Source: Tropicimonas sp. IMCC34043
GTDB lineage: Bacteria > Pseudomonadota > Alphaproteobacteria > Rhodobacterales > Rhodobacteraceae
Assembly (NCBI RefSeq): GCF_003390845.1
Contig: NZ_QMEK01000003.1
Coordinates: 248,001 to 312,000 of the forward strand
Direction of reading: 5' to 3'
Length of the DNA: 64,000 bases
Shown here: piece after piece, positions 1-64,000 of the stretch
Layout: every line of letters begins with the position of its first letter
Numbering within the stretch: the stretch's first letter is position 1
The notes under the pieces: model-generated
Told to the model about the DNA's origin: nothing
Database searches by the model: none
The model's input: the letters and a program-made list of their open reading frames with translations, nothing else
Program-made: the position numbers and the translations under genes

Positions 1-468
1 TGCCGGCCGCGGCTGATCATCGCCGACGAACCGACAACTGCGCTCGACGTTACGGTGCAGGCGCAGATCATGGATCTGCTGCGCGACATTCGCTATGAAT
101 TCAACACCGCGATGATACTGATCACCCACGATCTGGGCATTGTCGCGGGGTCTTGCGAGCGGACCATGGTGATGTATGGCGGCCGCATCATGGAGCGCGG
201 CACGACGGCCGAGATCTTCGCCGCCCCGACCCATCCCTATACGCTTGGCCTGCTCGATGCGGTGCCGCGGCTCGACCGCCGCGAGGATGTCCTGCCGACC
301 ATTCCGGGCGAGCCGCCCGACATGCTGCGCGCCGTCACGGGCTGCCCGTTCGAGCCGCGCTGCCCGCTGGCGTTCGAGCGTTGCATCAGTGTTGTTCCGC
401 CGCTGGAGCGGCTGGGCGAGACCCGCGTACGCGCGTGTCACCGCAATCCCGAGGAGGTCGTGCGATGA
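1..468 (+). CDS. Peptide/nickel-type ABC transporter ATPase, DppD-like (5' end outside window)
   Basis: This is the C-terminal 155 residues of an ATPase that powers a dipeptide/oligopeptide importer at the inner membrane. The visible part has Walker B ([12 protein letters not shown]), the H-loop (LITHDL) and the C-terminal oligopeptide-family extension with HPYTLGLLDAVPRLD. That extension carries the cysteine cluster CPFEPRCPLAFERC, which is typical of DppD/OppD proteins. The frame is open to the first base of the window, so the start and Walker A lie upstream. Its stop overlaps the start of the next ATPase by 4 bases, as usual for dppD-dppF pairs. The substrate cannot be read from an ATPase; the permeases and binding protein are presumably upstream. 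Confidence 0.9.
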   Translation, partial: CRPRLIIADEPTTALDVTVQAQIMDLLRDIRYEFNTAMILITHDLGIVAGSCERTMVMYGGRIMERGTTAEIFAAPTHPYTLGLLDAVPRLDRREDVLPTIPGEPPDMLRAVTGCPFEPRCPLAFERCISVVPPLERLGETRVRACHRNPEEVVR

Positions 469-1475
469 CCGACGCCCCGCTTTTGCAGGTCGAGGACCTG
501 CAGGTCACCTTCGACGTGCGCCCCCGCGGCGCCTGGCCCTGGACACCCTCGCTGAAGCTGCATGCCGTCGGCGGCGTCAGCTTTACCCTCGAAAAGGGCG
601 AGACGCTGGGGATCGTCGGCGAATCCGGGTCGGGCAAGTCGACGGTCGCCCGAGCCATCGTCAACACGATCCCGGCCAGCGGCGGGCGGATCCTGTGGAA
701 GGGGCAGGAACTGCTGAAGATGGGCACGTCCGAGCGGCGGCGCCACCGGCAGGCGGTCCAGATGGTGTTTCAGGACCCGTTGGCGGCGCTGAACCCGCGC
801 ATGAAAGTGGGCGAGATCATCGCCGAACCGCTGATCACCCACCACCCCGAGACCCCGAAGGCCGAGGTCAAGGCGCGGGTGGGAGAATTGATGGAGCGGG
901 TCGGTCTGTTGGCGAACCAGATCAACCGCTATCCGCACGAGTTTTCGGGCGGCCAGTGCCAGCGCATCGGCATCGCCCGCGCGCTGATCCTGAACCCCGA
1001 ACTGGTGATCTGCGACGAGCCGGTCTCGGCGCTCGATGTGTCGGTGCAGGCGCAGGTGATCAACCTGCTCAGCGAATTGCAGCGCGACCTCGGGATTTCG
1101 CTGGTGTTCATCGCCCATGACCTGAGCGTGGTGAAACATATCTCGGACCGGATCCTGGTGATGTATCTCGGCCGTGTGATGGAGACCGCGGGGGCAGACG
1201 AGTTGATCGACCATCCCGTGCATCCCTATACCCGCTCGCTGGTCTCGGCGGTGCCGATCCCCGACCCGGTGGTGGAACTGGCGCGGGTCCGCCCGGTGCT
1301 GGAGGGCGATCTGCCCTCACCGCTGAATCCGCCCTCGGGCTGCGTGTTCCGCACCCGCTGTCCGCTGGCGCAGCCCTCCTGTGCCGAAGGTTTACCACCG
1401 ATGTTGCAGGTCGGGCCGGGCCATGCCTCGGCCTGCCCGATCACCGCCGAAGAAGGGGTCGCCGCCACCGCCTGA
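465..1475 (+). CDS. Peptide-type ABC transporter ATPase, DppF-like
   Basis: Second ATPase of the importer whose DppD-like partner precedes it; 336 aa, normal for DppF. Walker [10 protein letters not shown] lies at about residues 52-60, Walker B is LVICDEPVSALD, and the C-terminal extension ends with GCVFRTRCPLAQPSC. The signature motif reads FSGGQCQRIGIARAL, with Cys where most family members have Arg. The ATG overlaps the TGA of the upstream gene (ATGA), so translation is probably coupled. A longer open frame upstream of this ATG is only the shadow of the preceding gene. No clear terminator follows before the next gene 96 bases on. Confidence 0.92.
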   Translation: MTDAPLLQVEDLQVTFDVRPRGAWPWTPSLKLHAVGGVSFTLEKGETLGIVGESGSGKSTVARAIVNTIPASGGRILWKGQELLKMGTSERRRHRQAVQMVFQDPLAALNPRMKVGEIIAEPLITHHPETPKAEVKARVGELMERVGLLANQINRYPHEFSGGQCQRIGIARALILNPELVICDEPVSALDVSVQAQVINLLSELQRDLGISLVFIAHDLSVVKHISDRILVMYLGRVMETAGADELIDHPVHPYTRSLVSAVPIPDPVVELARVRPVLEGDLPSPLNPPSGCVFRTRCPLAQPSCAEGLPPMLQVGPGHASACPITAEEGVAATA

Positions 1476-1571
1476 GGTGACGGACGCGCCCTTGACCCAT
1501 GTCATGGCAGCGCTGGGCAGACCCGGCCTAGGGTGGGAAAGCCGGCGTGTGTCCTTCCGAAAGGCCCGATC

Positions 1572-2276
1572 ATGCAGTTTTCGATCCCCGCTGTCGTCCT
1601 TTTCGCCGTCGCGGCGGCAACGGCGGCCATTGCCGGCCCCGTCTCGGACTTTGAAACCGCGTTCCGGCAGATGTACGGCGACTATCGGGCGGCGCTGTTT
1701 CTGACCAATACCGGCCAACAGGCCGAGTCCGCGGGCGCGATGGCATCGCTCGACACGAAGTTTGCCGACCTGCGCGCACGTTACGGCAGCACGCCACCGC
1801 CGCAATATGCCGACGACGCGCAATGGGACGCGACGCTGAGCGAAGTGCAGGCGATTGTTGCCAAGGCGACCGAAGAGGTTGACGCAGGTGCGCTGCCCGA
1901 AGCGCACGAGACCCTGGAAGAGGTTCGCGGCCTGTTCGGTGCGCTGCACCAGCGCAACGGGGTCCAGACCTTCTCGGACCGCATGAACGCCTACCACGCC
2001 CAGATGGAAAAGGTGCTGGGAACCGACATGGCCACGACCGACATCGGGCAACTGCGCGAGGAAGCGGCCGTGCTCGACTATCTCGCCCGCGAGATCATTG
2101 CCAATCCGCCGTCCGATGCCACAGGCAACGCCGCCTTCGCGGCGCTGTCTGCCGACCTCGAGGCCTCGGTGGCGGCCTTTCTGACCGCGACCCGAAGCGG
2201 TGACATGGCAGAGGTCAGGGCGGCGGCTGCGACCCTGAAGAAGCCCTATTCCAAACTGTTCCTCAAGTTCGGCTGA
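1572..2276 (+). CDS. Exported helical protein of unknown function
   Basis: I do not recognise this 234-aa protein. It begins with a good signal peptide (hydrophobic residues 4-20, likely cleaved near AIA-GP), so it should be periplasmic. The rest looks largely alpha-helical and soluble, rich in Ala, Glu and Leu. It has no cysteines in a CxxCH heme motif, no lipobox and no further membrane span. The ATG at 1572 was chosen over an upstream in-frame start at 1533 because the signal peptide begins there and AAAGG sits 8 bases before it. It stands between an ABC transporter end and the pqi genes and may be a single-gene unit. Confidence 0.72.
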   Translation: MQFSIPAVVLFAVAAATAAIAGPVSDFETAFRQMYGDYRAALFLTNTGQQAESAGAMASLDTKFADLRARYGSTPPPQYADDAQWDATLSEVQAIVAKATEEVDAGALPEAHETLEEVRGLFGALHQRNGVQTFSDRMNAYHAQMEKVLGTDMATTDIGQLREEAAVLDYLAREIIANPPSDATGNAAFAALSADLEASVAAFLTATRSGDMAEVRAAAATLKKPYSKLFLKFG

Positions 2277-2388
2277 GCGATCTTGCCTGCATTCCGTGCC
2301 AGCCACGCCACCGCTGGACGCACCCGGACCATTGCGCGTACTTCCCCGACTGATAGGGTGCACGGCGAACAAGTGCAGCGAGACCTCC

Positions 2389-3087
2389 GTGGCCACACCC
2401 GACCTGACAGACGGCGAGCTTGAGCAGCTGATCGCCTGCCCGTCCTGCGACGCGCTGTACCGTGCGGTCTCGCCCGGCGTTGGCGCGCGTGCGACCTGCG
2501 AGCGGTGCCACCACGTGCTGATCACGCCAATCGCGGGTGCGGCGCTGCAGATCGTGGCGCTGGCGCTGACCATTCTGGTGCTGCTGACGGCGGCGGTCTT
2601 CACCCCCTTCCTGTCGATCGAGGCCAACGGTCTGAAGCATTCGGTGTCGATCTTCGATGCGACGCTGGCGTTTGCCCAGGTCAACATGATCGGCCTGACC
2701 GTTCTGGTGACCACGCTGATCGTGGTGGTGCCGCTGCTGAGGATGCTGCTGCTTCTGTTCGTGCTGGTGCCGATGCTGTTGAAGCGGCCGCCTTTTGACG
2801 GGGCGGGGCTGGCATTCCGCTGGAGCGAGGATCTGCGGCCGTGGTCGATGGCCGAAATCTTCGTGCTTGGGGTCGGGGTCGCGCTGGTCAAGATCGCCAA
2901 CCTTGCCCATGTCGAGATCGGCACCGCGTTCTGGCTGTTTGCAGCCCTGGTGGTGGTAACCGTGTTCCAGGACCGGTTCCTCTGCCGCTGGACGATCTGG
3001 GGGGCGCTCGAATCGGGGCATCTGGCGCCCGAGGAATACGCGCGGCGCGGCGCGGCGCGGCAACCGGCGGGTCCCGAACATGGCTGA
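2389..3087 (+). CDS. pqiA: PqiA-like inner-membrane protein, N-terminal half gene
   Basis: Membrane partner of the PqiABC intermembrane lipid-transport system. This 232-aa protein starts with a zinc-ribbon-like pair, CPSC at 17-20 and CERC at 37-40, followed by about four hydrophobic spans. That is one of the two repeated modules of classic PqiA, which is about 417 aa in E. coli. The GTG at 2389 places the CxxC pair near the N terminus, as in the family; an upstream in-frame GTG at 2296 would add an unsupported 31-residue tail. The next gene carries the second module and overlaps by 8 bases, so pqiA is split into two half genes here. Known for the family: works with PqiB and PqiC; the role of PqiA itself is not settled. 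Confidence 0.85.
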   Translation: MATPDLTDGELEQLIACPSCDALYRAVSPGVGARATCERCHHVLITPIAGAALQIVALALTILVLLTAAVFTPFLSIEANGLKHSVSIFDATLAFAQVNMIGLTVLVTTLIVVVPLLRMLLLLFVLVPMLLKRPPFDGAGLAFRWSEDLRPWSMAEIFVLGVGVALVKIANLAHVEIGTAFWLFAALVVVTVFQDRFLCRWTIWGALESGHLAPEEYARRGAARQPAGPEHG

Positions 3088-3733
3088 CGTGCAAGCCGAG
3101 CCCCGGCAGTGCCTGACTGCGCGCCAGGCCGGGCTGGTGGCCTGCACACATTGCGCGCGGGTCTGGCCCCTGGGCACCGAGACCTGCGGCCGTTGCGGCA
3201 AGCGCCTTCAGTCGCGCGATACCCACAGCATGAGCCGGGTCTGGGCCTGGTGGGTGGTCGGGCTGATCTGTTACATCCCGGCCAATCTTTTCCCGATGCT
3301 GAAGACGACCCTGCTGGCCAAGACCGCCGGCTCGACCATCGTCGGCGGCGCGGTCGAACTGATGGCGCATGGCGATATCCCGGTGGCGCTGGTGATCCTG
3401 ACCGCCTCGGTCGCGATCCCGATGGGAAAGTTCGTTGCTGTCGCCTATCTGGCGCTGTCGGTCCAGCATGGCTGGACCCATGATCTGCTGCGGCGGATGC
3501 AATTGTACGAAGTCGTGGAATTCGTCGGCCGCTGGTCGATGATCGACGTTTTCGTCGTCGCCGTGCTGTCGGCGCTGGTTCAATTGTCGGTGGTCGTGTC
3601 GATCCACCCCGGACCTGCGGCCGTCACCTTCGCGCTTTCGGTGGTCTTCACCATGTTGTCGGCGCGATCCTTCGATAGCCGGATGATCTGGGACAGCCTG
3701 GACGCCAAACCCCTTGAGGCAAGCAAAACGTGA
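3080..3733 (+). CDS. pqiA: PqiA-like inner-membrane protein, C-terminal half gene
   Basis: Second PqiA module as a separate 217-aa protein. It carries CTHC at residues 22-25 and CGRC at 36-39, then four predicted membrane segments, including WAWWVVGLICYIPANLFPML, which resembles the conserved PqiA stretch. It overlaps the first half gene by 8 bases in another frame, so this is a true gene split rather than a sequencing frameshift inside one frame. Its TGA overlaps the GTG start of pqiB (GTGA). The two halves presumably assemble side by side in the membrane. Confidence 0.87.
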   Translation: MADVQAEPRQCLTARQAGLVACTHCARVWPLGTETCGRCGKRLQSRDTHSMSRVWAWWVVGLICYIPANLFPMLKTTLLAKTAGSTIVGGAVELMAHGDIPVALVILTASVAIPMGKFVAVAYLALSVQHGWTHDLLRRMQLYEVVEFVGRWSMIDVFVVAVLSALVQLSVVVSIHPGPAAVTFALSVVFTMLSARSFDSRMIWDSLDAKPLEASKT

Positions 3734-6126
3734 CCGACCAGATCCCCCCCGCCCATATCGAACCCGCGCGGCAAAGCCTGATGGACCGGGTCTCGATCGT
3801 CTGGGTGATCCCGGTCGCGGCGCTGCTGATCGCACTTGGCATTGCCTGGCACAGCTATTCCCAGCGCGGTGCGATGATCGAAATCAGCTTCGATAATGCC
3901 TCGGGCATCGTCGCGGGGCAGACCGAATTGCGCTATCGCGAGGTCTCGGTCGGGCTGGTCGAGGACGTCACCTTTTCGGAAGACCTGACCCAGGTGATCG
4001 CCCATGTCCGTGTGGACAAGGATATCGAGGATTTCGTCGATTCAGATTCCGTGTTCTGGGTGGTCAGCCCCGAGGTCTCGCTGCGCGGCGTGACCGGGCT
4101 CAACACCGTGCTGAGCGGGGTCTATATCGAAGGCAGCTGGAACAGCGTTCCGGGCGGGCTGCACCGAAAATTCCAGGGGCTGGCCAACACCCCCCTGGCG
4201 CCACCCGACCAGACGGGCACGCGGATCGTGCTGACGACCAATACCGGGCGCGGGCTGAAAGAGGGCACCTCGATCATGTTCAAGGGGCTGGAGGTCGGGC
4301 GTGTGGGCCGGCCGCAGCTTTCGCCCGACGGCATCTCGGTTCTGGCCGACGCCTTTGTCGCCGCCCCCCACGACAAGCTGCTGACCAGCCGGACCCGGTT
4401 CTGGGATACCTCGGGTTTCTCGCTGTCGATCGGTCCGGGCGGCGCCTCGCTCGATTTCGAGAGCCTGAGTTCGATCGTGACCGGTGGCGTCAGCTTCGAG
4501 ACGCTGGTCTCGGGCGGCGTCCCTGTTCAGGACGGCCAGACATTTTCGGTGTTCAACAACCGCGAGGACGCGCAAGGCAGCCTGTTTGAAAGCGCCGATG
4601 GCGGGCGCGGCACGGTGCGGCTGTCCGTGGTGTTCGACGAAAACATAACCGGTCTGAAGGTCGGGGCCCCAGTGATGCTGAGCGGGCTCGAGATCGGCAA
4701 GGTCGAAAGTGTGACCGGCGCCGTCGATCCCGAGCTTTTCGGCGACGAGAGGGTGCGTCTGGTTGTGGTGATTTCGATCGAACTCGATCAGATCGCCATG
4801 GGGTCCGACGCCGTCACGGAAGACCAGGAGGTGATCGATTTCCTCGAACAGCGGGTGGACGAGGGGCTCCGCGCGCAACTCTCGCGGGCCTCGCTGCTGA
4901 CCGGCGGGCTCAGGATCGACCTCGTTGAGGTGCCCGATGCACCCGCCGCGCAGTTCCTGCGCGATGCCAGTCCCTATCCGATCCTGCCGAGTATTCCGGC
5001 CGAGATCTCGGGCGTCGCCTCGTCGGCCGAGGGGCTGATCAAGCGGGTCACCGACCTGCCGATCGAGGATATCTTGCAGTCGGCCAAGCGGCTTCTCGAC
5101 AACGCCGCAAATCTGGTGGCAAGCCCCGATCTGCAACAGACCCCGGCCGAGTTGCGCGGGCTGGTCACCGACCTGCGCACGCTGGTCGGCAGCGCCCAGT
5201 TCCAGGCGTTGCCGGGGCAGATCGATACCATCGCAGGCACGCTCGAAACGCTGCTGTCCGATCTGCAAGACAGCAACGGCGTGCAGAAGCTTGTGACGGC
5301 GGTCGAGAAAGCCGGCCAGGCGGCCGGCGATGTCGGCACCGCCTTTACCACCATGCCGCAGCTGATCGACGAGATCACGGCTGTCGCGGCCAAGGCAAAT
5401 GCGCTCGACTTCGACGCCCTGTTGAACCAGGTGACGGGGCTGGCCGACAGCGCGAGGAGCGTGCTTGACGACGATGCCACCCGTGCCCTGCCGCAAAACC
5501 TGTCGAGCGCGCTCGCGCAGGTGACGGACGCGGCCGAAAAGGTAACGGTGTTGATGCAGGAGGCCCAGGATGCCGGGACCGTCGCCACTGTCAGCGAGGC
5601 GGTGGCCTCTGCGGGCAAGGCGGCCGATGATGTAAGCGCCGCCTTCGACGGGGTGCCAGAACTGATCCAGAGCGCCGATGCAATCGTTGCCAAGGTCGAG
5701 GCGATGGATCTCGACCGGCTGGCTGCCTCGGTCAACGACCTTGTCGACTCGGCCAATGCCCTGATCGGCACCGACGACGCGAAGGCGCTGCCTGCCAGCG
5801 TGAACGCGGCGCTCGACGAGGTCTCGGCCGCGCTCGCGGAACTGCGGGAGGGCGGCACCGTCACCAACGTGAACGAGGCCCTGGCCGCGACCCGCGAGGC
5901 CGCCGACGCGGTAGCCTCGGCCACGAACGACCTGCCGGCGCTGGTCGCGCAGGCCGAGGCGGTGCTGCGGACGGCACAGCAAACGCTGGCCGGCCTGTCC
6001 GACACCGGGGCGCTGAACCGCGAGGCCCGCGAGGCACTGCGGCAGGTCAGCCGGGCTGCGGACTCGGTCAGTTCGCTGGCGCGGATGCTCGAACGAAAGC
6101 CCAATGCGCTGCTGACCGGGCGGTGA
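3730..6126 (+). CDS. pqiB: PqiB, multi-MCE-domain intermembrane transport protein with long helical tail
   Basis: PqiB forms a stacked-ring and needle tunnel that spans the periplasm for lipid traffic. This copy has 798 aa, against about 546 in E. coli. A single membrane span at residues 18-38 anchors it. Three MCE domains follow, beginning near residues 50, 155 and 295 (FDNASGIVAGQTELRYR, GRGLKEGTSIMFKGLEVG, ENITGLKVGAPVMLSGLEIG). The remaining 370 or so residues are a heptad-like Ala/Leu/Val helical tail. The tail contains at least two copies of a roughly 110-residue unit marked by recurring ALP, AGTV/GGTV, AxAKxxAMD/ALD and LxDSA. The GTG start overlaps the pqiA stop. A longer needle is the likely consequence. 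Confidence 0.9.
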   Translation: MTDQIPPAHIEPARQSLMDRVSIVWVIPVAALLIALGIAWHSYSQRGAMIEISFDNASGIVAGQTELRYREVSVGLVEDVTFSEDLTQVIAHVRVDKDIEDFVDSDSVFWVVSPEVSLRGVTGLNTVLSGVYIEGSWNSVPGGLHRKFQGLANTPLAPPDQTGTRIVLTTNTGRGLKEGTSIMFKGLEVGRVGRPQLSPDGISVLADAFVAAPHDKLLTSRTRFWDTSGFSLSIGPGGASLDFESLSSIVTGGVSFETLVSGGVPVQDGQTFSVFNNREDAQGSLFESADGGRGTVRLSVVFDENITGLKVGAPVMLSGLEIGKVESVTGAVDPELFGDERVRLVVVISIELDQIAMGSDAVTEDQEVIDFLEQRVDEGLRAQLSRASLLTGGLRIDLVEVPDAPAAQFLRDASPYPILPSIPAEISGVASSAEGLIKRVTDLPIEDILQSAKRLLDNAANLVASPDLQQTPAELRGLVTDLRTLVGSAQFQALPGQIDTIAGTLETLLSDLQDSNGVQKLVTAVEKAGQAAGDVGTAFTTMPQLIDEITAVAAKANALDFDALLNQVTGLADSARSVLDDDATRALPQNLSSALAQVTDAAEKVTVLMQEAQDAGTVATVSEAVASAGKAADDVSAAFDGVPELIQSADAIVAKVEAMDLDRLAASVNDLVDSANALIGTDDAKALPASVNAALDEVSAALAELREGGTVTNVNEALAATREAADAVASATNDLPALVAQAEAVLRTAQQTLAGLSDTGALNREAREALRQVSRAADSVSSLARMLERKPNALLTGR

Positions 6127-6298
6127 TCTTGTCGGGGGCGAAACCGTCCGACGGCCCCGGCAACGCGTTGTTGCGGGGCCGCTCAGGCGACCGCTGCAGC
6201 AGTTTTGTCCCACTTGGCTGCGGGTTTCCGCCGCACCCTTGTTACATCCCCTCCGGCAGTTATGCTGCTTGCCGGACTTTCCTGCCAACGGAGCGACC

Positions 6299-6859
6299 AT
6301 GCGCCTTTTCGTTTTCGCCGCCTTCGCAATGACGCTCCTTCTGGGGGCCTGCGGGGCGAAATCGGTGCGTTACGCCGCGCCGCCGGTCGCCTCGGGCGGG
6401 CGCATCGCGATTTCGGTCAGCAAGGTCGAGGTGCGCGAGGTGTCGCTGCCCTCCTACGCCAGGACCGAGGAAATCTGGATCGAAGGCCCCGGCGGATCGC
6501 TGACGTCTGATCGCGGCGCGCTTTGGGCCGACGATCCCGCCCGCGGTCTGACCCAGGAAGTTACCCAGCACCTGGCGGCTGTGACCGGCGCACGGGTTGC
6601 AGCCGAGCCATGGCCGTTCGAGGACCTGCCCGACGCAAGGGTGCATCTGCGGTTCGACAGGATGGTCGCCGGTGTCGACGGCCGGTTCCATCTGTCCGGC
6701 CAGTATTTCGTGGCAAGCCTGACCGGTGGCCGCGACCGTTCCGGCACCTTTGACGTCAGTGCCCCGATTGCGCCCGACAGCGGCACCCCCGGTATTGCCG
6801 CCGCGCGCGCCGCCGCCGCCCGCGATCTGGCCCGGCTGATCGCCAGCCGCGGGATCTGA
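6299..6859 (+). CDS. pqiC: PqiC/YmbA-type outer-membrane lipoprotein
   Basis: 186-aa lipoprotein with signal peptide and lipobox LLLGAC (acylated Cys18). It belongs to the ABC-type transport auxiliary lipoprotein family (PqiC/YmbA, DUF330), whose members attach to the inner leaflet of the outer membrane and dock the PqiB needle. The start at 6299 was chosen because it puts the lipobox at the correct distance; an upstream in-frame start at 6239 would disrupt the signal peptide. It is separated from pqiB by 172 bases in which I see no gene or clear terminator. Order pqiA-pqiA-pqiB-pqiC matches the conserved operon. Confidence 0.85.
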   Translation: MRLFVFAAFAMTLLLGACGAKSVRYAAPPVASGGRIAISVSKVEVREVSLPSYARTEEIWIEGPGGSLTSDRGALWADDPARGLTQEVTQHLAAVTGARVAAEPWPFEDLPDARVHLRFDRMVAGVDGRFHLSGQYFVASLTGGRDRSGTFDVSAPIAPDSGTPGIAAARAAAARDLARLIASRGI

Positions 6860-7120
6860 CGCGCTCTCGGGCGGGCGCAGGGCCGGTCCTGCAGCCTTGA
6901 CCGATTTGACCGGACCGCTGCTGCGTCCGATCCCGCGCCGGTGGCCACAGACCTTTATGGGTCGTTGCACACCCGCCGTCGCACATCGATGCTGACGAGG
7001 CCGGTCGCACCATCAACGCCCGCCGGCTGCATGCCGTCCAGAGCCGCGGCCTCTTTTGTCGTCTGTTCTTTTGGCATACTACTTAGGAAAGCGCAGTTTT
7101 TTCACCCAGTTTGACATCGG

Positions 7121-7849
7121 GTGGCTCAAGAGGGCCAAGGTTATGGGGCAGAAGCATTGAACGGCACCACCGACGAGATCTTCAAGCTTCCCAAGCGTGT
7201 GACGCTTGCTGAAACAATCGCCGATTCAGTTGCCCGTGCGATTGCGACCGGAATTCTGAATCCAGACGAACGAGTTACCGAAGTGGCCCTCGCCGATCGG
7301 ATCGGCGTCAGCCGTGCGCCGATCCGGGAAGCGCTGAAAATTCTTCACGCCCAAGGTATAGTGACCGCGGATTCGAGCCGGGGTTTCCGGGTTGCGGCCT
7401 TTGACGAGGCGACAATCGAGAAGGTGCTTGAGGTCCGGCTTTCGCTCGAGGCGATCCTTTTGCGCGACGCAGTCCTGCACTGGCGCCAATTCGACCCGGC
7501 GGCGACGGAACTGAATGTTCCGATTGCGCGAATGCACGAAGCGGCTGTCAACGGCGACAGGGCCGGGTCGCTGGAAGCCGACCTGAGCTTTCACAAGGCA
7601 ATCGCGGTAGCGTCCCACAACCAGATCGTGGCGACGCTGTGGTCGGCAATTGCGCGCCATGTGATGATCATCTTCAGTATGCGCCAGTATCGGGCCGACG
7701 ATCTGTTTTCGGTCGTGCGCCACCACGAGATGTTTCGCGATTTCATCCGCGAACAGATCAGGTGCGACGCCGACCCGGTCGCGCTGCGCAAGGAACTTGA
7801 GAACCATCTGCTACAAGTCTCGCGGATGCAGCAGTCGCAGGTCGTGTGA
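7121..7849 (+). CDS. GntR-family regulator, FadR/FCD subfamily
   Basis: 242-aa transcription regulator. The N-terminal winged helix spans about residues 30-95 (RIGVSRAPIREALKILHAQG). The C-terminal all-helical FCD ligand domain has metal-site histidines in LSFHKAI, VRHHEMF and ELENHL. Such proteins usually repress catabolic operons and release DNA when the substrate or an intermediate binds. It stands at the edge of the 7.9-34.9 kb catabolic region and probably controls it. Start GTG at 7121 is the longest option; a TTG at 7157 is an alternative. Upstream, TTGTCGTCTGT at 7056-7066 differs by one base from the left part of the palindrome at 19280-19294, so both may be its binding sites. Confidence 0.9.
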   Translation: MAQEGQGYGAEALNGTTDEIFKLPKRVTLAETIADSVARAIATGILNPDERVTEVALADRIGVSRAPIREALKILHAQGIVTADSSRGFRVAAFDEATIEKVLEVRLSLEAILLRDAVLHWRQFDPAATELNVPIARMHEAAVNGDRAGSLEADLSFHKAIAVASHNQIVATLWSAIARHVMIIFSMRQYRADDLFSVVRHHEMFRDFIREQIRCDADPVALRKELENHLLQVSRMQQSQVV

Positions 7850-7877
7850 GCGCCGCAGCGGTCGCCACGCAAGTGTC

Positions 7878-8885
7878 CTAGCCGAACTGCCGGTTCTTGA
7901 CGCAGGCGCTGTAATGCCCCGGTCCGACCTGTTCCAACGGTGGAATGATGCTCGCGCATTCCGGGCCAGCGGAAGGGCAGCGTGATCGAAACACACATCC
8001 AGAGGGCGGGTTGATCGGGCTGGGAATGTCGCCTTGCAGCAGCGTCCGCTGGCGTTTGATTGTCGGGTCCGGCCGCGGCACGGCCGACATCAGCGCCCTG
8101 GTATAGGGGTGGCGCGGTGCGTCATAGAGGGTCTGGGATGGCGCGATCTCCATGATCTTTCCAAGGTACATCACGATCACACGATCCGAGATGTGTTCCA
8201 CGACAGCCAGGTCGTGCGCGATGAACAGCATCGTGAGATTAAGCCGCTGCGTCAGGTCATCCATCAGGTTGATGACCTGCGCCTGCACCGAAACGTCCAG
8301 CGCCGAGACAGGCTCGTCCGCGACAATGAACTCGGGCTCCACGGCGAGGGCGCGGGCAATGCCGATCCTTTGCCGCTGTCCGCCGGAAAATTCGTAGGGA
8401 TATCTGTCGATGTAGTCCCCTGACAGGCCAACCTGTTCCAGCAGGGCGACGATCCGGTCCTCGCGGTCGGCGCCGGTGCCGATCCTGTGGATACGCAGGG
8501 CGCGACCGATGGCTTGCCGGATCGTCTCTCGGGGATTCAGGCTCGCATCGGGGTCCTGAAATACGATCTGCATCCGCTTTCTCTGAGCCCGCATCTGCCG
8601 CGGAGTCAACGCCGCGACGTCCTGCCCGTCGAACAGTATCTGGCCCGAGGTCGGCTCGGTCAGGCGCAAGATGGTGCGCCCCACGGTCGTCTTGCCCGAG
8701 CCCGACTCTCCGACCAGACCCACCACTTCGCCCTGAGCGATCTCGAACGAGATGTCGTCAATCGCCTTGACCGCGACCGGCGGCCGTCTGAAAGGGCCTC
8801 CGCCAACCGGGAAGTGCTTTCTCAGGTTGCGCACGCGCAGCAGAGGTTCGCCCGGCGCAGTCTCGGTCCGTTTGTCGTCGAACAT
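7878..8885 (-). CDS. Dpp-type ABC transporter ATPase, DppF-like
   Basis: 335-aa ATPase with Walker A GESGSGKTT, signature FSGGQRQRIGIARAL, Walker B FIVADEPVSALD and a C-terminal GCVFRSRCPSAGPEC cluster. It probably pairs with the DppD-like gene directly upstream and with the binding protein and permeases encoded on the other strand at 28076-31667, which have no ATPase genes of their own. The ATG at 8885 lies two bases after the TGA of the upstream gene. The 144-base extension of the open frame beyond this ATG is the other gene's shadow. It is convergent with the GntR gene, with only 28 bases between their stops. Confidence 0.92.
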   Translation of the reverse strand: MFDDKRTETAPGEPLLRVRNLRKHFPVGGGPFRRPPVAVKAIDDISFEIAQGEVVGLVGESGSGKTTVGRTILRLTEPTSGQILFDGQDVAALTPRQMRAQRKRMQIVFQDPDASLNPRETIRQAIGRALRIHRIGTGADREDRIVALLEQVGLSGDYIDRYPYEFSGGQRQRIGIARALAVEPEFIVADEPVSALDVSVQAQVINLMDDLTQRLNLTMLFIAHDLAVVEHISDRVIVMYLGKIMEIAPSQTLYDAPRHPYTRALMSAVPRPDPTIKRQRTLLQGDIPSPINPPSGCVFRSRCPSAGPECASIIPPLEQVGPGHYSACVKNRQFG

Positions 8886-8887
8886 GG

Positions 8888-9937
8888 TCACGATGCGCTC
8901 CGTTGCAGAAGGTCCGGTTCGCCGACGCGAAAGCAACGCACGTCGTGGCCTGGTTCGATCCGGTCCAGCGTGGGTTCGCCCGCAGCGCATTCGGGCCGGG
9001 CAAAGCTGCAACGGCCCCGGAACCGGCACCCTTTCGGCAGCCGCGACAACGGCGGCACATGCCCGGGGATCGGGACCAGCCGGTCACGGCCGGCGCCGAG
9101 GCGGGGCATCGAGCCAAGCAATGCGGCCGTGTAGGGCATCCGCGGCGCCGCAAAGATGTCATTCACCGGCGCGGTCTCGACGATCTGGCCCGCATACATC
9201 ACGCAGACCCGATCAGCGACCTCGGCCACCACACCCAGGTCATGGGTGATAAAGATCATCGCCATTCCCATCCGCGCCTGAAGATCCTTGAGCAATTCCA
9301 GCACCTGCGCCTGGATGGTGACATCGAGTGCGGTTGTCGGTTCATCCGCAATCAACAGGTCAGGCTCGCAACTCAGCGCCATGGCGATCATCGCGCGCTG
9401 CCGCATCCCGCCCGACATCTGGTGGGGGAAATTGTCGACCCGGCGCCGGGCTTCGGGAATACCCACCAGCTCCAGCATCTCGACTGCCTTTCGCAAGGCG
9501 AGCCGGTATCCAAGCTTCTGGTGCAGCACGATGACCTCGGCGATCTGGTGACCGATGGTGTAGACCGGATTGAACGAGGTCATCGGTTCCTGAAAGATCA
9601 TTGACATCATGTTGCCGCGAAGGCCCCGCATCGCCGTGTTGTCGAGCGTCGTCAGTTCGCGGCCCCGAAAGCGGATGCTTCCGGCAGCAATTCGGCCCGT
9701 CTGCGGCGGCAGCAATCCCATGACCGACAGGCTGGTGACCGACTTGCCCGATCCGGATTCGCCGACGATGGCAAGGGTCTCGCCCGGGGCGACGGAAAAA
9801 CTCACCTCCTCGATCGCGTTGATCTCGCGCCCGTCGAACCCTGTCTTGAAACAGGTCGTCAGGCCCCGCACCTCCAGCAAGGTGGCCGGTTCCGTTTCCG
9901 TCGCCTGATCGGGTCCTTGATCTGGACGCATCTTCAC
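8888..9937 (-). CDS. Dpp-type ABC transporter ATPase, DppD-like
   Basis: 349-aa ATPase with Walker A GESGSGKS, signature [15 protein letters not shown], Walker [13 protein letters not shown] and a C-terminal extension with [15 protein letters not shown]. It is the companion of the DppF-like protein just downstream on the same strand. The set of one binding protein, two permeases (plus strand, 28-32 kb) and these two ATPases makes a complete five-component importer, although the genes are 18 kb apart on opposite strands. Alternative start at 9931 would remove two residues. Confidence 0.92.
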
Positions 9938-9951
9938 CTTCCTCTCGTCAC

Positions 9952-11328
9952 TTACGGTCTGACATGCCGGCCATGCCCGGGCGCACCGGTGACCGAACCG
10001 CGGTCAAAGACGGTGTTCCCTGCGACCAGTGTCTGCATCACCTTGCCGCGGAGCCTGCGCCCTTCGTACAGATGGGCAACCTCGCGGGCATGTGTCTGCA
10101 GCGCCGAGGCCGAAATGACAGTGTCTTGCGCCAGATCCACCAGAACAAGATCGGCGTCGCTGCCGGGCAGGATCGCGCCCTTGGCCGGATAGATCCCGAA
10201 CCGGCGTGCGCCATTGGCACAAACGAGGTCATGGGCACGTTCGAGGCTGAGCCGCCCCGCCGCAACCGCGTCCAGCATCGCCGGCAGAATGAACTCGATC
10301 CCCGGAACGCCGGGCGGAGCGGTCAGGAAATTGCCCTCCGCTGCCTTTTTCTCGGCCTGCGAGAAAGGGGCGTGGTCGGTGGTGACGAAGTCGATGATGC
10401 CGTCATCGATGGCTTGCCACAGTGCGTCCTGATCGCCCTGCGACCGGATCGGCGGATTGACCTTTGCATAGATGCCTGCGCGGGCGACGTCGGCCTCGGT
10501 TGCAAACAGGTACTGCGGGCAGGTCTCGGCGGTAAAGTCCGAGGTGCCCGCAAAGCCGCGCAGAACCGAGACGGTCTGCGCGCTCGTGACATGCGCGATG
10601 TGCAGCCGCGCCTGCGCGCGCATGTTCATCGCCAGCAGCTTGGCCACTGCCACCGCCTCGCAGACCGCGGGACGGGCGGCGGTGTGGGTGGTCGCGCTGG
10701 CGGCATCGAGGTTCGCCGCGCGATCGCCAAAAAGTCCCAGCAAGGCCGCGCTTTCGGCGTGGACGACCAGCGGCAGGCCGGTCTGCGCCAGCAGTTCCAG
10801 CGCGCGGTACTGGTCGGCCTCGTCGGGGAATGCCAGGCCCTCGAACTCGTCCTCGCGGCCGGAGGGGGCGGGGGTGGTGAAAATCTTCCATGCCACGATC
10901 CCCAGCGCCTTCATTGCGTCGCGGCTGGCTTCGGTCAGATCGCCCGGTGCAGCGTAGAGGCCGAAGTTGACCACGGCATTCCCGGCGAAATGCGTCAGCC
11001 TGCGCGCGACCTCGTCGGGGGTCGAGCAGCAGGGCTTCGAGATCGGCATTTCAAAGATCGTGGTGACACCGCCGGCCGCCGCGGCGCGGGTTTCGGACTG
11101 GACAGTGCCACGCTCGGGATAGGCCGGGGCGCGGACGTGGAAATGGATGTCGACCAGTCCGGGCAGGACCGTCAGCCCTGTGGCATCGATCCTGTCGCGC
11201 GCGGGCGGCGCGGTGCCGCGGGCATAGATCCCGGCGATCCGGCCGCCGGACAGGCCGATGTCAACCGGGTGGAGCCCGTCCGGCATAAGGACTTGTCCCC
11301 CCGCCACCAGCCTGTCGGGCCCGCTCAT
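9952..11328 (-). CDS. Cyclic amidohydrolase of the dihydroorotase/allantoinase/hydantoinase family
   Basis: 458-aa cytoplasmic metal hydrolase that opens cyclic amides. The HxH metal pair is H62/H64 (LVDIHFHVRAP), the probable carboxylated lysine is in VAWKIFTT, further histidines are in VVHAES and HIAHVTS, and the catalytic Asp is in TTDHAPFS. Length fits allantoinase or hydantoinase better than dihydroorotase (about 350-430 aa), but motifs alone do not fix the substrate. The ATG at 11328 overlaps the stop of the upstream TIM-barrel gene by 4 bases. With AllA-like and PuuE-like genes in the same region a ureide or hydantoin substrate is plausible (inference). Confidence 0.82.
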   Translation of the reverse strand: MSGPDRLVAGGQVLMPDGLHPVDIGLSGGRIAGIYARGTAPPARDRIDATGLTVLPGLVDIHFHVRAPAYPERGTVQSETRAAAAGGVTTIFEMPISKPCCSTPDEVARRLTHFAGNAVVNFGLYAAPGDLTEASRDAMKALGIVAWKIFTTPAPSGREDEFEGLAFPDEADQYRALELLAQTGLPLVVHAESAALLGLFGDRAANLDAASATTHTAARPAVCEAVAVAKLLAMNMRAQARLHIAHVTSAQTVSVLRGFAGTSDFTAETCPQYLFATEADVARAGIYAKVNPPIRSQGDQDALWQAIDDGIIDFVTTDHAPFSQAEKKAAEGNFLTAPPGVPGIEFILPAMLDAVAAGRLSLERAHDLVCANGARRFGIYPAKGAILPGSDADLVLVDLAQDTVISASALQTHAREVAHLYEGRRLRGKVMQTLVAGNTVFDRGSVTGAPGHGRHVRP

Positions 11329-12755
11329 TCCTTCAACCCCAGCTCTTGCAGGGCGCGCGCGACGCCGTCGAGATTGGTCAGGTGCATCGAGGCATAGTTG
11401 GGTGCCAGGACGATGCCGTGCCCGCCCGCCCGGTAGGTCGCCATCACCGAGCGATAGGCGATGTCGGGGGTGCATTTTGCCTGATCGGCCCGCACCCGCG
11501 GCGCGTCGATGCCGAGCCCCATGTAGACCTGCGCCTTGCCGTGGACGCCCCGCAGGGCGTCGGCACATTGGCCGTAGACATAGGTGTCGGGGTCCATGCC
11601 GGCCTGGATCACGCTGTCCAGCGGCGCCTCTTTCAGCCCCAGCATCGCCTGCATCACCGCCGCCGCCGCTGCCGGATCGAAATCCCGCAGGATCGTGCGC
11701 TGGAAGATCCCGAGTTCCTTGGCCCAGATCTCGCCGGACTGGTGCTGATAGGTGATCGGCTTGACCCAGTCGGCATACATGGTCTGCTCCGCCCATGGCC
11801 ATTGGGCGCGGCGAAAGATGTTGAAATGGTTGCGGTTCCAGACGTTCAGTCCGAACGGCAGTCCGGGCTTGCACCATTTCACCAACCCGTACAGCTCTCG
11901 ATCCAGGTCCTTGTTGCGCTCCAGCCAGAAGCGTTCCCAGACCAGCAGCGCGGGATTGTCCATCAACACCCGCAGGAAGGTGATGAACGCGCCGTCATCG
12001 AAGGTCTCGCCGGCAATCGCGGCCTGCAGGAATTCGTGCATCCTGATGCAGGCGCGCCGGCAGGCCTCGACGTCGATGCCGCGGTCCAGCGCCTCGCGCC
12101 GGGCGGGCTCGGAAAAATCCCCGGGGGCCTGTCCCTGCATCATCTGGTCCAGCGGCGAGTTGCGCTCGTTGCACCACATGATCCCGTCGATGGCATGATT
12201 GCGGACCTGATCCTCGATGATCGCATGAATCCAGTTGCGGTAATCGGGGTTCGAGGTCGATGGTTCATCCTTGCGGCGGCCGTAGACATCGACCTCCATC
12301 ACCTGTGCGAGGCCCGGGATCGCGATATTGTTGACCGACCCGTGGCCTGCGTATTTGAAGAAGGGCTCCATCAGCTCGACATAGACCTTCATGCCCCGGG
12401 CATGGGCGGCGGGCAGAACCAGATCGAGGATATCCTTGCCTTCCATCTCGGCATCGCGAGCGCGGAAATCCTTGATCAGCGTGTTCTGGTAATAGCGCGG
12501 ATCCGGGTTGAAATAGGCTCCGCCGCGCATCGTGAAAGGCTCCGGCACGCCATGGTCGGGCCAGCCGTCCAGCTTGTACGAGATCGATCGCCCGGTCTTC
12601 AGCCCCAGCCAGGAGACCGTGCCCAACATCAGCACGTTGACGCCGACGCGGTTTTGCAGCGTGTCGAGAACCGCATCGACGCCCTCGTCGATAAAGCTGA
12701 TCGGGCTGATCTGGATGCCGACGAATTTCTCGGCAGGATCTGGGATCTGTGTCAT
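11325..12755 (-). CDS. Glycoside-hydrolase-like TIM-barrel protein, function unknown
   Basis: 476 aa with no signal peptide, so probably cytoplasmic. The pattern of short hydrophobic strands (VNVLMLGT, MKVYVELM, IDGIMWCNE, GIVLAP) and helices suggests a (beta/alpha)8 barrel like those of putative glycosidases. WCNERNSP has the Asn-Glu pair typical of clan A acid/base residues, and VELMEPFFKYAGHG is another candidate active-site loop. I do not know a characterised member. The gene sits in an operon of amidohydrolases and an aminotransferase, with 4-base overlaps at both ends, so it should act in the same pathway; deglycosylation of a conjugate is only a guess. Confidence 0.6.
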   Translation of the reverse strand: MTQIPDPAEKFVGIQISPISFIDEGVDAVLDTLQNRVGVNVLMLGTVSWLGLKTGRSISYKLDGWPDHGVPEPFTMRGGAYFNPDPRYYQNTLIKDFRARDAEMEGKDILDLVLPAAHARGMKVYVELMEPFFKYAGHGSVNNIAIPGLAQVMEVDVYGRRKDEPSTSNPDYRNWIHAIIEDQVRNHAIDGIMWCNERNSPLDQMMQGQAPGDFSEPARREALDRGIDVEACRRACIRMHEFLQAAIAGETFDDGAFITFLRVLMDNPALLVWERFWLERNKDLDRELYGLVKWCKPGLPFGLNVWNRNHFNIFRRAQWPWAEQTMYADWVKPITYQHQSGEIWAKELGIFQRTILRDFDPAAAAAVMQAMLGLKEAPLDSVIQAGMDPDTYVYGQCADALRGVHGKAQVYMGLGIDAPRVRADQAKCTPDIAYRSVMATYRAGGHGIVLAPNYASMHLTNLDGVARALQELGLKE

Positions 12756-13939
12756 TTGGTGCTCCGGTGCGCTGCGATGAAATCACCGATCAACCCCATT
12801 GCTTCGCGGATCCTGGGCAGCGGCTGAAGGTAGGAGATGCGGATGTAATCGGTGCTGTCGTCGCCGAACATGGTGCCGGGAAAGACCATCACGCCGGTTT
12901 CGCGCAGCAAACCCTCGCAGAAGTCCGGCGCCGCCATCCCGGTCGAAGAAATGTTGGTGTAGATATAGAAGGCGCCGCCGGGATGGCCGTAAGTCAGGCC
13001 GGCTTCGGTGAGCGCGCCCATCAGATAATCGCGCCGCTCGGCATAATCCGCAAACATCCGCGCCATGTCGTCCTGCGGCCCTGTCAGGGCGGCAAGGGCG
13101 GCATACTGCGAGATGGTGCAGGTGTTGATCGACAGGGTGTGGCGGGGTTCCGTCAGCTTTTCGACGAAATCGAGCGGTGCTGCCATGTAGCCCACCCGCC
13201 AGCCGGTCATCGCATACGTCTTTGAAAACCCGTTCAGCGTGATCGTGCGCGCCTTCATGCCGGGCAGCGAAGCCAGCGACAGGTGTTCGTTGCCGGGATA
13301 GATCAGCTTGGCATAGATCTCGTCCGCGATCAGCAGGATGTCGTGTTTCTCGGCCAGCGCGGCGATCTGGCGGATCACAGCGGGCGGCGTGACCGCTCCG
13401 GTCGGATTGTTGGGCGAAACCATCACGAACAGCCGCGTGCGGGGGGTGATGCGTTTCTCGATCTCGGCGGGGTCGAGGGCGAAGTCGTCCTTCTCGTGGG
13501 TCGGCACCGGGATAGGTATGCCGCCGCACAGATGCACGGCTGTGTCATAGGTGGTGAAGCGGGGCGAGGTGATCAGCACCTCGTCGCCGGGCGACACGAG
13601 GCCCAGCATGCACAGCATGATGCTTTCCTGCACCCCGGCCGTAACGATGATCTCGTCCGCCGCGTAATCCAGGTTGTAGTCCGCCCGCAGGTTTGCCGCG
13701 ATCGCGTCGCGAAGCGCGGGCAGGCCGGTCGGTCCGGTATAATGGTGCTGGTTGGCGTCCAGCGCCGCCTTCGCCGCCGCGACGATGTGGGGCGGTGTGT
13801 GAAAATCCGGGTCGCCCCGGCCCATCGCGATGACGTTGGTCATGCCGGCGGCAATGTTCAGCATCCTGGTGCGGAACGACCCGTCCTCCTCGACGATCCG
13901 GGGCGCGAGGCGGTCCACGAGCAGCGAGTGTTCGGCCAT
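12752..13939 (-). CDS. PLP aminotransferase, class I/II
   Basis: 395-aa fold-type I aminotransferase, aspartate/alanine-aminotransferase-like. Pyridoxal-binding lysine is K240 in GFSKTYAMTGWRVGY. Other cofactor contacts are seen in SPNNPTGA (residues 175-182), LIADEIYA (Asp) and the C-terminal Arg region YIRISY. It transfers amino groups between an amino acid and a 2-oxo acid; substrate not predictable. A clear paralogue (20953-22152) lies in the divergent operon, so the pathway may include two related transaminations. It overlaps the TIM-barrel gene by 4 bases and abuts the amidohydrolase by 1. Confidence 0.88.
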   Translation of the reverse strand: MAEHSLLVDRLAPRIVEEDGSFRTRMLNIAAGMTNVIAMGRGDPDFHTPPHIVAAAKAALDANQHHYTGPTGLPALRDAIAANLRADYNLDYAADEIIVTAGVQESIMLCMLGLVSPGDEVLITSPRFTTYDTAVHLCGGIPIPVPTHEKDDFALDPAEIEKRITPRTRLFVMVSPNNPTGAVTPPAVIRQIAALAEKHDILLIADEIYAKLIYPGNEHLSLASLPGMKARTITLNGFSKTYAMTGWRVGYMAAPLDFVEKLTEPRHTLSINTCTISQYAALAALTGPQDDMARMFADYAERRDYLMGALTEAGLTYGHPGGAFYIYTNISSTGMAAPDFCEGLLRETGVMVFPGTMFGDDSTDYIRISYLQPLPRIREAMGLIGDFIAAHRSTK

Positions 13940-15168
13940 CAGTTCATCCTCCGCCCGTCAATAAAGGTCATCTGCACGCGGGTCAGCGCCTTCAGGTCCT
14001 GGTCCGGTTTGCCGTCTACGACGATCAGGTCGGCGCATTTGCCGGCTTCCAGCGTGCCGATCTTCGCCTCCAGCCGGCTCAGCTTCGCTGCGCGCTGGGT
14101 GATCGAGCGCAGGGCGTCGAGGTTGTCGCGGCAGACACCGACCTCAACCATGAAGCCAAGTTCCGGTGCGATGCTGTCATGCTCCACCGCCGGGCTGCCG
14201 GCATCGGTGCCAAAGACGATGGGTACTCCCGCAGCGGCCGCGCGGACCAGCCCGTCGAACCGCTTCTTGTCGGCGACGGCGTGCTGGCGCTCGGTGATCT
14301 TCCATTCCGGGATGCCGAAGGCGCGGGCGATCTCCGGATCGGCCTGCAACACCAGCGCCGAAAAGGTCGTCACGATCGGCAGCTTGCGGTCGAGAAGGAT
14401 CTGGATCGTCTCGTCGGTCATCGAGCCGCCGTGTTCGATGCAGTCCACGCCAAACTCGGCGACGCGGCGGATGCAGGCGTCATAGGTCGCATGCGCCGTG
14501 ATCGGCAGCCGGTTGCGATGGGCTTCGTCGATGACCGCCTCGAGCTCCGCGTCGGTGAATTCCAGAGTGTCGTGGCAGGCCATGATCTTGATAAGATCCG
14601 CGCCGCCCCGGACCTGTTCGCGCACCGCGCGGCGCATCTCGTCGGCGCCGGTCGCCTCGCGGCAGACCCAGTATGTGTGACCGCCCGTCTGGATGATGCC
14701 GGCGCCCGAGACGAGAACGCGCGGGCCCGGGAAGATGCCCTGCTCGACCGCCTGCTTGGTGTAGAGGTTGAGGTCGTGAAAGCCGAGGTCACGCACCAGC
14801 GTGACGCCCGCCCGCAGGCATTTGAGCATGTTGCCAGCGGCCTTGAAGACCGAAATCGGGCGGGGATCGTCCATGGACTGGCGAGAAAGTTCGTGGATAC
14901 CGTCCCAGTTCAGGTGAGCGTGGCTGTTGATGAGACCCGGCATCAGCGTCTTGCCGCCGGTATCCATGACCTCGACGCCGTCAGGCAGGGCGGCGGGGCG
15001 GGGGCCCGCAGCGACGATCCTGCCGTCCTTGATATGAACCCAGCCATCCTCGACAACGGTGTCGTCGGCACAGGGGATCACCCGGCCCAGAAACACCCGT
15101 TCGGGCGCCGGTTCGTTGAACATCTTCTTGATGATCTTGTCGTATTTCCAGGCGGCGGGTTCGGGCAT
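13939..15168 (-). CDS. Metal-dependent amidohydrolase, imidazolonepropionase/Xaa-Pro dipeptidase type
   Basis: 409-aa amidohydrolase-superfamily enzyme. Motifs in order: HxH at H83/H85 (NSHAHLNWDG), candidate bridging Lys in DLIKIMACHD, His in TAHATYD and IEHGG, and Asp in FGTDAGSP. The C-terminal beta sandwich ends with AGKCADLIVVDGKP, typical of this branch, which includes carboxypeptidases and prolidases acting on Xaa-Pro, Xaa-Arg or Xaa-Lys as well as imidazolonepropionases. No signal peptide, so cytoplasmic. It probably hydrolyses an imported peptide- or ureide-like compound. It is 27 bases after the creatinase-like gene in the leftward operon. Confidence 0.82.
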   Translation of the reverse strand: MPEPAAWKYDKIIKKMFNEPAPERVFLGRVIPCADDTVVEDGWVHIKDGRIVAAGPRPAALPDGVEVMDTGGKTLMPGLINSHAHLNWDGIHELSRQSMDDPRPISVFKAAGNMLKCLRAGVTLVRDLGFHDLNLYTKQAVEQGIFPGPRVLVSGAGIIQTGGHTYWVCREATGADEMRRAVREQVRGGADLIKIMACHDTLEFTDAELEAVIDEAHRNRLPITAHATYDACIRRVAEFGVDCIEHGGSMTDETIQILLDRKLPIVTTFSALVLQADPEIARAFGIPEWKITERQHAVADKKRFDGLVRAAAAGVPIVFGTDAGSPAVEHDSIAPELGFMVEVGVCRDNLDALRSITQRAAKLSRLEAKIGTLEAGKCADLIVVDGKPDQDLKALTRVQMTFIDGRRMN

Positions 15169-15195
15169 TTGGGTCTCCGAATTGGGATTTTGGCG

Positions 15196-16365
15196 TCAAA
15201 GCGCGATGATGCGCGCGTCGATGGGGGTTTCGGCCTGAAATCGCGAAGGTATTTCGACGCCGTTCGGGGTGACGATCATCGTGTTGATGGTTCGGTATCC
15301 GTCCAGACCGGGGCGGTAGACACCGGGTTCGTTGGAGAACACCATGCCGGGCGCGATGCGGGTCTTGTCGCCGGGGGCGAGCCAGGGCGCTTCGTGCCCG
15401 TCCAATCCCATGCCGTGGCCGATCCGGTGGCGGATCGCGTCGGCAAGGTCCGCGGCGCGCAGAACGTCCTGGGCGGCGTCGTTGACCAGATCGCAGCGTG
15501 CGGCGGGCACCAGCGCTGCCACGGCTGCCGCGTCGCAATCCTGCATCGCCTGCATGATCCGGCGCTGTTCGCCCTTCATGTGGCCGATCACGAAGGTCGC
15601 GCCGCTTTCGGCGTGATAGCCGCCAAGACTCGCGCCGATGCCGGCGATCAGCGTCTCGCCCGGCTGCGGCCGGCGCTCCAGCACTGCGCCATGCGGCAGT
15701 GCCGCGCGCGGCCCGGAATGGACCGTGGCGGTGATCCCCATCGGCGTTCCCGCAAAGGTCACCCTGTGGCGGGTCATCAGCGCGCCGCGTGCAAAGGCCA
15801 TTGCATCGTTGAGCAGGTCCACCTCGGTGCCGCCCTGGGCGATGATGTCACCGCCCGCGGAGGACAGGCGTGACAGGAACAGATCGGCAAAACCGGCGGC
15901 AGCGCGGGTCAGGGCGATTTCCTCGGGAGTCTTGATGTAGCGCTGTTCCATGGCGAAATCGCGCAGGTCCAGCCGGCGCACCCGGTCGCGCACTGCCGGC
16001 AGCAGCAAGGCGTCAAGCTGGTCGAGCGACAATGACTGCAGCCCGATCTGGTCCAGCATCCAGAGCAGCGGATGCGTTTCGCCAGGAAACTCGGTGTAGA
16101 AACGGACGGCAAGCGCGGTTGCGCTTTCTGCGTTCTCGCGCTCGAGTTCCGGGATGAACAGGATCGGGTCGCCTTCTACCGGCAGCCACAGTCCGACAGG
16201 GCGTTCATTGGCTGCATAGAAGAAGCCGCAGGCATAGGCGATGTTCGAGGGCCGCAGCATCAGATGCCCGTCAAGCCCGTTGTCGCTGGCGGTCTGGCGC
16301 AGCTTGTCGCGCATGTTTGCGTGAAAACCGGCCGAAAGCGGCCGCAGGCCGGATGCAGCGTTCAC
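15196..16365 (-). CDS. Creatinase/prolidase-fold (M24) protein lacking canonical metal ligands
   Basis: 389 aa with the two-domain pita-bread layout: a creatinase-type N domain (about 1-150) and an M24 catalytic domain. The HGMG motif (IGHGMGLDGHEAP) and the EPG motif (FSNEPGVY) are present. The two-aspartate metal motif is replaced (IGASLGGYHAESGATF, where DxG...SDxTR is expected), and the usual final Glu region reads RTINTMIVT. This loss resembles metal-independent creatinase more than aminopeptidase P. Creatinase splits creatine to urea and sarcosine, so a guanidino or ureido compound may be the substrate (inference). It overlaps the dehydrogenase gene by 4 bases. Confidence 0.8.
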   Translation of the reverse strand: MNAASGLRPLSAGFHANMRDKLRQTASDNGLDGHLMLRPSNIAYACGFFYAANERPVGLWLPVEGDPILFIPELERENAESATALAVRFYTEFPGETHPLLWMLDQIGLQSLSLDQLDALLLPAVRDRVRRLDLRDFAMEQRYIKTPEEIALTRAAAGFADLFLSRLSSAGGDIIAQGGTEVDLLNDAMAFARGALMTRHRVTFAGTPMGITATVHSGPRAALPHGAVLERRPQPGETLIAGIGASLGGYHAESGATFVIGHMKGEQRRIMQAMQDCDAAAVAALVPAARCDLVNDAAQDVLRAADLADAIRHRIGHGMGLDGHEAPWLAPGDKTRIAPGMVFSNEPGVYRPGLDGYRTINTMIVTPNGVEIPSRFQAETPIDARIIAL

Positions 16366-17450
16366 AGACGGTCCTCCCGGTAGGGGCCAAGCTCCTGCAG
16401 GCTGGTGGTCAGACCAAGCTCCCCGCCCAGCAGGTTCAGATCGGCGAGCACGGCATTGTCGATCGGCACGCCGTTTGCCGACTTGCGCGCGACCCGCCGC
16501 GCTTCCTGCTCGCCGGGAATGAGGATCTCGTCGAAGCCCGGCCGCAGGGCGCGGCTCTTGGCCATCTGCGCGAAATCGCCCATCCGGCGGTTGAATTCCT
16601 CGGGCTCCATGAACCAGGAAATGTCGATTGCGGTGAAGCTGTGCGAGACGTCGAGTTTCTTTGGATCGGCATAGGGCATCAGGCCATAGCCGCTGCCCGA
16701 CAGCACGCCCGTCAGCACATCGGTCATGAAAGCCAAGCCATATCCCTTGTGGCCGCCGATCCCCAGCAGCGCGCCCTTCATTGCGGCGCCGGGATCATCG
16801 GTTTCCAGTCCGTCGGGCGTCAACGCCCAGTCGAGGGGCATCTTCTTTCCCTCGCGCAGGAACCAGTTCATCATGCCCTTGCCCGCGGTGGTGATGGCGA
16901 TATCGAGCACGGCGGGAAAACCCATGTCGGTCGGGGCGGCGATGCTCCATGGATTGGTGCCCACCGCGCCCTCGCGCCCGCCCCAGGGCGCCATTTCCGG
17001 CCCCGCGTTGGTATAGGCGATCCCGATGCAACCATGATCGAGAGCCTGGCAGGCGTGAACGGCGCTGGAACCGTAGTGGGTTGAGTTGCGCACGATGACG
17101 GTGCCGATCCCGCCTTCCTTGGCCTTCTTGATCGCAAGCCGCATCGCCTTGGCCGCGGCAACCGTACCGATGCCGTTATGGGCGTCGACCAGCGCCAGCG
17201 CCGGCCCTTCCTTGACGACGGACCAGCCGGCGCGGGGGTCGACCTCGCCGTTTCCGATCCGCTGCTGATAGCGGCGCAGGCGCATCACGCCCTGGCCCTG
17301 GCCGGGGTGAAACCGCAGCTCGGAAAAGATCAGCGCGTCGGCAAAGATCCCGGCATCCTCGGCGGTCAGGCCCAATGCCTCGAACCCGTCGGAGACGAAG
17401 GCACGCAGGCTATCACGGTCGACATTGGTCATGGCAATTGTGGTCGTCAT
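16362..17450 (-). CDS. Ldh2-family NAD(P)-dependent dehydrogenase (malate/L-lactate/ureidoglycolate type)
   Basis: 362-aa oxidoreductase of the malate/L-lactate dehydrogenase (Ldh2) family, which is unrelated to Rossmann dehydrogenases and oxidises 2-hydroxy acids or related imino/ureido acids. Family blocks seen: GVMRLRRYQQRI near the N terminus, NSTHYGSSAVHACQA, TNAGPEMAPWGG and GTNPWSIAAP. The family includes ureidoglycolate dehydrogenase (AllD), and an AllA-like gene is present at 24591, but the motif set does not separate AllD from sulfolactate or malate dehydrogenases. Start ATG at 17450 shares its last base with the stop of the next upstream gene, indicating coupled translation. Confidence 0.85.
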   Translation of the reverse strand: MTTTIAMTNVDRDSLRAFVSDGFEALGLTAEDAGIFADALIFSELRFHPGQGQGVMRLRRYQQRIGNGEVDPRAGWSVVKEGPALALVDAHNGIGTVAAAKAMRLAIKKAKEGGIGTVIVRNSTHYGSSAVHACQALDHGCIGIAYTNAGPEMAPWGGREGAVGTNPWSIAAPTDMGFPAVLDIAITTAGKGMMNWFLREGKKMPLDWALTPDGLETDDPGAAMKGALLGIGGHKGYGLAFMTDVLTGVLSGSGYGLMPYADPKKLDVSHSFTAIDISWFMEPEEFNRRMGDFAQMAKSRALRPGFDEILIPGEQEARRVARKSANGVPIDNAVLADLNLLGGELGLTTSLQELGPYREDRL

Positions 17451-18328
17451 CAGGCGCTAAGCTCCAGCAAAGAGGCGATGTTTGTGCCGGGGGCATCGAA
17501 GGCGCCAAGTTGCGCAGCCGGGGCAGTAAGGATGATCGTCATGCCCGGGCCGTAGCCGGCGCGCGGGCCGTCGGTCTGTCCAACGATGCCGATCGACATC
17601 GCGCCGCGCAGATACCCGTGATTGTAGCGGCTGTCGGTGTCGGCAATGGCCACCAGATCGCCCAGCCGCAGGCCGTCCAGACCCAGGTGCGCCAGCGCCT
17701 TGCGGTCGGTTGACTGTATGTGCAGCGAACCGCCCTCCGAGGTCAGCCCTGCGCCCGCACCAACCAGATGCGGCGGCACCGTGGCACAGACACCGATCTG
17801 CAGTGTGCCGCCTTCGACCCGCTTCGGCAGCAGGTCGAACAGTTTCGGCGACAGCGATTTGGCGTGGATGTCGGGAAACTCGGGCAAGGCAAGCCCGACG
17901 CCCTCGCAGCGCACCAGAATTGTGTCGCCGACCGCGAGCAGGGCACGCGTTTCGGTATCGAAATGGATGATGACCTGATCCGAAAACCGGCCCGACTTGC
18001 CGGTGACGACGCCTTTTGCGCCCTTGGCCGCGCCGTTGACGACCATCGCGACGTTTCCAACGCAGGCAAAGATGTTCAGTCCGCGGTTCTTGTTGGGGTC
18101 GGCGTGCGCGATGCTGACGGAGGGGTGTATGCAATCGCCCGCCCAGCCAAAGGCGCTGTCGCCGACCGAAACGTTATAGACGATGCCGCCGAAGGTCGGC
18201 CAGAGAAACGGGGTGCCATCGGCCGCCAGCCGGTAAGGCTCGGCCGGCAGGCCCGAAAAGGACGGGTTTGCCACCTGACCCGTCGAGGAGACCGCGACGA
18301 TGTCGGACACGTTGGTTGTCACGTTCAT
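17450..18328 (-). CDS. DUF4438-like protein, copy 1
   Basis: 292 aa, matching by eye the uncharacterised DUF4438 family. Distinctive blocks are GDSAFGWAGD followed by PSVSI, a glycine-rich GAAKGAKGVVTGKSG, ALPEFPDIHAKSLSPKLF and a C-terminal RGAMSIGIVGQTDGPRAGYG. No signal peptide, membrane span or known catalytic motif. Repeated Gly-Asp loops suggest a beta-rich fold. It is a paralogue of the neighbour at 18332-19195, from which it is separated by 3 bases. Both lie in an operon with amidohydrolases, so an enzymatic or accessory role in the same pathway is likely. Function unknown. Confidence 0.78.
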   Translation of the reverse strand: MNVTTNVSDIVAVSSTGQVANPSFSGLPAEPYRLAADGTPFLWPTFGGIVYNVSVGDSAFGWAGDCIHPSVSIAHADPNKNRGLNIFACVGNVAMVVNGAAKGAKGVVTGKSGRFSDQVIIHFDTETRALLAVGDTILVRCEGVGLALPEFPDIHAKSLSPKLFDLLPKRVEGGTLQIGVCATVPPHLVGAGAGLTSEGGSLHIQSTDRKALAHLGLDGLRLGDLVAIADTDSRYNHGYLRGAMSIGIVGQTDGPRAGYGPGMTIILTAPAAQLGAFDAPGTNIASLLELSA

Positions 18329-18331
18329 GGC

Positions 18332-19195
18332 TCAGGCTCCCAGTTGCAATGCGGTCGATAGGTTTGCGGCGGGATCGACGCTGAAATCGATACTGCCGTC
18401 GCGGGCGGTCATCAGGGTCAGGATGCCGGGGCCGTGTCCGGTCATCACGCTGTCGCCGTGAATGCACAGCGCGATCGATACCGCGCCCTCGCGGTAAGAC
18501 CGCCCGTATCGATGGTCCGCATGACGGATGGCGATCAGATCACCCAGCCGCATCTTGTCGATACCAAGCTCTGCCATCAGCGCCCGGTCTCCCGACATCA
18601 GGTCCTGATCGACGTATTCCGAATTCAACTCCGCCCCCGATCCCATGATCCGGATCGGCAATTCCATCGACACCGGGACATGCAGCCGATTGCCCGACAG
18701 CGTCACGCCCAATGCGTGAAACAGCCTTGGGCTGAGCTTTTTCACCTCGACCTGCGGAAAGTCGGGCAGGGTCAGGCCGCGGCCGCAGGTGATGATCTGC
18801 ACCCGGTCCCCCGGCGCCATTAGCTCCTGCGCCTCTGCTTCGAACTGGACCAGAATGCGCGCGTGTTCCCCGATCACCACGCCCCGCGCTCCGGCGGCCA
18901 TGCCCGATGTGACCACCGCGTCGTTGCCGATGCATGTAAGGTAGTGCAGCGCGTGGTGGCGCCCGCTGTCCCCTTCATCGTCGATCGATACGCCGGGTTC
19001 GACATGGTCGCCGGCCCAGCCAAAGGCCCGGTCGCCGCAACGGACGTTGTAGGCGATCCCGTACATGCCGGGCAGGATCGCGGCGCGTCCGTCGGGGTGC
19101 GGGATGTATTGGCCGGGCCGGACGGCCGGTTCGCTGACGCTGCCGGCCACCGCCATCTCGACGAGCGCGGCTTCGTTTGTCCTCAACTCTCGCAT
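18332..19195 (-). CDS. DUF4438-like protein, copy 2, first gene of the leftward operon
   Basis: 287 aa, paralogue of copy 1 with the same blocks: GDRAFGWAGD then PGVSI, GMAAGARGVVIGEHA, TLPDFPQVEVKKLSPRLF and a terminal region with SIALCIHGDS. It is the promoter-proximal gene of the leftward operon that runs down to the Dpp ATPases at 7878. It is divergent from the M32 peptidase gene across 210 bases that contain a perfect palindrome. Whether the pair forms a heteromer is unknown; the adjacent, co-oriented copies of similar length make that plausible. Confidence 0.78.
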   Translation of the reverse strand: MRELRTNEAALVEMAVAGSVSEPAVRPGQYIPHPDGRAAILPGMYGIAYNVRCGDRAFGWAGDHVEPGVSIDDEGDSGRHHALHYLTCIGNDAVVTSGMAAGARGVVIGEHARILVQFEAEAQELMAPGDRVQIITCGRGLTLPDFPQVEVKKLSPRLFHALGVTLSGNRLHVPVSMELPIRIMGSGAELNSEYVDQDLMSGDRALMAELGIDKMRLGDLIAIRHADHRYGRSYREGAVSIALCIHGDSVMTGHGPGILTLMTARDGSIDFSVDPAANLSTALQLGA

Positions 19196-19279
19196 GATCC
19201 TCGCTTCCGGTCCGTGGGCACCGAATTCTGGGCCCGATCTTTCGCTTGACGGCTTTCGGCGTATTGCCCATTGTTAGAT

Positions 19280-19294
19280 TGTCGACTGTCGACA
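19280..19294. promoter_or_regulatory. Perfect palindrome, candidate operator between divergent operons
   Basis: TGTCGA-CTG-TCGACA is a 6+6 inverted repeat with a 3-base centre, 85 bases from the DUF4438 start and 112 bases from the M32 start. It sits in the only divergent promoter region of the catabolic cluster. TTGTCGTCTGT upstream of the GntR gene (7056-7066) matches its left part with one difference. GntR/FadR-type regulators bind short palindromes of this size, so I infer a cluster operator. No convincing -35/-10 pair can be fixed by eye here. Confidence 0.5.
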
Positions 19295-19405
19295 TTCAGA
19301 TTGAGCACACAACAGTTTCTCTTAGTCAAGCTCTCTCGCGTCTCCTCGACAGCCGGATCCGCCAGGACGATTTCAGGACCAGGAAACGAGCAAAGGAACG
19401 AACAG

Positions 19406-20938
19406 ATGGGATACTCGGAGCTGCTCGAGATCATGGGGCGGGTTAACGATTTCCTCAATGCCGGATCAGTCCTGTCGTGGGATGCGCGCACGATGATGCC
19501 GCGCGGCGGCGCAGAGACCAGAGGCAAACAGGTGGCGACGCTTGCCGTTGCGGCGCGAGATCTGTTGTGTTCGAACGAGGCTCTGCGGAGCCTGGACCGC
19601 GCCGAGGCCGAGATTGCGGGCAAGCCTGCCGACAGTGTCGAGGCGACCATTGTCCGGCAGGTCCGCGAAGCGATCGACTATCATCAGCGGATCCCGGCAG
19701 AGCTGTTGCGGCGCAAGGAAGAGCTTGCGGGGGTCGCGCATGATCTTTGGGCCGATGCCCGCGCAAGCAGCGACTTTTCCCTTTTTGCTCCGGCGCTGGA
19801 GCGGATGGTTGAGATCAATCGCGAAATTGCCGCCGCCATCGGCATTGGCAGCCACCCCTATGAATCGCTACTGCACAAGCTGGAGCCGGGCACGACCATC
19901 GCCGATCTCGATGTGATGTTCGCGCAGTTGCTCGACGGCATGTTGCCGCTCGTCCGTGCCATCGCCGAGCGGGAGCAGCCGCGTTCGGACTTTCTGTATC
20001 GCAATTATCCTGCCGCCGATCAGTTGGCGTTCGCGCTGAAGATGTCCAAGCGGATCGGTTTCGATACCAATCGCGGTCGCTTCGATACCACGGTGCATCC
20101 GTTCGAGGTTTCCTTCACCCGCAACGATGTGCGGATAACCTCCCGCGTCAGCCAGAACTACATGCCGATGTGCCTGTTTGGCGCACTGCACGAAACCGGC
20201 CATGCGATCTATGAACAGGGCGTCGATGCGGCCTATACAAGGACGCCTCTGGCAACCGATCTGATCGGGCTCTACGCCGTCGGAGGCGTCAGCTTTGGCG
20301 CCCACGAGTCGCAGTCTCGGCTGTGGGAGAATCAGGTCGGCCGCAGCCGGGCCTTCTGGTCCAATCATTTCGGCGATGCGCGCGACGCCTTTCCCGATCA
20401 ACTGGACGACGTGACCGAAGACGAGTTCTTCCGCGCCATCAACCGCTCCATGCCGAGCCTGATCAGGGTCGAGGCGGACGAGTTGACCTATGATTTTCAC
20501 GTCATGGTGCGCACCGATATCGAGCGTCAGATGATCGAGGGATCGCTGGCGGTGAAAGATCTGCCCGAAGCGTGGAATGCCTCGATCAAGGAGTATCTCG
20601 GGGTCGAGGTTCCCGACGACGCACAGGGTGTCTTGCAAGACGTGCACTGGTCCGGCGGTCAGGTGGGATTTTGCAACTACACCATCGGCAACATCATGGC
20701 GGCGCAGCTGTTCGAGACAGCCAATGCCGAGGATCCCGCGATCCGGCAGGGGCTGGAGCGGGCCGATTATACGCCGCTGCGGAGCTGGCTGACCGACCGC
20801 GTTTGCCAGCACGGCCGGCGCTACACGCGCGACGAACTGCTGGTGCGCGCGACGGGCCGGCCGCTGGATCCCAAGCCCTACATCCGGCACCTGACCGAGA
20901 AGTTCAGCGACATCTACGACCTTCCATCCGCCGCCTGA
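19406..20938 (+). CDS. Carboxypeptidase Taq-type metallopeptidase (M32)
   Basis: 510-aa zinc/cobalt carboxypeptidase that removes C-terminal residues from peptides in the cytoplasm. The catalytic motif HETGH is at residues 262-266, and the family-specific HESQSRLWEN begins at residue 300. A later block GFCNYTIGN and the predominantly helical sequence also fit M32. Length matches the family (about 495-510). ATG 19406 was chosen over an in-frame 19271 start because AAAGGAACG lies just upstream and the family N terminus begins here. It is the first gene of the long rightward operon, so small peptides may be among the compounds handled. Confidence 0.93.
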   Translation: MGYSELLEIMGRVNDFLNAGSVLSWDARTMMPRGGAETRGKQVATLAVAARDLLCSNEALRSLDRAEAEIAGKPADSVEATIVRQVREAIDYHQRIPAELLRRKEELAGVAHDLWADARASSDFSLFAPALERMVEINREIAAAIGIGSHPYESLLHKLEPGTTIADLDVMFAQLLDGMLPLVRAIAEREQPRSDFLYRNYPAADQLAFALKMSKRIGFDTNRGRFDTTVHPFEVSFTRNDVRITSRVSQNYMPMCLFGALHETGHAIYEQGVDAAYTRTPLATDLIGLYAVGGVSFGAHESQSRLWENQVGRSRAFWSNHFGDARDAFPDQLDDVTEDEFFRAINRSMPSLIRVEADELTYDFHVMVRTDIERQMIEGSLAVKDLPEAWNASIKEYLGVEVPDDAQGVLQDVHWSGGQVGFCNYTIGNIMAAQLFETANAEDPAIRQGLERADYTPLRSWLTDRVCQHGRRYTRDELLVRATGRPLDPKPYIRHLTEKFSDIYDLPSAA

Positions 20939-20952
20939 AGGAGATTGAGAGC

Positions 20953-22152
20953 ATGACCGGCAACACTTCGCGCCTGGCAAAACGTGTCAAGCTGGCGGAT
21001 GCGCATCTGATTACCCGGATGCTGGAAATCGCCGACGGGCTCGATGACGTCATCAAGCTGGGTCGAGGCGATCCGGATCTGGACACGCCCGCCCATATCG
21101 TCACGGCCGGGCAACAGGCACTGGCGAACGGGGCTACGCATTACACCCACCCGCAGGGCATCGCTCCCCTGCGCGAGGCGATCGCCCGGAACATCGCGGC
21201 CTTCGGCGGTGCCGACTATGCGCCCGACGAGATCATTGTCACGCCCGGTGGCCAGCAGGCGATGTTCATCATTGCGCTGACGCTGCTCGATCCCGGCGAC
21301 GAGATGATCGTGCCTTGCCCCGGCTACAATCCCTATGGTCAGGCGGCCGAACTGTCCGATGCGGACGTGGTCAAGATCCCGATGGGGATGGAGACCAATT
21401 TCACCCTGACCGCCGCGATGATCGAGCCGCATCTGACGCCGCGCTCGAAGGTCCTTGTGCTGATCAACCCCAATAACCCGACCGGGTCGGTGACCCCGCC
21501 CGACGAGGTGCGCAAGATTGCCGAACTGGCGCGCAAGCACGACCTGATCGTCATTTCCGACGAGATCTATGCGCGCCTGGTGTTCGGCAATCACCGGGTC
21601 CAGCCGGTCGCGGCGCTGCCGGGGATGCGCGAACGCACGATCACCCTGTCGGGATTTTCCAAGGCCTATGCGATGACCGGCTGGCGGGTCGGTTACATCG
21701 CCGGACCGCGCGAGCTGATCGTGCCGATGTCGGAGATCAACCACGCCTTCGCGATCTCGACCGCCGCTGTCAGCCAGCACGCCGCGCTGGCGGCGCTGAC
21801 CGGTCCGCAGGACTGCGTCGAGGAAATGCGCCAGATATACGAAGGGCGCCGCCGTGCGATCTGTGCCGGGCTGGATGCCATGGGCATGACCTATGCCGAA
21901 CCGCAGGGCGCCTTCTATGTCTATGCCAACGTTGCCAGTCTCGACCTCGGGATCGGTGCAGGCGCGTTCTGCGAGAGGCTTTTGGCCGAGGGTCGGGTGA
22001 TGATCTACCCCGGCACGATCTACGGTGACCACACAGACGATTTCGTGCGGATGTCGATGACCCAGCCGGTCGACCGCATCCGCATCGCAATGCAACGCAT
22101 GGCCGCGGTCGTGGCCGGGATACGTGCCGAACGGCTGCAAGACGCCGGCTGA
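20953..22152 (+). CDS. PLP aminotransferase, class I/II (paralogue of 12752-13939)
   Basis: 399-aa fold-type I aminotransferase with pyridoxal lysine K237 in GFSKAYAMTGWRVGY, INPNNPTGS at residues 171-179 and VISDEIYA near 200-206. It shares long identical motifs with the aminotransferase of the leftward operon, so the two arose by duplication and may act on related substrates. The ATG is preceded by GAAGGAGATTGAGAG, a good ribosome binding site, 14 bases after the M32 stop. The large open frame extending further upstream is a shadow of the peptidase gene. Confidence 0.9.
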   Translation: MTGNTSRLAKRVKLADAHLITRMLEIADGLDDVIKLGRGDPDLDTPAHIVTAGQQALANGATHYTHPQGIAPLREAIARNIAAFGGADYAPDEIIVTPGGQQAMFIIALTLLDPGDEMIVPCPGYNPYGQAAELSDADVVKIPMGMETNFTLTAAMIEPHLTPRSKVLVLINPNNPTGSVTPPDEVRKIAELARKHDLIVISDEIYARLVFGNHRVQPVAALPGMRERTITLSGFSKAYAMTGWRVGYIAGPRELIVPMSEINHAFAISTAAVSQHAALAALTGPQDCVEEMRQIYEGRRRAICAGLDAMGMTYAEPQGAFYVYANVASLDLGIGAGAFCERLLAEGRVMIYPGTIYGDHTDDFVRMSMTQPVDRIRIAMQRMAAVVAGIRAERLQDAG

Positions 22153-22167
22153 GAGGGAGAAGCGAGA

Positions 22168-22656
22168 ATGGTGAAATCCGACAATCCGAACGTCAAGGGA
22201 ATCAAGCACATGGCCTTTGCCGTGCGCGATGCGCAAGTGGCGCTCGACGCCTATGCGCGGTTCCTGCATGTGCCCGCCGATACCGAGATCGTGCATTTCC
22301 CGAAGTCGGGCAACAAGGTCGCGCTCTTCAACCTCGGCGGGATCGAATACCAGTTGTGCCAGTCCACCGATCCAAATGGCCGCTTTGCCTCGTGGATCGC
22401 GGAACGCGGCGCCGAGGGCCTGCATCACATCTGCTACGAGGTCGATGACATCGACGCGGCCCTGTCGCACGCCCAGAGCCAGGGCGCCGATCTGCGCCTG
22501 TGCAAGGCCTGCAACATCAAGGGCAGTCATGCCCATCCCGAAGGGTTTGTCGCCTTCCTCGACAATGATGCCGGCGGCATCGAGATCGAGTTCATGCAGG
22601 TCTACACGCCCGAACAACTCGACGCCTGGAACAAGGGCGGGGCGGAGGCGGTATGA
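22168..22656 (+). CDS. VOC/glyoxalase-superfamily protein, methylmalonyl-CoA epimerase-like
   Basis: 162-aa single vicinal-oxygen-chelate protein with two beta-alpha-beta-beta-beta modules. Candidate metal ligands are His in GIKHMAFAV, Glu/Gln in GGIEYQLCQ, His in GLHHICYEV and Glu in GGIEIEFMQ. The arrangement and GLHHICYEVDDID resemble methylmalonyl-CoA epimerases and glyoxalase I, but similarity does not fix the reaction. It overlaps the following aspartoacylase-like gene by 4 bases and probably epimerises or opens an intermediate of the pathway. Confidence 0.8.
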   Translation: MVKSDNPNVKGIKHMAFAVRDAQVALDAYARFLHVPADTEIVHFPKSGNKVALFNLGGIEYQLCQSTDPNGRFASWIAERGAEGLHHICYEVDDIDAALSHAQSQGADLRLCKACNIKGSHAHPEGFVAFLDNDAGGIEIEFMQVYTPEQLDAWNKGGAEAV

Positions 22657-23651
22657 GCACTCAGGCCAATCAGAGCGTCACGGTCGGCACCGCCACCGCG
22701 AAACCCGGCACAATGGTGCGGGGCGTGATCCCGGCGGGCGAACTTGCCGGCGGCATCCGGGTCGAAATCCCGGTGATCGTGATCAACGGCGCCCATCCGG
22801 GCAAGGTGTTCTGGGTCAACGGCGCGATCCACGGCGACGAACCCGAAGGCCCGATTGCCTGTCACATGGCGATGGAGCGGATCGATCCTGCGGAACTTTC
22901 CGGTGCGGTCGTTCTGGTGCCGGTGATGAACCCGCTCGCCTTTTCGGCGGCCGAACGCGGCAACCCGCTCGACACCTTCACCTATGACATGAACCGGATC
23001 TATCCCGGCAAGGCGGAGGGGTATTTTTCCGACCGCGTCGCCCATGCACATTGGCAAGCGATGAAGGACGTCGCCGACATCGAAATCTCGATCCATTCGG
23101 GCGGCGCGCATTCCTTCCTCGACAAGGCAATCTTCGTCGACGAGACGCCGGCCTCGGTTGAACTGGCCAAGGCGATGGGGCTTGGCTGGGGCTGCATCAT
23201 GTCGAACTTCAATCCCACCGGAAGCCCGATGGCGGCGATGAAGGCGGCGGGCAAGACCGGCATCACGGTCGAACTTGGCGGCCGCTCTGCGACCGCCCCC
23301 GAGAAGTTCCGCGAGATCGGCACCGAACTGGCCAATTCGATCCTCAACATCTGCTATCACTACAAGATGCTGGAGGGGCAGGCCGTCTATTCGACGCCCT
23401 GCTACAAGGGCCAGCAGGAGGCGCTGCTGGCGCCTGCCTCGGGCATTTTCCTGCCCGAACCCGGTGTCTCGTTCCTGACGATGATGTCAAAGGGCGACCC
23501 GATCGCGCGGATCGTCAACGTCTATGGCGACACGGTGGGCCAATTGCACGCGCCGGCGGACGGCATGTTCTTCGGCCTGCGTGCCTTGCCCAACGTCAAC
23601 ACGGGCGACTGGTGCTGCTTCTTCTGCAAGGTGGAGGGAACGCGTGACTGA
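22653..23651 (+). CDS. Succinylglutamate desuccinylase/aspartoacylase-family deacylase
   Basis: 332-aa zinc carboxypeptidase-fold deacylase. Zinc ligands are expected in NGAIHGDEPEG (His and Glu) and IHSGGAH (His); DMNRIYPG carries the substrate-binding Asn-Arg typical of the family, and the catalytic Glu is likely in VELGGRS. Members remove acyl groups from N-acyl amino acids, for example succinylglutamate, N-acetylaspartate or ectoine intermediates. No signal peptide. It overlaps both neighbours, sharing 4 bases with the VOC gene and 8 with the PuuE-like gene. Confidence 0.88.
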   Translation: MSTQANQSVTVGTATAKPGTMVRGVIPAGELAGGIRVEIPVIVINGAHPGKVFWVNGAIHGDEPEGPIACHMAMERIDPAELSGAVVLVPVMNPLAFSAAERGNPLDTFTYDMNRIYPGKAEGYFSDRVAHAHWQAMKDVADIEISIHSGGAHSFLDKAIFVDETPASVELAKAMGLGWGCIMSNFNPTGSPMAAMKAAGKTGITVELGGRSATAPEKFREIGTELANSILNICYHYKMLEGQAVYSTPCYKGQQEALLAPASGIFLPEPGVSFLTMMSKGDPIARIVNVYGDTVGQLHAPADGMFFGLRALPNVNTGDWCCFFCKVEGTRD

Positions 23652-24594
23652 GCACGCTCCCTCCTCTGGCGATGTCCTCCCCCGCCCGCGGGATCTGGTC
23701 GGCTATGGCCCGCGGCCGCCACAGATCCGTTGGCCGAACGGCGCGGGCCTGGCGCTGAACTTCGTGCTGAATGTCGAGGAAGGTTCGGAATACAGTCTGG
23801 ACCTTGGCGATGGCCGTTCCGAAAGCGCGCTCACCGAAGTGCGCGCGTCCCGTGTGCCGCGGGGGCAGCGCGACCTGGCCGCGGAAAGCATGTATGAATA
23901 CGGCAGCCGTGTCGGGTTCTGGCGTCTGCACCGGCTGTTTACCACGCGCGGGTTGCCGCTGACGGTGTTTGCCAGCGCGATGGCGCTGGAGAGGACGCCC
24001 GGCATCGCACAGGCCATTGCTGCGGCACAGTGGGATGTCTGCGCGCATGGCTGGCGCTGGATCGAGCACTATCTCCTTGATCCCGCGACCGAGGCCAAGC
24101 ACATCCGCGAGGCGCATGACAGCATCCTGAACAGCGTCGGCCGGGCACCGACCGGATGGTACTGCCGCTATTCCGCCAGCGAGGCCACCCGCACTCTGGT
24201 GTCGGAACATGGCGGCTATCTTTACGACAGCGATGCCTATAACGACGATCTGCCCTATTGGACCCGGGTTGGCGAACGGGATCACCTGGTGATCCCCTAC
24301 ACCATGACAAACAACGATGCGAAGTTTGTCAGCGGCGATGTCTTTTCAGCGTCGCAGTTCGCGGAATACCTGATCGACACGTTTGACGTGCTGCACGCGG
24401 AAAGCGCCGATGTACCGCGAATGATGTCGGTCGGTCTTCATAGCCGCGTGATCGGGCATCCGGGAAGGATCGCCGGACTCATCCGCTTTCTCGATTACCT
24501 GCAGGGCAAGTCCGGCGTCTGGATCTGCAACCGCGACAGCATTGCACGGCATTGGACCAAACTGGTTCCGCCGGCGCAGGAGGCCCATCCATGA
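23644..24594 (+). CDS. PuuE-like polysaccharide-deacetylase-fold hydrolase (allantoinase type)
   Basis: 316-aa NodB-fold protein. It carries the PuuE/allantoinase block FVLNVEEGSEYSLDLGDG, then MYEYGSRVGFWRLHRLF, the metal-site AHGWRWIEH, and YDSDAYNDDLPYW. The PuuE family hydrolyses allantoin without the usual metal centre of DAL-type allantoinases; other relatives act on N-acetyl groups. GTG 23644 overlaps the preceding stop by 8 bases and gives the family N terminus; the upstream extension of the frame is shadow. Followed with a 4-base overlap by an AllA-like gene, so two steps of ureide breakdown may be side by side. Confidence 0.85.
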   Translation: MTEHAPSSGDVLPRPRDLVGYGPRPPQIRWPNGAGLALNFVLNVEEGSEYSLDLGDGRSESALTEVRASRVPRGQRDLAAESMYEYGSRVGFWRLHRLFTTRGLPLTVFASAMALERTPGIAQAIAAAQWDVCAHGWRWIEHYLLDPATEAKHIREAHDSILNSVGRAPTGWYCRYSASEATRTLVSEHGGYLYDSDAYNDDLPYWTRVGERDHLVIPYTMTNNDAKFVSGDVFSASQFAEYLIDTFDVLHAESADVPRMMSVGLHSRVIGHPGRIAGLIRFLDYLQGKSGVWICNRDSIARHWTKLVPPAQEAHP

Positions 24595-25124
24595 CGACAT
24601 TGCGCCTGCCGTTGATCGCGCCTGACCGCGCCGCGTTTGCGCGTTTCGGCGCGATTGTCGCGCCGCCTCAGCGGATCGGAGACCGCGCCTTCTTTTCCGA
24701 ACATCTGCGCCACCACAACAGCGATTGTGCCCCGGTCTTTCACGTCAACCGGGTTGCCCCCTCGGCCCTGCCTCTGGCGGTGACGTCCATGGAACGGCAT
24801 CCTTTCGCAGCCCAGGTCTTCGTCCCTCTGTCCGTGTCGCGTTACATCGCACTGGTCATGCCTTCGGACTCCAGCGGCGCCCCGGATCCGGCGCAGGCAC
24901 TGGCGATGCTGATGCCAGGCTCGCTGGGGATCATCTTCAACCCCGGGGTGTGGCATCTGGGCGCCACCGTGCTGGATGAGGTTGGCAGCTTCGCCGTGCT
25001 GATGTGGCGCGGCGGTGCCGAGAGCGACGACGAATCCTGCGCGATCCCCCGTTGCGATCTTGTCGAGCCCTCCAGTCACCAACCCTGCGACGTCGCGCTT
25101 GCTACAGGAGGGGCCGAGGCATGA
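24591..25124 (+). CDS. AllA-type ureidoglycolate lyase-like protein
   Basis: 177-aa cupin-fold protein matching ureidoglycolate lyase (ureidoglycolate to glyoxylate and urea). Characteristic blocks are SMERHPFAAQVFVPL and FNPGVWHLGATVLD, which carry the active-site histidines of the family. ATG 24591 overlaps the previous stop (ATGA) and gives normal family length (about 160-175). The cluster lacks an evident allantoate amidohydrolase, so its true substrate may be another ureido acid. Confidence 0.85.
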   Translation: MTTLRLPLIAPDRAAFARFGAIVAPPQRIGDRAFFSEHLRHHNSDCAPVFHVNRVAPSALPLAVTSMERHPFAAQVFVPLSVSRYIALVMPSDSSGAPDPAQALAMLMPGSLGIIFNPGVWHLGATVLDEVGSFAVLMWRGGAESDDESCAIPRCDLVEPSSHQPCDVALATGGAEA

Positions 25125-26026
25125 CCACGCGCTCGCCAGAACTCTTCGTCCCCGCGATCACGCCGTTCGACGAGCGCGGTGCCGTCGATCATCGCCGGCT
25201 GGTGGCGCACGCCCACGGCCTGCTGGCCGCCGGTGCGCATGGCATGGCACCTTTCGGCACCACCAGCGAAGCCAACTCCCTGTCCGTCGGCGAGCGGACC
25301 GCCGCGCTCGAGGCACTGGTTTCCGGCGGTATCGACGCTTCGGTGTTGATCCCCGGCACCGGATGTTGCGCCGTGGCCGACACGGTTGCGCTGTCGTCTC
25401 ATACGCACGGGCTGGGGTGCCGGGGGGTGCTGATGCTGCCGCCCTTCTATTACAAGGGCGTGCCGGAGGATGGCGTCTTCGCGGCCTTTGCCCAGGTGAT
25501 CGAGGCGGTGGCCTCCCCGACGTTTCGCGTCTATCTTTATCACATCCCGCAAATGTCCGGCGTGCCGATCACGCTGAGCCTGATCGAGAGGCTGCTGAAG
25601 GCCTATCCCGACACCATCGCCGGGCTGAAGGACAGTTCCGGCAACTGGGACAATACACGTGCCGTCATCGAGGCTTTTCCGCAGATCGATACCTACTCGG
25701 CCTCGGAATCCTTGATCCCGCAGAATGCCGCTGCGGGTGGGGCAGGCTGCATAAGCGCCAGCGCAAACGTCAATCCCGCGGGCATCCGGCGATTGATCGA
25801 GGGGCTGGGCACGCCGCAAGAAGCCGCACTTCTCGATCAGGTCTCGGCGGTGCGCAAGGTTTTCGAAGGGCTTCCGCTGATCCCCGCGATCAAGGCGGCG
25901 GTCGCCCTTCAGCGCGGCGATCCGGCCTTTGCCAGGGTGAGGCCGCCGTTTGCGCCTCTGGCCGGAACCTTCGATGCCGCGATCGATACTGCGGTGCGGC
26001 TTGCAGGCCCGCAGGTGGCCGCATGA
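25121..26026 (+). CDS. DapA/N-acetylneuraminate lyase-family aldolase
   Basis: 301-aa class I aldolase of the dihydrodipicolinate synthase family. The Schiff-base lysine is in IAGLKDSSGNWDN (about residue 170), and the catalytic tyrosine in YLYHIPQMSG. GTTSEANSLS replaces the more usual GTTGE block. The family covers pyruvate-dependent synthases, keto-sugar-acid aldolases and dehydratases; the exact substrate is not predictable. ATG 25121 overlaps the AllA-like stop by 4 bases; GGAGGGGCC sits upstream. Confidence 0.85.
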   Translation: MTTRSPELFVPAITPFDERGAVDHRRLVAHAHGLLAAGAHGMAPFGTTSEANSLSVGERTAALEALVSGGIDASVLIPGTGCCAVADTVALSSHTHGLGCRGVLMLPPFYYKGVPEDGVFAAFAQVIEAVASPTFRVYLYHIPQMSGVPITLSLIERLLKAYPDTIAGLKDSSGNWDNTRAVIEAFPQIDTYSASESLIPQNAAAGGAGCISASANVNPAGIRRLIEGLGTPQEAALLDQVSAVRKVFEGLPLIPAIKAAVALQRGDPAFARVRPPFAPLAGTFDAAIDTAVRLAGPQVAA

Positions 26027-26097
26027 CCGGGTCGCGGGTGCTGCCGGAGTGTCTCCGCCTGCCGGTGCAAGACGTGCCCCGGGGAGATGGCCGATGA
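26023..26097 (+). CDS. 24-codon mini-ORF bridging two operon genes
   Basis: An ATG overlaps the aldolase stop (ATGA), opens a 24-codon frame, and ends in a TGA that overlaps the ATG of the epimerase gene. Such an arrangement would carry ribosomes across the 67-base gap and keep translation coupled. The peptide (24 residues, Arg- and Pro-rich) resembles nothing I know. It may be only a coupling device or chance. Confidence 0.3.
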   Translation: MTGSRVLPECLRLPVQDVPRGDGR

Positions 26098-27020
26098 CAC
26101 GCCGGTTGGTCGTCATCACGGGTGCGGGCGGCTTCGTCTGTTCGCAGATCGCTGTCGAACTGGCGGCCGCCGGATTCGACGTGATGGGCCTTGACCGCGC
26201 CTTTGACGACGCGGCGATTGAACGGCTGAACGGCATTCACCGGGTCACCGGCAATCTGGCCGACAGCTTGCAGGACCTGCGCGGGATCAGACCCTTTGCG
26301 GTCGTGCATGGCGCGGCGATCACGGCTGGTCCGGCCACGCTGGGCATCAGTGCGGCCGCGCATGTCCGAATGAACATGGATCTGCTGACCTGCAGCCTCG
26401 ACTGGGCGCGGAAGGCGGGCGCGGGGCGGTTCGTCTTTCTCAGCTCGACCGGCGTGTTCTGCCCGTCCGACGGCGCCGGAACGCTGACCGAGACGTCCCC
26501 CGCGACCGCCCGCGGACCCTATTCGGCCGCAAAAAAGGCCGGCGAGATCGTGACGCAGGGCGCGGCAGAGCCGACGTTCGCCACCGTCAGCTTGCGGCTT
26601 GGCAACCTGTTCGGGCCGCACGAAGCGCCGCGACCGTCGCGCCCCTACCTGGGGCTGGTCGCGCGGATGATCGCGGATGCGCACCGGGACGGCTTGATCC
26701 GGGTCGACACGCCGCAGGCGCGGCGCGACTGGACCTGGCTGCCCGATATTGGCCGTGCGCTGGCCGATCTGCTGCGGACCTTTCCGGGCGACGACACCGG
26801 CGTTCTTCATTGCGGCAGCGCCGAGGTTCTGAGCGATCTTGAACTGGCGCAGGCGATTGGCGCGCTGATCCCCGGCTCGCGGGTTGAGGTTTCGGCTGTG
26901 CCCGGGCCGGCGACGAAGGGGCCGATGGGATCTTGCGTGAACTCGGCACTCACCGGGTTTCGCTGGACACCGGTCCGGGCGTCACTGGCCGATCTGTTGC
27001 GGAACGAGGTGGCGGCATGA
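26094..27020 (+). CDS. NAD-dependent epimerase/dehydratase (extended SDR)
   Basis: 308-aa Rossmann enzyme with nucleotide motif TGAGGFVCSQI at about residues 9-19, the Ser-Thr block FLSSTG and the catalytic YxxxK in GPYSAAKKAGE. Family members act on nucleotide sugars or on sugar acids such as uronates. The variant TGAGGFVCS, with Val-Cys-Ser after GGF, is less common than GGFIGS. It overlaps the next oxidoreductase by 4 bases (ATGA), so the two are coupled. Confidence 0.85.
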   Translation: MTRRLVVITGAGGFVCSQIAVELAAAGFDVMGLDRAFDDAAIERLNGIHRVTGNLADSLQDLRGIRPFAVVHGAAITAGPATLGISAAAHVRMNMDLLTCSLDWARKAGAGRFVFLSSTGVFCPSDGAGTLTETSPATARGPYSAAKKAGEIVTQGAAEPTFATVSLRLGNLFGPHEAPRPSRPYLGLVARMIADAHRDGLIRVDTPQARRDWTWLPDIGRALADLLRTFPGDDTGVLHCGSAEVLSDLELAQAIGALIPGSRVEVSAVPGPATKGPMGSCVNSALTGFRWTPVRASLADLLRNEVAA

Positions 27021-28051
27021 CCGCGATGCGCCTCATTGTCGTTGGACTGGGTGCGCGGGCGCAGACCTGGCTGAAGGTCATCGCGGCCAATCCCGACGTC
27101 ACCATTGCCGGGCTGTGCGATCCCGATCCGGCGGCGCGCGACCGTCTGGCCGGGCAGTACCCCAAGGCCGCGATCGGCGCGGACCTGTCCGAAGTCGTCA
27201 GAGCCGGTGGCGATGCGGTGCTTCTGTGCACCCCGCCCGCCGGGCGCGCGGCCCAGTTCGAGGTCTGTTGCCAGCATCACATGGCCATCCTTGCCGAAAA
27301 GCCCCTCGCGGACGATCTGGCGACGGCCGGCCGCTATGTCGCGATGGCCGAGGCGGCCGGCGTGCCGCTGATCGTCGGATTGAATTTCCGGTACCTCGCG
27401 GTGACGCAGGAGACGATCCGCCTGTTTGCCACCGGCACCGTCGGCACGCCGGAATTCGCCCGCTTCACCTACGAGCGCTGGCGCGATGGCACCCTTGGGC
27501 ACCTCAACAAGTATCCGTTGACAATGGAACAGCCGATGCTTTGGGAACAATCGGTGCATCACTTCGACCTGATGCGCTTCGTCTACGGGGCCGAGCCAGT
27601 GCGGGTCTATGCGCGCACCTTCAACCCCTCGTGGTCGATGTATCGCGGCGATGCGAATGTCTCGGCGATCATCGATTTCGATAACGCGATGACGGTGAAT
27701 TACCAGGGCACCTGGCAGGGCAACTGGGACCGGCTTGGATTTGAATGGCGCACCGAGTGTACGCGAGGCGTCGTTGTCCAGCGCGACATGTTCGGACGCC
27801 TCGGATACGCGCGGCGTCAGGACACCGAATTGCACGACGTGCCGCTGCCGGCGCACGTCGACTGGATCACGGATGCGGCCGCACTGCTCGCATCCTTCGT
27901 GAAAACATGGCGCGGATCAACTGCGCCGCAGTGCACTGGCCACGACCATCTCCGATCGCTGCAAATGCTCGAAGCCTGCGTCATTTCATCGGGCAGGGGC
28001 GAAGCGGTCGAACTGGCCGAAATCCGACAAGACGCGATCAAGGCGGGATGA
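27017..28051 (+). CDS. Gfo/Idh/MocA-family oxidoreductase, copy 1
   Basis: 344-aa NAD(P)-dependent oxidoreductase. Rossmann motif VVGLGARAQTWLKVI starts at residue 7, the family EKP motif is in AEKPLADD, and the candidate catalytic block is SVHHFDLMRFVYG. Members oxidise or reduce sugars, inositols and similar polyols. A second family member at 31698-32783 is only moderately similar, so they likely act at different steps. Followed after 24 bases by the binding-protein gene. Confidence 0.88.
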   Translation: MTAMRLIVVGLGARAQTWLKVIAANPDVTIAGLCDPDPAARDRLAGQYPKAAIGADLSEVVRAGGDAVLLCTPPAGRAAQFEVCCQHHMAILAEKPLADDLATAGRYVAMAEAAGVPLIVGLNFRYLAVTQETIRLFATGTVGTPEFARFTYERWRDGTLGHLNKYPLTMEQPMLWEQSVHHFDLMRFVYGAEPVRVYARTFNPSWSMYRGDANVSAIIDFDNAMTVNYQGTWQGNWDRLGFEWRTECTRGVVVQRDMFGRLGYARRQDTELHDVPLPAHVDWITDAAALLASFVKTWRGSTAPQCTGHDHLRSLQMLEACVISSGRGEAVELAEIRQDAIKAG

Positions 28052-28075
28052 TCCGCCGTAATAGAGGAAACACAT

Positions 28076-29629
28076 ATGAGACAACTGAAATATGCGTTGA
28101 TCGTTGCCGGTGCGGTGTCGGGAGTGCCGTATGCGGTCCTCGCCACGCCGTCCGATGACACCTTGGTGGTAGGGCTGAGCGCCGACATCGACACGCTCGA
28201 TCCCGGCGAGATCAGTTCGCGCGATGCCTCCAACGTCGCCGAACACATCTTCACCACGCTGTCGTCGATTTCCGTTGACGGGCAGGTCACGCCACGCCTG
28301 GCCGACACCTATACCGTCAGCGACGATGGCAAGTCGCTGACCTATCACATCCCACCCGGTCATACCTGCCAGGACGGCGAGACCCTGGACGCCGAGGACG
28401 TTGCCTATTCGTTCAACCGTGCGGCGGATCCGGCCAACAAGTTCACCGGCAACACGCCGGGGTTCATCTTCACCTCGATCGACTTCAAGGATGCCATTGC
28501 GCCGGATCCCGAGCATGTGGTCATCAACGTGGGCATCAAGAGCTCGATGACGCCGGGCTTTCTGACCGAGGTGTTTGTCCACTGCAAGGACAGCTACGAG
28601 AAGATGAGCCTCGACGACGCAACGACCCACCCCGTGGCCTCTGGTCCCTACCAGGTGGTCGACTGGACGCCGGGGTCGGAGATCGTTCTGGAAAAACGCC
28701 AGGATCCCGGCAACTTCAAGACGATCGAATATCGGATCATCCCGGAAGCCTCGACCCGGACGGCGGAACTGCTGACCGGAAACGTCGACATCATCACAAA
28801 CGTCTCGCCGGACCAGATCGGCGCCATCGACAACAGCAATGTCGCAAGGGTCGAAAAGGTTCAGGGCACCCGGCGGATGTACGTCGGCTTCAACCAAAGC
28901 GCGATGTTCGACTCCCCCGGCGCAATGGCGATCAAGAAGGCGGACGTGCGCCGCGCCCTGCAGTATGCGGTGGACGTTCCGACGATCTGCCAGCAGCTGC
29001 TGAGCATCGAATGCGAACGTGCAACCAGCCTGGTCAACCCGCCTCAGGGCAACCCCGACCTCACGCCCTATCCCTATGACCCGGCAATGGCCGAAAAGCT
29101 GCTGGACGAGGCCGGCTATCCGCGTGACGCCGATGGCGTGCGTTTCGAGATGACGCTTCAGGCCCCGCGCGGCCGCTATCTGAACGACGCCAACGTCGCG
29201 CTTGCCGTTGGACAATACCTTTCCGATATCGGCGTGGCGACGAACGTCGAACTGATGGAATGGTCCTCGGTCTATGTGCCTCTGATCCGCAAGCACGAGG
29301 CGGGTCCGATGTTCTTCCTCGGCTCGGGCGGCGGTCTGTGGAGTGCGCTCTACGACATGTCCGACCTGGCGGCGGTGGATTCGGGCCCGAACTACACCGA
29401 CTGGGACGATCCCCGCTGGTTCAGCCGGTGGGCGGACATCGAGGCGGCCAAGTCGCCGGAAGAGGAGCGCACGATCATCAACGAGATGCTCAAGGTGTTT
29501 CACGACGATGGCCCGTGGCTGCTGATGTACTTTCAGCCCGATTTCTACGGTGTCAGCAATCGCATCGACTGGACCGCGCGCCGCGACGAGGTGGTTGAAC
29601 TCTTCGACGCCAAGCTGGCCGCGAAGTGA
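28076..29629 (+). CDS. Dpp/Opp-type periplasmic solute-binding protein (SBP family 5)
   Basis: 517-aa extracytoplasmic receptor for the peptide-type ABC importer. Signal peptide at residues 1-22 or so (basic RQLK, then a hydrophobic stretch, cleavage near LATPSD). Family 5 blocks are present: VGLSADIDTLDP at the mature N terminus, DTYTVSDDGKSLTYHIPPG, DAEDVAYSFNRAADP and VRRALQYAVDVP. Ligands of the family include peptides, glutathione, nickel, opines and many polar compounds. It heads the permease genes; a strong hairpin lies right after its stop. Confidence 0.93.
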   Translation: MRQLKYALIVAGAVSGVPYAVLATPSDDTLVVGLSADIDTLDPGEISSRDASNVAEHIFTTLSSISVDGQVTPRLADTYTVSDDGKSLTYHIPPGHTCQDGETLDAEDVAYSFNRAADPANKFTGNTPGFIFTSIDFKDAIAPDPEHVVINVGIKSSMTPGFLTEVFVHCKDSYEKMSLDDATTHPVASGPYQVVDWTPGSEIVLEKRQDPGNFKTIEYRIIPEASTRTAELLTGNVDIITNVSPDQIGAIDNSNVARVEKVQGTRRMYVGFNQSAMFDSPGAMAIKKADVRRALQYAVDVPTICQQLLSIECERATSLVNPPQGNPDLTPYPYDPAMAEKLLDEAGYPRDADGVRFEMTLQAPRGRYLNDANVALAVGQYLSDIGVATNVELMEWSSVYVPLIRKHEAGPMFFLGSGGGLWSALYDMSDLAAVDSGPNYTDWDDPRWFSRWADIEAAKSPEEERTIINEMLKVFHDDGPWLLMYFQPDFYGVSNRIDWTARRDEVVELFDAKLAAK

Positions 29630-29635
29630 CACATC

Positions 29636-29662
29636 GGGATGCGGCCGCAACGGCCGCATCCC
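29636..29662 (+). terminator. Strong hairpin after the binding-protein gene, likely 3' stabiliser or partial terminator
   Basis: A perfect 12-base stem (GGGATGCGGCCG paired with CGGCCGCATCCC) with a CAA loop begins 7 bases after the stop codon. No U tract follows. Hairpins at this point commonly protect the binding-protein mRNA and reduce expression of the downstream permease genes, giving the excess of receptor over permease that such importers need. Confidence 0.6.
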
Positions 29663-29721
29663 GCCCCTTCCTGCCGGGCGCTTGAGGGCGCACTGCAGGC
29701 CGAGCCAAAGGAACCTGTCGC

Positions 29722-30696
29722 GTGTGGACTTACATAGCCCGACGCCTGAGCCAGACTGTCATCGTGCTTCTGGGCGTGACGCTCATCAGCTTCATTGGGC
29801 TGCACATCGGTGGCGACCCGACATATCTCTACGTCTCGGATCGGGCAACGAACGAGGAAATCGACCAGGCTCGCGAAAGGCTTGGCTTCGACAAGCCGCT
29901 TTACGTCCAGTACCTGACCTTCATCGGCAATGCCGCGCAGGGCGACCTTGGCCGGTCGTTGAAATTCCGCCGTCCGGCAATCGAGGTGGTGGCCGATGCG
30001 CTGCCCGCGACCATCGAGTTGACGCTGTTCTCGATGGCGATCGCGATTGTCTTTGCCATTCCGCTTGGCGTGCTGGCGGCGCTGAGGCGCGGCACCGCAA
30101 CAGACGGCTCGATCATGATCCTCGGAATGCTGGGTCAGTCGATCCCGAGTTTCTGGCTGGGTATCATGATGATCATGCTGTTCGGCGTGCAGTTGCGCTG
30201 GTTCCCGATCTCCGGCCATGTTCCGCTTTTGGAACCGCTTCTTCAGGGCGATGTGCGCACCGCGCTGACCAGCTTGCCCTCTGCGCTCTATTACATGGTG
30301 ATGCCAAGCCTTGCCGTGGGGGTCTATTCTCTCTCGCGCAACGCCCGTCTGGTTCGCTCGTCGATGTTGGAGACCCTCTCGCTGGACTATGTGCGCACCG
30401 CCCGTGCCAAAGGGCTCAGCGAGTTTTCTGTGGTCATCAACCACGCGCTGCGCAACGCCTGGCTGCCGGTGGTCACCATGATCGGGCTTGAGTTCGGGTT
30501 CCTGCTGGGCGGCGTCGTGGTGGTCGAGATCGTGTTTTCCTGGCCGGGGATCGGGCGGCTTCTCTTCAACGCGATCAATCAACGCGACATCCCCCTGGTG
30601 CAGGCCTGCGTGATCGTCCTTGCGGGGATTTTTGTGGCGATCAACCTGATCGTCGACCTGATCTATGCGCGCCTCGACCCGCGTGTGCGCCTATGA
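29722..30696 (+). CDS. Dpp-type ABC permease, DppB-like
   Basis: 324-aa inner-membrane permease with about six spans. The cytoplasmic EAA loop that contacts the ATPase is at TLSLDYVRTARAKGLSE. N terminus WTYIARRLSQTVIVLLGVTL is the classic DppB start. Start is GTG at 29722, preceded by AAAGGAA. Its TGA overlaps the ATG of the DppC-like gene. No ATPase follows; the ATPases at 7878-9937 probably serve it. Confidence 0.93.
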   Translation: MWTYIARRLSQTVIVLLGVTLISFIGLHIGGDPTYLYVSDRATNEEIDQARERLGFDKPLYVQYLTFIGNAAQGDLGRSLKFRRPAIEVVADALPATIELTLFSMAIAIVFAIPLGVLAALRRGTATDGSIMILGMLGQSIPSFWLGIMMIMLFGVQLRWFPISGHVPLLEPLLQGDVRTALTSLPSALYYMVMPSLAVGVYSLSRNARLVRSSMLETLSLDYVRTARAKGLSEFSVVINHALRNAWLPVVTMIGLEFGFLLGGVVVVEIVFSWPGIGRLLFNAINQRDIPLVQACVIVLAGIFVAINLIVDLIYARLDPRVRL

Positions 30697-31667
30697 GGAG
30701 CGGATCGATGTTGCAATCCCATCCCGACGGACCGTTCGTCGATCCTGCCGCGACGGATGTTTCCGACACGGCTGCTGCCCTGCCACCGCGTCGGCGCGGC
30801 GATGGATGGCGGCGGGCCTGGCGCAGCATGGTGCGCGCTCGCTGGCCGATCTTTGCGCTGGTCATTCTCGGCCTGCTGGTCGGTGCGGCAATCTTCGGCC
30901 CCACGATCTCGCCGCACGATCCCAACCGGCAGAACATCATGCTTCGGCTCCAGCCGCCGATGGTGAGAGACAGCATGGGGCACGTCAAGTTCGTGCTGGG
31001 GTCGGACGGTCTGGGCCGGGACGTGCTGTCGCGGCTGCTCTATGGCGCTCGAATCTCTCTGCTGGTGGGGGTCACCGCCATTGCCATCGGCGGCTCGCTC
31101 GGCGTGGCGCTGGGGTTGATCTCGGGCTATTTCGGCGGCTGGATCGACGACGTGATCATGCGGTTGGGCGACATCCAGCTGGCGTTTCCTTTCGTGCTGA
31201 TGGCGATCATGTTCCTGGTGGTGCTCGGGCCGGGGGTGGTCAACCTGATCGTCGTGCTCGGGATCGGTCAATGGATCACCTACGCGCGGATCGTGCGGGC
31301 GCAGACCTTCTCGTTGCGCGAGAAGGAATTCGTCGAAGCCGCGCGCGCCCTTGGTGCCAGCCACATGTCGATCATGTTCGTCACCATTCTGCCCAACGTG
31401 ATTGCGCCCCTGACGGTGATCGCGTCCTTCAACATCGCCTCGGTCATCCTGGCCGAGGCCGCCCTGTCGTTCCTGGGACTGGGCGTTCCACCCTCGGTGC
31501 CGACCTGGGGCTCGATGCTGGCCGAAAGCCGTGACCAGCTGATCGCCAACAAGTGGTGGCTGGCCGTGTTCCCCGGCATGGCAATCGTTCTGACGGTGCT
31601 GGCCTTCAATATCATCGGCGACTGGCTGCGCGACTTCCTCGACCCGCGGCTCAAGACGAATGGCTGA
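30693..31667 (+). CDS. Dpp-type ABC permease, DppC-like
   Basis: 324-aa inner-membrane permease. It has a cytoplasmic N-terminal extension of about 45 residues, then six spans. The C-type signature ISPHDPNRQN precedes the periplasmic domain, and the EAA loop is EKEFVEAARALGASHMSI. It forms the translocation channel with the DppB-like protein whose gene it overlaps by 4 bases. The last residues DWLRDFLDPRLKTNG are typical of the family. Confidence 0.93.
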   Translation: MRSGSMLQSHPDGPFVDPAATDVSDTAAALPPRRRGDGWRRAWRSMVRARWPIFALVILGLLVGAAIFGPTISPHDPNRQNIMLRLQPPMVRDSMGHVKFVLGSDGLGRDVLSRLLYGARISLLVGVTAIAIGGSLGVALGLISGYFGGWIDDVIMRLGDIQLAFPFVLMAIMFLVVLGPGVVNLIVVLGIGQWITYARIVRAQTFSLREKEFVEAARALGASHMSIMFVTILPNVIAPLTVIASFNIASVILAEAALSFLGLGVPPSVPTWGSMLAESRDQLIANKWWLAVFPGMAIVLTVLAFNIIGDWLRDFLDPRLKTNG

Positions 31668-31697
31668 GCATTCTTCCATCAACGCAAAGGAGACGAC

Positions 31698-32783
31698 ATG
31701 ATCAGGGTCGGCATTATCGGGGCGAGCTTTGCGCGTGACGCCTATCTGCCAGCGTTCCGGCATATCGCGGGGGCAAAGGTGGTGGCGCTTGCGTCCGGTC
31801 GCATCGCCAGTGCGAAGGCCGCGGCAGAGCCACACGGGATCGGCGCGGTCTACGATGACTGGCAACGCATGCTGGACGAGCAGAAGCCGGACCTTGTGTG
31901 CATCGCGACGCCCACGAACCTGCACTTGCCGATGACGCTCGCCGCTATTGCCGCGGGTGCCCATGTGCTGTGCGAAAAACCGACGGCGATGACCGCAGAC
32001 GAGGCCCGAGCGATGCTGGACGCTGCCGAAGGCGCGGGTAGGGTCCACATGATCGACCACGAATTGCGCTTCAATCCCAATCGGGCGCGCATCTCTGCGA
32101 TGATCGCGGAAGGCGACCTGGGAGAGATCCGGCACGTCAACATCACCAACATCGGCGCCTCCTGGAATGATCCGGCATCGCGCCCGATGGGCGATTGGTG
32201 GTCCGACGCGGCACAGGGCGGGGGCCGGCTGGGCGCGAATGGATCGCATCAGGTCGACATGCTCCGCTGGTGGCTGGGCGAGCCTGCGGCGGTGGTAGGC
32301 CAGGCGCTGACGCGGGTGCCCGACAGGGTCGACCCCAAGACCGGGCAGGCCTGGACGGCGACCGCCGACGACCTGACCCACTTCACGCTGGAAATGGCAT
32401 CGGGCGCCATCGCGCAGGTGTTCATGAGCGGCGTCGCGGCCACCAACATGGGCAACGAGACGCAGGTGTTCGGGTCAAGGGGCACGCTGACCCTGTCGAA
32501 CGGCGATGAGAGGCTGTGGTTTGCCAAGGCCGGCGACAAGGGGTTCACCGAGATCACCGAGGCCGACCCTGCTGCGGCGCTGCCGGGGCTGAACAAGGGG
32601 ATCTGGAACGTCTCGGTTCTGGCGGCGCTGCGTGAACTCGTTGCGGCGATATCGGATGCCCGGCCGCTGCACAGGGGCGCGACATTCCTCGACGGAGTAC
32701 GCAACCAGCAGGTGCTGGACGCGGTCCTGACCTCGACCCGCAGCCGCAGCTGGGAAAGCCTGCCGGCGGTGGGCGCAGCATGA
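31698..32783 (+). CDS. Gfo/Idh/MocA-family oxidoreductase, copy 2
   Basis: 361-aa NAD(P)-dependent oxidoreductase. Rossmann block IIGASFARDAYLPAF, EKP motif in LCEKPTAMT, and substrate block NGSHQVDMLRWWLG. It starts after AAAGGAG, 30 bases after the permease stop, and overlaps the following SDR gene by 4 bases. With copy 1 and the SDR it gives three potential redox steps, consistent with a polyol or sugar moiety in the substrate. Confidence 0.88.
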   Translation: MIRVGIIGASFARDAYLPAFRHIAGAKVVALASGRIASAKAAAEPHGIGAVYDDWQRMLDEQKPDLVCIATPTNLHLPMTLAAIAAGAHVLCEKPTAMTADEARAMLDAAEGAGRVHMIDHELRFNPNRARISAMIAEGDLGEIRHVNITNIGASWNDPASRPMGDWWSDAAQGGGRLGANGSHQVDMLRWWLGEPAAVVGQALTRVPDRVDPKTGQAWTATADDLTHFTLEMASGAIAQVFMSGVAATNMGNETQVFGSRGTLTLSNGDERLWFAKAGDKGFTEITEADPAAALPGLNKGIWNVSVLAALRELVAAISDARPLHRGATFLDGVRNQQVLDAVLTSTRSRSWESLPAVGAA

Positions 32784-33505
32784 CCCCGCCGATCGACGCT
32801 CAGCGCGTGGTCGTGACCGGCGCGGCGCAGGGGCTGGGCGCCGCGATCGCCCGGGCCTTTGCAGCCAGAGGTGCTGACCTCATACTGATCGACCGCGCGG
32901 CGGAGGCGCTGCAGGCGGTGGCCATGCAGTGCGGACCGCGTGCGCGTGCCATAGCGGCCGATCTGGCCGACGCCGGACAGACCCGGGCCGCGGCGGCCGC
33001 GATGTGCGACGGCGGCCCTGTCGACACTTTGATCCACAACGCGGCGATCCTTCGTCCCGCGCCGTTGGAGATGACAGATTTCGAGACCTTCCGCGCCACG
33101 CTCGACGTTGGACTTCAGGCGGCCTTCCTGCTGTCGCAGGCGGTCTGGGCCGAGATGAAGGCGCGCGGCGGTACCTTGATCTTTGTCTCGTCGCAATCGG
33201 GCATCAAGGGCTTTGCCGACGAAACCGGCTATTGCATGGCCAAGCACGGGCTCGAGGGGTTCTCGAAATGTCTCGCGCTGGAGGCGGGCACAGCGGATAT
33301 CGTCTCCTGCACCATTACGCCCGGGCATCTGATGCACACACCGATGTCAGAGGCCAATTATTCTGCGGATCTGAAGCGGCAATGGATATCTCCCGACCGG
33401 CTGGCGCCGGCCTTTGTCAGGATCGCCGAAAGCCGGGCGCCCGACCTGAACGGCCAGCGCCTGAATGCCTGGGAGATCGTGCAACAAATGGAAATGGCAC
33501 AATGA
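32780..33505 (+). CDS. Short-chain dehydrogenase/reductase
   Basis: 241-aa classical SDR. Cofactor motif VTGAAQGLGAAIA at residues 11-23, NAAI motif in HNAAILRP, catalytic Ser in FVSSQSG and Tyr-Lys pair in GYCMAKHG. The acidic residue in LILIDRA at the end of the second strand suggests NAD preference. Overlaps both neighbours by 4 bases. Substrate not predictable from sequence. Confidence 0.9.
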   Translation: MTPPIDAQRVVVTGAAQGLGAAIARAFAARGADLILIDRAAEALQAVAMQCGPRARAIAADLADAGQTRAAAAAMCDGGPVDTLIHNAAILRPAPLEMTDFETFRATLDVGLQAAFLLSQAVWAEMKARGGTLIFVSSQSGIKGFADETGYCMAKHGLEGFSKCLALEAGTADIVSCTITPGHLMHTPMSEANYSADLKRQWISPDRLAPAFVRIAESRAPDLNGQRLNAWEIVQQMEMAQ

Positions 33506-34857
33506 AAGACATTTACGCCTACATCGATGCCCACGCTGACGAGTTTGTTGCGGATCTGCAGACACTTGTCCGGCAGCCATCGGTCTCGGCCCAGAACATC
33601 GGGTTGCGGGACTGTGCCGATCTCGTGCGCCGGATGATGCACGACGATGGCCTGCCGGCCGAGTTTTACGAACTCGAAGCCGGGCCGCCGGTGGTCTTTG
33701 GCACTTTGCCGTCGCCGGTCTCGAAAAAGACGCTGTTGTGCTATTCCCACTATGACGTGCAGCCACCCGAACCGGTGGAGGCCTGGAGCCATGGCGGGCC
33801 ATGGTCGGCTGCCATCGTCGATGGCGTGCTGTACGGACGTGGCGCCACCGACAACAAAAGCGGTGTTCTGGCCTTCAACAAGGCGGCCAAGGCGTTTCTT
33901 GCCGTGCGCGGCGAGGTCCCGGTAACCCTCAAGTTCCTGATCGAGGGCGAAGAGGAAATCGGCAGCCCCCATCTGGCCGCCTGGGCCGCGCAGAACACCT
34001 CGCTTCTGGCGGCAGACGGGATGCATTGCCTTGATGGTTCGCTGGAAATCGGCGCCGATGTGCCGGACGTCTCGCTGGGGCTGAAGTCGGTGCTGTTTGC
34101 GGAACTGATCGCGCGCGGCCCGCGCCAGGATGTCCACTCGCTGAACTTCCCGCTGGTGCCGAACCCGGTCTGGGACCTTGTGCATGCGCTCGCCACCATC
34201 ATGGACCGCGACCGCAACATCCTGATCGAGAACTGGGCCGAGGGCATCTATGTCCCGGACGCAGAGGACGACGGCTATCTGGCCGACAAGGCCGCGCGGA
34301 TCGACTTTGACATGCTGCGCGAGGAAATGGGCGTCGATCAGTTCGTCCTGGGCCGTGACGGTGTGGACGCCCTGCGCGCCCGCACCTACGAGCCCACGGC
34401 AAATATTCAGGGAATTGTCGCAGGGTATACCGGGCCGGGCACCAAGACCATCGTGCCGAAAGAGGCACGGGTTCGGATGGATTTCCGCCTGATCCCGAAT
34501 ATTCAGCCCGAGGCCGCCGCGGCCAGGCTGAAGGCGCATCTGAAGGACAAGGGCTTCGACAACATCGAGGTCCGGACCTTCGAGCATGCCGAACCGCCCT
34601 ACAAGATCTCGGCGCGCGAGGACATTTCGAAGTCCATCATCGCCGCGGCCCAGGAAGTTTATGGCGAGCCGCCCATCGTCAACGGGGTCTCCGCCGAGGG
34701 GGCCATCCTCAAGCACGTGTGGATCCCCTGCGTACTGACCGGATTTGCCAATCCCGGCTGCAATCTGCATGCACCCGACGAGAACATTCAGATCGAAAAG
34801 TACATCAAGGGGATCAAATACGCCGCGGCGATCATGGAGCATTTCGGCAAGGCCTGA
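33502..34857 (+). CDS. M20-family metallo-dipeptidase
   Basis: 451-aa zinc peptidase of the M20 (ArgE/DapE/carnosinase-like) family. Metal ligands are in CYSHYDVQPP (His, Asp), GATDNKSG (Asp), EGEEEIGSPH (catalytic Glu and ligand Glu), LDGSLE (Asp) and a C-terminal His in CNLHAPDEN. The length and the LCYSHYDVQP and NVSAEGA-like end blocks fit dipeptidases rather than allantoate amidohydrolases. It is the last gene of the rightward catabolic operon and probably releases amino acids from an imported peptide or conjugate. Confidence 0.9.
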   Translation: MKDIYAYIDAHADEFVADLQTLVRQPSVSAQNIGLRDCADLVRRMMHDDGLPAEFYELEAGPPVVFGTLPSPVSKKTLLCYSHYDVQPPEPVEAWSHGGPWSAAIVDGVLYGRGATDNKSGVLAFNKAAKAFLAVRGEVPVTLKFLIEGEEEIGSPHLAAWAAQNTSLLAADGMHCLDGSLEIGADVPDVSLGLKSVLFAELIARGPRQDVHSLNFPLVPNPVWDLVHALATIMDRDRNILIENWAEGIYVPDAEDDGYLADKAARIDFDMLREEMGVDQFVLGRDGVDALRARTYEPTANIQGIVAGYTGPGTKTIVPKEARVRMDFRLIPNIQPEAAAARLKAHLKDKGFDNIEVRTFEHAEPPYKISAREDISKSIIAAAQEVYGEPPIVNGVSAEGAILKHVWIPCVLTGFANPGCNLHAPDENIQIEKYIKGIKYAAAIMEHFGKA

Positions 34858-35670
34858 GACGCGCGTGCCGGTGCGACGATCGGTTGAACGCGCGCAATAT
34901 GAACGGACGCAATCCGGCGGACCTGTTGTGTTCCGAAAGGAGCGTTCCCGAACTTGGCTGTTCGCTTGCGTTGCACAGCAGCGAGAATGCGGTGTCGGCT
35001 TGGAAGCCTGTGCGACGGCGTATGGATGAGATTCTCGACCAGATTGGAGGCGATCTCGACGCGGCCGTCGGTCAGGACGGACTGCCGGCTGTCCCGGTGC
35101 CGTGGATGCAGGCCGGCTTTTCGCCAAGGCCGGACCCGGCCGATACCCGCGGGCGCTGCGGGCCGAGCCATGCGAGGATCAGGGGCGACGCTTGGGCCTT
35201 CCGGGCCGAGAGACGTTGGCCGACGGAGCGGCCGCGATTTTCGGCTTCGGCGTCTCGACCGACATCGGACCGAATACCCAGGCCTTTCCGATCGCCGACG
35301 AGGTATGTCCGGTCAGGATCCGCGCCAAGGGTGCCGACCCCTCGCGAAGACCGGCGGGGTCGGCACCGGCCTCCTGTTCCCGACCCCGCTGCAAGACTTC
35401 GGTACCGAACGGCTGCTCTGGGGCGCTAGTCGGCACCTCGATCCTTGGCGCAGTCGTCCCTTTGGCCTTGCGGATCGAGACAATCGGCAAGAACCTCGAC
35501 GATATCGGCGAATGACCGATTCCGGGCGGGCGGTTCACCATTGAACGGACGGAGGCTGATGGGCGGTCTCGGGGTCAGCCACGACATCCGCCGGACGGAA
35601 CGGGCCCGAAAGTGCCGGTTGAAGGGTCAGGATGGGCGTCCCGCGGCAGATCGCTCGGGATGCCCGAGGA
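34858..35670. other. 813-base stretch without a recognisable gene; possible decayed coding remnant
   Basis: Several medium open frames occur, none with a convincing start and family. Segments read like protein in different plus-strand frames: MDEILDQIGGDLDAAVGQDG (from 35022), then AAAIFGFGVSTDIGPNTQAF (near 35230), then SILGAVVPLALRIETIGKNL (near 35443) up to a stop at 35513-35515. Frame changes between them are what a frameshifted pseudogene would show, but GC-rich noise cannot be excluded. I see no IS ends or tRNA. Confidence 0.3.
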
Positions 35671-36660
35671 TCATTGGAGCGCGCGCGCGCGGTCCTTCCG
35701 GTCCTTCGTGTCGTCCTGACGATAGCGGAACGGCGCATCCGCAAGGCCGCGGATCGTCGAGAGCTCGGCAATGAACTGCTCTGCCGGAAGGATGGCGAGC
35801 AACGCGTCGATCCCCGCGTGCCCGGAGGCCTGCATCACGGGCGCACAGTCGGCTCCGATATGCCATGTCAGGGCTCCGGCGGCGTCCATGTCCTTGGCCA
35901 GCATGGCCTCGCGGGCGCCCCCGAGGGTAATCAACCCGTGTCCCGCTTCGAGGGATTCCAGCGGGCCGTGCAGGTAGTCACGGGTGCCGAACGCCATCGC
36001 CGGGACCCGGGCCGCCTCGCGCAGGAGCAGCGCGATCTCGCCGGCCACGCCGTGCAGTATGCCCGGTCCCACGACGTCGATCGAGCGGCAACCTGCCATC
36101 TGCCTCGCCTGATGCCGCGCCGGCCCAGCCGTTTCCGCGAGCGTTCGGCTTGCGAGCCCCGGCAGCCCGGCCCATTCCGGCCGGAGCGCCCCCGACGCCA
36201 GCTCGGCCAGAACCCCGGTCGCGACGGAGGTACAGACAAAGCTCGGCGCACTGGGGCTGCTCTCCAACGCGTTGCCGGTCTCGACGACCGCGTCGACGCG
36301 CTCCGCCAGCGGATTGGCAGCGGTCACCGACACCGCAATGGCAGGGGTGCCGTGCAGCCTGTCGGCGAGGTCCAGCGCCTCCACGCTCGCGCCGGAGGCC
36401 GACAGGATCACGACACGATCCGCCAGCCGGGTGCCGGTCTCGGCCATTTCCTCAAGGCTCAACGCATAGGCGACGATGCCCTGCGCGCGAAACTGGCGCG
36501 CCGCGACATGGGCCGAGTGGAGGCTGGCGCCGATGCCGGTAAAGGCGATGCGCTCGCCCTTCCAGGTCCCGACGCCGATGCGCCGCGCGGCGGTCTCGAC
36601 AAGCGGCAGGGCGGCGGCAATGCAGTCGGGGATCTTGTCGACGCTCTGGGTGAAGTTCAT
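35671..36660 (-). CDS. SIS-domain sugar isomerase/deglycase-like protein
   Basis: 329 aa with two sugar-isomerase (SIS) domains, like the isomerase half of GlmS and the AgaS/FrlB deglycases. SIS blocks include GIGASLHSAHVAARQF, VILSASGASVEALDLADR and FVCTSVATGVLAELA in domain 1, then YLHGPLESLEAGHGLI and IDALLAILPAEQFIAELS in domain 2. It has no N-terminal glutaminase. Such proteins isomerise, deaminate or deglycate phosphorylated amino sugars and ketosamines. It is co-oriented with the AraC gene and divergent from the TRAP/DIT1 operon. Confidence 0.85.
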   Translation of the reverse strand: MNFTQSVDKIPDCIAAALPLVETAARRIGVGTWKGERIAFTGIGASLHSAHVAARQFRAQGIVAYALSLEEMAETGTRLADRVVILSASGASVEALDLADRLHGTPAIAVSVTAANPLAERVDAVVETGNALESSPSAPSFVCTSVATGVLAELASGALRPEWAGLPGLASRTLAETAGPARHQARQMAGCRSIDVVGPGILHGVAGEIALLLREAARVPAMAFGTRDYLHGPLESLEAGHGLITLGGAREAMLAKDMDAAGALTWHIGADCAPVMQASGHAGIDALLAILPAEQFIAELSTIRGLADAPFRYRQDDTKDRKDRARALQ

Positions 36661-36737
36661 GATCTCTTGCTCCGTCTTGCTGTGATGGAGCGATCATGAC
36701 CGGCCGCGAGCCGCCGTTCTTGGACGTTTGTGCGCGG

Positions 36738-37556
36738 TCACAAGATTCCGGGACGGACGACGCGCTGATACTCCCGCGGGGTGATTCCGAGCGTGCGCCG
36801 GAACTCGCGGTTCATGTGGCTCTGATCCGAGAACCCGGCGTTCATCGCCGCGGAGGAGAGCGGAACGCCGGAAACGATCTCGGACTGGGCCGTCGCGACC
36901 ATGAGCTGCAGCCGCAGGCGCCTCGGCTGCAGCCCGATCATGTTGCGCAGAAGCCGGGAGAATTGGAACCGGCTGAGGTCAAGGTGCCCGGCCAGTTCCT
37001 CGATCCGCAACGGGCCCTCGCCCTGTTCGGTGGCCAGGCTCAGACGGTCGCGGAAGGCGTCCAGCGCCTCCAGCGGTGCGGTCTCGTCATCGCGGGTGAA
37101 GCCGCGCCGGGCGATGGTTGCAAGCAGCGCCGCGATGTCGTCGAGACCGACGTTTTCGGGCCGGGAAAGCAACTCCTCGCGGAGGCCGAGCATCATGTGA
37201 AAGATGATCTGGTCCCGGGAGATCGGTCCGCGAAGCTGAAGCGGCTGGTGCCCGTCGCCCAGTGCCATGCAGAGCCGTTGCCAGGTCGCCTCGCCGATGT
37301 TGATTACGAAGTAATGATTGCGCTCCCCGTACCAGGCGCTGGCATGGGCGTCGAATGCGTTGAACAGGGTTGTCGAGCCGGTGGGTTGCTCGTGCGCGTG
37401 GCCATCGCATTCGACCGTTGCATGACCGTCGAGCACCGCGCCGATGTTGTAGGTTGGATGGCAATGCATCGTCCCCGCCTCTGGCGGAGAGACGATGTCC
37501 AGGACGTCGATCATGTCGGCGATGCGCCAATGCGTGACAGCGCGATCAGTGGTCAT
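36738..37556 (-). CDS. AraC-family transcription regulator
   Basis: 272-aa regulator with an N-terminal cupin-like sensing domain (HCHPTYNIGAVLDGHATVE) and a C-terminal double helix-turn-helix. The first recognition region is IEELAGHLDLSRFQFSRLLR and the second is PLSSAAMNAGFSDQSHMNREF, ending in the family motif GITPREYQR. It is transcribed away from the TRAP operon and likely activates it; two matching 12-base direct repeats lie in the intergenic region. It may also control the SIS gene, which lies 77 bases downstream. Confidence 0.92.
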   Translation of the reverse strand: MTTDRAVTHWRIADMIDVLDIVSPPEAGTMHCHPTYNIGAVLDGHATVECDGHAHEQPTGSTTLFNAFDAHASAWYGERNHYFVINIGEATWQRLCMALGDGHQPLQLRGPISRDQIIFHMMLGLREELLSRPENVGLDDIAALLATIARRGFTRDDETAPLEALDAFRDRLSLATEQGEGPLRIEELAGHLDLSRFQFSRLLRNMIGLQPRRLRLQLMVATAQSEIVSGVPLSSAAMNAGFSDQSHMNREFRRTLGITPREYQRVVRPGIL

Positions 37557-37983
37557 GGCGGGGGCATTTCAGCAGGTTTCAGGGCATGTCTTTCGGGTCG
37601 ACCGCGAAATCTCTGCACGGCGCGGGGAAGATGGCAAGCCACCATTCCAGGATTGCATTTGTCCCTCTGGACGGTTGCCGTCGGTCGAGAAAGTTCAAAA
37701 ACGCCGGCCGGTCCGTCCCGTTCGCTGCTGTGCCTGCGCACTGCGGCGACCCGGCAGGCGGCCTTGTCGGGGGGCGGGATGCGTGCTGCCATCATGCCTG
37801 TTAGACGTTGGAAAACATGGATTTCGCTCTCCTTGCCCGGGATTGTGCGAGCTGTCGGGGGGCGTCCGCGCAGCCGGGTTTCACAAACGTTCAAGAACGC
37901 GGCTGATCCGGCATGATACTTTTGACGGACCCATTCGGATGCCGGGTCATCACCAAACAGAAAAACTCAGACAGGGAAACGAC
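37557..37983 (+). promoter_or_regulatory. Divergent control region with two direct repeats, candidate AraC sites
   Basis: This 427-base gap separates the AraC gene from the TRAP operon. GTTCAAAAACGC at 37693-37704 and GTTCAAGAACGC at 37889-37900 are direct repeats with one difference, 196 bases apart. The second overlaps a possible -35 (TTCAAG) that is 19 bases before GATACT at 37915-37920, which would suit class II activation; the spacing is long, so the promoter call is weak. GGGAAACG precedes the TRAP start. I see no small gene here. Confidence 0.45.
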
Positions 37984-38997
37984 ATGCTGAAAAACACCGC
38001 ATTTACTGCCTTTGCCGCAACGCTGGCCACCGCGGGTGCCGTCTCGGCACAGGATGCCGGGGCCGCCTGTTCTGCGGCGCTCGAGGCACCCGTTTCCTTC
38101 AGGATCTCGCACCAGAACTCGCCCACAAGCCCGATCCACCCGCATCTCGAGAAGATCGTCGCGGACGTGACCGCGGCGACCGACGGCAAGCTCGATCTGG
38201 CCGTCTTCCCCTCCGCGCAGCTTGGCGGCGAGATGCAGGCGCTGGAGCAGGCCGCCTTTGGCGAGAACGTCATCTTCTACATCACCGCCGGTGCTCTGGC
38301 GACGGCAGGTGTGCCCGAGCTGTCGATCCTGAACGGCCCGTTTCTGACGCCCACGCTCGAAAGCGCGCAGAAGCTCGAGAAATCCTCACTGATCGGCGGC
38401 TTCAAGGACCGGCTCGCGGAGAAGGCCGGGCTTCATGTGCTTGCGCTGAACTGGTTCGATGCGCCGCGCTCGATCCTCGGCCACCAGGGCTATCCGGAAC
38501 CGTCCGACCTCGTGGGGGTGAAGATGCGCGTGCCCGAGGCGCCGGCCTATCTGCGGACCTTCGAGACGCTGAAGACCGCGCCGCAGGCCATCCCCTTCTC
38601 CGAACTCTACCTCGCGCTGCAGCAGGGTGTTGTGGACGCCGCCGAGGGCGGAATCGACGGGATGGCCAACGCGAACCTGATGGAGGTTGCGAAGACCGTC
38701 ACGGTCACGGATCACTTCCGCGTCTTCTACGGTTTCGCGATGAGCGAGGAGCTCTATGCGAAGCTGCCCGAGCCCTGCCAGACACTCCTGAGCGACGAGT
38801 TTTCCGAGAAAGGTGACGCCTATTCCGCCGGCATGGACGAGATCACCATCAACCGGATCGCCGAACTCAAGACCGAGGGCGTGATCTTCGTCGAGGCCGA
38901 CAAGGACGCCTATCGCGTGGCAACCGAGCCCTTCTACAGCTTGTTCCCCGAATGGCCCGACGGGCTGCTCGCGGACGTGCGCGCAGCAATGCAGTGA
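37984..38997 (+). CDS. TRAP transporter solute receptor, DctP-like
   Basis: 337-aa periplasmic receptor with signal peptide (residues 1-22, cleavage near VSA-QD). DctP blocks are present: FRISHQNSPTSPIHPHLEK, AVFPSAQLGGEMQALEQ and LVGVKMRVPEAPAYLRTF. The Arg in KMRVPE is the usual carboxylate-clamping residue, so the ligand probably carries a carboxyl group. Known ligands of the family include C4-dicarboxylates, sugar acids and amino acids. It heads the operon with its two membrane partners. Confidence 0.93.
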   Translation: MLKNTAFTAFAATLATAGAVSAQDAGAACSAALEAPVSFRISHQNSPTSPIHPHLEKIVADVTAATDGKLDLAVFPSAQLGGEMQALEQAAFGENVIFYITAGALATAGVPELSILNGPFLTPTLESAQKLEKSSLIGGFKDRLAEKAGLHVLALNWFDAPRSILGHQGYPEPSDLVGVKMRVPEAPAYLRTFETLKTAPQAIPFSELYLALQQGVVDAAEGGIDGMANANLMEVAKTVTVTDHFRVFYGFAMSEELYAKLPEPCQTLLSDEFSEKGDAYSAGMDEITINRIAELKTEGVIFVEADKDAYRVATEPFYSLFPEWPDGLLADVRAAMQ

Positions 38998-39004
38998 GTC
39001 CGGA

Positions 39005-39484
39005 ATGGTCCGGTCTGTCCTTCGTTTCTGGAAGTTCCTGGACGAGACGCTACCAGCCCTGCTGGTAGCGTTCATCATCGTCATGGTCTCCGCAGATGTG
39101 GTGCTGCGCAACATGTTGGGCCGCACGGTGCCCTTCGGCATCGAGCTGTCGACCTATGCCTTTGTCTGGATGATCTTCCTGGCCTCTGCGGGCGCATCCC
39201 GCCGCAACCGGCATTTCCATGTGGATATTCTGCTCCAGCAACTCCCGCAGCGCGGCCGCCGCGCGCTGCAGGCGGTGCTCGACCTGGTCTGCGCCGTCAT
39301 CGCGCTGAAGATGACATCCATCGCATGGGACTACACGATGCGGAGCTGGAACCGGACCTCCGAAGGGCTGCAGATGCCGCTCGGATACTTCTACATGATC
39401 TTCCCCCTGAGCTTCGCGTTGATGGCGCTGTCGCATCTGCTGCGTGCCTCCCGCCTCGTTGTCAAAGGGGACGGCGATGAGTAA
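39005..39484 (+). CDS. TRAP transporter small membrane subunit, DctQ-like
   Basis: 159 aa with four predicted membrane spans: LPALLVAFIIVMVSADVVLR, STYAFVWMIFLASAG, VLDLVCAVIALKM and LGYFYMIFPLSFALMALSHL. This is the usual DctQ topology. The region AGASRRNRHFHVD is typical of DctQ. It overlaps the large subunit by 8 bases and lies 8 bases after the receptor. Confidence 0.93.
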   Translation: MVRSVLRFWKFLDETLPALLVAFIIVMVSADVVLRNMLGRTVPFGIELSTYAFVWMIFLASAGASRRNRHFHVDILLQQLPQRGRRALQAVLDLVCAVIALKMTSIAWDYTMRSWNRTSEGLQMPLGYFYMIFPLSFALMALSHLLRASRLVVKGDGDE

Positions 39485-40769
39485 TTTCCTGATCCTGGAC
39501 CTCGTCGGCATGGTGTTGGCGATGGTCATCGGGCTGAATGTGGTCTTCGCGGTTCTGGGCGCGGCGCTGATCTATTTCCTGTTCCATGCCGACACCTCGC
39601 CGCTGGTGATGATGCAGCAGATCCAGACCTCGCTGCGCAGCTTCCCGCTGCTGGCGATCCCGTTCTTCGTCTTCGCCGGAACGGTCATGGCACGCGGCGG
39701 GATCGCCGAGAGGATCATCTCTTTCGCGCAGGTGATGGTCGGCCACTGGCGCGGCGGGCTGGCGCAGGTGGCGGTGCTCAACAGCCTGATCATGGGCTCG
39801 ATGTCGGGCTCTGCCGTGGCGGATGCCGCGATCGACAGCCGGGTTCTGGTTCCGCAGATGCGGGCCAACGGCTATTCCCTGGGCTTTTCCAGCGCGATCT
39901 CGGCGGCCTCCGCAGTCATCGCTCCGGTGCTGCCGCCGTCGACCTCGCTGATCCTCTTCGGGCTCCTGGGCCAGGTCTCGGTGGCGCAGCTCTTTCTCGG
40001 TGGCGTGGTGCCCGCATTCGTGATTGCGCTCGCCCTGATGACCGCTGTCGCCATCATCGCACGGCGCCGGAATTACGGGTCGGTGCTGCTGCAACGTTCG
40101 AGCCGGTTCGAGCGGCTTGCCGCCCTCCGGCACTGCGCCTGGGCGCTGCTCATGCCGATCCTGCTGATCGTCGGCCTGCGCGCGGGGGTCTTCACGATCA
40201 CCGAGCTGTCGGTGATGGCGGCGCTCTACACGCTGGCGGTCAGCGCCTTCATCTACCGCTCGGTGGGATGGAAGGAACTGTGGCTGATCCTGAAGGAAAC
40301 CGCCGAGACGACAGCGACCGTGCTGATCATCATGGGGGCCTCCGCGTCCTTTTCCTACATCTTCGCAATCGAGCAGGTGCCGGTTCATGTGGTCTCGGCG
40401 CTGACCCGGATCAGTGACAATCCGCTCGTGATCCTGCTGCTCCTGAACGTCGCGCTGCTGATGCTCGGGATGCTGGTAGAGGGGGCCGCAATCATGATCC
40501 TCGCGGCGCCGGTGCTGGTCGGGATCGCGCGCGCCTTCGGGATCGACGAGGTCCACATGGGCGTCATCGTCGCGCTTAACCTCACGATCGGCACGCTGAC
40601 CCCTCCGGTCGGCATCGTGCTCTTCACCATCTGTTCGATCACCGGGTGCCGCGTCGGCGAGTTCCTCCGCGAGATGCTGCCCTTCTACTTCACCCTGGCC
40701 TGCGTGCTTCTGCTGCTCTCGGCGGTGCCCGCCATCGTGCTTACCCTTCCGCACTGGATGACTCCATGA
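39477..40769 (+). CDS. TRAP transporter large membrane subunit, DctM-like
   Basis: 430-aa Na+-coupled channel subunit with about 12 spans. Family motifs: IPFFVFAGTVMARGGIAERI, GSMSGSAVADAAIDSRVLVP, ISAASAVIAPVLPPSTSLIL and the closing LNLTIGTLTPPVGIVLF. Start at ATG 39477 overlaps the DctQ stop region; an in-frame ATG further upstream is shadow. Its stop overlaps the first DIT1-like gene by 4 bases, tying transport to that enzyme. Confidence 0.94.
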   Translation: MSNFLILDLVGMVLAMVIGLNVVFAVLGAALIYFLFHADTSPLVMMQQIQTSLRSFPLLAIPFFVFAGTVMARGGIAERIISFAQVMVGHWRGGLAQVAVLNSLIMGSMSGSAVADAAIDSRVLVPQMRANGYSLGFSSAISAASAVIAPVLPPSTSLILFGLLGQVSVAQLFLGGVVPAFVIALALMTAVAIIARRRNYGSVLLQRSSRFERLAALRHCAWALLMPILLIVGLRAGVFTITELSVMAALYTLAVSAFIYRSVGWKELWLILKETAETTATVLIIMGASASFSYIFAIEQVPVHVVSALTRISDNPLVILLLLNVALLMLGMLVEGAAIMILAAPVLVGIARAFGIDEVHMGVIVALNLTIGTLTPPVGIVLFTICSITGCRVGEFLREMLPFYFTLACVLLLLSAVPAIVLTLPHWMTP

Positions 40770-41887
40770 CCGAAAAGACGAGTCCGTACATCTTCCCGTT
40801 CCAGAGCTTCAGGCATCTGGACAGGATGACGGAGAACGCCACCTTCCTGCCGTCGCGAACGATCTCACCCGCAGAGCTGACGCCGTTGATCGAGCGCTTC
40901 GCGCCACCGCTCGATCTGCCCCCCGGCGGCAGCCTCGCCGAGCGCATCCTCGGCCTCTTTCTCCTGCCCGGCGTGCTGTTCGGAAAGCCCGAGTTCGTGA
41001 CCTCGCGGGCAGAGGCGTGGCTGGCGGCAATCGAGGACCGCCTGTCCACGGACCGGCCAGTCGAATTCACGATCCTCGGCTTTCCGTTCAAGATGCCCGT
41101 GCCGCTGAAGACCGACCGGCGCGCCGCGGATTTTGGCGAGGTCGTGGGCCTGTGCCGCCTGAACCGGATCGGAGAGGCAATCGCTGCGCATCACCTTCCG
41201 GGCGCGCGTGTGCATCTGCTGAGCGAGGGGCCGTTTCACGAGCTGAACGGCCTTTCACGGGACTGGGCGGATGCCTATTTCGCATCGCTGGGCCACGTCG
41301 TGGATCTCTTCGGGATCGGCACGCATCTGGCGCTGCATGACCTCAACGTGGTGCTCGACGAAGAGCCGGATTTCCGCCCCGCCTGGACCGCAGCGACCGA
41401 GGATATCCGCAGGCGCCGGGACGCCGGCGATCCAAGGACGCTCGACGCCATCCGCGACGCGCTTCCCGTGCGCTTCCACAACATCGCCAACCCCGGTGTT
41501 CCCGACGAGGAGCTGTGCCGGGCCTATCGCGGCGACGTGGAGGCCGCCGACCTGCGCGCCTCCATTGCCGCGCGTGCCGAGGAGGGGGTGCTGGCCTATC
41601 GCGGCTTCCTCGAGGCCCGCGACAGGATCGGCCTGCTGGACCGGCTGGTTCCGGGCGGGCTTTCGATGACCGTTTCCCCGCGTCCCGGACGGCTGGGGGT
41701 GCGCCCGCTTCCCCTGCCGGCCGACAAGCTGCCCTATCACGGGGTCCCGGTGATCGGGGCGAAGGGGCAGACGCTGCGGATCGACTACCTCTGGGACCTG
41801 AAACGCGGCGGCGGCCGCTTCGAGCCGCTGCGCATCGGGGCGGACACGGATCCCGCTCCCTTCCTGTATCGTGAGGTTCGCGGGTGA
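40766..41887 (+). CDS. DIT1/PvcA-like (isonitrile synthase superfamily) protein, copy 1
   Basis: 373 aa. By eye it matches the DIT1/PvcA/IsnA family, which builds isonitriles from an amino acid amine and ribulose 5-phosphate. Shared blocks are PVEFTILGFPFKMPVPLKT at residues 98-116 (family: IEF-x-LPAFPFKSPN), DFGE at 122-125 (PDxxE), PGARVHLLSEG at 145-155 (PGARxxxxSDG) and a late MTVSPRPGRLGV then PYHGVPV (LSIHP...KIG, PWHGV). It is longer than PvcA (about 330 aa) and diverged, so activity may differ. It overlaps the TRAP gene before it and the ROK gene after it by 4 bases each. No PvcB-type dioxygenase is present. Confidence 0.7.
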   Translation: MTEKTSPYIFPFQSFRHLDRMTENATFLPSRTISPAELTPLIERFAPPLDLPPGGSLAERILGLFLLPGVLFGKPEFVTSRAEAWLAAIEDRLSTDRPVEFTILGFPFKMPVPLKTDRRAADFGEVVGLCRLNRIGEAIAAHHLPGARVHLLSEGPFHELNGLSRDWADAYFASLGHVVDLFGIGTHLALHDLNVVLDEEPDFRPAWTAATEDIRRRRDAGDPRTLDAIRDALPVRFHNIANPGVPDEELCRAYRGDVEAADLRASIAARAEEGVLAYRGFLEARDRIGLLDRLVPGGLSMTVSPRPGRLGVRPLPLPADKLPYHGVPVIGAKGQTLRIDYLWDLKRGGGRFEPLRIGADTDPAPFLYREVRG

Positions 41888-42738
41888 CGGGCACGACAAT
41901 CGCCTTCGATTTCGGGGGCACTAAGATCGACATCTGCCGCATGAAGCCGACCGGCGAGTTGCTCGGCCGCGAGGTCGTGGCCACCGCCAGCCTGATGCCG
42001 GGCGAACCGGCGTTCCTAGGGCGGGCCATGGCGCTTCTCGACAGCAAGGTCGGGCCAGGCGATATCCGCATCGGGCTGAGCTGGAATGCCCCGGTGCACG
42101 AGGGGCGGCTGCAACAGAGCTCGCTGCTCGGCGGGCCCATCGAGGTCGATCTGGGGGCGCTGCTGCGCGACAGGTTTCCGGGCCACGAGATCTGTGTCGA
42201 AAGCGACGTTCACGCCATGGCTCTGGGTGAATACCGCTTCGGTCTGGGGCCGGCCGCAAGCCCTCTGCTGCTGATCAACCTCGGGTCCGGCGCGGGTTTG
42301 GCCTATCACGACGGCACGCTCATGCGCGGCTTCACCGGAGGTGCGGGGCTCGTCAGCCAGGAGTTGCGCCGCGTCCCGGAGATCGGCGAAACCGTGGTGC
42401 TGGACCACCTTCTTTCGGGCCGCGGCCTTGCCCGGATTTACCGGGGCCTGACCGGGCAGGAGCTCAACGGTGCACAGATCGCGGCGCGGGTCTCCGACGA
42501 TCCCGACGCGGCCCGTGTCTTCGACATCTTCGCGGCGCATCTCGGGATCTATCTGATCACGGTCTGCCGCATGTTCGACCCGCGCACCGTCGTGCTGTCC
42601 GGCTCGGTTGCCAAGGCCGCGCCGCTGTTTCTGGACGAGGCCCTGCGGGTCATGTCCGGGCAACTGGAGCCGGCATGCGCGCCCGAAAGGATCTGCCTCA
42701 GCGCGCTCGAGGCGGCCGCCTGCCGCGGGCTCGCCTGA
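41884..42738 (+). CDS. ROK-family sugar kinase-like protein without zinc motif
   Basis: 284 aa. N-terminal phosphate-binding block AFDFGGTKID, second glycine loop LINLGSGAGLAYHDGTLM, and catalytic Asp in ESDVHAMALGEYRFG (family ENDANAAALGE). The usual zinc site (HxxxxxxxxxCxCGxxGC) is absent; the corresponding region reads GGAGLVSQELRRVPEIGE. Family members phosphorylate hexoses or amino sugars. Start GTG 41884 overlaps the previous stop. Being between two DIT1-like genes, it probably supplies or handles their sugar-phosphate partner (inference). Confidence 0.8.
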   Translation: MTGTTIAFDFGGTKIDICRMKPTGELLGREVVATASLMPGEPAFLGRAMALLDSKVGPGDIRIGLSWNAPVHEGRLQQSSLLGGPIEVDLGALLRDRFPGHEICVESDVHAMALGEYRFGLGPAASPLLLINLGSGAGLAYHDGTLMRGFTGGAGLVSQELRRVPEIGETVVLDHLLSGRGLARIYRGLTGQELNGAQIAARVSDDPDAARVFDIFAAHLGIYLITVCRMFDPRTVVLSGSVAKAAPLFLDEALRVMSGQLEPACAPERICLSALEAAACRGLA

Positions 42739-42779
42739 CCGCTCTCCTATCCTCTTCTCTGAACAGAAAGGTCTTTCCC

Positions 42780-43895
42780 ATGTCCGGCGAGACAAGCGCC
42801 TATGTTTTCCCCTTCCGCCCGTTCCGCAATCTCGACAGGAGCATACCCGTGGCCCGTATCCGGGATGGCGGGACCTGCGGCCTTGCCGCGTTCGAGCCGC
42901 AGCTCGGGATGCTCGCTCCCGAGCTCGGCATGCCGCCCAGCGGCGAGAGCTGGCAGGAGCGGCTGATCGGACTCTGCTGCGACCCGCAAACCGTCTTCGG
43001 CCGTCCCGAGTGGATCCGGGATCTTGCCGCGCATTGGATCGGCATGGCCGAGCCCTTCGTGGCGGCAAAAAGGCCCATCGAGTTCACCATCCTCGGCTTT
43101 CCCTTCAAGGCGCCGGTGCCGCTCAAGACGCGCCGGAAGCTGCCGGACTTCGGCGAGCTTGTGATGCTGCGCCGCCTGCATGAGTTCGCCCTCGGTGTCG
43201 GGCGCTTCCATGCGCCCGGCGCGCGGATTCACATCTTCGCCGAAGGCGCCTTCGCCCGGGTCAACGGCATGCCACAGTCGGACTCTGACGCCTATTTCGA
43301 TGCGCTCGTGGCGCTTTCCGAGGCGGCCGGGTTCGGGGAGACACTGGTGCTGCACGAGACCTCGCGCATTGCCGACGAGACGCCGGGCTTCCTCGGTGTC
43401 TGGGAGGAGATGGCGGAGGAAATTCGGGCGCGGGCGAAGGCCGGGGACGAGAAGACGGTGACCGCGCTGCGCGAGGCGCGCCCGGTGACCTTCCATCTCT
43501 GCGCCAATCCCGGGGTCTCGGAGGAGCAGCTCCGGCTGGCCTATCTCGGCGACCCGGCCGCAGCGGAGCTGCGCGCCGATCTCGAACGCCGCAGCGACGA
43601 GGGCGTGATCCGCTACCGGGCGTTTCTCGAGGCGCGGGACAAGGTGCGCCTTCTGGAGGACTTCGCGCCGGGGGCGCTCGGGCTGACGGTCTCGCCGCGT
43701 CCGGGGCGGATCGGTGTCCGCCCCCTGCCGGAACCCGCAAACGTGCTGCCCTATCACGGTGTCCCGGTGTGGAACGAGGCGGAGAAGCAGCTCCGCATCG
43801 AATATCGCTGGGACCTGATCACCACCGACCGCGAGTGGACGGGCCTCTATCTCGAAGGCGACAGTGATCGGGAGCCGTTCCTGCTGCTGGAGTGA
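42780..43895 (+). CDS. DIT1/PvcA-like (isonitrile synthase superfamily) protein, copy 2
   Basis: 371-aa paralogue of 40766-41887, collinear over its length. Corresponding blocks: PIEFTILGFPFKAPVPLKT at 99-117, LPDFGE at 121-126, PGARIHIFAEG at 146-156, then DEGVIRYRAFLEARDK, LTVSPRPGRIGV and LPYHGVPV. Both copies share the N-terminal start S-x-Y-(I/V)-FPF-x-(S/P)-FR. Start ATG 42780 lies 41 bases after the ROK stop with GAACAGAAAGG upstream. Two diverged copies in one operon suggest a heteromer or two successive or alternative substrates. Confidence 0.7.
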   Translation: MSGETSAYVFPFRPFRNLDRSIPVARIRDGGTCGLAAFEPQLGMLAPELGMPPSGESWQERLIGLCCDPQTVFGRPEWIRDLAAHWIGMAEPFVAAKRPIEFTILGFPFKAPVPLKTRRKLPDFGELVMLRRLHEFALGVGRFHAPGARIHIFAEGAFARVNGMPQSDSDAYFDALVALSEAAGFGETLVLHETSRIADETPGFLGVWEEMAEEIRARAKAGDEKTVTALREARPVTFHLCANPGVSEEQLRLAYLGDPAAAELRADLERRSDEGVIRYRAFLEARDKVRLLEDFAPGALGLTVSPRPGRIGVRPLPEPANVLPYHGVPVWNEAEKQLRIEYRWDLITTDREWTGLYLEGDSDREPFLLLE

Positions 43896-44547
43896 CCGGC
43901 GCCCCGATACCCGCCGGGCCGGCTGTCGTGCCGGCCGGCATACCGGCTACAACCGCCTGACGCTGCCCTACCGCAAGGGGCAGCGCTCGGATCGCGGTCG
44001 CTCACAGTCGCGCCCACTCCGCTCGACGACGGCCTGAAACAGGCGCGTCGCGCCAAGCCCCGAGTCGATTGGCAGCGGGACGGCGAAGTCTGTGCATCGC
44101 CGCAGATCGTGGATTTCAAGGTCCGTCACACGGCCAATGAACCGGGCGATTGCTTCAAGGCTGCTCTCAGCCCCGGCCGCGTCGTTCGCGGAAAATCCAA
44201 CGCGGTGTGGCACCAACAGACCGAGCGCGAAATGGGCCGGTCGGCGGTGGTGATGCAAATGGGACCGTTGGGGTTCACCCCCTCGGGCAGGGCCTCCTCG
44301 TCCCCCTCGGCGCGCCTCTGGCGCAACGCCGAAGGGCACCTCGCCGCCACAGAGTTACCACCGAGCATCGACAGGGGGACTCAAGGGGGCTGGGCAAAAT
44401 GCCCAGCCTGGCTAATGGATTAATAAAGCGTCTTTTTCTGGAAGCTATGGTGCCCCGCGTGTTCCACGGCCTGGCAGGTCCATTGTTGTGACACGGCCCT
44501 TGTTCCTGCTTGAATTCTCGCCAAGTTGCCCGGTACTCATTCTGCCG
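43896..44547. other. 652-base gap between DIT1 operon and cas3; hairpins, no clear gene
   Basis: A 7-base GC hairpin (GGCCGGC/GCCGGCC) at 43917-43936 just after the DIT1-like stop may end that operon, but lacks a U tract. Open frames on both strands in 43968-44423 have no recognisable family. A second strong hairpin, GGCTGGGCA/TGCCCAGCC with an AAA loop, lies at 44388-44408. The following AT-rich GGCTAATGGATTAATAAAGC may hold the cas3 promoter; I cannot assign its boxes. A GTG at 44488 in the cas3 frame would extend Cas3 by 20 residues. Confidence 0.4.
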
Positions 44548-47022
44548 ATGGAGAAAACAATATCTCGTTGGCCGGGCAAGAGTGTGCCGCCGGAAGGCGG
44601 TCCTGAGCATCCGGCGATCTATCACATGCTCGATGTCGCTGCGGTCGCCGAACGACTGATCGGTCCGTTCGGATGGGATGCGGCGTTGCAGGACGCGCTG
44701 GTCCTGCTGGCCGCTCTGCACGATCTGGGCAAGATCGGCGAAGGTTTTCGGGCAATGTTGCGCGAAGGGAAGGCGCAGCCCGCAGGTCTTCACTGGGAAG
44801 TTACCGAAGCCCTGTTGCGCCATCACGATACGCTGATCGCCGAGAGGCTCGGATCGACGGAGCGCTATCGGCTGAGGCTTTATGCGGCCACGGCCGGGCA
44901 TCACGGTCGCCCGCCAACGCGCGATGTGGTTCAGTTGCGCCGGTCCCTGGACAGCGCGGGGCAGGAGGCGCTGGCCGACAGCGCCAGGACAATCGAGGCG
45001 TTCCTTGCCCTCTGGCCGAAGGCATCCCTCGACGGGCTCGACCGCGAAGGCGCGCTTGCGCTGAGTTGGTGGCTTCCTGGTCTGGTCTCCGCCGCCGATT
45101 GGGTCGGCTCCAATTCGGCGTGGTTTCCGCCCTGTGATCCGACTGTCCCGATCGCGGCCTATCTGGAACGCGCCCGGGACAAGGCGGGCATGGCGGTCGA
45201 ATTGGCGGGTCTGACTGTCCCTGCGCCGAGCGGCGGAAAGCTGTTCGACTTCGACCTGCGCCCGATGCAGGCGGCCTGTGCGGAGGTGCCATTGCCCGAT
45301 GGCCCCATGCTGGCGGTCATCGAGGATGAAACCGGCGTCGGCAAGACCGAGGCCGCGCTGATCCTGGCGCAGCGGATGATGGCCGCGGGCAAGGGACGGG
45401 GGCTGTTCTTTGCCCTGCCCACCATGGCTACGGCAAATGCGATGTTTGCCCGCGCGCAAGAGGTCGTGTCGCGCATGTTCGCGGGGCCGCACAGCCTGGT
45501 GCTGGCACATGGCAGGGCACGCCTGTCCGGGCCGTTCCGCACGCTCGTGGCACGGCAGAGCGCGGGCACCGACGAACCGGTCTGTACCGAATGGCTTGCC
45601 GATAACCGCCGTCGGGCGCTGCTGGCCAATGTCGGGGTGGGGACGGTGGATCAGGCGTTGCTCTCGATCCTGCCGACCAAATTCTCGACATTGCGCCACT
45701 TCGGCCTGTCCTCGAAGATTCTGATCGTCGACGAGGTGCATGAACTGGGCGAGCCCTACATGGCGGCCGAGCTGGCGCAGCTTTTGCGGGCGCATCGCAT
45801 GGCCGGCGGTTCGGCGATCCTGCTGACGGCGACCTTGCCGATGGCGCAACGCAAGACGCTGCTTGCGGCCTACGATCACGCCGACAGCGGGGACGCGGCC
45901 TATCCGGCGCTGACGCTGAGCCATGGGCAGGTGCGGCGGGAGTTTCCACAACAAACAGGCGCGCGTGGGCAGGTATCGGTCCACCGCCTTCCGGATCCCG
46001 AGGCCGCCGTTGCCTTGCTGGCCGAACGGGCGGGGCAGGGGGCGGCCTGCCTTTGGGTGCGCAATGCCGTGGACGATGCAATTGCCGGGGTCGAGGCGCT
46101 GCGGGCCGCGGGGGTCGAGGCCGATCTGCTGCACGCCCGCTTTGCGCTCTGCGACCGGCTGCGGCACGAAACGGCGGCGCTGGAGCGCTTCGGCAAGGCG
46201 CGGGAGCCGCGTCCGGGGCGGGTGCTGGTGGCAACGCAGGTGGTGGAATCCTCGCTGGATCTCGATTTCGACGTGATGGTCTCCGATCTCGCGCCGATGG
46301 CCGCACTGATCCAGCGCGCCGGCCGGCTCTGGCGGCATATGGACCGGCGTCCGGCGGCGATGCGGGCGGTGCCAGCGCCGCTGCTGCATGTCGTGTCGCC
46401 GGACCCCGACAGCGTGGAGGACGACCAGTGGCTGCACCGGGTGCTGGACCGGGGCGCCTGGGTCTATCCGCTCGACCTGCAATGGCGCACGGCGCGGGTG
46501 CTGTTCGGGATCGGGCGGATCGAGGCGCCATCGGGGCTGCGCGCGCTGATCGAGGCGGTGCATGGCGCTGATGCCGAGCCGGTGCCCGGCCTGCTGGAAA
46601 CGGCAGAGACGGAACGGATCGGCAAGGGGTACTCGGCGGCCAACCAGGCGTGGCGCAATGTGGTGGTGCTGGAGGACGGATACCGAATGGGCGGCGCCGG
46701 GGCCGAGGACACGAAATACCCGACCCGGCTGGGCAGGCCGCAGAAGACGCTGCTGCTCGCCCGGTGGCAGGCGGGGCGGCTTGTGCCCCACGCCGGGACC
46801 GAGGCCGGGGACATGGAGGATGCCTGGCAGCTTTCCGAAGTGCAGGCCGCCGAACACCGGCTTCAGGGGCTGGACCTGCCGGATCAGGCGGCGCCCGAGG
46901 TGGCCGCGATGACGGCAGGCTGGCCGGAGTGGCGGCGGGCGGCGGTGCATGTCTGCCCGATGGCGCCGGACGGGGAGATTTGCACGGGGCTGCGCTACGA
47001 TCCCGAGAGGGGGCTGTTGTAA
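44548..47022 (+). CDS. cas3: Cas3 helicase-nuclease, type I-E
   Basis: 824 aa. Cas3 is recruited by target-bound Cascade and nicks, unwinds and degrades DNA. HD nuclease: H26 in YHMLDVAAVA, H58-D59 and K62 in LHDLGK, and further His in AGHHGRPP. Helicase: Walker A ETGVGKT with K266, DEVH at 395-398, LTATLP (motif III), QVVESSLDLDFD and QRAGRLWRH (motif VI). All catalytic residues I can check are present. ATG 44548 gives the I-E N terminus with WPGKS near residue 8; GTG 44488 is an alternative. A long antisense open frame here is only a GC-rich shadow. Confidence 0.95.
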   Translation: MEKTISRWPGKSVPPEGGPEHPAIYHMLDVAAVAERLIGPFGWDAALQDALVLLAALHDLGKIGEGFRAMLREGKAQPAGLHWEVTEALLRHHDTLIAERLGSTERYRLRLYAATAGHHGRPPTRDVVQLRRSLDSAGQEALADSARTIEAFLALWPKASLDGLDREGALALSWWLPGLVSAADWVGSNSAWFPPCDPTVPIAAYLERARDKAGMAVELAGLTVPAPSGGKLFDFDLRPMQAACAEVPLPDGPMLAVIEDETGVGKTEAALILAQRMMAAGKGRGLFFALPTMATANAMFARAQEVVSRMFAGPHSLVLAHGRARLSGPFRTLVARQSAGTDEPVCTEWLADNRRRALLANVGVGTVDQALLSILPTKFSTLRHFGLSSKILIVDEVHELGEPYMAAELAQLLRAHRMAGGSAILLTATLPMAQRKTLLAAYDHADSGDAAYPALTLSHGQVRREFPQQTGARGQVSVHRLPDPEAAVALLAERAGQGAACLWVRNAVDDAIAGVEALRAAGVEADLLHARFALCDRLRHETAALERFGKAREPRPGRVLVATQVVESSLDLDFDVMVSDLAPMAALIQRAGRLWRHMDRRPAAMRAVPAPLLHVVSPDPDSVEDDQWLHRVLDRGAWVYPLDLQWRTARVLFGIGRIEAPSGLRALIEAVHGADAEPVPGLLETAETERIGKGYSAANQAWRNVVVLEDGYRMGGAGAEDTKYPTRLGRPQKTLLLARWQAGRLVPHAGTEAGDMEDAWQLSEVQAAEHRLQGLDLPDQAAPEVAAMTAGWPEWRRAAVHVCPMAPDGEICTGLRYDPERGLL

Positions 47023-47057
47023 CGGCCTATTTGTGATAACGACAAGTAATCAAAGTT

Positions 47058-47140
47058 TTGTTTCCCGCGCCTGTGGGGATGGCCCGTGCTTTGTGGAAAG
47101 GGTTGCGAAAGACTGTTCCCCGCCAAGCGGGGATGATTAA
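47058..47140 (+). ncRNA. Degenerate mini-CRISPR between cas3 and cse1 (CreR/CreA-like guide RNA candidate)
   Basis: Two repeat-like units flank a short spacer. Unit 1 (47058-47086) matches the array repeat at 21 of 29 positions and keeps the 6-base stem through G-T wobbles. Unit 2 (47113-47140) begins CTGTTCCCCGC and has GCGGGGATGA as in the true repeat, with a 3-base loop instead of 4. The spacer (47087-47112, starting TGCTTTGTGGAAAG) is 26 bases, against 32 in the array. Cas6e could plausibly cut both units. The spacer start matches a site directly downstream with an AAG PAM. Known CreR/CreA RNAs have this repeat-spacer-repeat form and redirect Cascade to repress promoters in cas loci. Expression is inferred, not shown; its promoter is unclear and it may be co-transcribed with cas3. 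Confidence 0.7.
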
Positions 47141-47173
47141 GTGCTTGGTGGAAAGAGATGCGTAGTATCTCTT
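47139..47173 (+). promoter_or_regulatory. Predicted Cascade target with AAG PAM for the mini-CRISPR spacer
   Basis: AAG at 47139-47141 is followed by TGCTTGGTGGAAAG (47142-47155). It equals the mini-CRISPR spacer start at 13 of 14 positions; the single difference is position 6, which is flipped out and not read in type I-E guides. Beyond position 14 the match becomes patchy. Seed-only matching with a good PAM is what a repression site, as opposed to a cleavage target, should look like. A tandem duplication of the roughly 55-base unit would also create this similarity. Confidence 0.6.
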
Positions 47174-47186
47174 TCCACCTTTTTAT
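47148..47186 (+). terminator. Intrinsic terminator after the mini-CRISPR
   Basis: A perfect 12-base stem, GTGGAAAGAGAT (47148-47159) with ATCTCTTTCCAC (47167-47178), has a 7-base loop GCGTAGT and is followed by CTTTTTAT. It would end transcripts that come from cas3 or from the mini-CRISPR, so cse1 and the genes after it need their own promoter downstream. Confidence 0.85.
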
Positions 47187-47214
47187 AGACAGGCCTTGGC
47201 GCTGATGTTATCAA
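47186..47214 (+). promoter_or_regulatory. Candidate promoter for the mini-ORF and cse1 operon
   Basis: TAGACA at 47186-47191 (5 of 6 to TTGACA), a 17-base spacer and TATCAA at 47209-47214 (4 of 6 to TATAAT) lie directly after the terminator. The predicted Cascade site ends about 13 bases upstream, close enough to interfere with polymerase binding. The match is modest. Confidence 0.4.
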
Positions 47215-47218
47215 ATGA

Positions 47219-47252
47219 AAGCAGCGGACTCGGTTTCCCGAATCCGCTGCTT
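47219..47252. repeat. Stable hairpin in the cas3-cse1 intergenic RNA
   Basis: AAGCAGCGGA pairs with TCCGCTGCTT, and an inner TCGG pairs with CCGA around a TTTC loop. If transcription starts near 47221 this would form the 5' end of the RNA. No U tract follows, so it is not an obvious terminator on the plus strand. Confidence 0.55.
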
Positions 47253-47311
47253 GAAAGTACAAAGTTTAACGCAGCCGTTGGCGCGGCTTCATATGAGCGG
47301 AGGTTAAGAAG

Positions 47312-47332
47312 ATGCAGACCTTAAGAGTCTGA
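47312..47332 (+). CDS. Six-codon mini-ORF with strong ribosome binding site and rare codons (CreT-like candidate)
   Basis: ATG CAG ACC TTA AGA GTC TGA encodes MQTLRV. GGAGG at 47299-47303 lies 8 bases upstream, stronger than most sites in the window. It contains consecutive TTA and AGA, both codons that are scarce in the surrounding high-GC genes. Known CreT toxin RNAs are tiny ORFs with a strong site and rare Arg codons that trap a scarce tRNA. A regulatory leader peptide for cse1 is the other possibility. Confidence 0.4.
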   Translation: MQTLRV

Positions 47333-47339
47333 TCCTTGT

Positions 47340-47373
47340 CGCGCCCAGATTCATTTATGCGGAACTGGGCGCG
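47340..47373 (+). promoter_or_regulatory. Hairpin in the cse1 5' leader
   Basis: CGCGCCCAG (47340-47348) pairs with CTGGGCGCG (47365-47373), with a 16-base loop, beginning 7 bases after the mini-ORF stop and 38 bases before the cse1 start. Translation of the mini-ORF could influence its folding. No U tract follows. Confidence 0.45.
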
Positions 47374-47411
47374 CAAGGCAATAGAGCTAAATTTGCAAAA
47401 GGATATTGCCG

Positions 47412-48886
47412 GTGCCCCTTAATCTCATTTCCGATCCTTGGATTCCCGTCCTCACACGCGATGGCCACCGGCGCATTATCGCGCCTTGGGAAATCGCCGA
47501 CCCGGATCTTTTGCGTCCGGACTGGCCGCGCGCCGATCTCAACCTCGCCTGTCTTGAACTGCTGATCGGGTTGGTCTTTCTCGCCGACCCGCCGGCCCAT
47601 GACGAGGACTGGGAGGACCGGCAGGCGCCCGATCCTGCACGCCTGCGCGCCCGGCTGTCGCCGCTGGCGCCGGCCTTCGAGCTGACCGGCGAGGGGCCAC
47701 GCTTCCTGCAGGATCTGGCGCCGCTCGAGGGCGCGCCCAACCCGCCCGATATGCTGTTCATCGACAGCGCCGGCGGCAATACGGCGAAAAACAATGCCGA
47801 CCTGATGGTGCGCCGCGGCCGATACCCGGTGCTCGACCCGGCGATGGCGGCGATGGCGCTTTATACCTTCCAGGCCTTCGCACCGTCTGGCGGAGCCGGC
47901 AACCGCACTTCGATGCGGGGTGGCGGGCCGCTGGTGACCCTCGTGGCCCCGCAACAGGCGCTTTGGCCGATCGTCTGGGCGAACGTTCCCTACGGCCGGC
48001 CGGCCGGCACCGAGACCCTGCCCTGGATGCGCGCCACGGTGACCTCCGAAAAGGGCCAGCAGGTCTTTCCCGAACAAAGCCACCCGGCGGAGGCGTTCTT
48101 TGGTATGCCGCGCCGGCTGCGACTGGTGGAGACGGCGGGCGCGATCACCGGTGTGATCCAGCGGCCCTATGGCACCAATTATGCGGGCTGGGACCACCCG
48201 CTTTCGCCCTACTACCGGCAGAAGGTGACCGACGAGTGGCTGCCGCGTCACCCCCGGCCCGGGCTTTTCGGCTACCGCCACTGGCTGGGCATCGTCGCCG
48301 CGCTGCCGAACGAGGCAGAGGGCTTACGGCGGCGGGCCGGAATGGTGCGCGAGTGGGAAAATCGCCAGTCGAAGCTGCAGGTGCGGCTGATCGTCGGCGG
48401 CTGGGCGATGGACAACATGAAGCCCAGGGATTTCATCCTGTCCACGCCGCCATTCGTTGCCCTCGATGGCGAGGCGACGCTGATCCTGTCAGGGCTGGTC
48501 GAGGCCGCGGACCGCTTGTCGCTGGCGCTGCGCGGCGCGTTGAAGCCGGTGCTTGCCGAGGGCGAGGAGCGCGAGGCCGTTCGGGAGGCGTTTTATGCCG
48601 ACACCCAGGCACCGTTCGAGGCCCGCGTGGTGCAGTTGCAGAAGGGCGTGGCGGCGAGCGATGTCGCGCGGGGCTGGCTCGACGACATGCGGCAGGTCGC
48701 CATTCCCATTTTCGAGGGCCGAGCCCTGCCAGGGCTCGCCGACCGTGACCCAAAGGTGCAGCAGCAGATCGTTCAGGCCCATCGCGGGTTGCTTGCCGCC
48801 TTCGCCGGGCACGGGAAGGTGGGGGGCGACGCCTTTGAGGCGCTGCGCCTTACGCCGGCGCCGAAGCAGAAGGAGGAGGTTGCGGA

Positions 48887-48890
<4 letters not shown>
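47412..48890 (+). CDS. cse1: Cse1 (CasA/Cas8e), large subunit of type I-E Cascade
   Basis: 492 aa. Cse1 recognises the PAM and recruits Cas3. N terminus NLISDPWIPVLTRDG is the family hallmark, and the zinc-finger-free middle contains GGRYP-like VRRGRYPVLDPAMAAMALYTFQ, followed by SMRGGGPLVTLV and a C-terminal four-helix bundle. Start GTG 47412 was preferred to TTG 47406 because AAAGGA at 47398-47403 is then 8 bases away. It overlaps cse2 by 4 bases. It is separated from cas3 by the 389-base regulatory region described here. Confidence 0.93.
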
Positions 48891-52264
<3,374 letters not shown>

Positions 52265-52330
52265 GCGGCGTGGTCCGGTAGGTTCTTTGACATTGTGAAA
52301 AGCGTGGCAGGTCAATAGGCTGCAGGAAGT
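52265..52330 (+). promoter_or_regulatory. Short CRISPR leader
   Basis: Sixty-six bases between the cas2 stop and the first repeat, less GC-rich than the genes. TTGACA at about 52288-52293 is a perfect -35 box; a -10 is unclear (TCAATA at a 19-base spacing is the nearest). The repeat handle orientation shows that the array is read rightward from here. Confidence 0.5.
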
Positions 52331-52603
52331 CTGTTCCCCGCACGCGCGGGGATGAACCGAATGACCGCCTTCGCAGAAATCATGTCCGGTCCTGTTCCCC
52401 GCACGCGCGGGGATGAACCGAGGATCAGAGAGCTATGGCAAACTTCTACGTCCTGTTCCCCGCACGCGCGGGGATGAACCGTATTGGGAGCCGGCGGGCG
52501 ATATCTACCCCGACTGTTCCCCGCACGCGCGGGGATGAACCGTTCGGACATGAGCGCTTCAGGAAGGTGAAAACCTGTTCCCCGCACGCGCGGGGATGAA
52601 CCG
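52331..52603 (+). CRISPR. Type I-E CRISPR array, 5 repeats and 4 spacers
   Basis: Five identical 29-base repeats start at 52331, 52392, 52453, 52514 and 52575, a 61-base period with four 32-base spacers. Each repeat opens CTGTTCCCCGC, has a 6-base stem CCCCGC/GCGGGG around ACGC, and ends in the I-E handle ATGAACCG, so transcription is rightward. Spacers occupy 52360-52391, 52421-52452, 52482-52513 and 52543-52574. I noticed no match of a spacer elsewhere in the window. The last repeat is not degenerate, unlike most trailer ends, which suggests the array was trimmed. Confidence 0.98.
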
Positions 52604-52979
52604 GGGCGACAGGATCGCCCATTCGAACGGGATCCGTCTGCCGGGCCGGAAGAGCCGGGCATAGACCCCGCAAGGGCTCCGGGATTGCGCGGACCACGCC
52701 GGGGCGGCACAGGCGGACCGGCTATCTGCGCCCCAGGGCCCGGGAAGCTTCGGATATCCAGAGAACCGCGCAGCGGCTCGGCGCCCGCGGCGCGGCAAAA
52801 GCCTGGGGCGCGTTCCACCGTGGAGGCGGCAAACAGACCCTCGCCCTGGCGCTCGCCGTCTGTGATGGCCGCGATGGGCCGATGACACTTCGGGTGCCTA
52901 TCGTTCAAGTTGCACTTGACGGACAAGGTGGCCGCCGCATAAGAGATCCCCAATGACACACCTTGCCAGGAGGGCGCAC
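52604..52979. other. CRISPR trailer and gap before the exporter; one promoter, no clear gene before 52980
   Basis: GGGCGA-CAGGA-TCGCCC (52604-52620) is a small inverted repeat right after the last repeat and could end the array transcript, although no U tract follows. Frames in 52620-52900 have no recognisable product. TTGACG at 52916-52921, a 16-base gap and CATAAG at 52938-52943 form a fair promoter pointing right, towards the small ORF at 52980 and the exporter gene. Confidence 0.5.
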
Positions 52980-53039
52980 ATGGCTATCGCTTATCGCTTC
53001 CTCCCGGGCCGCTCCCGTTTCGGAGCCGCCCTGACCTGA
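52980..53039 (+). CDS. 19-residue small ORF upstream of the ABC exporter
   Basis: ATG 52980 is preceded by AGGAGGG at 52968-52974 (5-base spacing), an almost ideal ribosome binding site, and lies about 35 bases after a fair promoter. The product, MAIAYRFLPGRSRFGAALT, is basic and partly hydrophobic. It might be a leader peptide controlling the exporter gene 105 bases downstream. I know no homologue. Confidence 0.35.
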   Translation: MAIAYRFLPGRSRFGAALT

Positions 53040-53144
53040 CACTTCTGCGGCGTATCTCGCCCAAAGTTGCAGATCCCCCGGTCCACACAGGACCTGCTCT
53101 CCAAATACTTCGCAAGGCGCAGCCGACACGGTTGCGAGACGTTC

Positions 53145-54902
53145 ATGTTCCCTTTTTCGACCGACAGCGCATTCGCGCGCGTTTTCTCGTTCACCTTCCG
53201 TCTTTGGATGCGCCAAGGCGGAAAGGTCGTTGCCGTCCTGGCGGTGGTCCTGATTGCAACGGCCGCCGACCTCTGCGTGCCCGTCTTTACCGGTCGCCTT
53301 GTCCAGGCGGTCGCGGCGGCTGAAACGCCCTGGCCAGCCTTCGCGGCGCTCCTCGGTCTGGGCGCCCTGTCCGTTGCGGCCAAGATCCAGAGCTACTTTT
53401 CCATCATCGAGCTGACCATTCCCTCGATGCGTGCCGCCGAGGCCGAGGCCTTCGCGCATGTTCAACGGCTGCCGGCCGACTGGCATGCGAACGCCTTTGC
53501 CGGATCCACCGTGCGCAAGATCACACGCGGGGCCTGGGCGCTGGATGAAATGGCCGATCTGCTGTTGCTGGCGCTTTTGCCTTCGATGTTGATCCTTTTG
53601 GGCACCATCGGAACGCTGGCGGCGTTTCGCTGGGAGGTAGGGCTTGTCGCCGGTGTCGGCGCACTCGTGTTTCTAGTTCTCTCCCTGTCGTTGACGTTGT
53701 TCTGGGTGGCTCCGGCGGCCCGTCTGGCCAACGCGCAAGACAGCCGGGTATCCGGCGCGCTGGCCGATGCCATCACATCCAACGGGGTCGTGCGCGCCCA
53801 TGCGGGAGAGCTGCGCGAGGACGCGCGGCTGGGGCTTGTGCTGTCCAAATGGGCGCATCGCACCCGGCGGACGTGGCGGCGGGGCACATGGTCTGGACTG
53901 TCTCAGGACATGACGATCTGGGCCTTGCGGGCGACGGTCCTGGGCGGGGCGCTGGTCGCCTATACCCGCGATCTGGCCGATGCCGGCGAGATTGCCTTCG
54001 TCGTCTCGGCGCTTGGCATGCTCGACGGGTATTTGCGCCAGATGGGAAACCATGTGCGCGGGCTGCAAAAGGCCGTCAACGACGCCGAAGAACTGGTCGA
54101 CCTGATGGTCGCGACCCGCGAACAATCCGTCGCCAGACTGCCCGAAACGGCCTTGTCGCCCCGTGCGGCGGCGCTGGCGTTTGACCGTGTCGGCTATGGA
54201 TACGCAGGGGCTGCGACGCCGCTCTTTGCCAATCTGGACGTTTCCATACCGGCGGGTCAAAAGGTCGGGCTGGTCGGTCGGTCGGGGTCGGGCAAGACAA
54301 CCTTCGTGAAACTGATTCAGCGGATTCATGAAATCAACGAGGGTACGATCACGCTCGGCGGTGTCGACATTGCGCGGGTTCCCCTGGATGCGTTGCGTCG
54401 GCATATCGCGCTTGTCCCGCAGGATCCTGTCCTGTTCCATCGCTCTCTTGCCGAGAACATCGCCTATGCGCGCCCCGGTGCCACGATGCAGGAAATCCGT
54501 GACGCTGCGGAGCGCGCGGGGGCTGCTGGCTTCATCGAACGGCTGCCCAAGGGCTTTGGCACGGAGGTGGGCGAAAGGGGCGTCAAGCTGTCGGGGGGCG
54601 AGCGTCAACGGGTGGCCATCGCGCGGGCATTCCTGTCGAATGTGCCTGTCCTGGTCATGGATGAGGCGACATCTTCGCTCGATTCAGAGTCCGAGGCGCA
54701 GGTTGCCGAAGCCGCAGAGCGGCTCATGGAGGGGCGCACGACCCTGGTGATCGCGCACCGTTTGGCCACTGTGGAACGGATGGACCGCATACTCGTCTTC
54801 GATCGCGGGCAGATTGTCGAGGACGGCACTCCGGCGGATCTGATGGCACGCAGGGACGGCCTGTACCGTGCCCTGCGTGCGCGGCAGACGCTGGCCGGGT
54901 AG
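53145..54902 (+). CDS. ABC exporter (membrane and ATPase domains fused)
   Basis: 585-aa half transporter that works as a homodimer. Transmembrane domain in about 20-310 with six spans, starting KVVAVLAVVLIATAADLCVP. ATPase domain in about 345-585: Walker A VGRSGSGKTTFVK, Q-loop LVPQDPVLF, signature [15 protein letters not shown], Walker B VLVMDEATSSLD, H-loop IAHRLAT. MsbA/lipid or drug exporter-like; cargo unknown. ATG 53145 is the first Met before the membrane domain; an in-frame TTG at 53067 is possible. Ends at a strong hairpin. Confidence 0.92.
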   Translation: MFPFSTDSAFARVFSFTFRLWMRQGGKVVAVLAVVLIATAADLCVPVFTGRLVQAVAAAETPWPAFAALLGLGALSVAAKIQSYFSIIELTIPSMRAAEAEAFAHVQRLPADWHANAFAGSTVRKITRGAWALDEMADLLLLALLPSMLILLGTIGTLAAFRWEVGLVAGVGALVFLVLSLSLTLFWVAPAARLANAQDSRVSGALADAITSNGVVRAHAGELREDARLGLVLSKWAHRTRRTWRRGTWSGLSQDMTIWALRATVLGGALVAYTRDLADAGEIAFVVSALGMLDGYLRQMGNHVRGLQKAVNDAEELVDLMVATREQSVARLPETALSPRAAALAFDRVGYGYAGAATPLFANLDVSIPAGQKVGLVGRSGSGKTTFVKLIQRIHEINEGTITLGGVDIARVPLDALRRHIALVPQDPVLFHRSLAENIAYARPGATMQEIRDAAERAGAAGFIERLPKGFGTEVGERGVKLSGGERQRVAIARAFLSNVPVLVMDEATSSLDSESEAQVAEAAERLMEGRTTLVIAHRLATVERMDRILVFDRGQIVEDGTPADLMARRDGLYRALRARQTLAG

Positions 54903-54906
54903 AGCG

Positions 54907-54941
54907 CCGGCAAGCCTGAATGTTCTATTCGGGCTTGCCGG
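54907..54941 (+). terminator. Hairpin terminator after the ABC exporter
   Basis: A 15-base stem with one T-G wobble, CCGGCAAGCCTGAAT with ATTCGGGCTTGCCGG, around loop GTTCT begins 5 bases after the stop. No long U tract follows. From here to 55229 I see no gene; an open frame on the minus strand reaching 55246 has no recognisable content. Confidence 0.7.
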
Positions 54942-55229
54942 AGCCATTCGCCGTCGGGTCCAGCCGACATGATCAAACCGACCCTTGCCGGGCGCAGACC
55001 GAGCGCGAAGGCCTGTTGTTCAAACGTCTTGTCGGCGTCTTTCGACATGGTGCGGACGACAACGGATCGACCGAGGCACCATAAAGAGTATTTCAGGCGG
55101 ACAAGTCGCCTGACCCGGTCCGGCCTGCGCCAATCAATGCCTTGCCAGAGCGGCGCCACATGCATCGAGGCGAGCGGCCAGGATCGCCGGGAAAGCCTGT
55201 GCCAGCATAAGCCTGGCGCCAAAGTCAGA

Positions 55230-55262
55230 TTTAAAGGGCGACCCACCTGAATGGGTCGCCTG
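55230..55262 (-). terminator. Terminator of the sulfatase gene
   Basis: GGCGACCC (55237-55244) pairs with GGGTCGCC (55253-55260) around an 8-base loop. Read on the minus strand the stem is followed by CTTTAAATCTG. It lies 17 bases after the sulfatase stop. Confidence 0.65.
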
Positions 55263-55278
55263 ATTGTTCAAATGCCGG

Positions 55279-56862
55279 TCATTGCGCGCCGGATGCGCCC
55301 GTGGTGATCATCTCGGCGGCTTCGCCGATGGTAAAGCTGCCGGGCTTCTGGCGGGGCGGGAATTCCTGGAATGTCGCCAGGAAAGTGCCGATGTAATCGG
55401 CCGCCGGGAGCAGAACGAAAGCCCGGTCCAGATACCAGTCATAATAGGTATTCGACGTGATCTGCGCGCGTTCATAGGGGTCGCGCCGCAGGTTGAACAG
55501 CAGCGGAATGCGCAGCTGCGTCCAGGGCTCGGCCCAGGCCCGCAGCGTCTGGGGATAACGATGCTCAAGGAAGATCGCCTTCCAGTCGTTCCAGCGCAGC
55601 GCAGTCAGATCGCCGTCGTCCGAGAAGTAGAGGATCTCGTGGCGCGGCGAGGTTGCTTCCTCACCCAGCAGGTAGGGCAGCGTGTTGTAGCCATCGAGGT
55701 GGACGCGATAGTCGCGCCCCCCGCCCACTTCGGCGACGGTAATGCCCTCCAGCAACTGCTCCTTGATGTCCGGTTGACCTGCCATCGCAAGGAAGGTCGG
55801 CAGCCAGTCCATATGGTGCATGATCTCGTTGGAGACGCTGCCCGGAGCGATCCGCCCAGGCCAGCGCACCATCGCCGGCACGCGGAAGGCCCCTTCCCAG
55901 TTGGTATTCTTCTCACCCCGGAACGGCGTCATGCCGGCATCAGGCCAGGTGTTCATGTGCGGGCCGTTATCGGTGGAGTATTCGACGAAGGTGTTGTCTG
56001 CGATGCCAAGCTCATCGAGCAGGTCGAGAAGCTGACCAACCTGCATGTCATGCTCGATCATCCCCGCCTGGTATTCGTCCATGTGCTTGCCGGTGATCTG
56101 GTCGGCCATTTCCCGCATTTCGTCGCTGACATGGGTCCGGAAGTGCATCCGGGTGCCGTTCCACCAGACAAACCAGGGCGTGCCTTCGGCGTCTTTCTCA
56201 CGAATGAAAGCGATGGCGGCATCGAGCGTTTCCTGATCGACAGTTTCCATGCGCTTGCTTGTCAGGGGGCCGGTGTCCTCGATCGTCTGCGTGCCGTCCG
56301 GATTGGCGAAAGACCGCACTACGCCCCGCGGACCGAACCGCTCGCGGAACTCTGCACCGGCCGGGTAGTCTTCGTTCTCGGGCTCTTCCTCGGCGTTCAA
56401 GTGATAGAGGTTGCCGAAGAACACGTCGAAGCCGTGGTTCGTCGGCAGCATCTCGTCCCGGTCGCCGAGGTGGTTCTTGCCGAACTGCCCGGTGGCGTAT
56501 CCTTGCGCCTTCAGAAGACCGGCGATGGTCGGATCCTCGATCTGCATGCCCTCGGCCGCGCCGGGCATACCGACCTTCGACAGACCTGTCCGGAATACGG
56601 ACTGCCCCGTGATGAAGGACGACCGACCGGCGGTGCAGGACTGCTCGGCGTAGTAGTCGGTGAAGATCAAGCCTTCCTCGGCCACCCGGTCGATATTGGG
56701 CGTGCGATAGCCCATCAGACCCTTGGTATAGGCCGAAATGTTGGATTGACCGATATCGTCGCCCCAGATTACCAGGATATTGGGTTTTTGATCGTCTTGC
56801 GCGGCCGCCAAAATCGGCAATCCCGCGGCCAAGACAGTAATTAACAACGTTCTTAACATCAA
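55279..56862 (-). CDS. Exported type I sulfatase (arylsulfatase family)
   Basis: 527-aa enzyme with a signal peptide (residues 1-21, cleavage AAA-QD), so periplasmic. The first metal motif is WGDDIGQSN. The formylglycine motif is CTAGR with Cys76, followed by SSFITGQ. Later metal and substrate residues are in GKNHLGD, WNGTRMHFRTHV and YSTDNGPH. It needs a maturase to convert Cys76; none is visible in the window. The ATG is preceded by GGAGGAG. It stands alone between terminators, so no pathway partner is evident; substrate may be a sulfated aryl or sugar ester. Confidence 0.93.
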   Translation of the reverse strand: MMLRTLLITVLAAGLPILAAAQDDQKPNILVIWGDDIGQSNISAYTKGLMGYRTPNIDRVAEEGLIFTDYYAEQSCTAGRSSFITGQSVFRTGLSKVGMPGAAEGMQIEDPTIAGLLKAQGYATGQFGKNHLGDRDEMLPTNHGFDVFFGNLYHLNAEEEPENEDYPAGAEFRERFGPRGVVRSFANPDGTQTIEDTGPLTSKRMETVDQETLDAAIAFIREKDAEGTPWFVWWNGTRMHFRTHVSDEMREMADQITGKHMDEYQAGMIEHDMQVGQLLDLLDELGIADNTFVEYSTDNGPHMNTWPDAGMTPFRGEKNTNWEGAFRVPAMVRWPGRIAPGSVSNEIMHHMDWLPTFLAMAGQPDIKEQLLEGITVAEVGGGRDYRVHLDGYNTLPYLLGEEATSPRHEILYFSDDGDLTALRWNDWKAIFLEHRYPQTLRAWAEPWTQLRIPLLFNLRRDPYERAQITSNTYYDWYLDRAFVLLPAADYIGTFLATFQEFPPRQKPGSFTIGEAAEMITTGASGAQ

Positions 56863-57185
56863 AGTCTCCTCCCTGAAGGTTTTGATCCGCCGAAGTGTCA
56901 GAGAGATTTTAGCATTGATGCAACTGAGGGCAAAATGGGAAAGGAAACGCTGCAGAGTTATTCGACTCGAATAGCGGGACTGTCTTTCGTGTCGGGTCGG
57001 TCAAATCGAGCGAAGTTCACTGACCTCGTGACCATGTGCTTCGACGGGCTCTGACGATGTGACCGCTCTCCCTTGTGTAACGTTCCAGCTCCACCTTGGC
57101 ACATCGATGCCGTCGGGCGTGGTCACACCATCAGAGCCTGTCTGTCTCCTAAGATACGGAAGCAAAATACACTTGTGGAATTTGT
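56863..57185. other. 323-base gap upstream of the sulfatase; palindrome
   Basis: TATTCGA-C-TCGAATA at 56959-56973 is a perfect 7+7 palindrome about 97 bases before the sulfatase start and could be its operator. At 57099-57133 lies a 35-base segment, beginning GCACATCGATGC and ending CACCATCA, that matches 6981-7015 at 28 of 35 positions without gaps. No gene is seen here. Confidence 0.4.
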
Positions 57186-57272
57186 TGGTGCGGACGACGG
57201 GACTTGAACCCGTACTTCACTGAGGAAAAGAGATTTTAAGTCTCTCGCGTCTACCGATTTCGCCACGTCCGC
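57186..57272 (-). tRNA. tRNA-Leu (anticodon UAA)
   Basis: 87 bases including an encoded CCA. The acceptor arm GCGGACG at the 5' end pairs with CGTCCGC before A-CCA. The anticodon arm AGAGA-CTTAAAA-TCTCT holds TAA. A long variable arm (class II) and the T-loop GGTTCAAGT complete the structure. Decodes TTA (and TTG by wobble), the rare leucine codon that also occurs in the mini-ORF at 47312. Confidence 0.97.
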
Positions 57273-57455
57273 ATGTAACGTGACCCAGCAATATCAAACC
57301 ACGGGGCGGGCACAATTCTCAAACCGACCCGAACGGCCCGGGCGGCGCACGATGACAGAGGGTGCCGGGCGAAAATGCCGGCCATTCGGATCGCTCGGAC
57401 GGCCGTCGAGCGACTGTAAGCGGCACAGGCGGCGTGCACGGCACCGGACGTCCGC

Positions 57456-58631
57456 TCAAAATATCTCGACCAGGCCTGCCGCACCCTGACCGCCGCCGAC
57501 ACACATGGAGACCACGCCCCAGCGCGCGCCCCTGCGGCGGCCTTCCAGCAGGATATGCCCGACCATGCGCGCGCCCGACATGCCATAGGGATGGCCGATG
57601 GATATGGCGCCGCCGCTCACGTTGAGCCGGTCGTCGGGGATCTCGAGCCTGTCGCGGCAATGGACGAGCTGTGCGGCGAAGGCCTCGTTGATCTCCCACA
57701 GATCGATGTCGCTTGCCTTCAGGCCATGGCGGGACAGCAGTCGCGGGATGGCGAGCACCGGGCCGATCCCCATTTCCTCGGGGGGGCAGCCCACCACGGC
57801 AAAGCCGCGGAGAGCGCCAAGCGGCGCAAGCCCGCGGCGCGTGGCTTCGCTTTCCGACATCACCACGCAGGCGGCCGCGCCGTCGGACAACTGGCTCGCA
57901 TTGCCCGCGGTCACGCATTTGCCGGGGCCAAGCACCGGCTTCAACGCCGCCAGACCCTCGGGCGCGGTCGTGGGCCGGTTGCATTCGTCGGCCTCGAGCC
58001 GCACCGCTTGTTCCCGTGTTTCGCCCGTGGCCCTGTCTGTCACGATCATCGTCGCATCGACCGGCACGATCTCGTCGGCAAAGCGTCCGGCGGCCTGCGC
58101 GGCGGCCGTGCGCTGCTGGCTCTGGAAGGCGTAGGCATCCTGCGCGGCGCGGCTGACGCCATAGCGGTCTGCGACGATCTCGGCGGTTTCGATCATCGAC
58201 AGGTAATATCGCTCGGGCACCCCCGGTGCGCGATAGCGATAGCCGTTCCAGTGATCGTTCTGGACCAGCGAAATACTGTCGAGCCCGCCCGCCAGGGCGA
58301 CCTCGACCCCTTCTAGCGCAACCATATGACCAGCCGCCGCGATGGCATCGAGCCCCGAGGCGCATTGCCGGTCGACTGTCAGGCCCGCGACGCTGTCGGG
58401 CAGGCCGGCGGCCAGCGCGATGTGGCGGGCAACGTTGATCCCGGTGGAGCCTTGGGTCAGCGCCGAGCCGAACACGGCTTGTTCGACCTCGGGGCCATCC
58501 AACCCGGCGCGGGCGATGGCGGCGCGGACCGCATGGGCGGCGAGCGCCGGCCCTTCGAGGTTGTTGAACGCCCCGCGATAGGCCTTGCCGATGGGGGTGC
58601 GGGCGGTAGAGACGATGACAGCTTCGCGCAT
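57456..58631 (-). CDS. Thiolase (acetyl-CoA C-acyltransferase family)
   Basis: 391-aa thiolase that cleaves 3-oxoacyl-CoA to acetyl-CoA and a shortened acyl-CoA. Nucleophile Cys90 is in TVDRQCASG; the other active-site blocks are NEAFAAQ, GGAISIGHPYGMSG (His) and SMCVGGGQG (second Cys). Start ATG 58631 begins REAVIVSTARTPIG, the family N terminus; an upstream ATG would add 13 residues. It is the last gene of a leftward operon with CoA-transferase subunits and an aminotransferase, so it should complete that pathway. Confidence 0.93.
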   Translation of the reverse strand: MREAVIVSTARTPIGKAYRGAFNNLEGPALAAHAVRAAIARAGLDGPEVEQAVFGSALTQGSTGINVARHIALAAGLPDSVAGLTVDRQCASGLDAIAAAGHMVALEGVEVALAGGLDSISLVQNDHWNGYRYRAPGVPERYYLSMIETAEIVADRYGVSRAAQDAYAFQSQQRTAAAQAAGRFADEIVPVDATMIVTDRATGETREQAVRLEADECNRPTTAPEGLAALKPVLGPGKCVTAGNASQLSDGAAACVVMSESEATRRGLAPLGALRGFAVVGCPPEEMGIGPVLAIPRLLSRHGLKASDIDLWEINEAFAAQLVHCRDRLEIPDDRLNVSGGAISIGHPYGMSGARMVGHILLEGRRRGARWGVVSMCVGGGQGAAGLVEIF

Positions 58632-58638
58632 GGGGTTC

Positions 58639-59931
58639 TCAGATCTGTTCGACGCCGCACCAGTCGGCAATGAAAAGGGCGGTGGCCTGGGTGATGCGGC
58701 GGACGCTTTCCAGCTCTACCCGCTCATTGAAGCCATGGATCGCCTCGGCCCGCGGGCCATAGACCAGCGCTGGCGTATCGGCATAGAGGCCGAAGAACCG
58801 CGCATCGGTGGTCGCGGTGATGGCCGCGCGGTCGAGCGGCCGGCCCTGCACCGCAATATGCGCGGCATCGAGCGCGCCGATGGCCGCGGCGGCGGTGGCG
58901 CCCCGGTCGGCCGACAGCGCATAGCCTTCGGCGAGAAAGCCGTGCCAGACGACTTCGGGCAGGGCATTCTTGAGGAAGGCGTTGCCACGCGCGGCATCCA
59001 TCAGCGCATCCTCGATCTCGGCCTGCGCGGCGGCAATGTCTTGCCCCGGAAAGATCGCGATCCGCATGTCAAAGACGCACCAGGCGGGGACGGAACTTGC
59101 CCAGTCGCCACCCTCGATCCGGCCGATGTTCAGGTTGATCGGGTGATGCACATGGGCGAAATCGGCATGGCGGTTCTCTGGCGCGTTCCAGCGTTCCTCC
59201 AGCCCGTGCAGCGCCGCAATCAGCGGGATCGCCGCCTCGATGGCGTTTGCGCCGCTTCCGGCATAGGCGACATGGGTCGGCAACCCTTTCAGGTGAACCT
59301 GTGCCCAGATCACGCCAAGCTGGGATGTGACCAGCGCCTCGCCAAAGGGTTCGGGGATCAGCGCCGCCTCGGCCCGATAGCCACGCTGAAGGCAGGCAAC
59401 CGCCCCATTGCCGGTGCATTCCTCCTCGACCACCGACTGGAAGAACACGTCCGCGGCGGGTGCCAGCCCGATATGGCGCAGGGCATCGAGCGCGTAGAGA
59501 TTCGAGGCAAGTCCCGCCTTCATGTCGCCGGCCCCGCGGCCATAAAGCCAGCCGTCACTGACATGGGGTGCGAAGGGCGGGCTGTCCCACATGTCGAGCG
59601 GCCCGGCGGGCACCACGTCGATATGGCCGTTGAGGATCAGCGAGCGGCCTTTGCGGGTCGCACTGCGATGTGCGCCGACCACGTTCACGGCGTCCTCATA
59701 GCAGCCGAGTACGGGCGAAAATCCCGGCATGTCGCGGATTTCGGCAACGTCGATCATCCAGCGGTCGACCGCCATCCCGCGGGCGTCGAGTTCGCCCGCC
59801 ATGAAGGTCTGCGCGCTCTGTTCGTTGCCTCGGGTCGAGGGGTGCGCGGTCAACGCGCCCAGAAAGGCGATCTCGTCGTCGAACAGCGTGTCGACCGCTG
59901 CCAGAATGCGGGTTTGCAGATCGTGGTCCAT
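58639..59931 (-). CDS. M20 family deacylase/peptidase, ArgE/DapE-like
   Basis: 430-aa zinc hydrolase. Metal and catalytic blocks: LNGHIDVVPAGP (His, Asp), GRGAGDMKAGL (Asp), VVEEECTGNG (Glu-Glu) and a late GFNERVE region. Cluster members of this type usually remove N-acyl or N-succinyl groups from amino acids, less often cleave dipeptides. ATG 59931 is chosen; the longer open frame upstream runs into the CoA-transferase gene. It lies between thiolase and CoA-transferase genes with 7-base gaps on each side. Confidence 0.88.
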   Translation of the reverse strand: MDHDLQTRILAAVDTLFDDEIAFLGALTAHPSTRGNEQSAQTFMAGELDARGMAVDRWMIDVAEIRDMPGFSPVLGCYEDAVNVVGAHRSATRKGRSLILNGHIDVVPAGPLDMWDSPPFAPHVSDGWLYGRGAGDMKAGLASNLYALDALRHIGLAPAADVFFQSVVEEECTGNGAVACLQRGYRAEAALIPEPFGEALVTSQLGVIWAQVHLKGLPTHVAYAGSGANAIEAAIPLIAALHGLEERWNAPENRHADFAHVHHPINLNIGRIEGGDWASSVPAWCVFDMRIAIFPGQDIAAAQAEIEDALMDAARGNAFLKNALPEVVWHGFLAEGYALSADRGATAAAAIGALDAAHIAVQGRPLDRAAITATTDARFFGLYADTPALVYGPRAEAIHGFNERVELESVRRITQATALFIADWCGVEQI

Positions 59932-59938
59932 ATTGGCC

Positions 59939-60592
59939 TCAGAACGTCGGGATGGCGGTGTCGGGGATGGCGATCGGGGCGCCGGTTGCCGCCCTGACAT
60001 CGGCGGCACTCACGCCCTCGGCCAGTTCGCACAGCGCAAAGCCCGCCTCGGTGATGTCGACCACCGCCATGTCGGTATAGATCCGCACGACACAGCCGCG
60101 CGCCGTCAGCGGCAGCGAGCAGGCGGCCAGCAGTTTCGGGTTGCCCTTGCGGTCGACGTGGGTGGTCATGACCACGACACGCCGTGCCTTTTGCGCCAGT
60201 TCGATGGCGCCCCCGGCACCGGGCGAGAACTTGCCCGGGATCTTCCAGTTGGCCAGATCGCCGTTACCTGCAACCTCGAATGCGCCAAGCAGGGTCAGAT
60301 CGAGCCGCCCCGAGCGCACCAGCGAGAACGACACCACGCTGTCGAAGAACGCCGAGCCGGGGATGGTCGAGACATAGGCGCCGCCCGCATCGATCAGGTT
60401 GCGGTCGGCGGTCTCGTCGGGCAGCGTCGGGCCGATGCCGGTCAGCCCGTTTTCCGAATGCAGGCAGACCGGGAAGTCGGCGGGCAGGTGGTTCACCACC
60501 TTGGTCGGCAGGCCGATGCCGAGATTGACCACCATGCCCGGCCGGATTTCGCGGGCGGCGCGGGCGACCATGCGGGATCTAGCGTCGGACAA
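59939..60592 (-). CDS. 3-oxoacid CoA-transferase, beta subunit
   Basis: 217 aa. Catalytic Glu is in the SENGLTGIGP motif; VVNLGIGLPTKV near the N terminus and GAFEVAGNGDLANW in the middle are family blocks. Start is taken as TTG 60592, which gives the usual SDARSRMVARAAREI N terminus and has GAGGAG 7 bases upstream; ATG 60571 is the alternative. With the alpha subunit it moves CoA from succinyl- or acetyl-CoA to a 3-oxo acid. Confidence 0.9.
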   Translation of the reverse strand: MSDARSRMVARAAREIRPGMVVNLGIGLPTKVVNHLPADFPVCLHSENGLTGIGPTLPDETADRNLIDAGGAYVSTIPGSAFFDSVVSFSLVRSGRLDLTLLGAFEVAGNGDLANWKIPGKFSPGAGGAIELAQKARRVVVMTTHVDRKGNPKLLAACSLPLTARGCVVRIYTDMAVVDITEAGFALCELAEGVSAADVRAATGAPIAIPDTAIPTF

Positions 60593-61271
60593 TGCCGTAC
60601 TCCTCGGAAAGTGCGCCAAGGGCGACCACGTGATCGACAAAGGCGCCGGGCGTCTCGACCGCCTCGGCCGAAAGCGTGCCGAGCGGCCCCAGCGTCTCGG
60701 CCTCGGCGATGACGCGGGCCGCGGCCATCGCCATGGCGACGTTGAAATTGCGCGCGGTGGCGGCATAGGCGAGATTGCCGAACGGATCGGCCCGGGCCGC
60801 GTGGATCAGCGCCACATCGGCCCGCAGCGCGGTTTCGACCAGCAGCCGGCGGCCGTTCATCTCGACCACCTGCTTGCCCTGCGCCAGATCGGTATCGACC
60901 CCGATGTCGGTCAGGATCGCCTGCAACCCGGCGCCGCCCGCCCGGATCCGTTCGGCAAGGATGCCCTGGGCGCAGAATTCGACCTCGATCTCGGCGTTGT
61001 TCATCCGGGCGACCGCGTGCGGGTTCAGCCCGATATGGGTGACGATCAGCTTGCGCACCTGACCGCCCGCGATCAGATGGTCGATGCCCATCCCGGCCTC
61101 GTTGGCGTCGTTCTTGATCAGGGTCAGGTCCTTCTGCCCCTGGCGCCGCAGCTCCTGGATCAGGGCAAAGGGCGTGCCGGGCACGCCAAAGCCGCCGACC
61201 ATGACCGTGGCCCCGTCCGCGATCCCGGCGATGGCCGCCTCGATCGTGGTCGATTTGTCTGACAGCCTCAT
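60579..61271 (-). CDS. 3-oxoacid CoA-transferase, alpha subunit
   Basis: 230 aa with the CoA-binding GGFGVPGTP block near the N terminus, LTLIKNDANEAG, KLIVTHIGLNP and a central GNLAYAATARNFNVAMA. Start ATG 61271 overlaps the aminotransferase stop by 4 bases, and its end overlaps the beta subunit start by 14, so the two subunits are made together. Confidence 0.92.
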   Translation of the reverse strand: MRLSDKSTTIEAAIAGIADGATVMVGGFGVPGTPFALIQELRRQGQKDLTLIKNDANEAGMGIDHLIAGGQVRKLIVTHIGLNPHAVARMNNAEIEVEFCAQGILAERIRAGGAGLQAILTDIGVDTDLAQGKQVVEMNGRRLLVETALRADVALIHAARADPFGNLAYAATARNFNVAMAMAAARVIAEAETLGPLGTLSAEAVETPGAFVDHVVALGALSEEYGIVRR

Positions 61272-62629
61272 GGCGCGTGCGCCGGTTCCAGCACCGGCAG
61301 GGCGAACTTCTCGGCCAGCGCATCGAGGCTTTCTATCAGGATCTCCATGATCTCGTCGATCTGTGCCGCGGTCACGATCAGCGGCGGGCAGACCAGGAAA
61401 TGATCGCCCTCGACACCGCCACGGGTGCGGCGCGAATAGATGATGAGCCCGCGGGCATAGGCGATTTCGACAAGCTCGTTGTAGAGGTTCCACGCCTTCG
61501 GCAGTGGCTGCATCGTCTCGCGGTCGGCGACGAGTTCGAAGGCCAGCAGCAGCCCCTTGCCGCGCACATCGCCGATGAAGGGATAACGCGCCATCAGGGC
61601 TTCAAGCCGGGATTTCAGCAGATCCCCCATCCTCGCCGCATTGGCGACGATGTCCTGTTCCTCCAGTTCCTCCAGCACGGCAAGCCCCGCAGCGCAGGCA
61701 AGCGGATTGCCGGCATAGGTGAACCCGTGCAGGAAGCCGCCCGCATCGAGCACCGCCTCGACAATGTCGGTGCGTGCAGCCACGGCGCCAAGCGGCGCAT
61801 AGCCGGCGGCAAAGCCCTTTGACATGGCGATGATGTCTGGCGTGATGCCCCAGTGTTCGGCGGCAAGAAACTTGCCGGTGCGCCCGGCGCCGGTCATCAC
61901 CTCGTCATAGATCAGCAGGATGCCGTATTCGCGGCAGATCTCGGCGATCCGGCCATAATAGCTGTCGGGCGCGACCAGCGCCCCGGTCGAGGCACCGCCC
62001 ACCGGCTCCATCAGGAAGGCAAGCACGGTTTCCGCGCCTTCGGCCTCGATCTTCTCGCGCAGAAGCTCGGCATATTTGATGCCGCGCTGGTCCTCGGAAA
62101 GGTTGTCGCGGTCGAGGTAGGTCGCGGGTGCTGCGATCTTCGGCATGTCGCGCATCATCGGATCGAAGGGGCGCGCAAGCGGGTCATAGCCCGTCAGCGC
62201 AAGCGCCCCGAGCGTGCAGCCGTGATAGGAGGGGAAGCGCGAGATGACCTTGTAGCGGCCGGCCTCTCCCCTCGTCAGCGCATATTGCCGGGCAAGCTTG
62301 GTCGCGGTCTCGACCGCCTCGGAGCCGCCCGAGACAAAGAACACCCGGTCAAGACCGGCGGGCATCAGGGCGGCTGTCCTGGCGGCCAGCTTCTCCGACG
62401 GTTCGGTGCGGAAGTGCAGACGATAGCCGAACGTGGCCTTGTCCATCTGCGCCTTCATCTTGGCCAGCACCCGCGGGTTGGAATGGCCGATGTTCGACAC
62501 CATCGCCCCAGAGCAGCCGTCGATATAGCGCTTGCCGGACTGATCGAAGAGATAGATCCCCTCGCCACGGTCCAGGAACGGCCGTGGTTGGCGCGACTGG
62601 TAAAACAGATGCGACGGTTTCGTCGTCAT
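61268..62629 (-). CDS. Class III PLP aminotransferase
   Basis: 453-aa omega-type aminotransferase. Pyridoxal lysine in [18 protein letters not shown] (about residue 283), cofactor block [31 protein letters not shown], and Asp in [15 protein letters not shown]. Typical substrates are omega- or beta-amino acids such as beta-alanine, 3-aminobutyrate or 4-aminobutyrate. Product would be an oxo acid suited to the CoA-transferase encoded next. Overlaps the transporter ATPase gene by 4 bases. Confidence 0.92.
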
Positions 62630-63396
62630 TTTGCACCTTCAAGATGTTTGCGCAGGAAGTTTCGGGTTCGGTCCTGGGTCGGGTTGCGAAAGACCAGCTC
62701 TGGCGGGCCTTCCTCGACCACGACGCCGCCGTCCATGAAGATGACGCGGTCGCAGACCGAAGCGGCGAAATCCATTTCATGGGTCACGATGATCATCGTC
62801 ATGTGCTCTTCGGCGAGCTTCTTCATGACGAGGTTGACCTCTTCGACCAGCTCGGGGTCGAGCGCCGAGGTCGCCTCGTCGAACAGCATCAGCTTGGGTT
62901 TCATGGCAAGTGCGCGGGCAATCGCCACGCGCTGCTTCTGGCCGCCCGAAAGCTGCGAGGGAAAATAGTCGATCCGCTCCAGCATGCCGACATGGGCCAG
63001 TTGCTCTTCGGCAAGCCTGTCGGCCTCCTTGTCGGAGATACCCTTCAGCAGCTTCGGCGCCATGGTGACATTGTCGCGCACGGTCAGGTGCGGGAACAGG
63101 TTGAAGTGCTGGAACACCATGCCGATGTGCTGGCGCATCTGGTTGATGTGCTTTTCATACTGGCGGTGCGGCAGGGTCTTGTTGACCCGCACGCCGTCGA
63201 GCCAGACCTCGCCCGCCGTCAGCGGGTCGAGATCGTTGATCGCCCGCAACAGCGTCGACTTCCCCGACCCCGAGGGGCCGATGATGGCAACGATCTGGCC
63301 GCGATCGACGGTCAGAGAGATATCCTTGAGCACCTCGATCTCGCCATAGCATTTGCGGGCCTGGCGGACTTCGATGAAGGGCTGGCTTGCGGTCAT
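62626..63396 (-). CDS. Polar amino acid ABC transporter ATPase, GlnQ-like
   Basis: 256-aa ATPase with Walker [11 protein letters not shown]-loop [13 protein letters not shown], signature [15 protein letters not shown] and Walker [17 protein letters not shown]. The [11 protein letters not shown] block is characteristic of the polar amino acid uptake family. It powers import through the permease encoded just upstream. Confidence 0.94.
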
Positions 63397-63412
63397 GTCT
63401 GATCCCCAAAGG

Positions 63413-64000
63413 TCAACGGGAGAGCTGGCTGCGGCGCTCGATCCGGCGCAGAACCGCCTCCATCCCGAGGTTGATGACGTAGTAGAAGGCCGCGACGACG
63501 ATGTAGAACTCGAACGGCCGATAGGTGCGCCCGATCGCGCGTTGCGCCGACAGCGTCAGTTCGGACACGCCGATCACCGACACGAGGGCACTGTCCTTCA
63601 GAAGCGCGATCATGTTGTTGCCGATCGGCGGGATCACGTCGCGCACCGCCTGCGGGATGACGACCTTGCGCAGCGCCTGCCCGCGCGACAGGCCAAGGGT
63701 GCGCGCCGCCTCCATCTGGCCGCGGTCGACCGCGATGATGGCGGTCTGGATCAGTTCGGAGTTGTAGACGGCAAAGTGCAGGCCAAGCCCGATCACCCCC
63801 GCGACAAAGGCCGGCAGGTCGATGCCGATCTGCACCAGCCCGAAATAGATCAGGAACAGTTGCAGCAGCAGCGGCGTGCCCATGAACAGCCATTCGAAGG
63901 CGCGGAACGGCAGGCGGATGAACCACGGCGCATAAAGCGTGATGACGGCAAAGACGATCCCGCCGAAGAAGCTGAGGATTGCCGACGAGACGGTGATCGC
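63413..64000 (-). CDS. Polar amino acid ABC transporter permease (5' end outside window)
   Basis: The last 195 codons of a GlnP/HisM-type permease; the frame is open to the window edge. About four spans are visible, with the EAA loop [20 protein letters not shown] and the conserved [18 protein letters not shown]. The start, and probably a binding protein gene, lie beyond 64000. An ATG at 63883 inside the frame is not the true start because membrane segments continue upstream of it. Confidence 0.92.

Follow-up and report, generated by a model that had tools for sequence, protein, structure and literature searches.

PvcA-fold proteins paired with a ROK kinase in a transporter-linked gene cassette: a candidate pathway for the catabolism of sugar-amine conjugates

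Gene organisation and partner proteins

The window analysed here is a stretch of 64,000 nucleotides from Tropicimonas sp. IMCC34043, within which a divergent gene cluster couples a TRAP importer to two DIT1/PvcA-type proteins. On the plus strand the order is DctPQM-DIT1a-ROK-DIT1b, while genes for a SIS-domain protein and an AraC-family regulator are transcribed away from these on the minus strand. The importer comprises the solute-binding protein DctP (37984..38997, plus strand; PF03480, 166 bits), in which the conserved arginine of the motif MRVPEAP is present, together with the small permease DctQ (39005..39484, plus strand; PF04290, 104 bits) and the large permease DctM (39477..40769, plus strand; PF06808, 349 bits). 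Start and stop codons overlap between dctM and the first DIT1 gene (DIT1a, 40766..41887, plus strand), and again between DIT1a and the GTG start of the ROK sugar kinase gene (41884..42738, plus strand; PF00480, 71.5 bits), which is followed by DIT1b (42780..43895, plus strand). On the minus strand lie the SIS-domain phosphosugar isomerase or deaminase (35671..36660; PF01380, 36.2 bits) and the AraC-family regulator with a cupin-like sensor domain (36738..37556; PF12833, PF02311), orthologues of which occupy the equivalent position in four other loci. A preliminary description of this DNA had placed two DIT1/PvcA-type proteins at 40766-41887 and 42780-43895 and had given them a TRAP importer, a ROK kinase and a SIS-domain protein as partners; the coordinates, reading frames and quoted motifs all proved correct, and Pfam profiles confirmed ROK, SIS, AraC, DctP, DctQ and DctM.

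The same description had likened the SIS protein to the FrlB deglycases, and of this the SIS domain stands. The protein is, however, nearest to NagB-II and not specifically to FrlB: it scores 40 bits against the NagB-II model NF046059, below the equivalog cut-off, phmmer matches it to glucosamine-6-phosphate deaminase (8eol/3hba), and its best model matches are NagB-II and GlmS, with FrlB not among them. The solute-binding protein has relatives among TRAP binders, those for sialic acid included, and the ROK protein scores to NanK and NagK models. No open reading frame for a NagA deacetylase was present between 31.7 and 44.5 kb, an Rfam scan of 35400-44600 returned no match and a sigma-70 promoter scan gave nothing above chance. 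A type I-E cas operon, unrelated to the cassette, starts at 44488.

PvcA-fold proteins in a clade of their own

Both DIT1 proteins are recognised by the Pfam profile DIT1_PvcA (PF05141; cut-off 26.4 bits), DIT1a with 40.5 bits (E 3e-10) and DIT1b with 54.4 bits (E 1.8e-14), the matches covering only the N-terminal half of the profile. They share 47% identity over 371 amino acids and are the only PF05141 matches in the whole 4.6 Mb genome. A phmmer search of the PDB aligned residues 90-333 of DIT1b with PvcA (3e59, E 2e-10) and with two further isonitrile synthase sequences. An AlphaFold2 model of DIT1b, built from six sequences (pTM 0.83), superimposes on PvcA 3e59 with a Z score of 22.3 (280 residues, rmsd 3.2) and on PIsnA with Z scores of 20.8 and 20.7, the next best match being TyrRS at 10.7, and a Foldseek search with the model was consistent with this result. 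The predicted fold of DIT1b is the PvcA fold, far ahead of any other match, and since fold and profile concur, chance similarity to PvcA was considered and rejected.

Membership of the fold does not extend to orthology with the isonitrile synthases. The L-tyrosine isonitrile synthase equivalog model NF045653, with a cut-off of 600 bits, gave only 22.9 and 27.4 bits. When 12 DIT1 family members were compared with only four PvcA-like sequences (DIT1b numbering), Phe107, Pro108, Lys110, Lys116, Asp123, Glu126, Tyr172, Pro324, His326 and Gly327 were found to be kept, whereas the PvcA-invariant residues Arg301, His305, Lys310 and Trp325 were replaced in all 12 members, His305 by Ser, Lys310 by Arg or Asn and Trp325 by Tyr, with Asp155 also changed to Glu. 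Because some PvcA residues are kept and others replaced, the DIT1 proteins are probably enzymes with altered chemistry or an altered substrate. Phylogenetically, the DIT1 proteins of the two locus types described below form one supported clade (98/96), separate from PvcA and also from a group that looks like other isocyanide synthases; owing to long branches, the deeper order of the tree is uncertain. On these sequence comparisons DIT1a and DIT1b are members of a separate clade and not PvcA orthologues.

The preliminary description had further remarked on the absence of the usual PvcB oxygenase, and this was borne out: no PvcB/TauD-type oxygenase is encoded among the translated open reading frames neighbouring the cassette, while both PvcA control loci (L028 and L029) have one adjacent. 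Such an adjacent oxygenase is common, though not universal, for L-tyrosine isonitrile synthases. To our knowledge, and in the literature that the search turned up, PvcA-type enzymes are known only as makers of isonitriles, or of formyl-tyrosine in yeast. PvcA is described as joining the nitrogen of an amino acid to a carbon of ribulose 5-phosphate (PMC7949033), and the product of yeast Dit1 is formyl-tyrosine (PMC7345447). The Agrobacterium DIT1 protein, a member of the clade described here, carries the annotation 'L-tyrosine/L-tryptophan isonitrile synthase family protein', a label that may mislead natural-product mining.

Two architectures and paired operator-like sites

The TRAP-containing arrangement (type I) was found at five loci: the window, Consotaella, Microvirga, Devosia and Agrobacterium. 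Complete cassettes are present in Consotaella salsifontis, with 66-87% identity per protein, and on a megaplasmid of Microvirga lotononidis. The Devosia crocina cassette lacks an adjacent SIS gene, the closest SIS protein elsewhere in that genome being only 31% identical, and the cassette on an Agrobacterium conjugative plasmid has a SIS gene and one DIT1 gene. Downstream of the Microvirga cassette, and at this locus only, lie zwf, pgl, edd, eda, hexR and pgi (pgl and hexR scoring just below their cut-offs), together an Entner-Doudoroff set with hexose-6-phosphate as its input.

A second arrangement (type II) was found in five more genomes (L021, L026, L027, L045 and L046), where genes for the solute-binding protein, permease and ATPase of a polar-amino-acid ABC importer come first and those for DIT1, ROK and a NagB-family protein follow in that order. 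A GntR gene, for which the top-scoring model is NanR, lies between ROK and NagB at L027, L045 and L046 and probably at L026. The type II DIT1 proteins are approximately 30% identical to DIT1b. Their NagB partners resemble PF01182/TIGR00502, with scores all below the equivalog cut-offs, and keep in sequence the equivalents of Asp72 and His143 of E. coli NagB.

DIT1 adjoins ROK at all ten loci, and nine of them also encode a relative of the aminosugar-6-phosphate isomerases/deaminases, either a SIS protein like NagB-II/GlmS or NagB. Comparison of the two types therefore identifies DIT1-ROK as the constant pair, around which the class of transporter and the fold of the aminosugar-phosphate enzyme vary. 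Swapping TRAP for an amino acid ABC importer, and SIS for NagB-I, keeps the theme of a charged substrate and an aminosugar phosphate. A plain dicarboxylate TRAP operon was considered and rejected, as it leaves the kinase, the SIS protein and the swap to an amino acid ABC importer unexplained. Alignments show that the ROK proteins keep the P-loop GGTK and the catalytic Asp, and that the ExGH sugar-binding motif and the CxCGxxGC zinc motif are absent from all ten ROK sequences; the absence of ExGH would fit a sugar that carries a substituent near C1/C2. The DIT1-ROK-DIT1 triplet noted in the preliminary description was confirmed in four genomes but is not a constant feature, as a single DIT1 gene stands beside ROK at six loci.

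Genome samples contained one instance among 390 genomes of the host's order and one strong instance among 385 of its class, from which it follows that the cassette is rare; the order sampled around genome G1037 gave four strong instances in 297, two of these already found. Viral contigs yielded no relative of the cassette, and a contig search with two short peptide patterns recovered two loci only. Distant PF05141 proteins in other contexts (L008, L018, L019, L044/L047) were left out of the member count.

The type I loci also share a candidate regulatory sequence. In the window, the operator-like site CACAAACGTCCAAGA (36718..36732, minus strand) lies 58 bp 5' of the SIS start codon and CACAAACGTTCAAGA (37882..37896, plus strand) approximately 88 bp 5' of dctP. 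The 13-base core CACAAAYRTTCAA is found at all five type I loci, within otherwise poorly alignable spacers before dctP that have little in common beyond a TCACAAAC(A/G)TTCAA-like sequence. As CACAAACRTNCAAGA, the site also precedes the SIS genes of the window, Consotaella and Microvirga, and Agrobacterium has a weaker version there with two mismatches; the pair of dctP and SIS sites is present in three other genomes, and Devosia, with no SIS gene there, has the dctP site only. Allowing at most one mismatch, the core occurs just twice in the whole 4.6 Mb genome, before dctP and before the SIS gene, against none for the reversed pattern. From this distribution we infer that the paired sites are the AraC operator and that the SIS gene belongs to a two-promoter regulon.

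A candidate catabolic pathway and its relation to known systems

The catabolic assignment of the cassette is well supported, and the pathway set out here adds to it a proposed substrate, step order, site of phosphorylation, DIT1 reaction and AraC binding. On balance, the regulon probably serves to import and degrade a sugar-amine conjugate that bears a carboxylate, such as a glycated amino acid of the Amadori or Heyns type or an aminosugar acid with some other N-substituent. The conjugate would be imported by the TRAP system (type I) or the polar-amino-acid ABC importer (type II) and its sugar phosphorylated by the ROK kinase, C6 being the likeliest position. Either one or two DIT1 proteins would then target the nitrogen-sugar linkage of this phosphorylated adduct, taking the place that NagA has in the NagK-NagA-NagB pathway for GlcNAc, and the SIS or NagB-type enzyme would release fructose-6-phosphate or glucose-6-phosphate into central metabolism, with AraC switching both promoters. 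PvcA attaches nitrogen at C2 of ribulose 5-phosphate, and NagB chemistry, too, passes through C2 imines of ketose phosphates; it would therefore be chemically coherent for DIT1 to act where nitrogen joins C2 in an adduct of hexose-6-phosphate. More tentatively, with confidence somewhat short of even, the DIT1 clade may be a catabolic branch of the DIT1/PvcA fold, made up of isonitrile-synthase relatives that cleave or rearrange the N-sugar bond of 6-phosphorylated amino acid-hexose adducts, a deglycation that would feed hexose-6-phosphate to central metabolism. The earlier suggestion of catabolic action on phosphorylated sugar-amine adducts has gained strong contextual support from the regulon with its SIS gene, the partner swaps and the Entner-Doudoroff genes, but this support does not extend to its specific Amadori/FrlB element, and the isomerase/deaminase partners suggest C2-amino-sugar 6-phosphates (Heyns compounds or N-substituted glucosamine) at least as much as Amadori compounds. 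Against the pathway, a kinase and a SIS deglycase suffice for Amadori compounds in fra, which leaves DIT1 without an obvious task, and the established chemistry of the PvcA fold is synthetic, yielding isonitriles or formyl-tyrosine (PMC7345447). Devosia crocina moreover has no adjacent SIS gene, Agrobacterium has one DIT1 and the Entner-Doudoroff genes are beside the cassette at one locus.

The retained PvcA fold (Z 22.3) and residues Lys110, Lys116, Asp123, Glu126 and His326 would also suit a biosynthetic role, in which the ROK and SIS or NagB proteins make a ketose phosphate and DIT1a and DIT1b join it to an imported amino acid, the product being an isonitrile or an N-formyl compound that might serve, for instance, as a metal ligand. 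The kinase and isomerase could supply the sugar phosphate, and yeast Dit1 provides a precedent for a formyl product (PMC7345447). An isonitrile made from an imported acid, one option in the preliminary description, is nevertheless unlikely and disfavoured as the weaker alternative to catabolism: Arg301, His305, Lys310 and Trp325 are replaced throughout the family and Asp155 is Glu, PvcB/TauD is not beside the cassette yet is present at the two PvcA control loci, no exporter or NRPS was seen, and two importer types together with Entner-Doudoroff genes suit catabolism.

Two further readings place DIT1 elsewhere within catabolism. FrlC of the E. coli frl system is an epimerase, and DIT1 might likewise be an epimerase or isomerase of the sugar-amine phosphate, with the C-N bond broken by the SIS or NagB enzyme alone. 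Two isomerisation steps could explain two DIT1 copies, and frl indeed has in FrlC an additional sugar-modifying enzyme that fra is missing (PMC4072780). The swap to a NagB-type enzyme is compatible with such a role, yet non-specific. We know of no isomerase activity in the PvcA fold, and this assignment appears improbable. It is also quite doubtful that the substrate is a sugar acid or aminosugar acid free of any conjugated amino acid, such as a hexosaminic acid or a compound like sialic acid, and that DIT1 is an aldolase or lyase acting on it. The kinship of the TRAP binder to sialic-acid binders, the NanK/NagK scores of ROK and the NanR likeness of the type II GntR point that way, but the type II importer is of the polar-amino-acid class and the PvcA fold is similar to that of TyrRS, which binds an amino acid.

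If the favoured reading, catabolism of a sugar-amine conjugate, is true, dealing with sugar-amine adducts is a more general property of the PvcA fold, a point relevant to the PvcA mechanism, and a new route for the breakdown of glycated amino acids is possible. The preliminary description knew of no system of this make-up, and no paper describing this combination was found in a search of the open-access literature. Among its closest counterparts are the frl and fra systems (FrlBCD, FraBDAE), which like the cassette gather a transporter, a sugar kinase and a SIS enzyme in one regulated locus. Their kinases belong to a family other than ROK. The Salmonella fra locus, with a dicarboxylate-type transporter, a kinase and a SIS deglycase, further resembles type I in its carboxylate-type transporter (PMC4072780). 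The cassette differs in having a SIS protein closer to NagB-II than to FrlB, AraC control, a kinase of the ROK family and one or two DIT1 proteins, of which frl and fra have none. The GlcNAc pathway NagK-NagA-NagB, with its NagB-II variants, shares a ROK kinase and a glucosamine-6-phosphate deaminase relative of either fold, whereas the cassette has DIT1 instead of NagA, an importer for a charged substrate and a ROK protein devoid of the ExGH and zinc motifs. TRAP-nan systems for sialic acid likewise combine a TRAP importer with a ROK kinase; no NanA or NanE was seen in the cassette, which has DIT1 and SIS proteins instead. With the isonitrile synthases PvcA/IsnA (PDB 3e59, 9dh4, 9dhm), DIT1 has in common the fold, Lys110, Lys116, Asp123, Glu126, Tyr172 and the His-Gly pair (326-327), but it is only 18-23% identical to them by structure, carries approximately 50 extra N-terminal residues and, without a PvcB partner, is paired with a ROK kinase and an importer. 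The parts of the cassette are of known kinds; their combination, and the proposed use of the fold, are new.

Fold and relatives of the PF05141 proteins

The model of DIT1b, the second of the two PvcA-family proteins encoded by the cassette (42780-43895, plus strand), has a PvcA fold that structure comparison showed to be similar to tyrosyl-tRNA synthetases (Z about 10.7), a likeness that hints at such an ancestry for the amino-acid site. A divergent PF05141-like protein scoring below the cut-off is encoded in another genome of the class (L031:1192-2037), where its gene adjoins that for a PxpB-like 5-oxoprolinase subunit; it possibly represents a further non-isonitrile branch.

Surroundings of the cassette

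Directly 3' of the cassette lies a type I-E CRISPR-Cas operon (44488-51834), in which Cas3 and Cse1 were assigned by Pfam and which contains additional cas-like ORFs. A distinct, catabolic-looking cluster at 19400-35000 encodes an M32 peptidase, an aminotransferase, an AstE/AspA-type deacylase, a DHDPS-family protein and an epimerase, along with Gfo/Idh oxidoreductases, a dipeptide-type ABC transporter, an SDR and an M20 peptidase (several assigned by Pfam, the remainder from ORF reading).

Plasmid loci

On a Sinorhizobium medicae plasmid the ROK gene of the cassette persists as a broken remnant (L023:8001-8394) with no other cassette gene within 8 kb, and among the matches listed this remnant occurs on at least four S. 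medicae plasmids. In the Agrobacterium region L015:1-22103 (p_JBx_073812) the cassette is flanked by two blocks, one comprising argH, MmgE/PrpD, amino acid ABC, GntR and asparaginase genes and the second comprising SIS, ROK-regulator, amino acid ABC and BadF-kinase genes, so that the region recalls an island for the catabolism of opines or Amadori compounds.

What the first reader, a model, noticed from the sequence alone, without database searches (positions are those of the whole stretch)
47058..47173. A degenerate mini-CRISPR in the cas3-cse1 gap encodes a guide for a PAM-flanked site right beside it
Seen: two repeat-like units (each keeping the CCCCGC/GCGGGG-type stem) flank a 26-base spacer, and the spacer start TGCTTTGTGGAAAG matches 47142-47155 at 13 of 14 positions, next to AAG, the type I-E PAM. 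The one mismatch is at position 6, which I-E guides do not read. A 12-bp intrinsic terminator follows, so a defined small RNA can be made. Known: CreR and CreA RNAs use repeat-spacer-repeat units with partial seed matches to make Cascade repress promoters within cas loci. Inference: this locus uses the same logic to autoregulate cse1-cas6e, here in a system that has lost cas1-cas2. A plain 55-base tandem duplication is the rival explanation.
Basis: partly seen in the sequence, partly recalled or inferred. Interest (0 to 1): 0.92.

Follow-up and report, generated by a model that had tools for sequence, protein, structure and literature searches.

The report
CRISPR-guided toxin switch in cas3–cse1 gap
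Between two CRISPR genes this bacterium carries a tiny CRISPR-like guide that almost certainly steers its own CRISPR complex to a promoter next door; that promoter appears to make a small RNA with an ultra-short, rare-codon reading frame of the kind known to poison cells when CRISPR is lost, and probably also the CRISPR operon itself.

Summary
Two degenerate type I-E repeats flank a 26-nt guide matching an AAG-flanked site at 13 of 14 positions, the mismatch at position 6. The tandem-duplication rival fails: in 24 other cas3–cse1 gaps the guides are mostly unrelated, yet each target co-varies with its guide, and mismatches pile up at positions 6, 12 and 18 (position 6: 18/25; the other positions 1–11: 13/250), the bases Cascade flips out. 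Guide lengths fall at 20–21, 26 or 31–33 nt, steps of six, with at least 8 changes on the cse1 tree.

Downstream of the target, however, lies a CreT-like unit: promoter, 5′ hairpin, Shine-Dalgarno, mini-ORF ATG-CAG-ACC-TTA-AGA-GTC-TGA, 3′ hairpin. Such mini-ORFs occur at this place in 16/22 long modules (0.8 expected) and are enriched in ATA/TTA/AGA. I read it as a type I-E CreTA-like addiction module. No other good promoter precedes cse1, so the same promoter may also drive cse1–cas6e (hybrid CreTA/CreR). Toxicity, processing and repression are untested. New variant of a known kind.

The parts
44488..47022 (+). cas3 (type I-E helicase-nuclease), intact
   Evidence: NCBIfam cas3_core and cas3_HD above cut-off
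47058..47086 (+). ψR1, degenerate repeat; keeps the 5' handle ATGGCCCG
   Evidence: Alignment to the array repeat; handle ATG..CC invariant in 25 of 25 modules
47087..47112 (+). ψS, CreA guide, 26 nt (32 minus 6)
   Evidence: Guide lengths 20-21, 26 or 31-33 nt in 25 modules
47113..47141 (+). ψR2, degenerate repeat; Cas6e stem kept, 5'-handle part lost; its last three bases 47139-47141 are the AAG PAM
   Evidence: PAM AAG in 21 of 25 modules
47142..47162 (+). Cascade target (operator): 13/14 match to the guide, partial match to about position 21
47147..47184 (+). intrinsic terminator of the cas3/creA transcript (15-bp stem, T5), overlapping the target
   Evidence: fold
47186..47214 (+). candidate promoter PcreT: TAGACA - 17 nt - TATCAA
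   Evidence: Best promoter match in 47142-47406; TTGAC at the corresponding place in most relatives
47219..47252 (+). 5' hairpin of CreT RNA, starting about where transcription should start
   Evidence: 14 pairs; local fold z -4.35
47271..47290 (+). second small hairpin of CreT RNA
47299..47303 (+). Shine-Dalgarno GGAGG
47312..47332 (+). CreT mini-ORF ATG CAG ACC TTA AGA GTC TGA, two adjacent rare codons
   Evidence: TTA is the rarest sense codon in the window's ORFs, 0.54 per 1000
47340..47373 (+). 3' hairpin of CreT RNA, no U-tract in the window
   Evidence: z -4.56
47412..48890 (+). cse1/cas8e (GTG start proposed)
   Evidence: start codon from the reading
48887..51834 (+). cse2, cas7e, cas5e, cas6e, intact
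51837..52252 (+). cas1-cas2 remnant: cas1 residues 6-61 joined to cas2 residue 8 onward
52331..52603 (+). CRISPR array, 5 identical repeats

Best explanation
This is a type I-E CreTA-like unit set in the leader of the Cascade operon. The tail of the cas3 transcript (ψR1-ψS-ψR2, ended by a terminator) is cut by Cas6e into CreA, a crRNA-like guide. CreA-loaded Cascade binds the AAG-flanked site directly after ψR2 by partial pairing, too short to license Cas3, and shuts the promoter at 47186-47214. If Cascade is lost or swamped, the promoter fires and makes CreT, a hairpin-capped RNA whose mini-ORF with adjacent rare TTA-AGA codons ties up scarce tRNAs and initiating ribosomes and stops growth. 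Since no other good promoter precedes cse1 here, the same derepression probably also raises cse1-cas6e. Shown by sequence: the guide/target design, its selection, and the CreT anatomy. Inferred: RNA processing, repression, toxicity, and the link to cse1.
For: Co-variation in 25 modules: own guide versus own target 89% identical over positions 1-11, cross-locus 28%, while guides of different loci share on average 3.1 of 11 bases. Mismatches at 6 (18/25), 12 (15/25) and 18 (14/25) against 13/250 at 1-5 and 7-11; equal-weight discovery finds the same register in 21 of 25. Pairing fades after about 18-20 bases; E. coli Cascade reaches maximal affinity with an 18-bp match but needs 18-25 bp for interference (PMC5904413). 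Guide lengths in 6-nt steps, Rayleigh p about 4e-9 without tree correction, at least 8 changes on the cse1 tree. Mini-ORF at the conserved place in 16 of 22 against 0.8 expected. ATA/TTA/AGA make up 20 of 94 mini-ORF codons against 2.8% of gap triplets (p 2e-12). CreT fold z -5.4. Later-fetched plasmid locus L151 has the whole unit with mini-ORF GTG CTA AAA ATA CCC TAG. Known CreT: mini-ORF with two adjacent rare codons plus a downstream stem-loop (PMC8501985). ψR1 keeps and ψR2 loses the 5' handle, as in known CreA (PMC9458426). No comparable second promoter before cse1 in compact loci such as the window.
Against: No RNA or phenotype data. The window's -35 starts 44 nt after the target start, outside the 32-nt protospacer, so repression must act through the RNAP upstream region or as a block. 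TAGACA/TATCAA is a modest promoter. Five modules with a mini-ORF carry none of ATA/TTA/AGA/AGG/CTA (L041, L043, L088, L104, L110), and L087 and L050 have lost the ORF or its start. The first search left out positions 6 and 12, and in 4 of 25 modules the equal-weight search preferred another register, so some selection bias remains. Enrichment tests ignore shared ancestry. A rare-codon leader could instead serve attenuation.
Confidence: 0.68

Rival explanations
1. Pure CreR: the guide only autoregulates cse1-cas6e, and the leader with the mini-ORF is incidental or an attenuator that senses charged rare tRNAs.
For: CreR-like layouts with target and promoter directly before cse1 exist in the same gap of relatives (L042, L094, L149, L113). 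The only good promoter before cse1 in the window is the repressed one. The strong terminator upstream stops cas3 read-through.
Against: Shine-Dalgarno plus mini-ORF kept at a fixed place in 16 of 22 modules against 0.8 expected, enriched in rare codons, also in loci such as L079, L103 and L104 where a separate promoter candidate sits before cse1. The anatomy equals characterised CreT.
Confidence: 0.2
2. Pure CreTA: the toxin RNA is its own unit and cse1 is transcribed from elsewhere.
For: Loci with mini-ORF-to-cse1 distances of 150-281 nt have a second promoter candidate before cse1 (L043, L079, L103, L104). L061, L052, L085 and L055 have stems with T-rich ends after the mini-ORF.
Against: In the window and other compact loci there is no good second promoter, and the window's 3' hairpin has no U-tract.
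Confidence: 0.3
3. Plain 55-base tandem duplication without guide function.
For: Unit 1 and unit 2 lie 55 bases apart and both hold a repeat followed by the same 14-mer; duplication may well be how the target arose.
Against: Guide sequences turn over between relatives while guide and target stay matched, with 6-nt mismatch periodicity.
Confidence: 0.02
4. Decaying end of a CRISPR array with a chance self-match.
For: Both repeats are degenerate; real arrays lie in this gap in L032 and L033.
Against: Handle, PAM, guide length and seed are preserved in 25 modules; ψR1 usually overlaps the cas3 stop (20 of 25), with no array leader.
Confidence: 0.02

Closest known systems
CreTA of type I-B haloarchaea (Haloarcula hispanica, Halobacterium hubeiense; PMC8501985, PMC9458426)
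   Same: Guide in degenerate repeats, ψR1 handle kept and ψR2 handle lost, partial PAM-flanked target at a promoter, CreT mini-ORF with adjacent rare codons plus a stem-loop
   Different: Type I-E, mainly alphaproteobacteria; target directly follows ψR2 and the PAM is ψR2's own end; ψR1 usually overlaps the cas3 stop; guide lengths in 6-nt steps; long 5' hairpin on CreT
Citrobacter rodentium type I-E CreTA (PMC12055562)
   Same: Type I-E, cas3-casA gap, target next to a PAM overlapping the upstream promoter element, toxin needs translation
   Different: There the CreA is on the opposite strand, the toxin is a 96-bp ORF without rare codons, PAM ATG
Acinetobacter type I-F CreTA (PMC10097628)
   Same: Two degenerate repeats, Shine-Dalgarno plus mini-ORF, RNA-level toxicity
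   Different: creA and creT divergent, 33-bp mini-ORF whose toxicity is not explained by rare codons, non-canonical seed
CreR (Liu et al. 2023, known here only through the review PMC12737573)
   Same: crRNA-like RNA that represses a promoter of the cas operon
   Different: CreR is described as generally not coupled to a toxin gene; here a CreT-like mini-ORF stands between promoter and cse1

Membership tests
CreTA | Degenerate repeat-guide-repeat inside a cas locus, unlike the array repeat | tested here: met
CreTA | Guide partly complementary to a PAM-flanked site at the toxin promoter | tested here: met
   the promoter itself is a prediction
CreTA | ψR1 keeps the 5' handle, ψR2 loses it | tested here: met
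   ATG..CC in 25 of 25 ψR1; ψR2 ends in an AAG/ATG PAM
CreTA | Toxin RNA with strong start signals, rare-codon mini-ORF and stem-loop | tested here: met
   (sequence level only)
CreTA | Toxicity when Cascade is lost | not testable with these tools
   Needs cas deletion and growth assay
CreTA | Cas6-cut CreA RNA | not testable with these tools
   Needs small-RNA sequencing
CreR | Repressed promoter drives the cas operon | tested here: inconclusive
   No second good promoter before cse1, but no transcript data
CreR | No toxin gene attached | tested here: not met
   Conserved mini-ORF unit at 47219-47373
CRISPR array | Identical repeats with leader | tested here: not met
   Repeats differ from each other and from the array; ψR1 overlaps cas3 in most relatives

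The most novel reading that the evidence does not exclude
One Cascade-repressed promoter drives both a tRNA-sequestering toxin leader and the Cascade operon, and its guide is cut from the 3' end of cas3 mRNA, so the cell is punished for losing either cas3 transcription or Cascade, while mild depletion simply raises Cascade. The guide evolves freely in sequence but its length jumps only by whole Cas7 steps of 6 nt.
Probability: 0.4. Interest if true: 0.85.

Novelty: new variant of a known kind. Interest (0 to 1): 0.74.

Why it matters
CreTA modules are held to be too poorly conserved to find systematically (PMC8501985, PMC10097628). Here a family with 25 members can be read off the cas3-cse1 gap by guide/target co-variation. 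It shows Cascade's every-sixth-base rule and its 6-nt subunit step as evolutionary signatures in natural guides, and suggests how a CRISPR array position turned into an operator: the repeat's CCG end became an AAG PAM. It also offers a reason why Cascade and cas3 persist in this genome after cas1-cas2 were deleted.

Tried and rejected
A dedicated creA promoter inside the cas3 3' end: promoter scores before ψR1 are no higher than at the same place in loci without a module (6.9 against 7.1), so I infer co-transcription with cas3. Association of the module with loss of cas1-cas2: only the window has lost them, so one case. RNAalifold on a MAFFT alignment gave only 8 pairs because the hairpins are misaligned; I used per-locus hairpins and shuffles instead. 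Rfam has no match at the unit. The module's DNA has no blastn match in plasmids. Short guides as the device that prevents Cas3 cutting: type I-E Cascade with guides cut by 6 or 12 nt still cleaves slowly (PMC7296934), so partial pairing is the likelier safeguard. The anchor-only discovery test was noisy because simple repeat patterns missed the right ψR2 in several loci.

Full report
What is there. The cas3-cse1 gap of an otherwise intact type I-E locus (cas3, cse1, cse2, cas7e, cas5e, cas6e) holds ψR1 (47058-47086), a 26-nt guide (47087-47112) and ψR2 (47113-47141), all on the plus strand. The one genuine array lies at 52331-52603 with five identical repeats. The last three bases of ψR2 are AAG, and the sequence that follows matches the guide at 13 of 14 positions, the exception being position 6. 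No dinucleotide shuffle of 200 reached the score, and the seed pattern occurs nowhere else in the genome. A 15-bp terminator with T5 follows at 47147-47184. cas1 and cas2 are reduced to a fused remnant.

Is it selected? I fetched cse1 relatives from 397 genomes of the family and 80 loci from GTDB contigs and read the cas3-cse1 gaps. Gap lengths cluster at about 40-80 and about 280-420 bases. Twenty-five gaps, the window's included, hold a guide/target pair. Guides of different loci are mostly unrelated (on average 3.1 of 11 bases alike, one pair identical), but each matches its own target (89% over positions 1-11; 28% across loci). The PAM is AAG in 21 and ATG in 2. Mismatches sit at position 6 in 18 of 25, at 12 in 15 and at 18 in 14, against 13 of 250 at positions 1-5 and 7-11 (Fisher p about 1e-14). 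The first search ignored positions 6 and 12, so I repeated discovery with equal weights: 21 of 25 modules gave the same register. This is the every-sixth-base rule of Cascade written in evolution, and it rules out a mere tandem duplication. Pairing decays to chance beyond about position 20. In E. coli an AAG PAM plus as few as 5 seed bases gives binding, maximal affinity needs no more than 18 bp, and interference needs 18-25 bp (PMC5904413), so binding without cutting is expected.

Guide length. Measured from the end of ψR1 to the start of ψR2, guides are 20-21 nt in 11 modules, 26 in 2 (window and L041) and 31-33 in 12. Array spacers are 32 nt here, so the classes are 32 minus 12, 6 or 0. The Rayleigh test for period six gives p about 4e-9 without correction for kinship. 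On a cse1 tree the length class changes at least 8 times, for instance between the window (26) and its sister L035 (32) and between L093 (21) and L087 (33). One Cas7 subunit covers six guide bases (established knowledge); type I-E complexes with guides shortened by 6 or 12 are known to work (PMC7296934).

What is repressed. A promoter (TTGAC-N17/18, often with CAGCAT as second hexamer) follows the target in most modules; in the window it is TAGACA-17-TATCAA at 47186-47214. The RNA it would make starts with a 14-bp hairpin (47219-47252), has a second small hairpin, then GGAGG and a mini-ORF ATG CAG ACC TTA AGA GTC TGA (47312-47332), then a 12-bp hairpin (47340-47373). The whole folds with z -5.4. 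A start codon with Shine-Dalgarno and a stop within eight codons lies at the corresponding place in 16 of 22 long modules, 0.8 expected from shuffles. These mini-ORFs are rich in ATA, TTA and AGA: 20 of 94 internal codons, against 2.8% of triplets elsewhere in the same gaps (p 2e-12) and far less in cse1. TTA is the rarest sense codon in the window's ORFs and AGA the fourth rarest, and here they are adjacent. This is the anatomy of characterised CreT toxins, a mini-ORF with two adjacent rare codons and a downstream stem-loop (PMC8501985). A locus fetched later, on a Paracoccus aestuarii plasmid (L151), has the full unit with GTG CTA AAA ATA CCC TAG.

CreTA or CreR? Both layouts occur in this gap. 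In L042, L094, L149 and L113 the target and promoter stand directly before cse1 with no mini-ORF, as expected of CreR. The window is of the CreT kind. Yet in the window and other compact loci no good second promoter is found before cse1, while several longer loci (L043, L079, L103, L104) have one. With a terminator cutting off cas3 read-through, cse1-cas6e in the window probably depends on the same promoter. I therefore favour a hybrid: toxin leader plus autoregulated Cascade operon. The first is better supported than the second.

Source of the guide. ψR1 starts inside the cas3 ORF in 20 of 25 modules, and promoter-like scores before it do not exceed those of loci without the unit. I infer that CreA is cut by Cas6e from the 3' end of cas3 mRNA. 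In the window ψR1 starts 35 bases after the stop codon.

Known and new. CreTA is known in type I-B archaea, type I-F Acinetobacter and type I-E Citrobacter rodentium. The geometry here, with the target abutting ψR2 and the PAM made from ψR2's own end (within 11 bases of the Cas6e stem in 18 of 25), the cas3-overlapping guide gene and the 6-nt length steps were not found in the papers I could read. The primary CreR paper and the 2021 Science paper were not held, so priority is not certain.

Limits. Everything functional is inferred. Statistical tests treat loci as independent, which they are not fully. Five mini-ORFs carry none of the five rare codons tested, and L087 and L050 have lost the mini-ORF or its start, so the toxin half decays in places while the guide/target pair persists.

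Noticed in passing
window 51837-52252: cas1 and cas2 are joined by an internal deletion (cas1 residues 6-61 to cas2 residue 8 on); among 20 module loci with enough downstream sequence only the window has lost them.
   Followed up: partly
L150 3100-3410: Paracoccus versutus plasmid pTAV1: Cascade genes with no annotated cas3, cas1 or cas2 in the stretch and a two-repeat mini-array with a 32-nt guide between a TTGACA promoter and casA; no convincing PAM-flanked target found in the fetched stretch.
   Followed up: partly
L153, L154: Acetobacter plasmids with Cascade genes (casA to cas6e) but no cas3 or cas1 annotated in the fetched stretch.
   Followed up: no
L032, L033 cas3-cse1 gap: Full CRISPR arrays sit inside the cas3-cse1 gap in two Paracoccus MAGs, a possible source of such units.
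   Followed up: no
L079, L104, L011 upstream of cse1: Inverted repeat GTGTCA/TGACAC-like before cse1 in several loci, a possible operator of an unknown regulator.
   Followed up: no
L051, L069: ψR1-like remnant with handle ATGGCCCG but no ψR2, target or mini-ORF: apparently decayed modules.
   Followed up: partly

What the first reader, a model, noticed from the sequence alone, without database searches (positions are those of the whole stretch)
47291..47332. Six-codon ORF with near-ideal ribosome site and rare TTA-AGA codons beside the guide: CreT-like toxin RNA candidate
Seen: GGAGG, 8 bases, then ATG CAG ACC TTA AGA GTC TGA, downstream of the predicted Cascade site and upstream of cse1. TTA and AGA are scarce in the neighbouring genes. 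Known: CreT toxins are tiny ORFs whose rare codons sequester a tRNA; CreA with Cascade represses them, which makes cells depend on Cascade. Inference: the pair may be an RNA toxin-antitoxin that preserves the Cascade genes, which would explain why interference genes stayed intact after cas1-cas2 loss. A leader peptide that tunes cse1 through the 47340-47373 hairpin is the alternative.
Basis: partly seen in the sequence, partly recalled or inferred. Interest (0 to 1): 0.72.

Follow-up and report, generated by a model that had tools for sequence, protein, structure and literature searches.

The report
CRISPR-guarding toxin minigene, CreTA type
Between two CRISPR genes this bacterium carries a tiny gene of rare codons, with an adjacent CRISPR-like guide RNA predicted to silence it, so a cell that loses its CRISPR machinery would probably poison itself; the same layout recurs in some twenty related CRISPR loci.

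Summary
GGAGG-8 nt-ATG CAG ACC TTA AGA GTC TGA (47299-47332) is the only such site in the 64 kb window. TTA is the rarest and AGA the third-rarest codon of this genome. The site lies in a degenerate mini-array: psi-repeat, 26-nt guide, psi-repeat ending in an AAG PAM, then a partial copy of the guide, then a promoter, 5' hairpin, mini-ORF, 3' stem-loop and cse1. The same order recurs in 20 other type I-E loci, mostly Rhodobacterales. There, guide and target match at positions 1-5 and 7-11 but usually not at 6, the signature of Cascade pairing. Mini-ORF sequences differ, yet 15 of 19 place a rare codon (ATA, TTA or AGG) at codon 4, and rare codons are enriched only in the reading frame. This fits a CreTA toxin-antitoxin RNA pair whose toxin is a rare-codon minigene. 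In this genome the toxin probably sits in the leader of the Cascade mRNA, so one guide would restrain toxin and Cascade together. Toxicity, transcripts and guide processing are not shown. The main rival is pure cas autorepression (CreR) with a harmless leader ORF; CreR-like relatives without a mini-ORF exist.

The parts
47058..47086 (+). psi-repeat 1 of the guide gene creA; last 8 nt ATGGCCCG (47079-47086) = 5' handle
   Evidence: 15/21 + 6/8 matches to the array repeat CTGTTCCCCGCACGCGCGGGGATGAACCG
47087..47112 (+). guide (psi-spacer), 26 nt, TGCTTTGTGGAAAGGGTTGCGAAAGA
   Evidence: partial copy found 55 nt downstream next to AAG; seed 10/10, mismatches at 6, 15, 17, 22
47113..47141 (+). psi-repeat 2; 5' part repeat-like, 3' end changed from ..ATGAACCG to ..ATGATTAAG so that it ends in the PAM AAG (47139-47141)
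   Evidence: sequence; the same change in most relatives
47142..47167 (+). predicted Cascade-CreA target (protospacer) TGCTTGGTGGAAAGAGATGCG...
   Evidence: only match to PAM + seed in the whole genome
47147..47184 (+). intrinsic terminator (15-pair stem + TTTTT), probable 3' end of the cas3-creA transcript, overlapping the target
   Evidence: z = -7.1
47186..47214 (+). predicted promoter of creT and probably of the Cascade operon: TAGACA - 17 nt - TATCAA
   Evidence: read by eye in register with TTGAC boxes of relatives; not found by the strict promoter scan
47219..47252 (+). 5' hairpin near the predicted start of CreT RNA
   Evidence: 5' region z = -3.6
47273..47288 (+). small hairpin AGCCGU-UGGC-GCGGCU upstream of the ribosome site
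   Evidence: covariation across 16 sequences: 3 of 5 pairs with double changes, 89.9% paired versus 25-56% when slid
47299..47303 (+). Shine-Dalgarno GGAGG
47312..47332 (+). creT mini-ORF ATG CAG ACC TTA AGA GTC TGA (MQTLRV); rare codons at positions 4 and 5
47334..47378 (+). stem-loop directly after the mini-ORF; no U-run
   Evidence: z = -5.0; no terminator between the stop and cse1 in this window
47412..48890 (+). cse1/casA (cas8e), first gene of the Cascade operon
44488..47022 (+). cas3, intact
48887..51834 (+). cse2, cas7, cas5, cas6e, all present
51831..52264 (+). broken cas1 start joined to a cas2 remnant
   Evidence: translation; 14% of cas1 covered
52331..52603 (+). CRISPR array of 5 repeats, 61-nt period

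Best explanation
The segment 47058-47378 is a type I-E CreTA pair. Shown by sequence: a two-psi-repeat guide gene (creA), a PAM-flanked target that partly copies the guide, then a mini-ORF with a strong ribosome site, rare codons at positions 4-5 and a stem-loop directly after it. Inferred: Cas6e processes CreA from the 3' part of the cas3 transcript; Cascade-CreA binds the target just upstream of the promoter at 47186-47214 and blocks transcription, while limited pairing and the short 26-nt guide avoid cleavage by Cas3. If Cascade is lost, the leader RNA is made and its minigene is translated heavily; ribosomes reach a rare Leu-TTA codon, then Arg-AGA, and tie up the scarce tRNAs Leu(UAA) and Arg(UCU), or drop off as peptidyl-tRNA, arresting growth. 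No terminator and no room for another promoter separate the mini-ORF from cse1, and a strong terminator lies upstream, so the toxin probably sits in the leader of the Cascade mRNA and the same binding event also autorepresses Cascade.
For: Guide and target in 25 distinct loci (duplicates and chance-level hits dropped) with a type I-E handle and mostly an AAG PAM; in the raw list of 30 hits position 6 mismatches in 22, and positions 2-5, 7 and 11 in 0-2 each. The target directly follows psi-repeat 2 (19 of 25 within 11 nt or so, 20 within 13 nt; median lag 59 nt, repeat period 61). Twenty mini-ORFs collected: 15 of 20 hold at least one of ATA/TTA/CTA/AGA/AGG; 22 of 91 inner codons versus 8.3 in within-ORF shuffles (none of 5000 reached it); frame control 22/91, 5/71, 0/71. 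Codon 4 is rare in 15 of 19, permutation P below 1e-4, and 8 of 10 (P = 0.0008) with one member of the KIP type. The closest module, L022, keeps TTA at codon 4 and has ATA where the window has AGA. An additional member (L192) was found with the ribosome-site pattern alone and proved to carry guide, AAG target and mini-ORF beside a cas3. The upstream hairpin covaries. All mini-ORFs found beside cas genes have a guide and target. Five loci have a terminator between mini-ORF and cse1, so there creT can be its own short transcript. Precedents: Haloarcula AGA-AGA and Halobacterium hubeiense AUA-AUA CreT (PMC8501985), Citrobacter rodentium I-E CreTA in the same cas3-casA gap (PMC12055562).
Against: No transcript, processing or toxicity data. 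The promoter is weak by consensus (TAGACA/TATCAA) and was missed by the strict scan; in the window it starts 44 nt after the target start, against 17-40 nt in most relatives. Five of the 20 mini-ORFs have no very rare codon (MTT, MAP, MGQL, MIKMPS, MRKTPV...), so rare codons cannot be the whole rule. The 5-pair palindrome within the ORF and the GGCAATA/TATTGCC pairing around the cse1 ribosome site could point to a leader function. The C. rodentium I-E CreT has a 96-bp ORF without rare codons.
Confidence: 0.66

Rival explanations
1. CreR only: the guide autorepresses the Cascade promoter, and the mini-ORF is a non-toxic leader ORF that tunes cse1 expression (attenuation or translational coupling through the 3' stem-loop).
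For: CreR is described for type I-E (cited in PMC13131331). In this window cse1 has no other evident promoter and no terminator precedes it. Relatives such as L029 have guide, PAM and target directly upstream of cse1 with no mini-ORF. GGCAATA and TATTGCC can enclose the cse1 ribosome site in the window and in L022.
Against: A leader function does not predict rare codons at a fixed position in otherwise different ORFs, nor terminators between mini-ORF and cse1 in five loci, though the latter could also be read as attenuators. The window stem-loop has no U-run, so a classical attenuator is unlikely here. CreR-like relatives lack the mini-ORF, so it is not needed for autorepression.
Confidence: 0.22
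2. CreT is toxic, but as an RNA or by ribosome trapping rather than by tRNA shortage, as proposed for the Acinetobacter type I-F CreT.
For: Several mini-ORFs lack very rare codons; hairpins surround nearly all of them; PMC10097628 reports an RNA toxin that needs a start codon and a hairpin.
Against: In-frame rare-codon enrichment and the codon-4 bias.
Confidence: 0.15
3. The mini-ORF is a chance ORF in a CRISPR-derived leader.
For: It is only 6 codons long.
Against: P about 0.003 for a site of this kind in the region, recurrence in 20 other loci, and an independent re-discovery by pattern.
Confidence: 0.03
4. Decayed CRISPR relic without function.
For: Repeats are degenerate and cas1-cas2 is broken in this genome.
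Against: Guide seed and target are kept 10/10 with a PAM, with mismatches concentrated where Cascade does not read.
Confidence: 0.02

Closest known systems
Haloarchaeal type I-B CreTA (Haloarcula hispanica; Halobacterium hubeiense)
   Same: Two-psi-repeat creA (H. hubeiense), PAM-flanked target paired at 1-5 and 7-11, mini-ORF with two consecutive rare codons, stem-loop after it; as I read the text, AUA-AUA at codons 4-5 in H. hubeiense (PMC8501985)
   Different: Type I-B archaeal systems with other sequences and promoters; in H. hubeiense creT and creA form one operon with the target at its promoter, here creA lies upstream and the target follows its second repeat
Citrobacter rodentium type I-E CreTA
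   Same: Type I-E, cas3-casA gap, PAM-flanked target next to the promoter, Cascade genes but not cas1, cas2 or cas3 required (PMC12055562)
   Different: CreA on the opposite strand; toxin ORF of 96 bp without rare codons
CreR (cas-regulating RNA; types I-B, I-E, V-A)
   Same: crRNA-like guide with limited complementarity to a cas promoter; here the repressed promoter probably also drives Cascade
   Different: CreR has no toxin; here a conserved rare-codon mini-ORF follows the promoter
Acinetobacter type I-F CreTA
   Same: Mini-ORF with Shine-Dalgarno in a cas3-adjacent gap, guide-controlled (PMC10097628)
   Different: Type I-F, divergent orientation, 33-bp ORF thought to act as an RNA on ribosomal RNA
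Phage lambda bar minigenes (own knowledge, not checked here)
   Same: Very short translated ORF with a rare AUA codon that is toxic through peptidyl-tRNA drop-off
   Different: Phage sites, not CRISPR-controlled

Membership tests
CreTA (type VIII toxin-antitoxin) | crRNA-like guide gene with one or two degenerate CRISPR repeats next to cas genes | tested here: met
   psiR1 and psiR2 at 47058-47141 versus the array repeat
CreTA (type VIII toxin-antitoxin) | PAM-flanked target with partial, seed-type complementarity at the toxin promoter | tested here: met
   AAG, seed 10/10, mismatch at 6; unique in the genome; the promoter itself is only predicted
CreTA (type VIII toxin-antitoxin) | toxin RNA with efficient translation start, minor codons and downstream stem-loop (tRNA-sequestering class) | tested here: met
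   sequence features present; their effect is untested
CreTA (type VIII toxin-antitoxin) | toxicity in the absence of Cascade or of the guide | not testable with these tools
   needs a growth test
CreTA (type VIII toxin-antitoxin) | Cas6-processed CreA bound by Cascade | not testable with these tools
   needs small-RNA sequencing
CreR | guide targets the promoter of cas genes | tested here: inconclusive
   cse1 has no other visible promoter in the window, but no transcript map
CreR | no toxin gene attached | tested here: inconclusive
   a conserved rare-codon mini-ORF is present, but its toxicity is untested
Known Rfam RNA family | match at the gathering score | tested here: not met
   only a sub-threshold chance match

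The most novel reading that the evidence does not exclude
A bacterial family of type I-E CreTA modules in which (i) the target is the relic second spacer of a duplicated repeat-spacer unit, made visible to Cascade because psi-repeat 2 changed its end into a PAM; (ii) the toxin is a 3-6-codon minigene whose rare codon is held at position 4 while its identity (ATA, TTA, AGG) drifts; and (iii) in compact loci such as this one the toxin sits in the leader of the Cascade mRNA, so one guide is antitoxin and cas autorepressor at once.
Probability: 0.5. Interest if true: 0.78.

Novelty: new variant of a known kind. Interest (0 to 1): 0.68.

Why it matters
CreT toxins are poorly conserved and were known from a few systems; rare-codon mini-ORF toxins were shown only in haloarchaea, as far as the searched library tells. 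A family of about twenty alphaproteobacterial loci, mostly in Rhodobacterales and including culturable species (Paracoccus, Rhodovulum, Rhodobacter, Haematobacter), gives a tractable bacterial model, a positional rule (codon 4) that can be tested by mutation, natural loss mutants, and a plausible route by which a CRISPR array turns into a toxin-antitoxin module.

Tried and rejected
Rfam scan of the gap gave nothing. The strict sigma-70 scan found no promoter; the promoter rests on register with relatives. A covariance model of the upstream region found only its own members strongly in 295 family genomes (E 1e-12 to 2.5e-8); weaker hits (E 0.004-0.1 per genome) are at chance level, and it missed L192, so it is not sensitive enough to prove absence elsewhere. 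Correlation of the module with cas1-cas2 loss was checked and not seen. The module is patchy on the Cse1 tree (18 changes), so neither a single origin nor horizontal transfer can be claimed. The guide scan has some chance-level hits (L043, L051, L058), which were removed. No paper describing CreTA in Rhodobacterales was found in the open library; the original Science 2021 CreTA paper (which predicted several bacterial modules) and the CreR paper are not held there, so priority could not be checked against them.

Full report
WHAT IS THERE. The cas3-cse1 gap of a type I-E locus in a Rhodobacterales-type genome (own contig C10, 4.6 Mb assembly) reads: psi-repeat 1 (47058-47086), guide (47087-47112), psi-repeat 2 (47113-47141) ending in AAG, partial copy of the guide (47142 on), intrinsic terminator (47147-47184), promoter-like TAGACA-17-TATCAA (47186-47214), hairpin (47219-47252), small hairpin (47273-47288), GGAGG (47299), mini-ORF (47312-47332), stem-loop (47334-47378), cse1 (GTG 47412).

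CHANCE. GGAGG-N4-9-ATG with 2-6 further codons and a stop occurs once in the window, here; 0.28% of region shuffles have one. TTA and AGA are the rarest and third-rarest codons in 74,023 codons of the same genome; each is read by a single-copy tRNA gene.

RELATIVES. A scan with Cse1 gave 80 loci, plus plasmid and whole-genome loci. Many have a short cas3-cse1 gap, at most 150 nt. Others have a 250-580 nt gap with the same order of parts. Guide and target with a type I-E handle were found in 25 distinct loci after removing chance-level and duplicate hits. In the raw list of 30, mismatches fall at position 6 in 22, at 12 in 19 and at 18 in 19, but in only 0-2 at positions 2-5, 7 and 11. That is the 5+1 pattern with which Cascade reads DNA (established for type I effectors), and it is strong evidence that the pairs are functional guide-target pairs. 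In the window the PAM plus seed occurs once in the genome.

TARGET AS RELIC SPACER. In 20 of 25 loci the target starts within 13 nt of the GGGG of psi-repeat 2, and the guide-to-target lag has a median of 59 nt against an array period of 61. Psi-repeat 2 typically ends GGGGATAAG instead of GGGGATGAACCG. The simplest inference is that a repeat-spacer unit was duplicated and the end of the second repeat changed into a PAM, making the second spacer copy a target.

MINI-ORF. Twenty mini-ORFs were collected by reading the gaps; a further one (L192) came from a search with the ribosome-site pattern GGAGGTTNNGAAGATG alone in 295 genomes, and proved to lie behind a cas3 with its own guide and AAG target. 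Peptides: MQTLRV, MRILIA, MGPI, MGPL, MGQL, MGLI, MRAT, MTIRI, MTT, MAP, and a group with xxKIP. ATA/TTA/CTA/AGA/AGG make up 22 of 91 inner codons against 0.7% in genes of this genome and 8.3 expected from within-ORF shuffles; the two other frames give 5/71 and 0/71. Codon 4 is rare in 15 of 19; order permutation within ORFs gives P below 1e-4, or 0.0008 when the KIP group counts once (in L040 I took the in-frame TTG as the start for this count). Window and L022 share TTA at codon 4 and have AGA and ATA at codon 5. Most of these were read by eye, so the choice of start codon is a possible bias; frame control, L192 and the codon-4 bias make chance unlikely.

DECAY. L039 keeps guide and target but has CGG for the start and ATG for ATA; L091 has ACA for ATA and no early stop; L075 has ATG for ATA; L074 and L076 keep the 5' hairpin but no mini-ORF. 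This asymmetry is what a toxin-antitoxin pair predicts, but numbers are small.

RNA STRUCTURE. 5' and 3' hairpins are stable in most loci. The small hairpin before the ribosome site covaries: 12 cells with changes on both sides (shuffles 3.8), 89.9% paired against 25-56% when slid. GGCAA follows the 3' stem-loop in 14 of 20 loci, unexplained; in the window and L022 it can pair with TTGCC at the cse1 start.

MECHANISM. Inferred: Cascade-CreA binds upstream of the -35 and represses. In the window a strong terminator separates cas3-creA from what follows and none separates the mini-ORF from cse1, so the promoter at 47186 probably drives creT and Cascade together: autorepression and antitoxin in one. 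In five other loci a terminator follows the mini-ORF, so creT can be an independent small RNA. Toxicity by tRNA sequestration or peptidyl-tRNA drop-off at codon 4 is an inference from PMC8501985 and general knowledge of minigenes.

ADDICTION CLAIM. cas1-cas2 is broken here while cas3 and all Cascade genes are intact. That fits, since in C. rodentium only Cascade genes were needed to hold the toxin down (PMC12055562). But the other module-bearing loci keep cas1-cas2 wherever the contig reaches that far, so no association is shown.

VERDICT. New bacterial variant of CreTA, with the CreR/leader reading as main rival.

Noticed in passing
L194 (reverse strand, ribosome site about 1501), whole-genome locus G149:C1:427504: A creT-like minigene AAGGAGGTTACGAAG ATG GGA CGA ATA TAG followed by a hairpin, with no cas gene seen in the 3 kb held and mobile-element genes nearby: chance, a leader, or a creT that has left CRISPR.
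   Followed up: partly
L111 (Paracoccus versutus pTAV1) 5600-6000: Plasmid-borne complete Cascade genes without cas3, cas1 or cas2 in the stretch held, with two ectopic repeats upstream of casA; no convincing target was found nearby.
   Followed up: partly
window 57186-57272 (-): The only tRNA-Leu(UAA) gene of the genome, which reads the TTA codon of the mini-ORF, lies 10 kb from it.
   Followed up: partly
window 51831-52264: cas1 start fused out of frame to a cas2 remnant by an internal deletion.
   Followed up: yes
L029, L116, L117; possibly L109: CreR-like arrangements: guide and nearby target (PAM ATG in L029, AAG in L116 and L117) upstream of cse1 without a mini-ORF.
   Followed up: partly
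L077 and L081 upstream of cse1: Guide and target copies are themselves inverted repeats (GGCTCG..CGAGC; GCGTCTTGACGC), outside Rhodobacterales.
   Followed up: no
window 47377-47383 and 47404-47410: GGCAATA can pair with TATTGCC around the cse1 ribosome site; GGCAA follows the stem-loop in 14 of 20 creT loci.
   Followed up: partly
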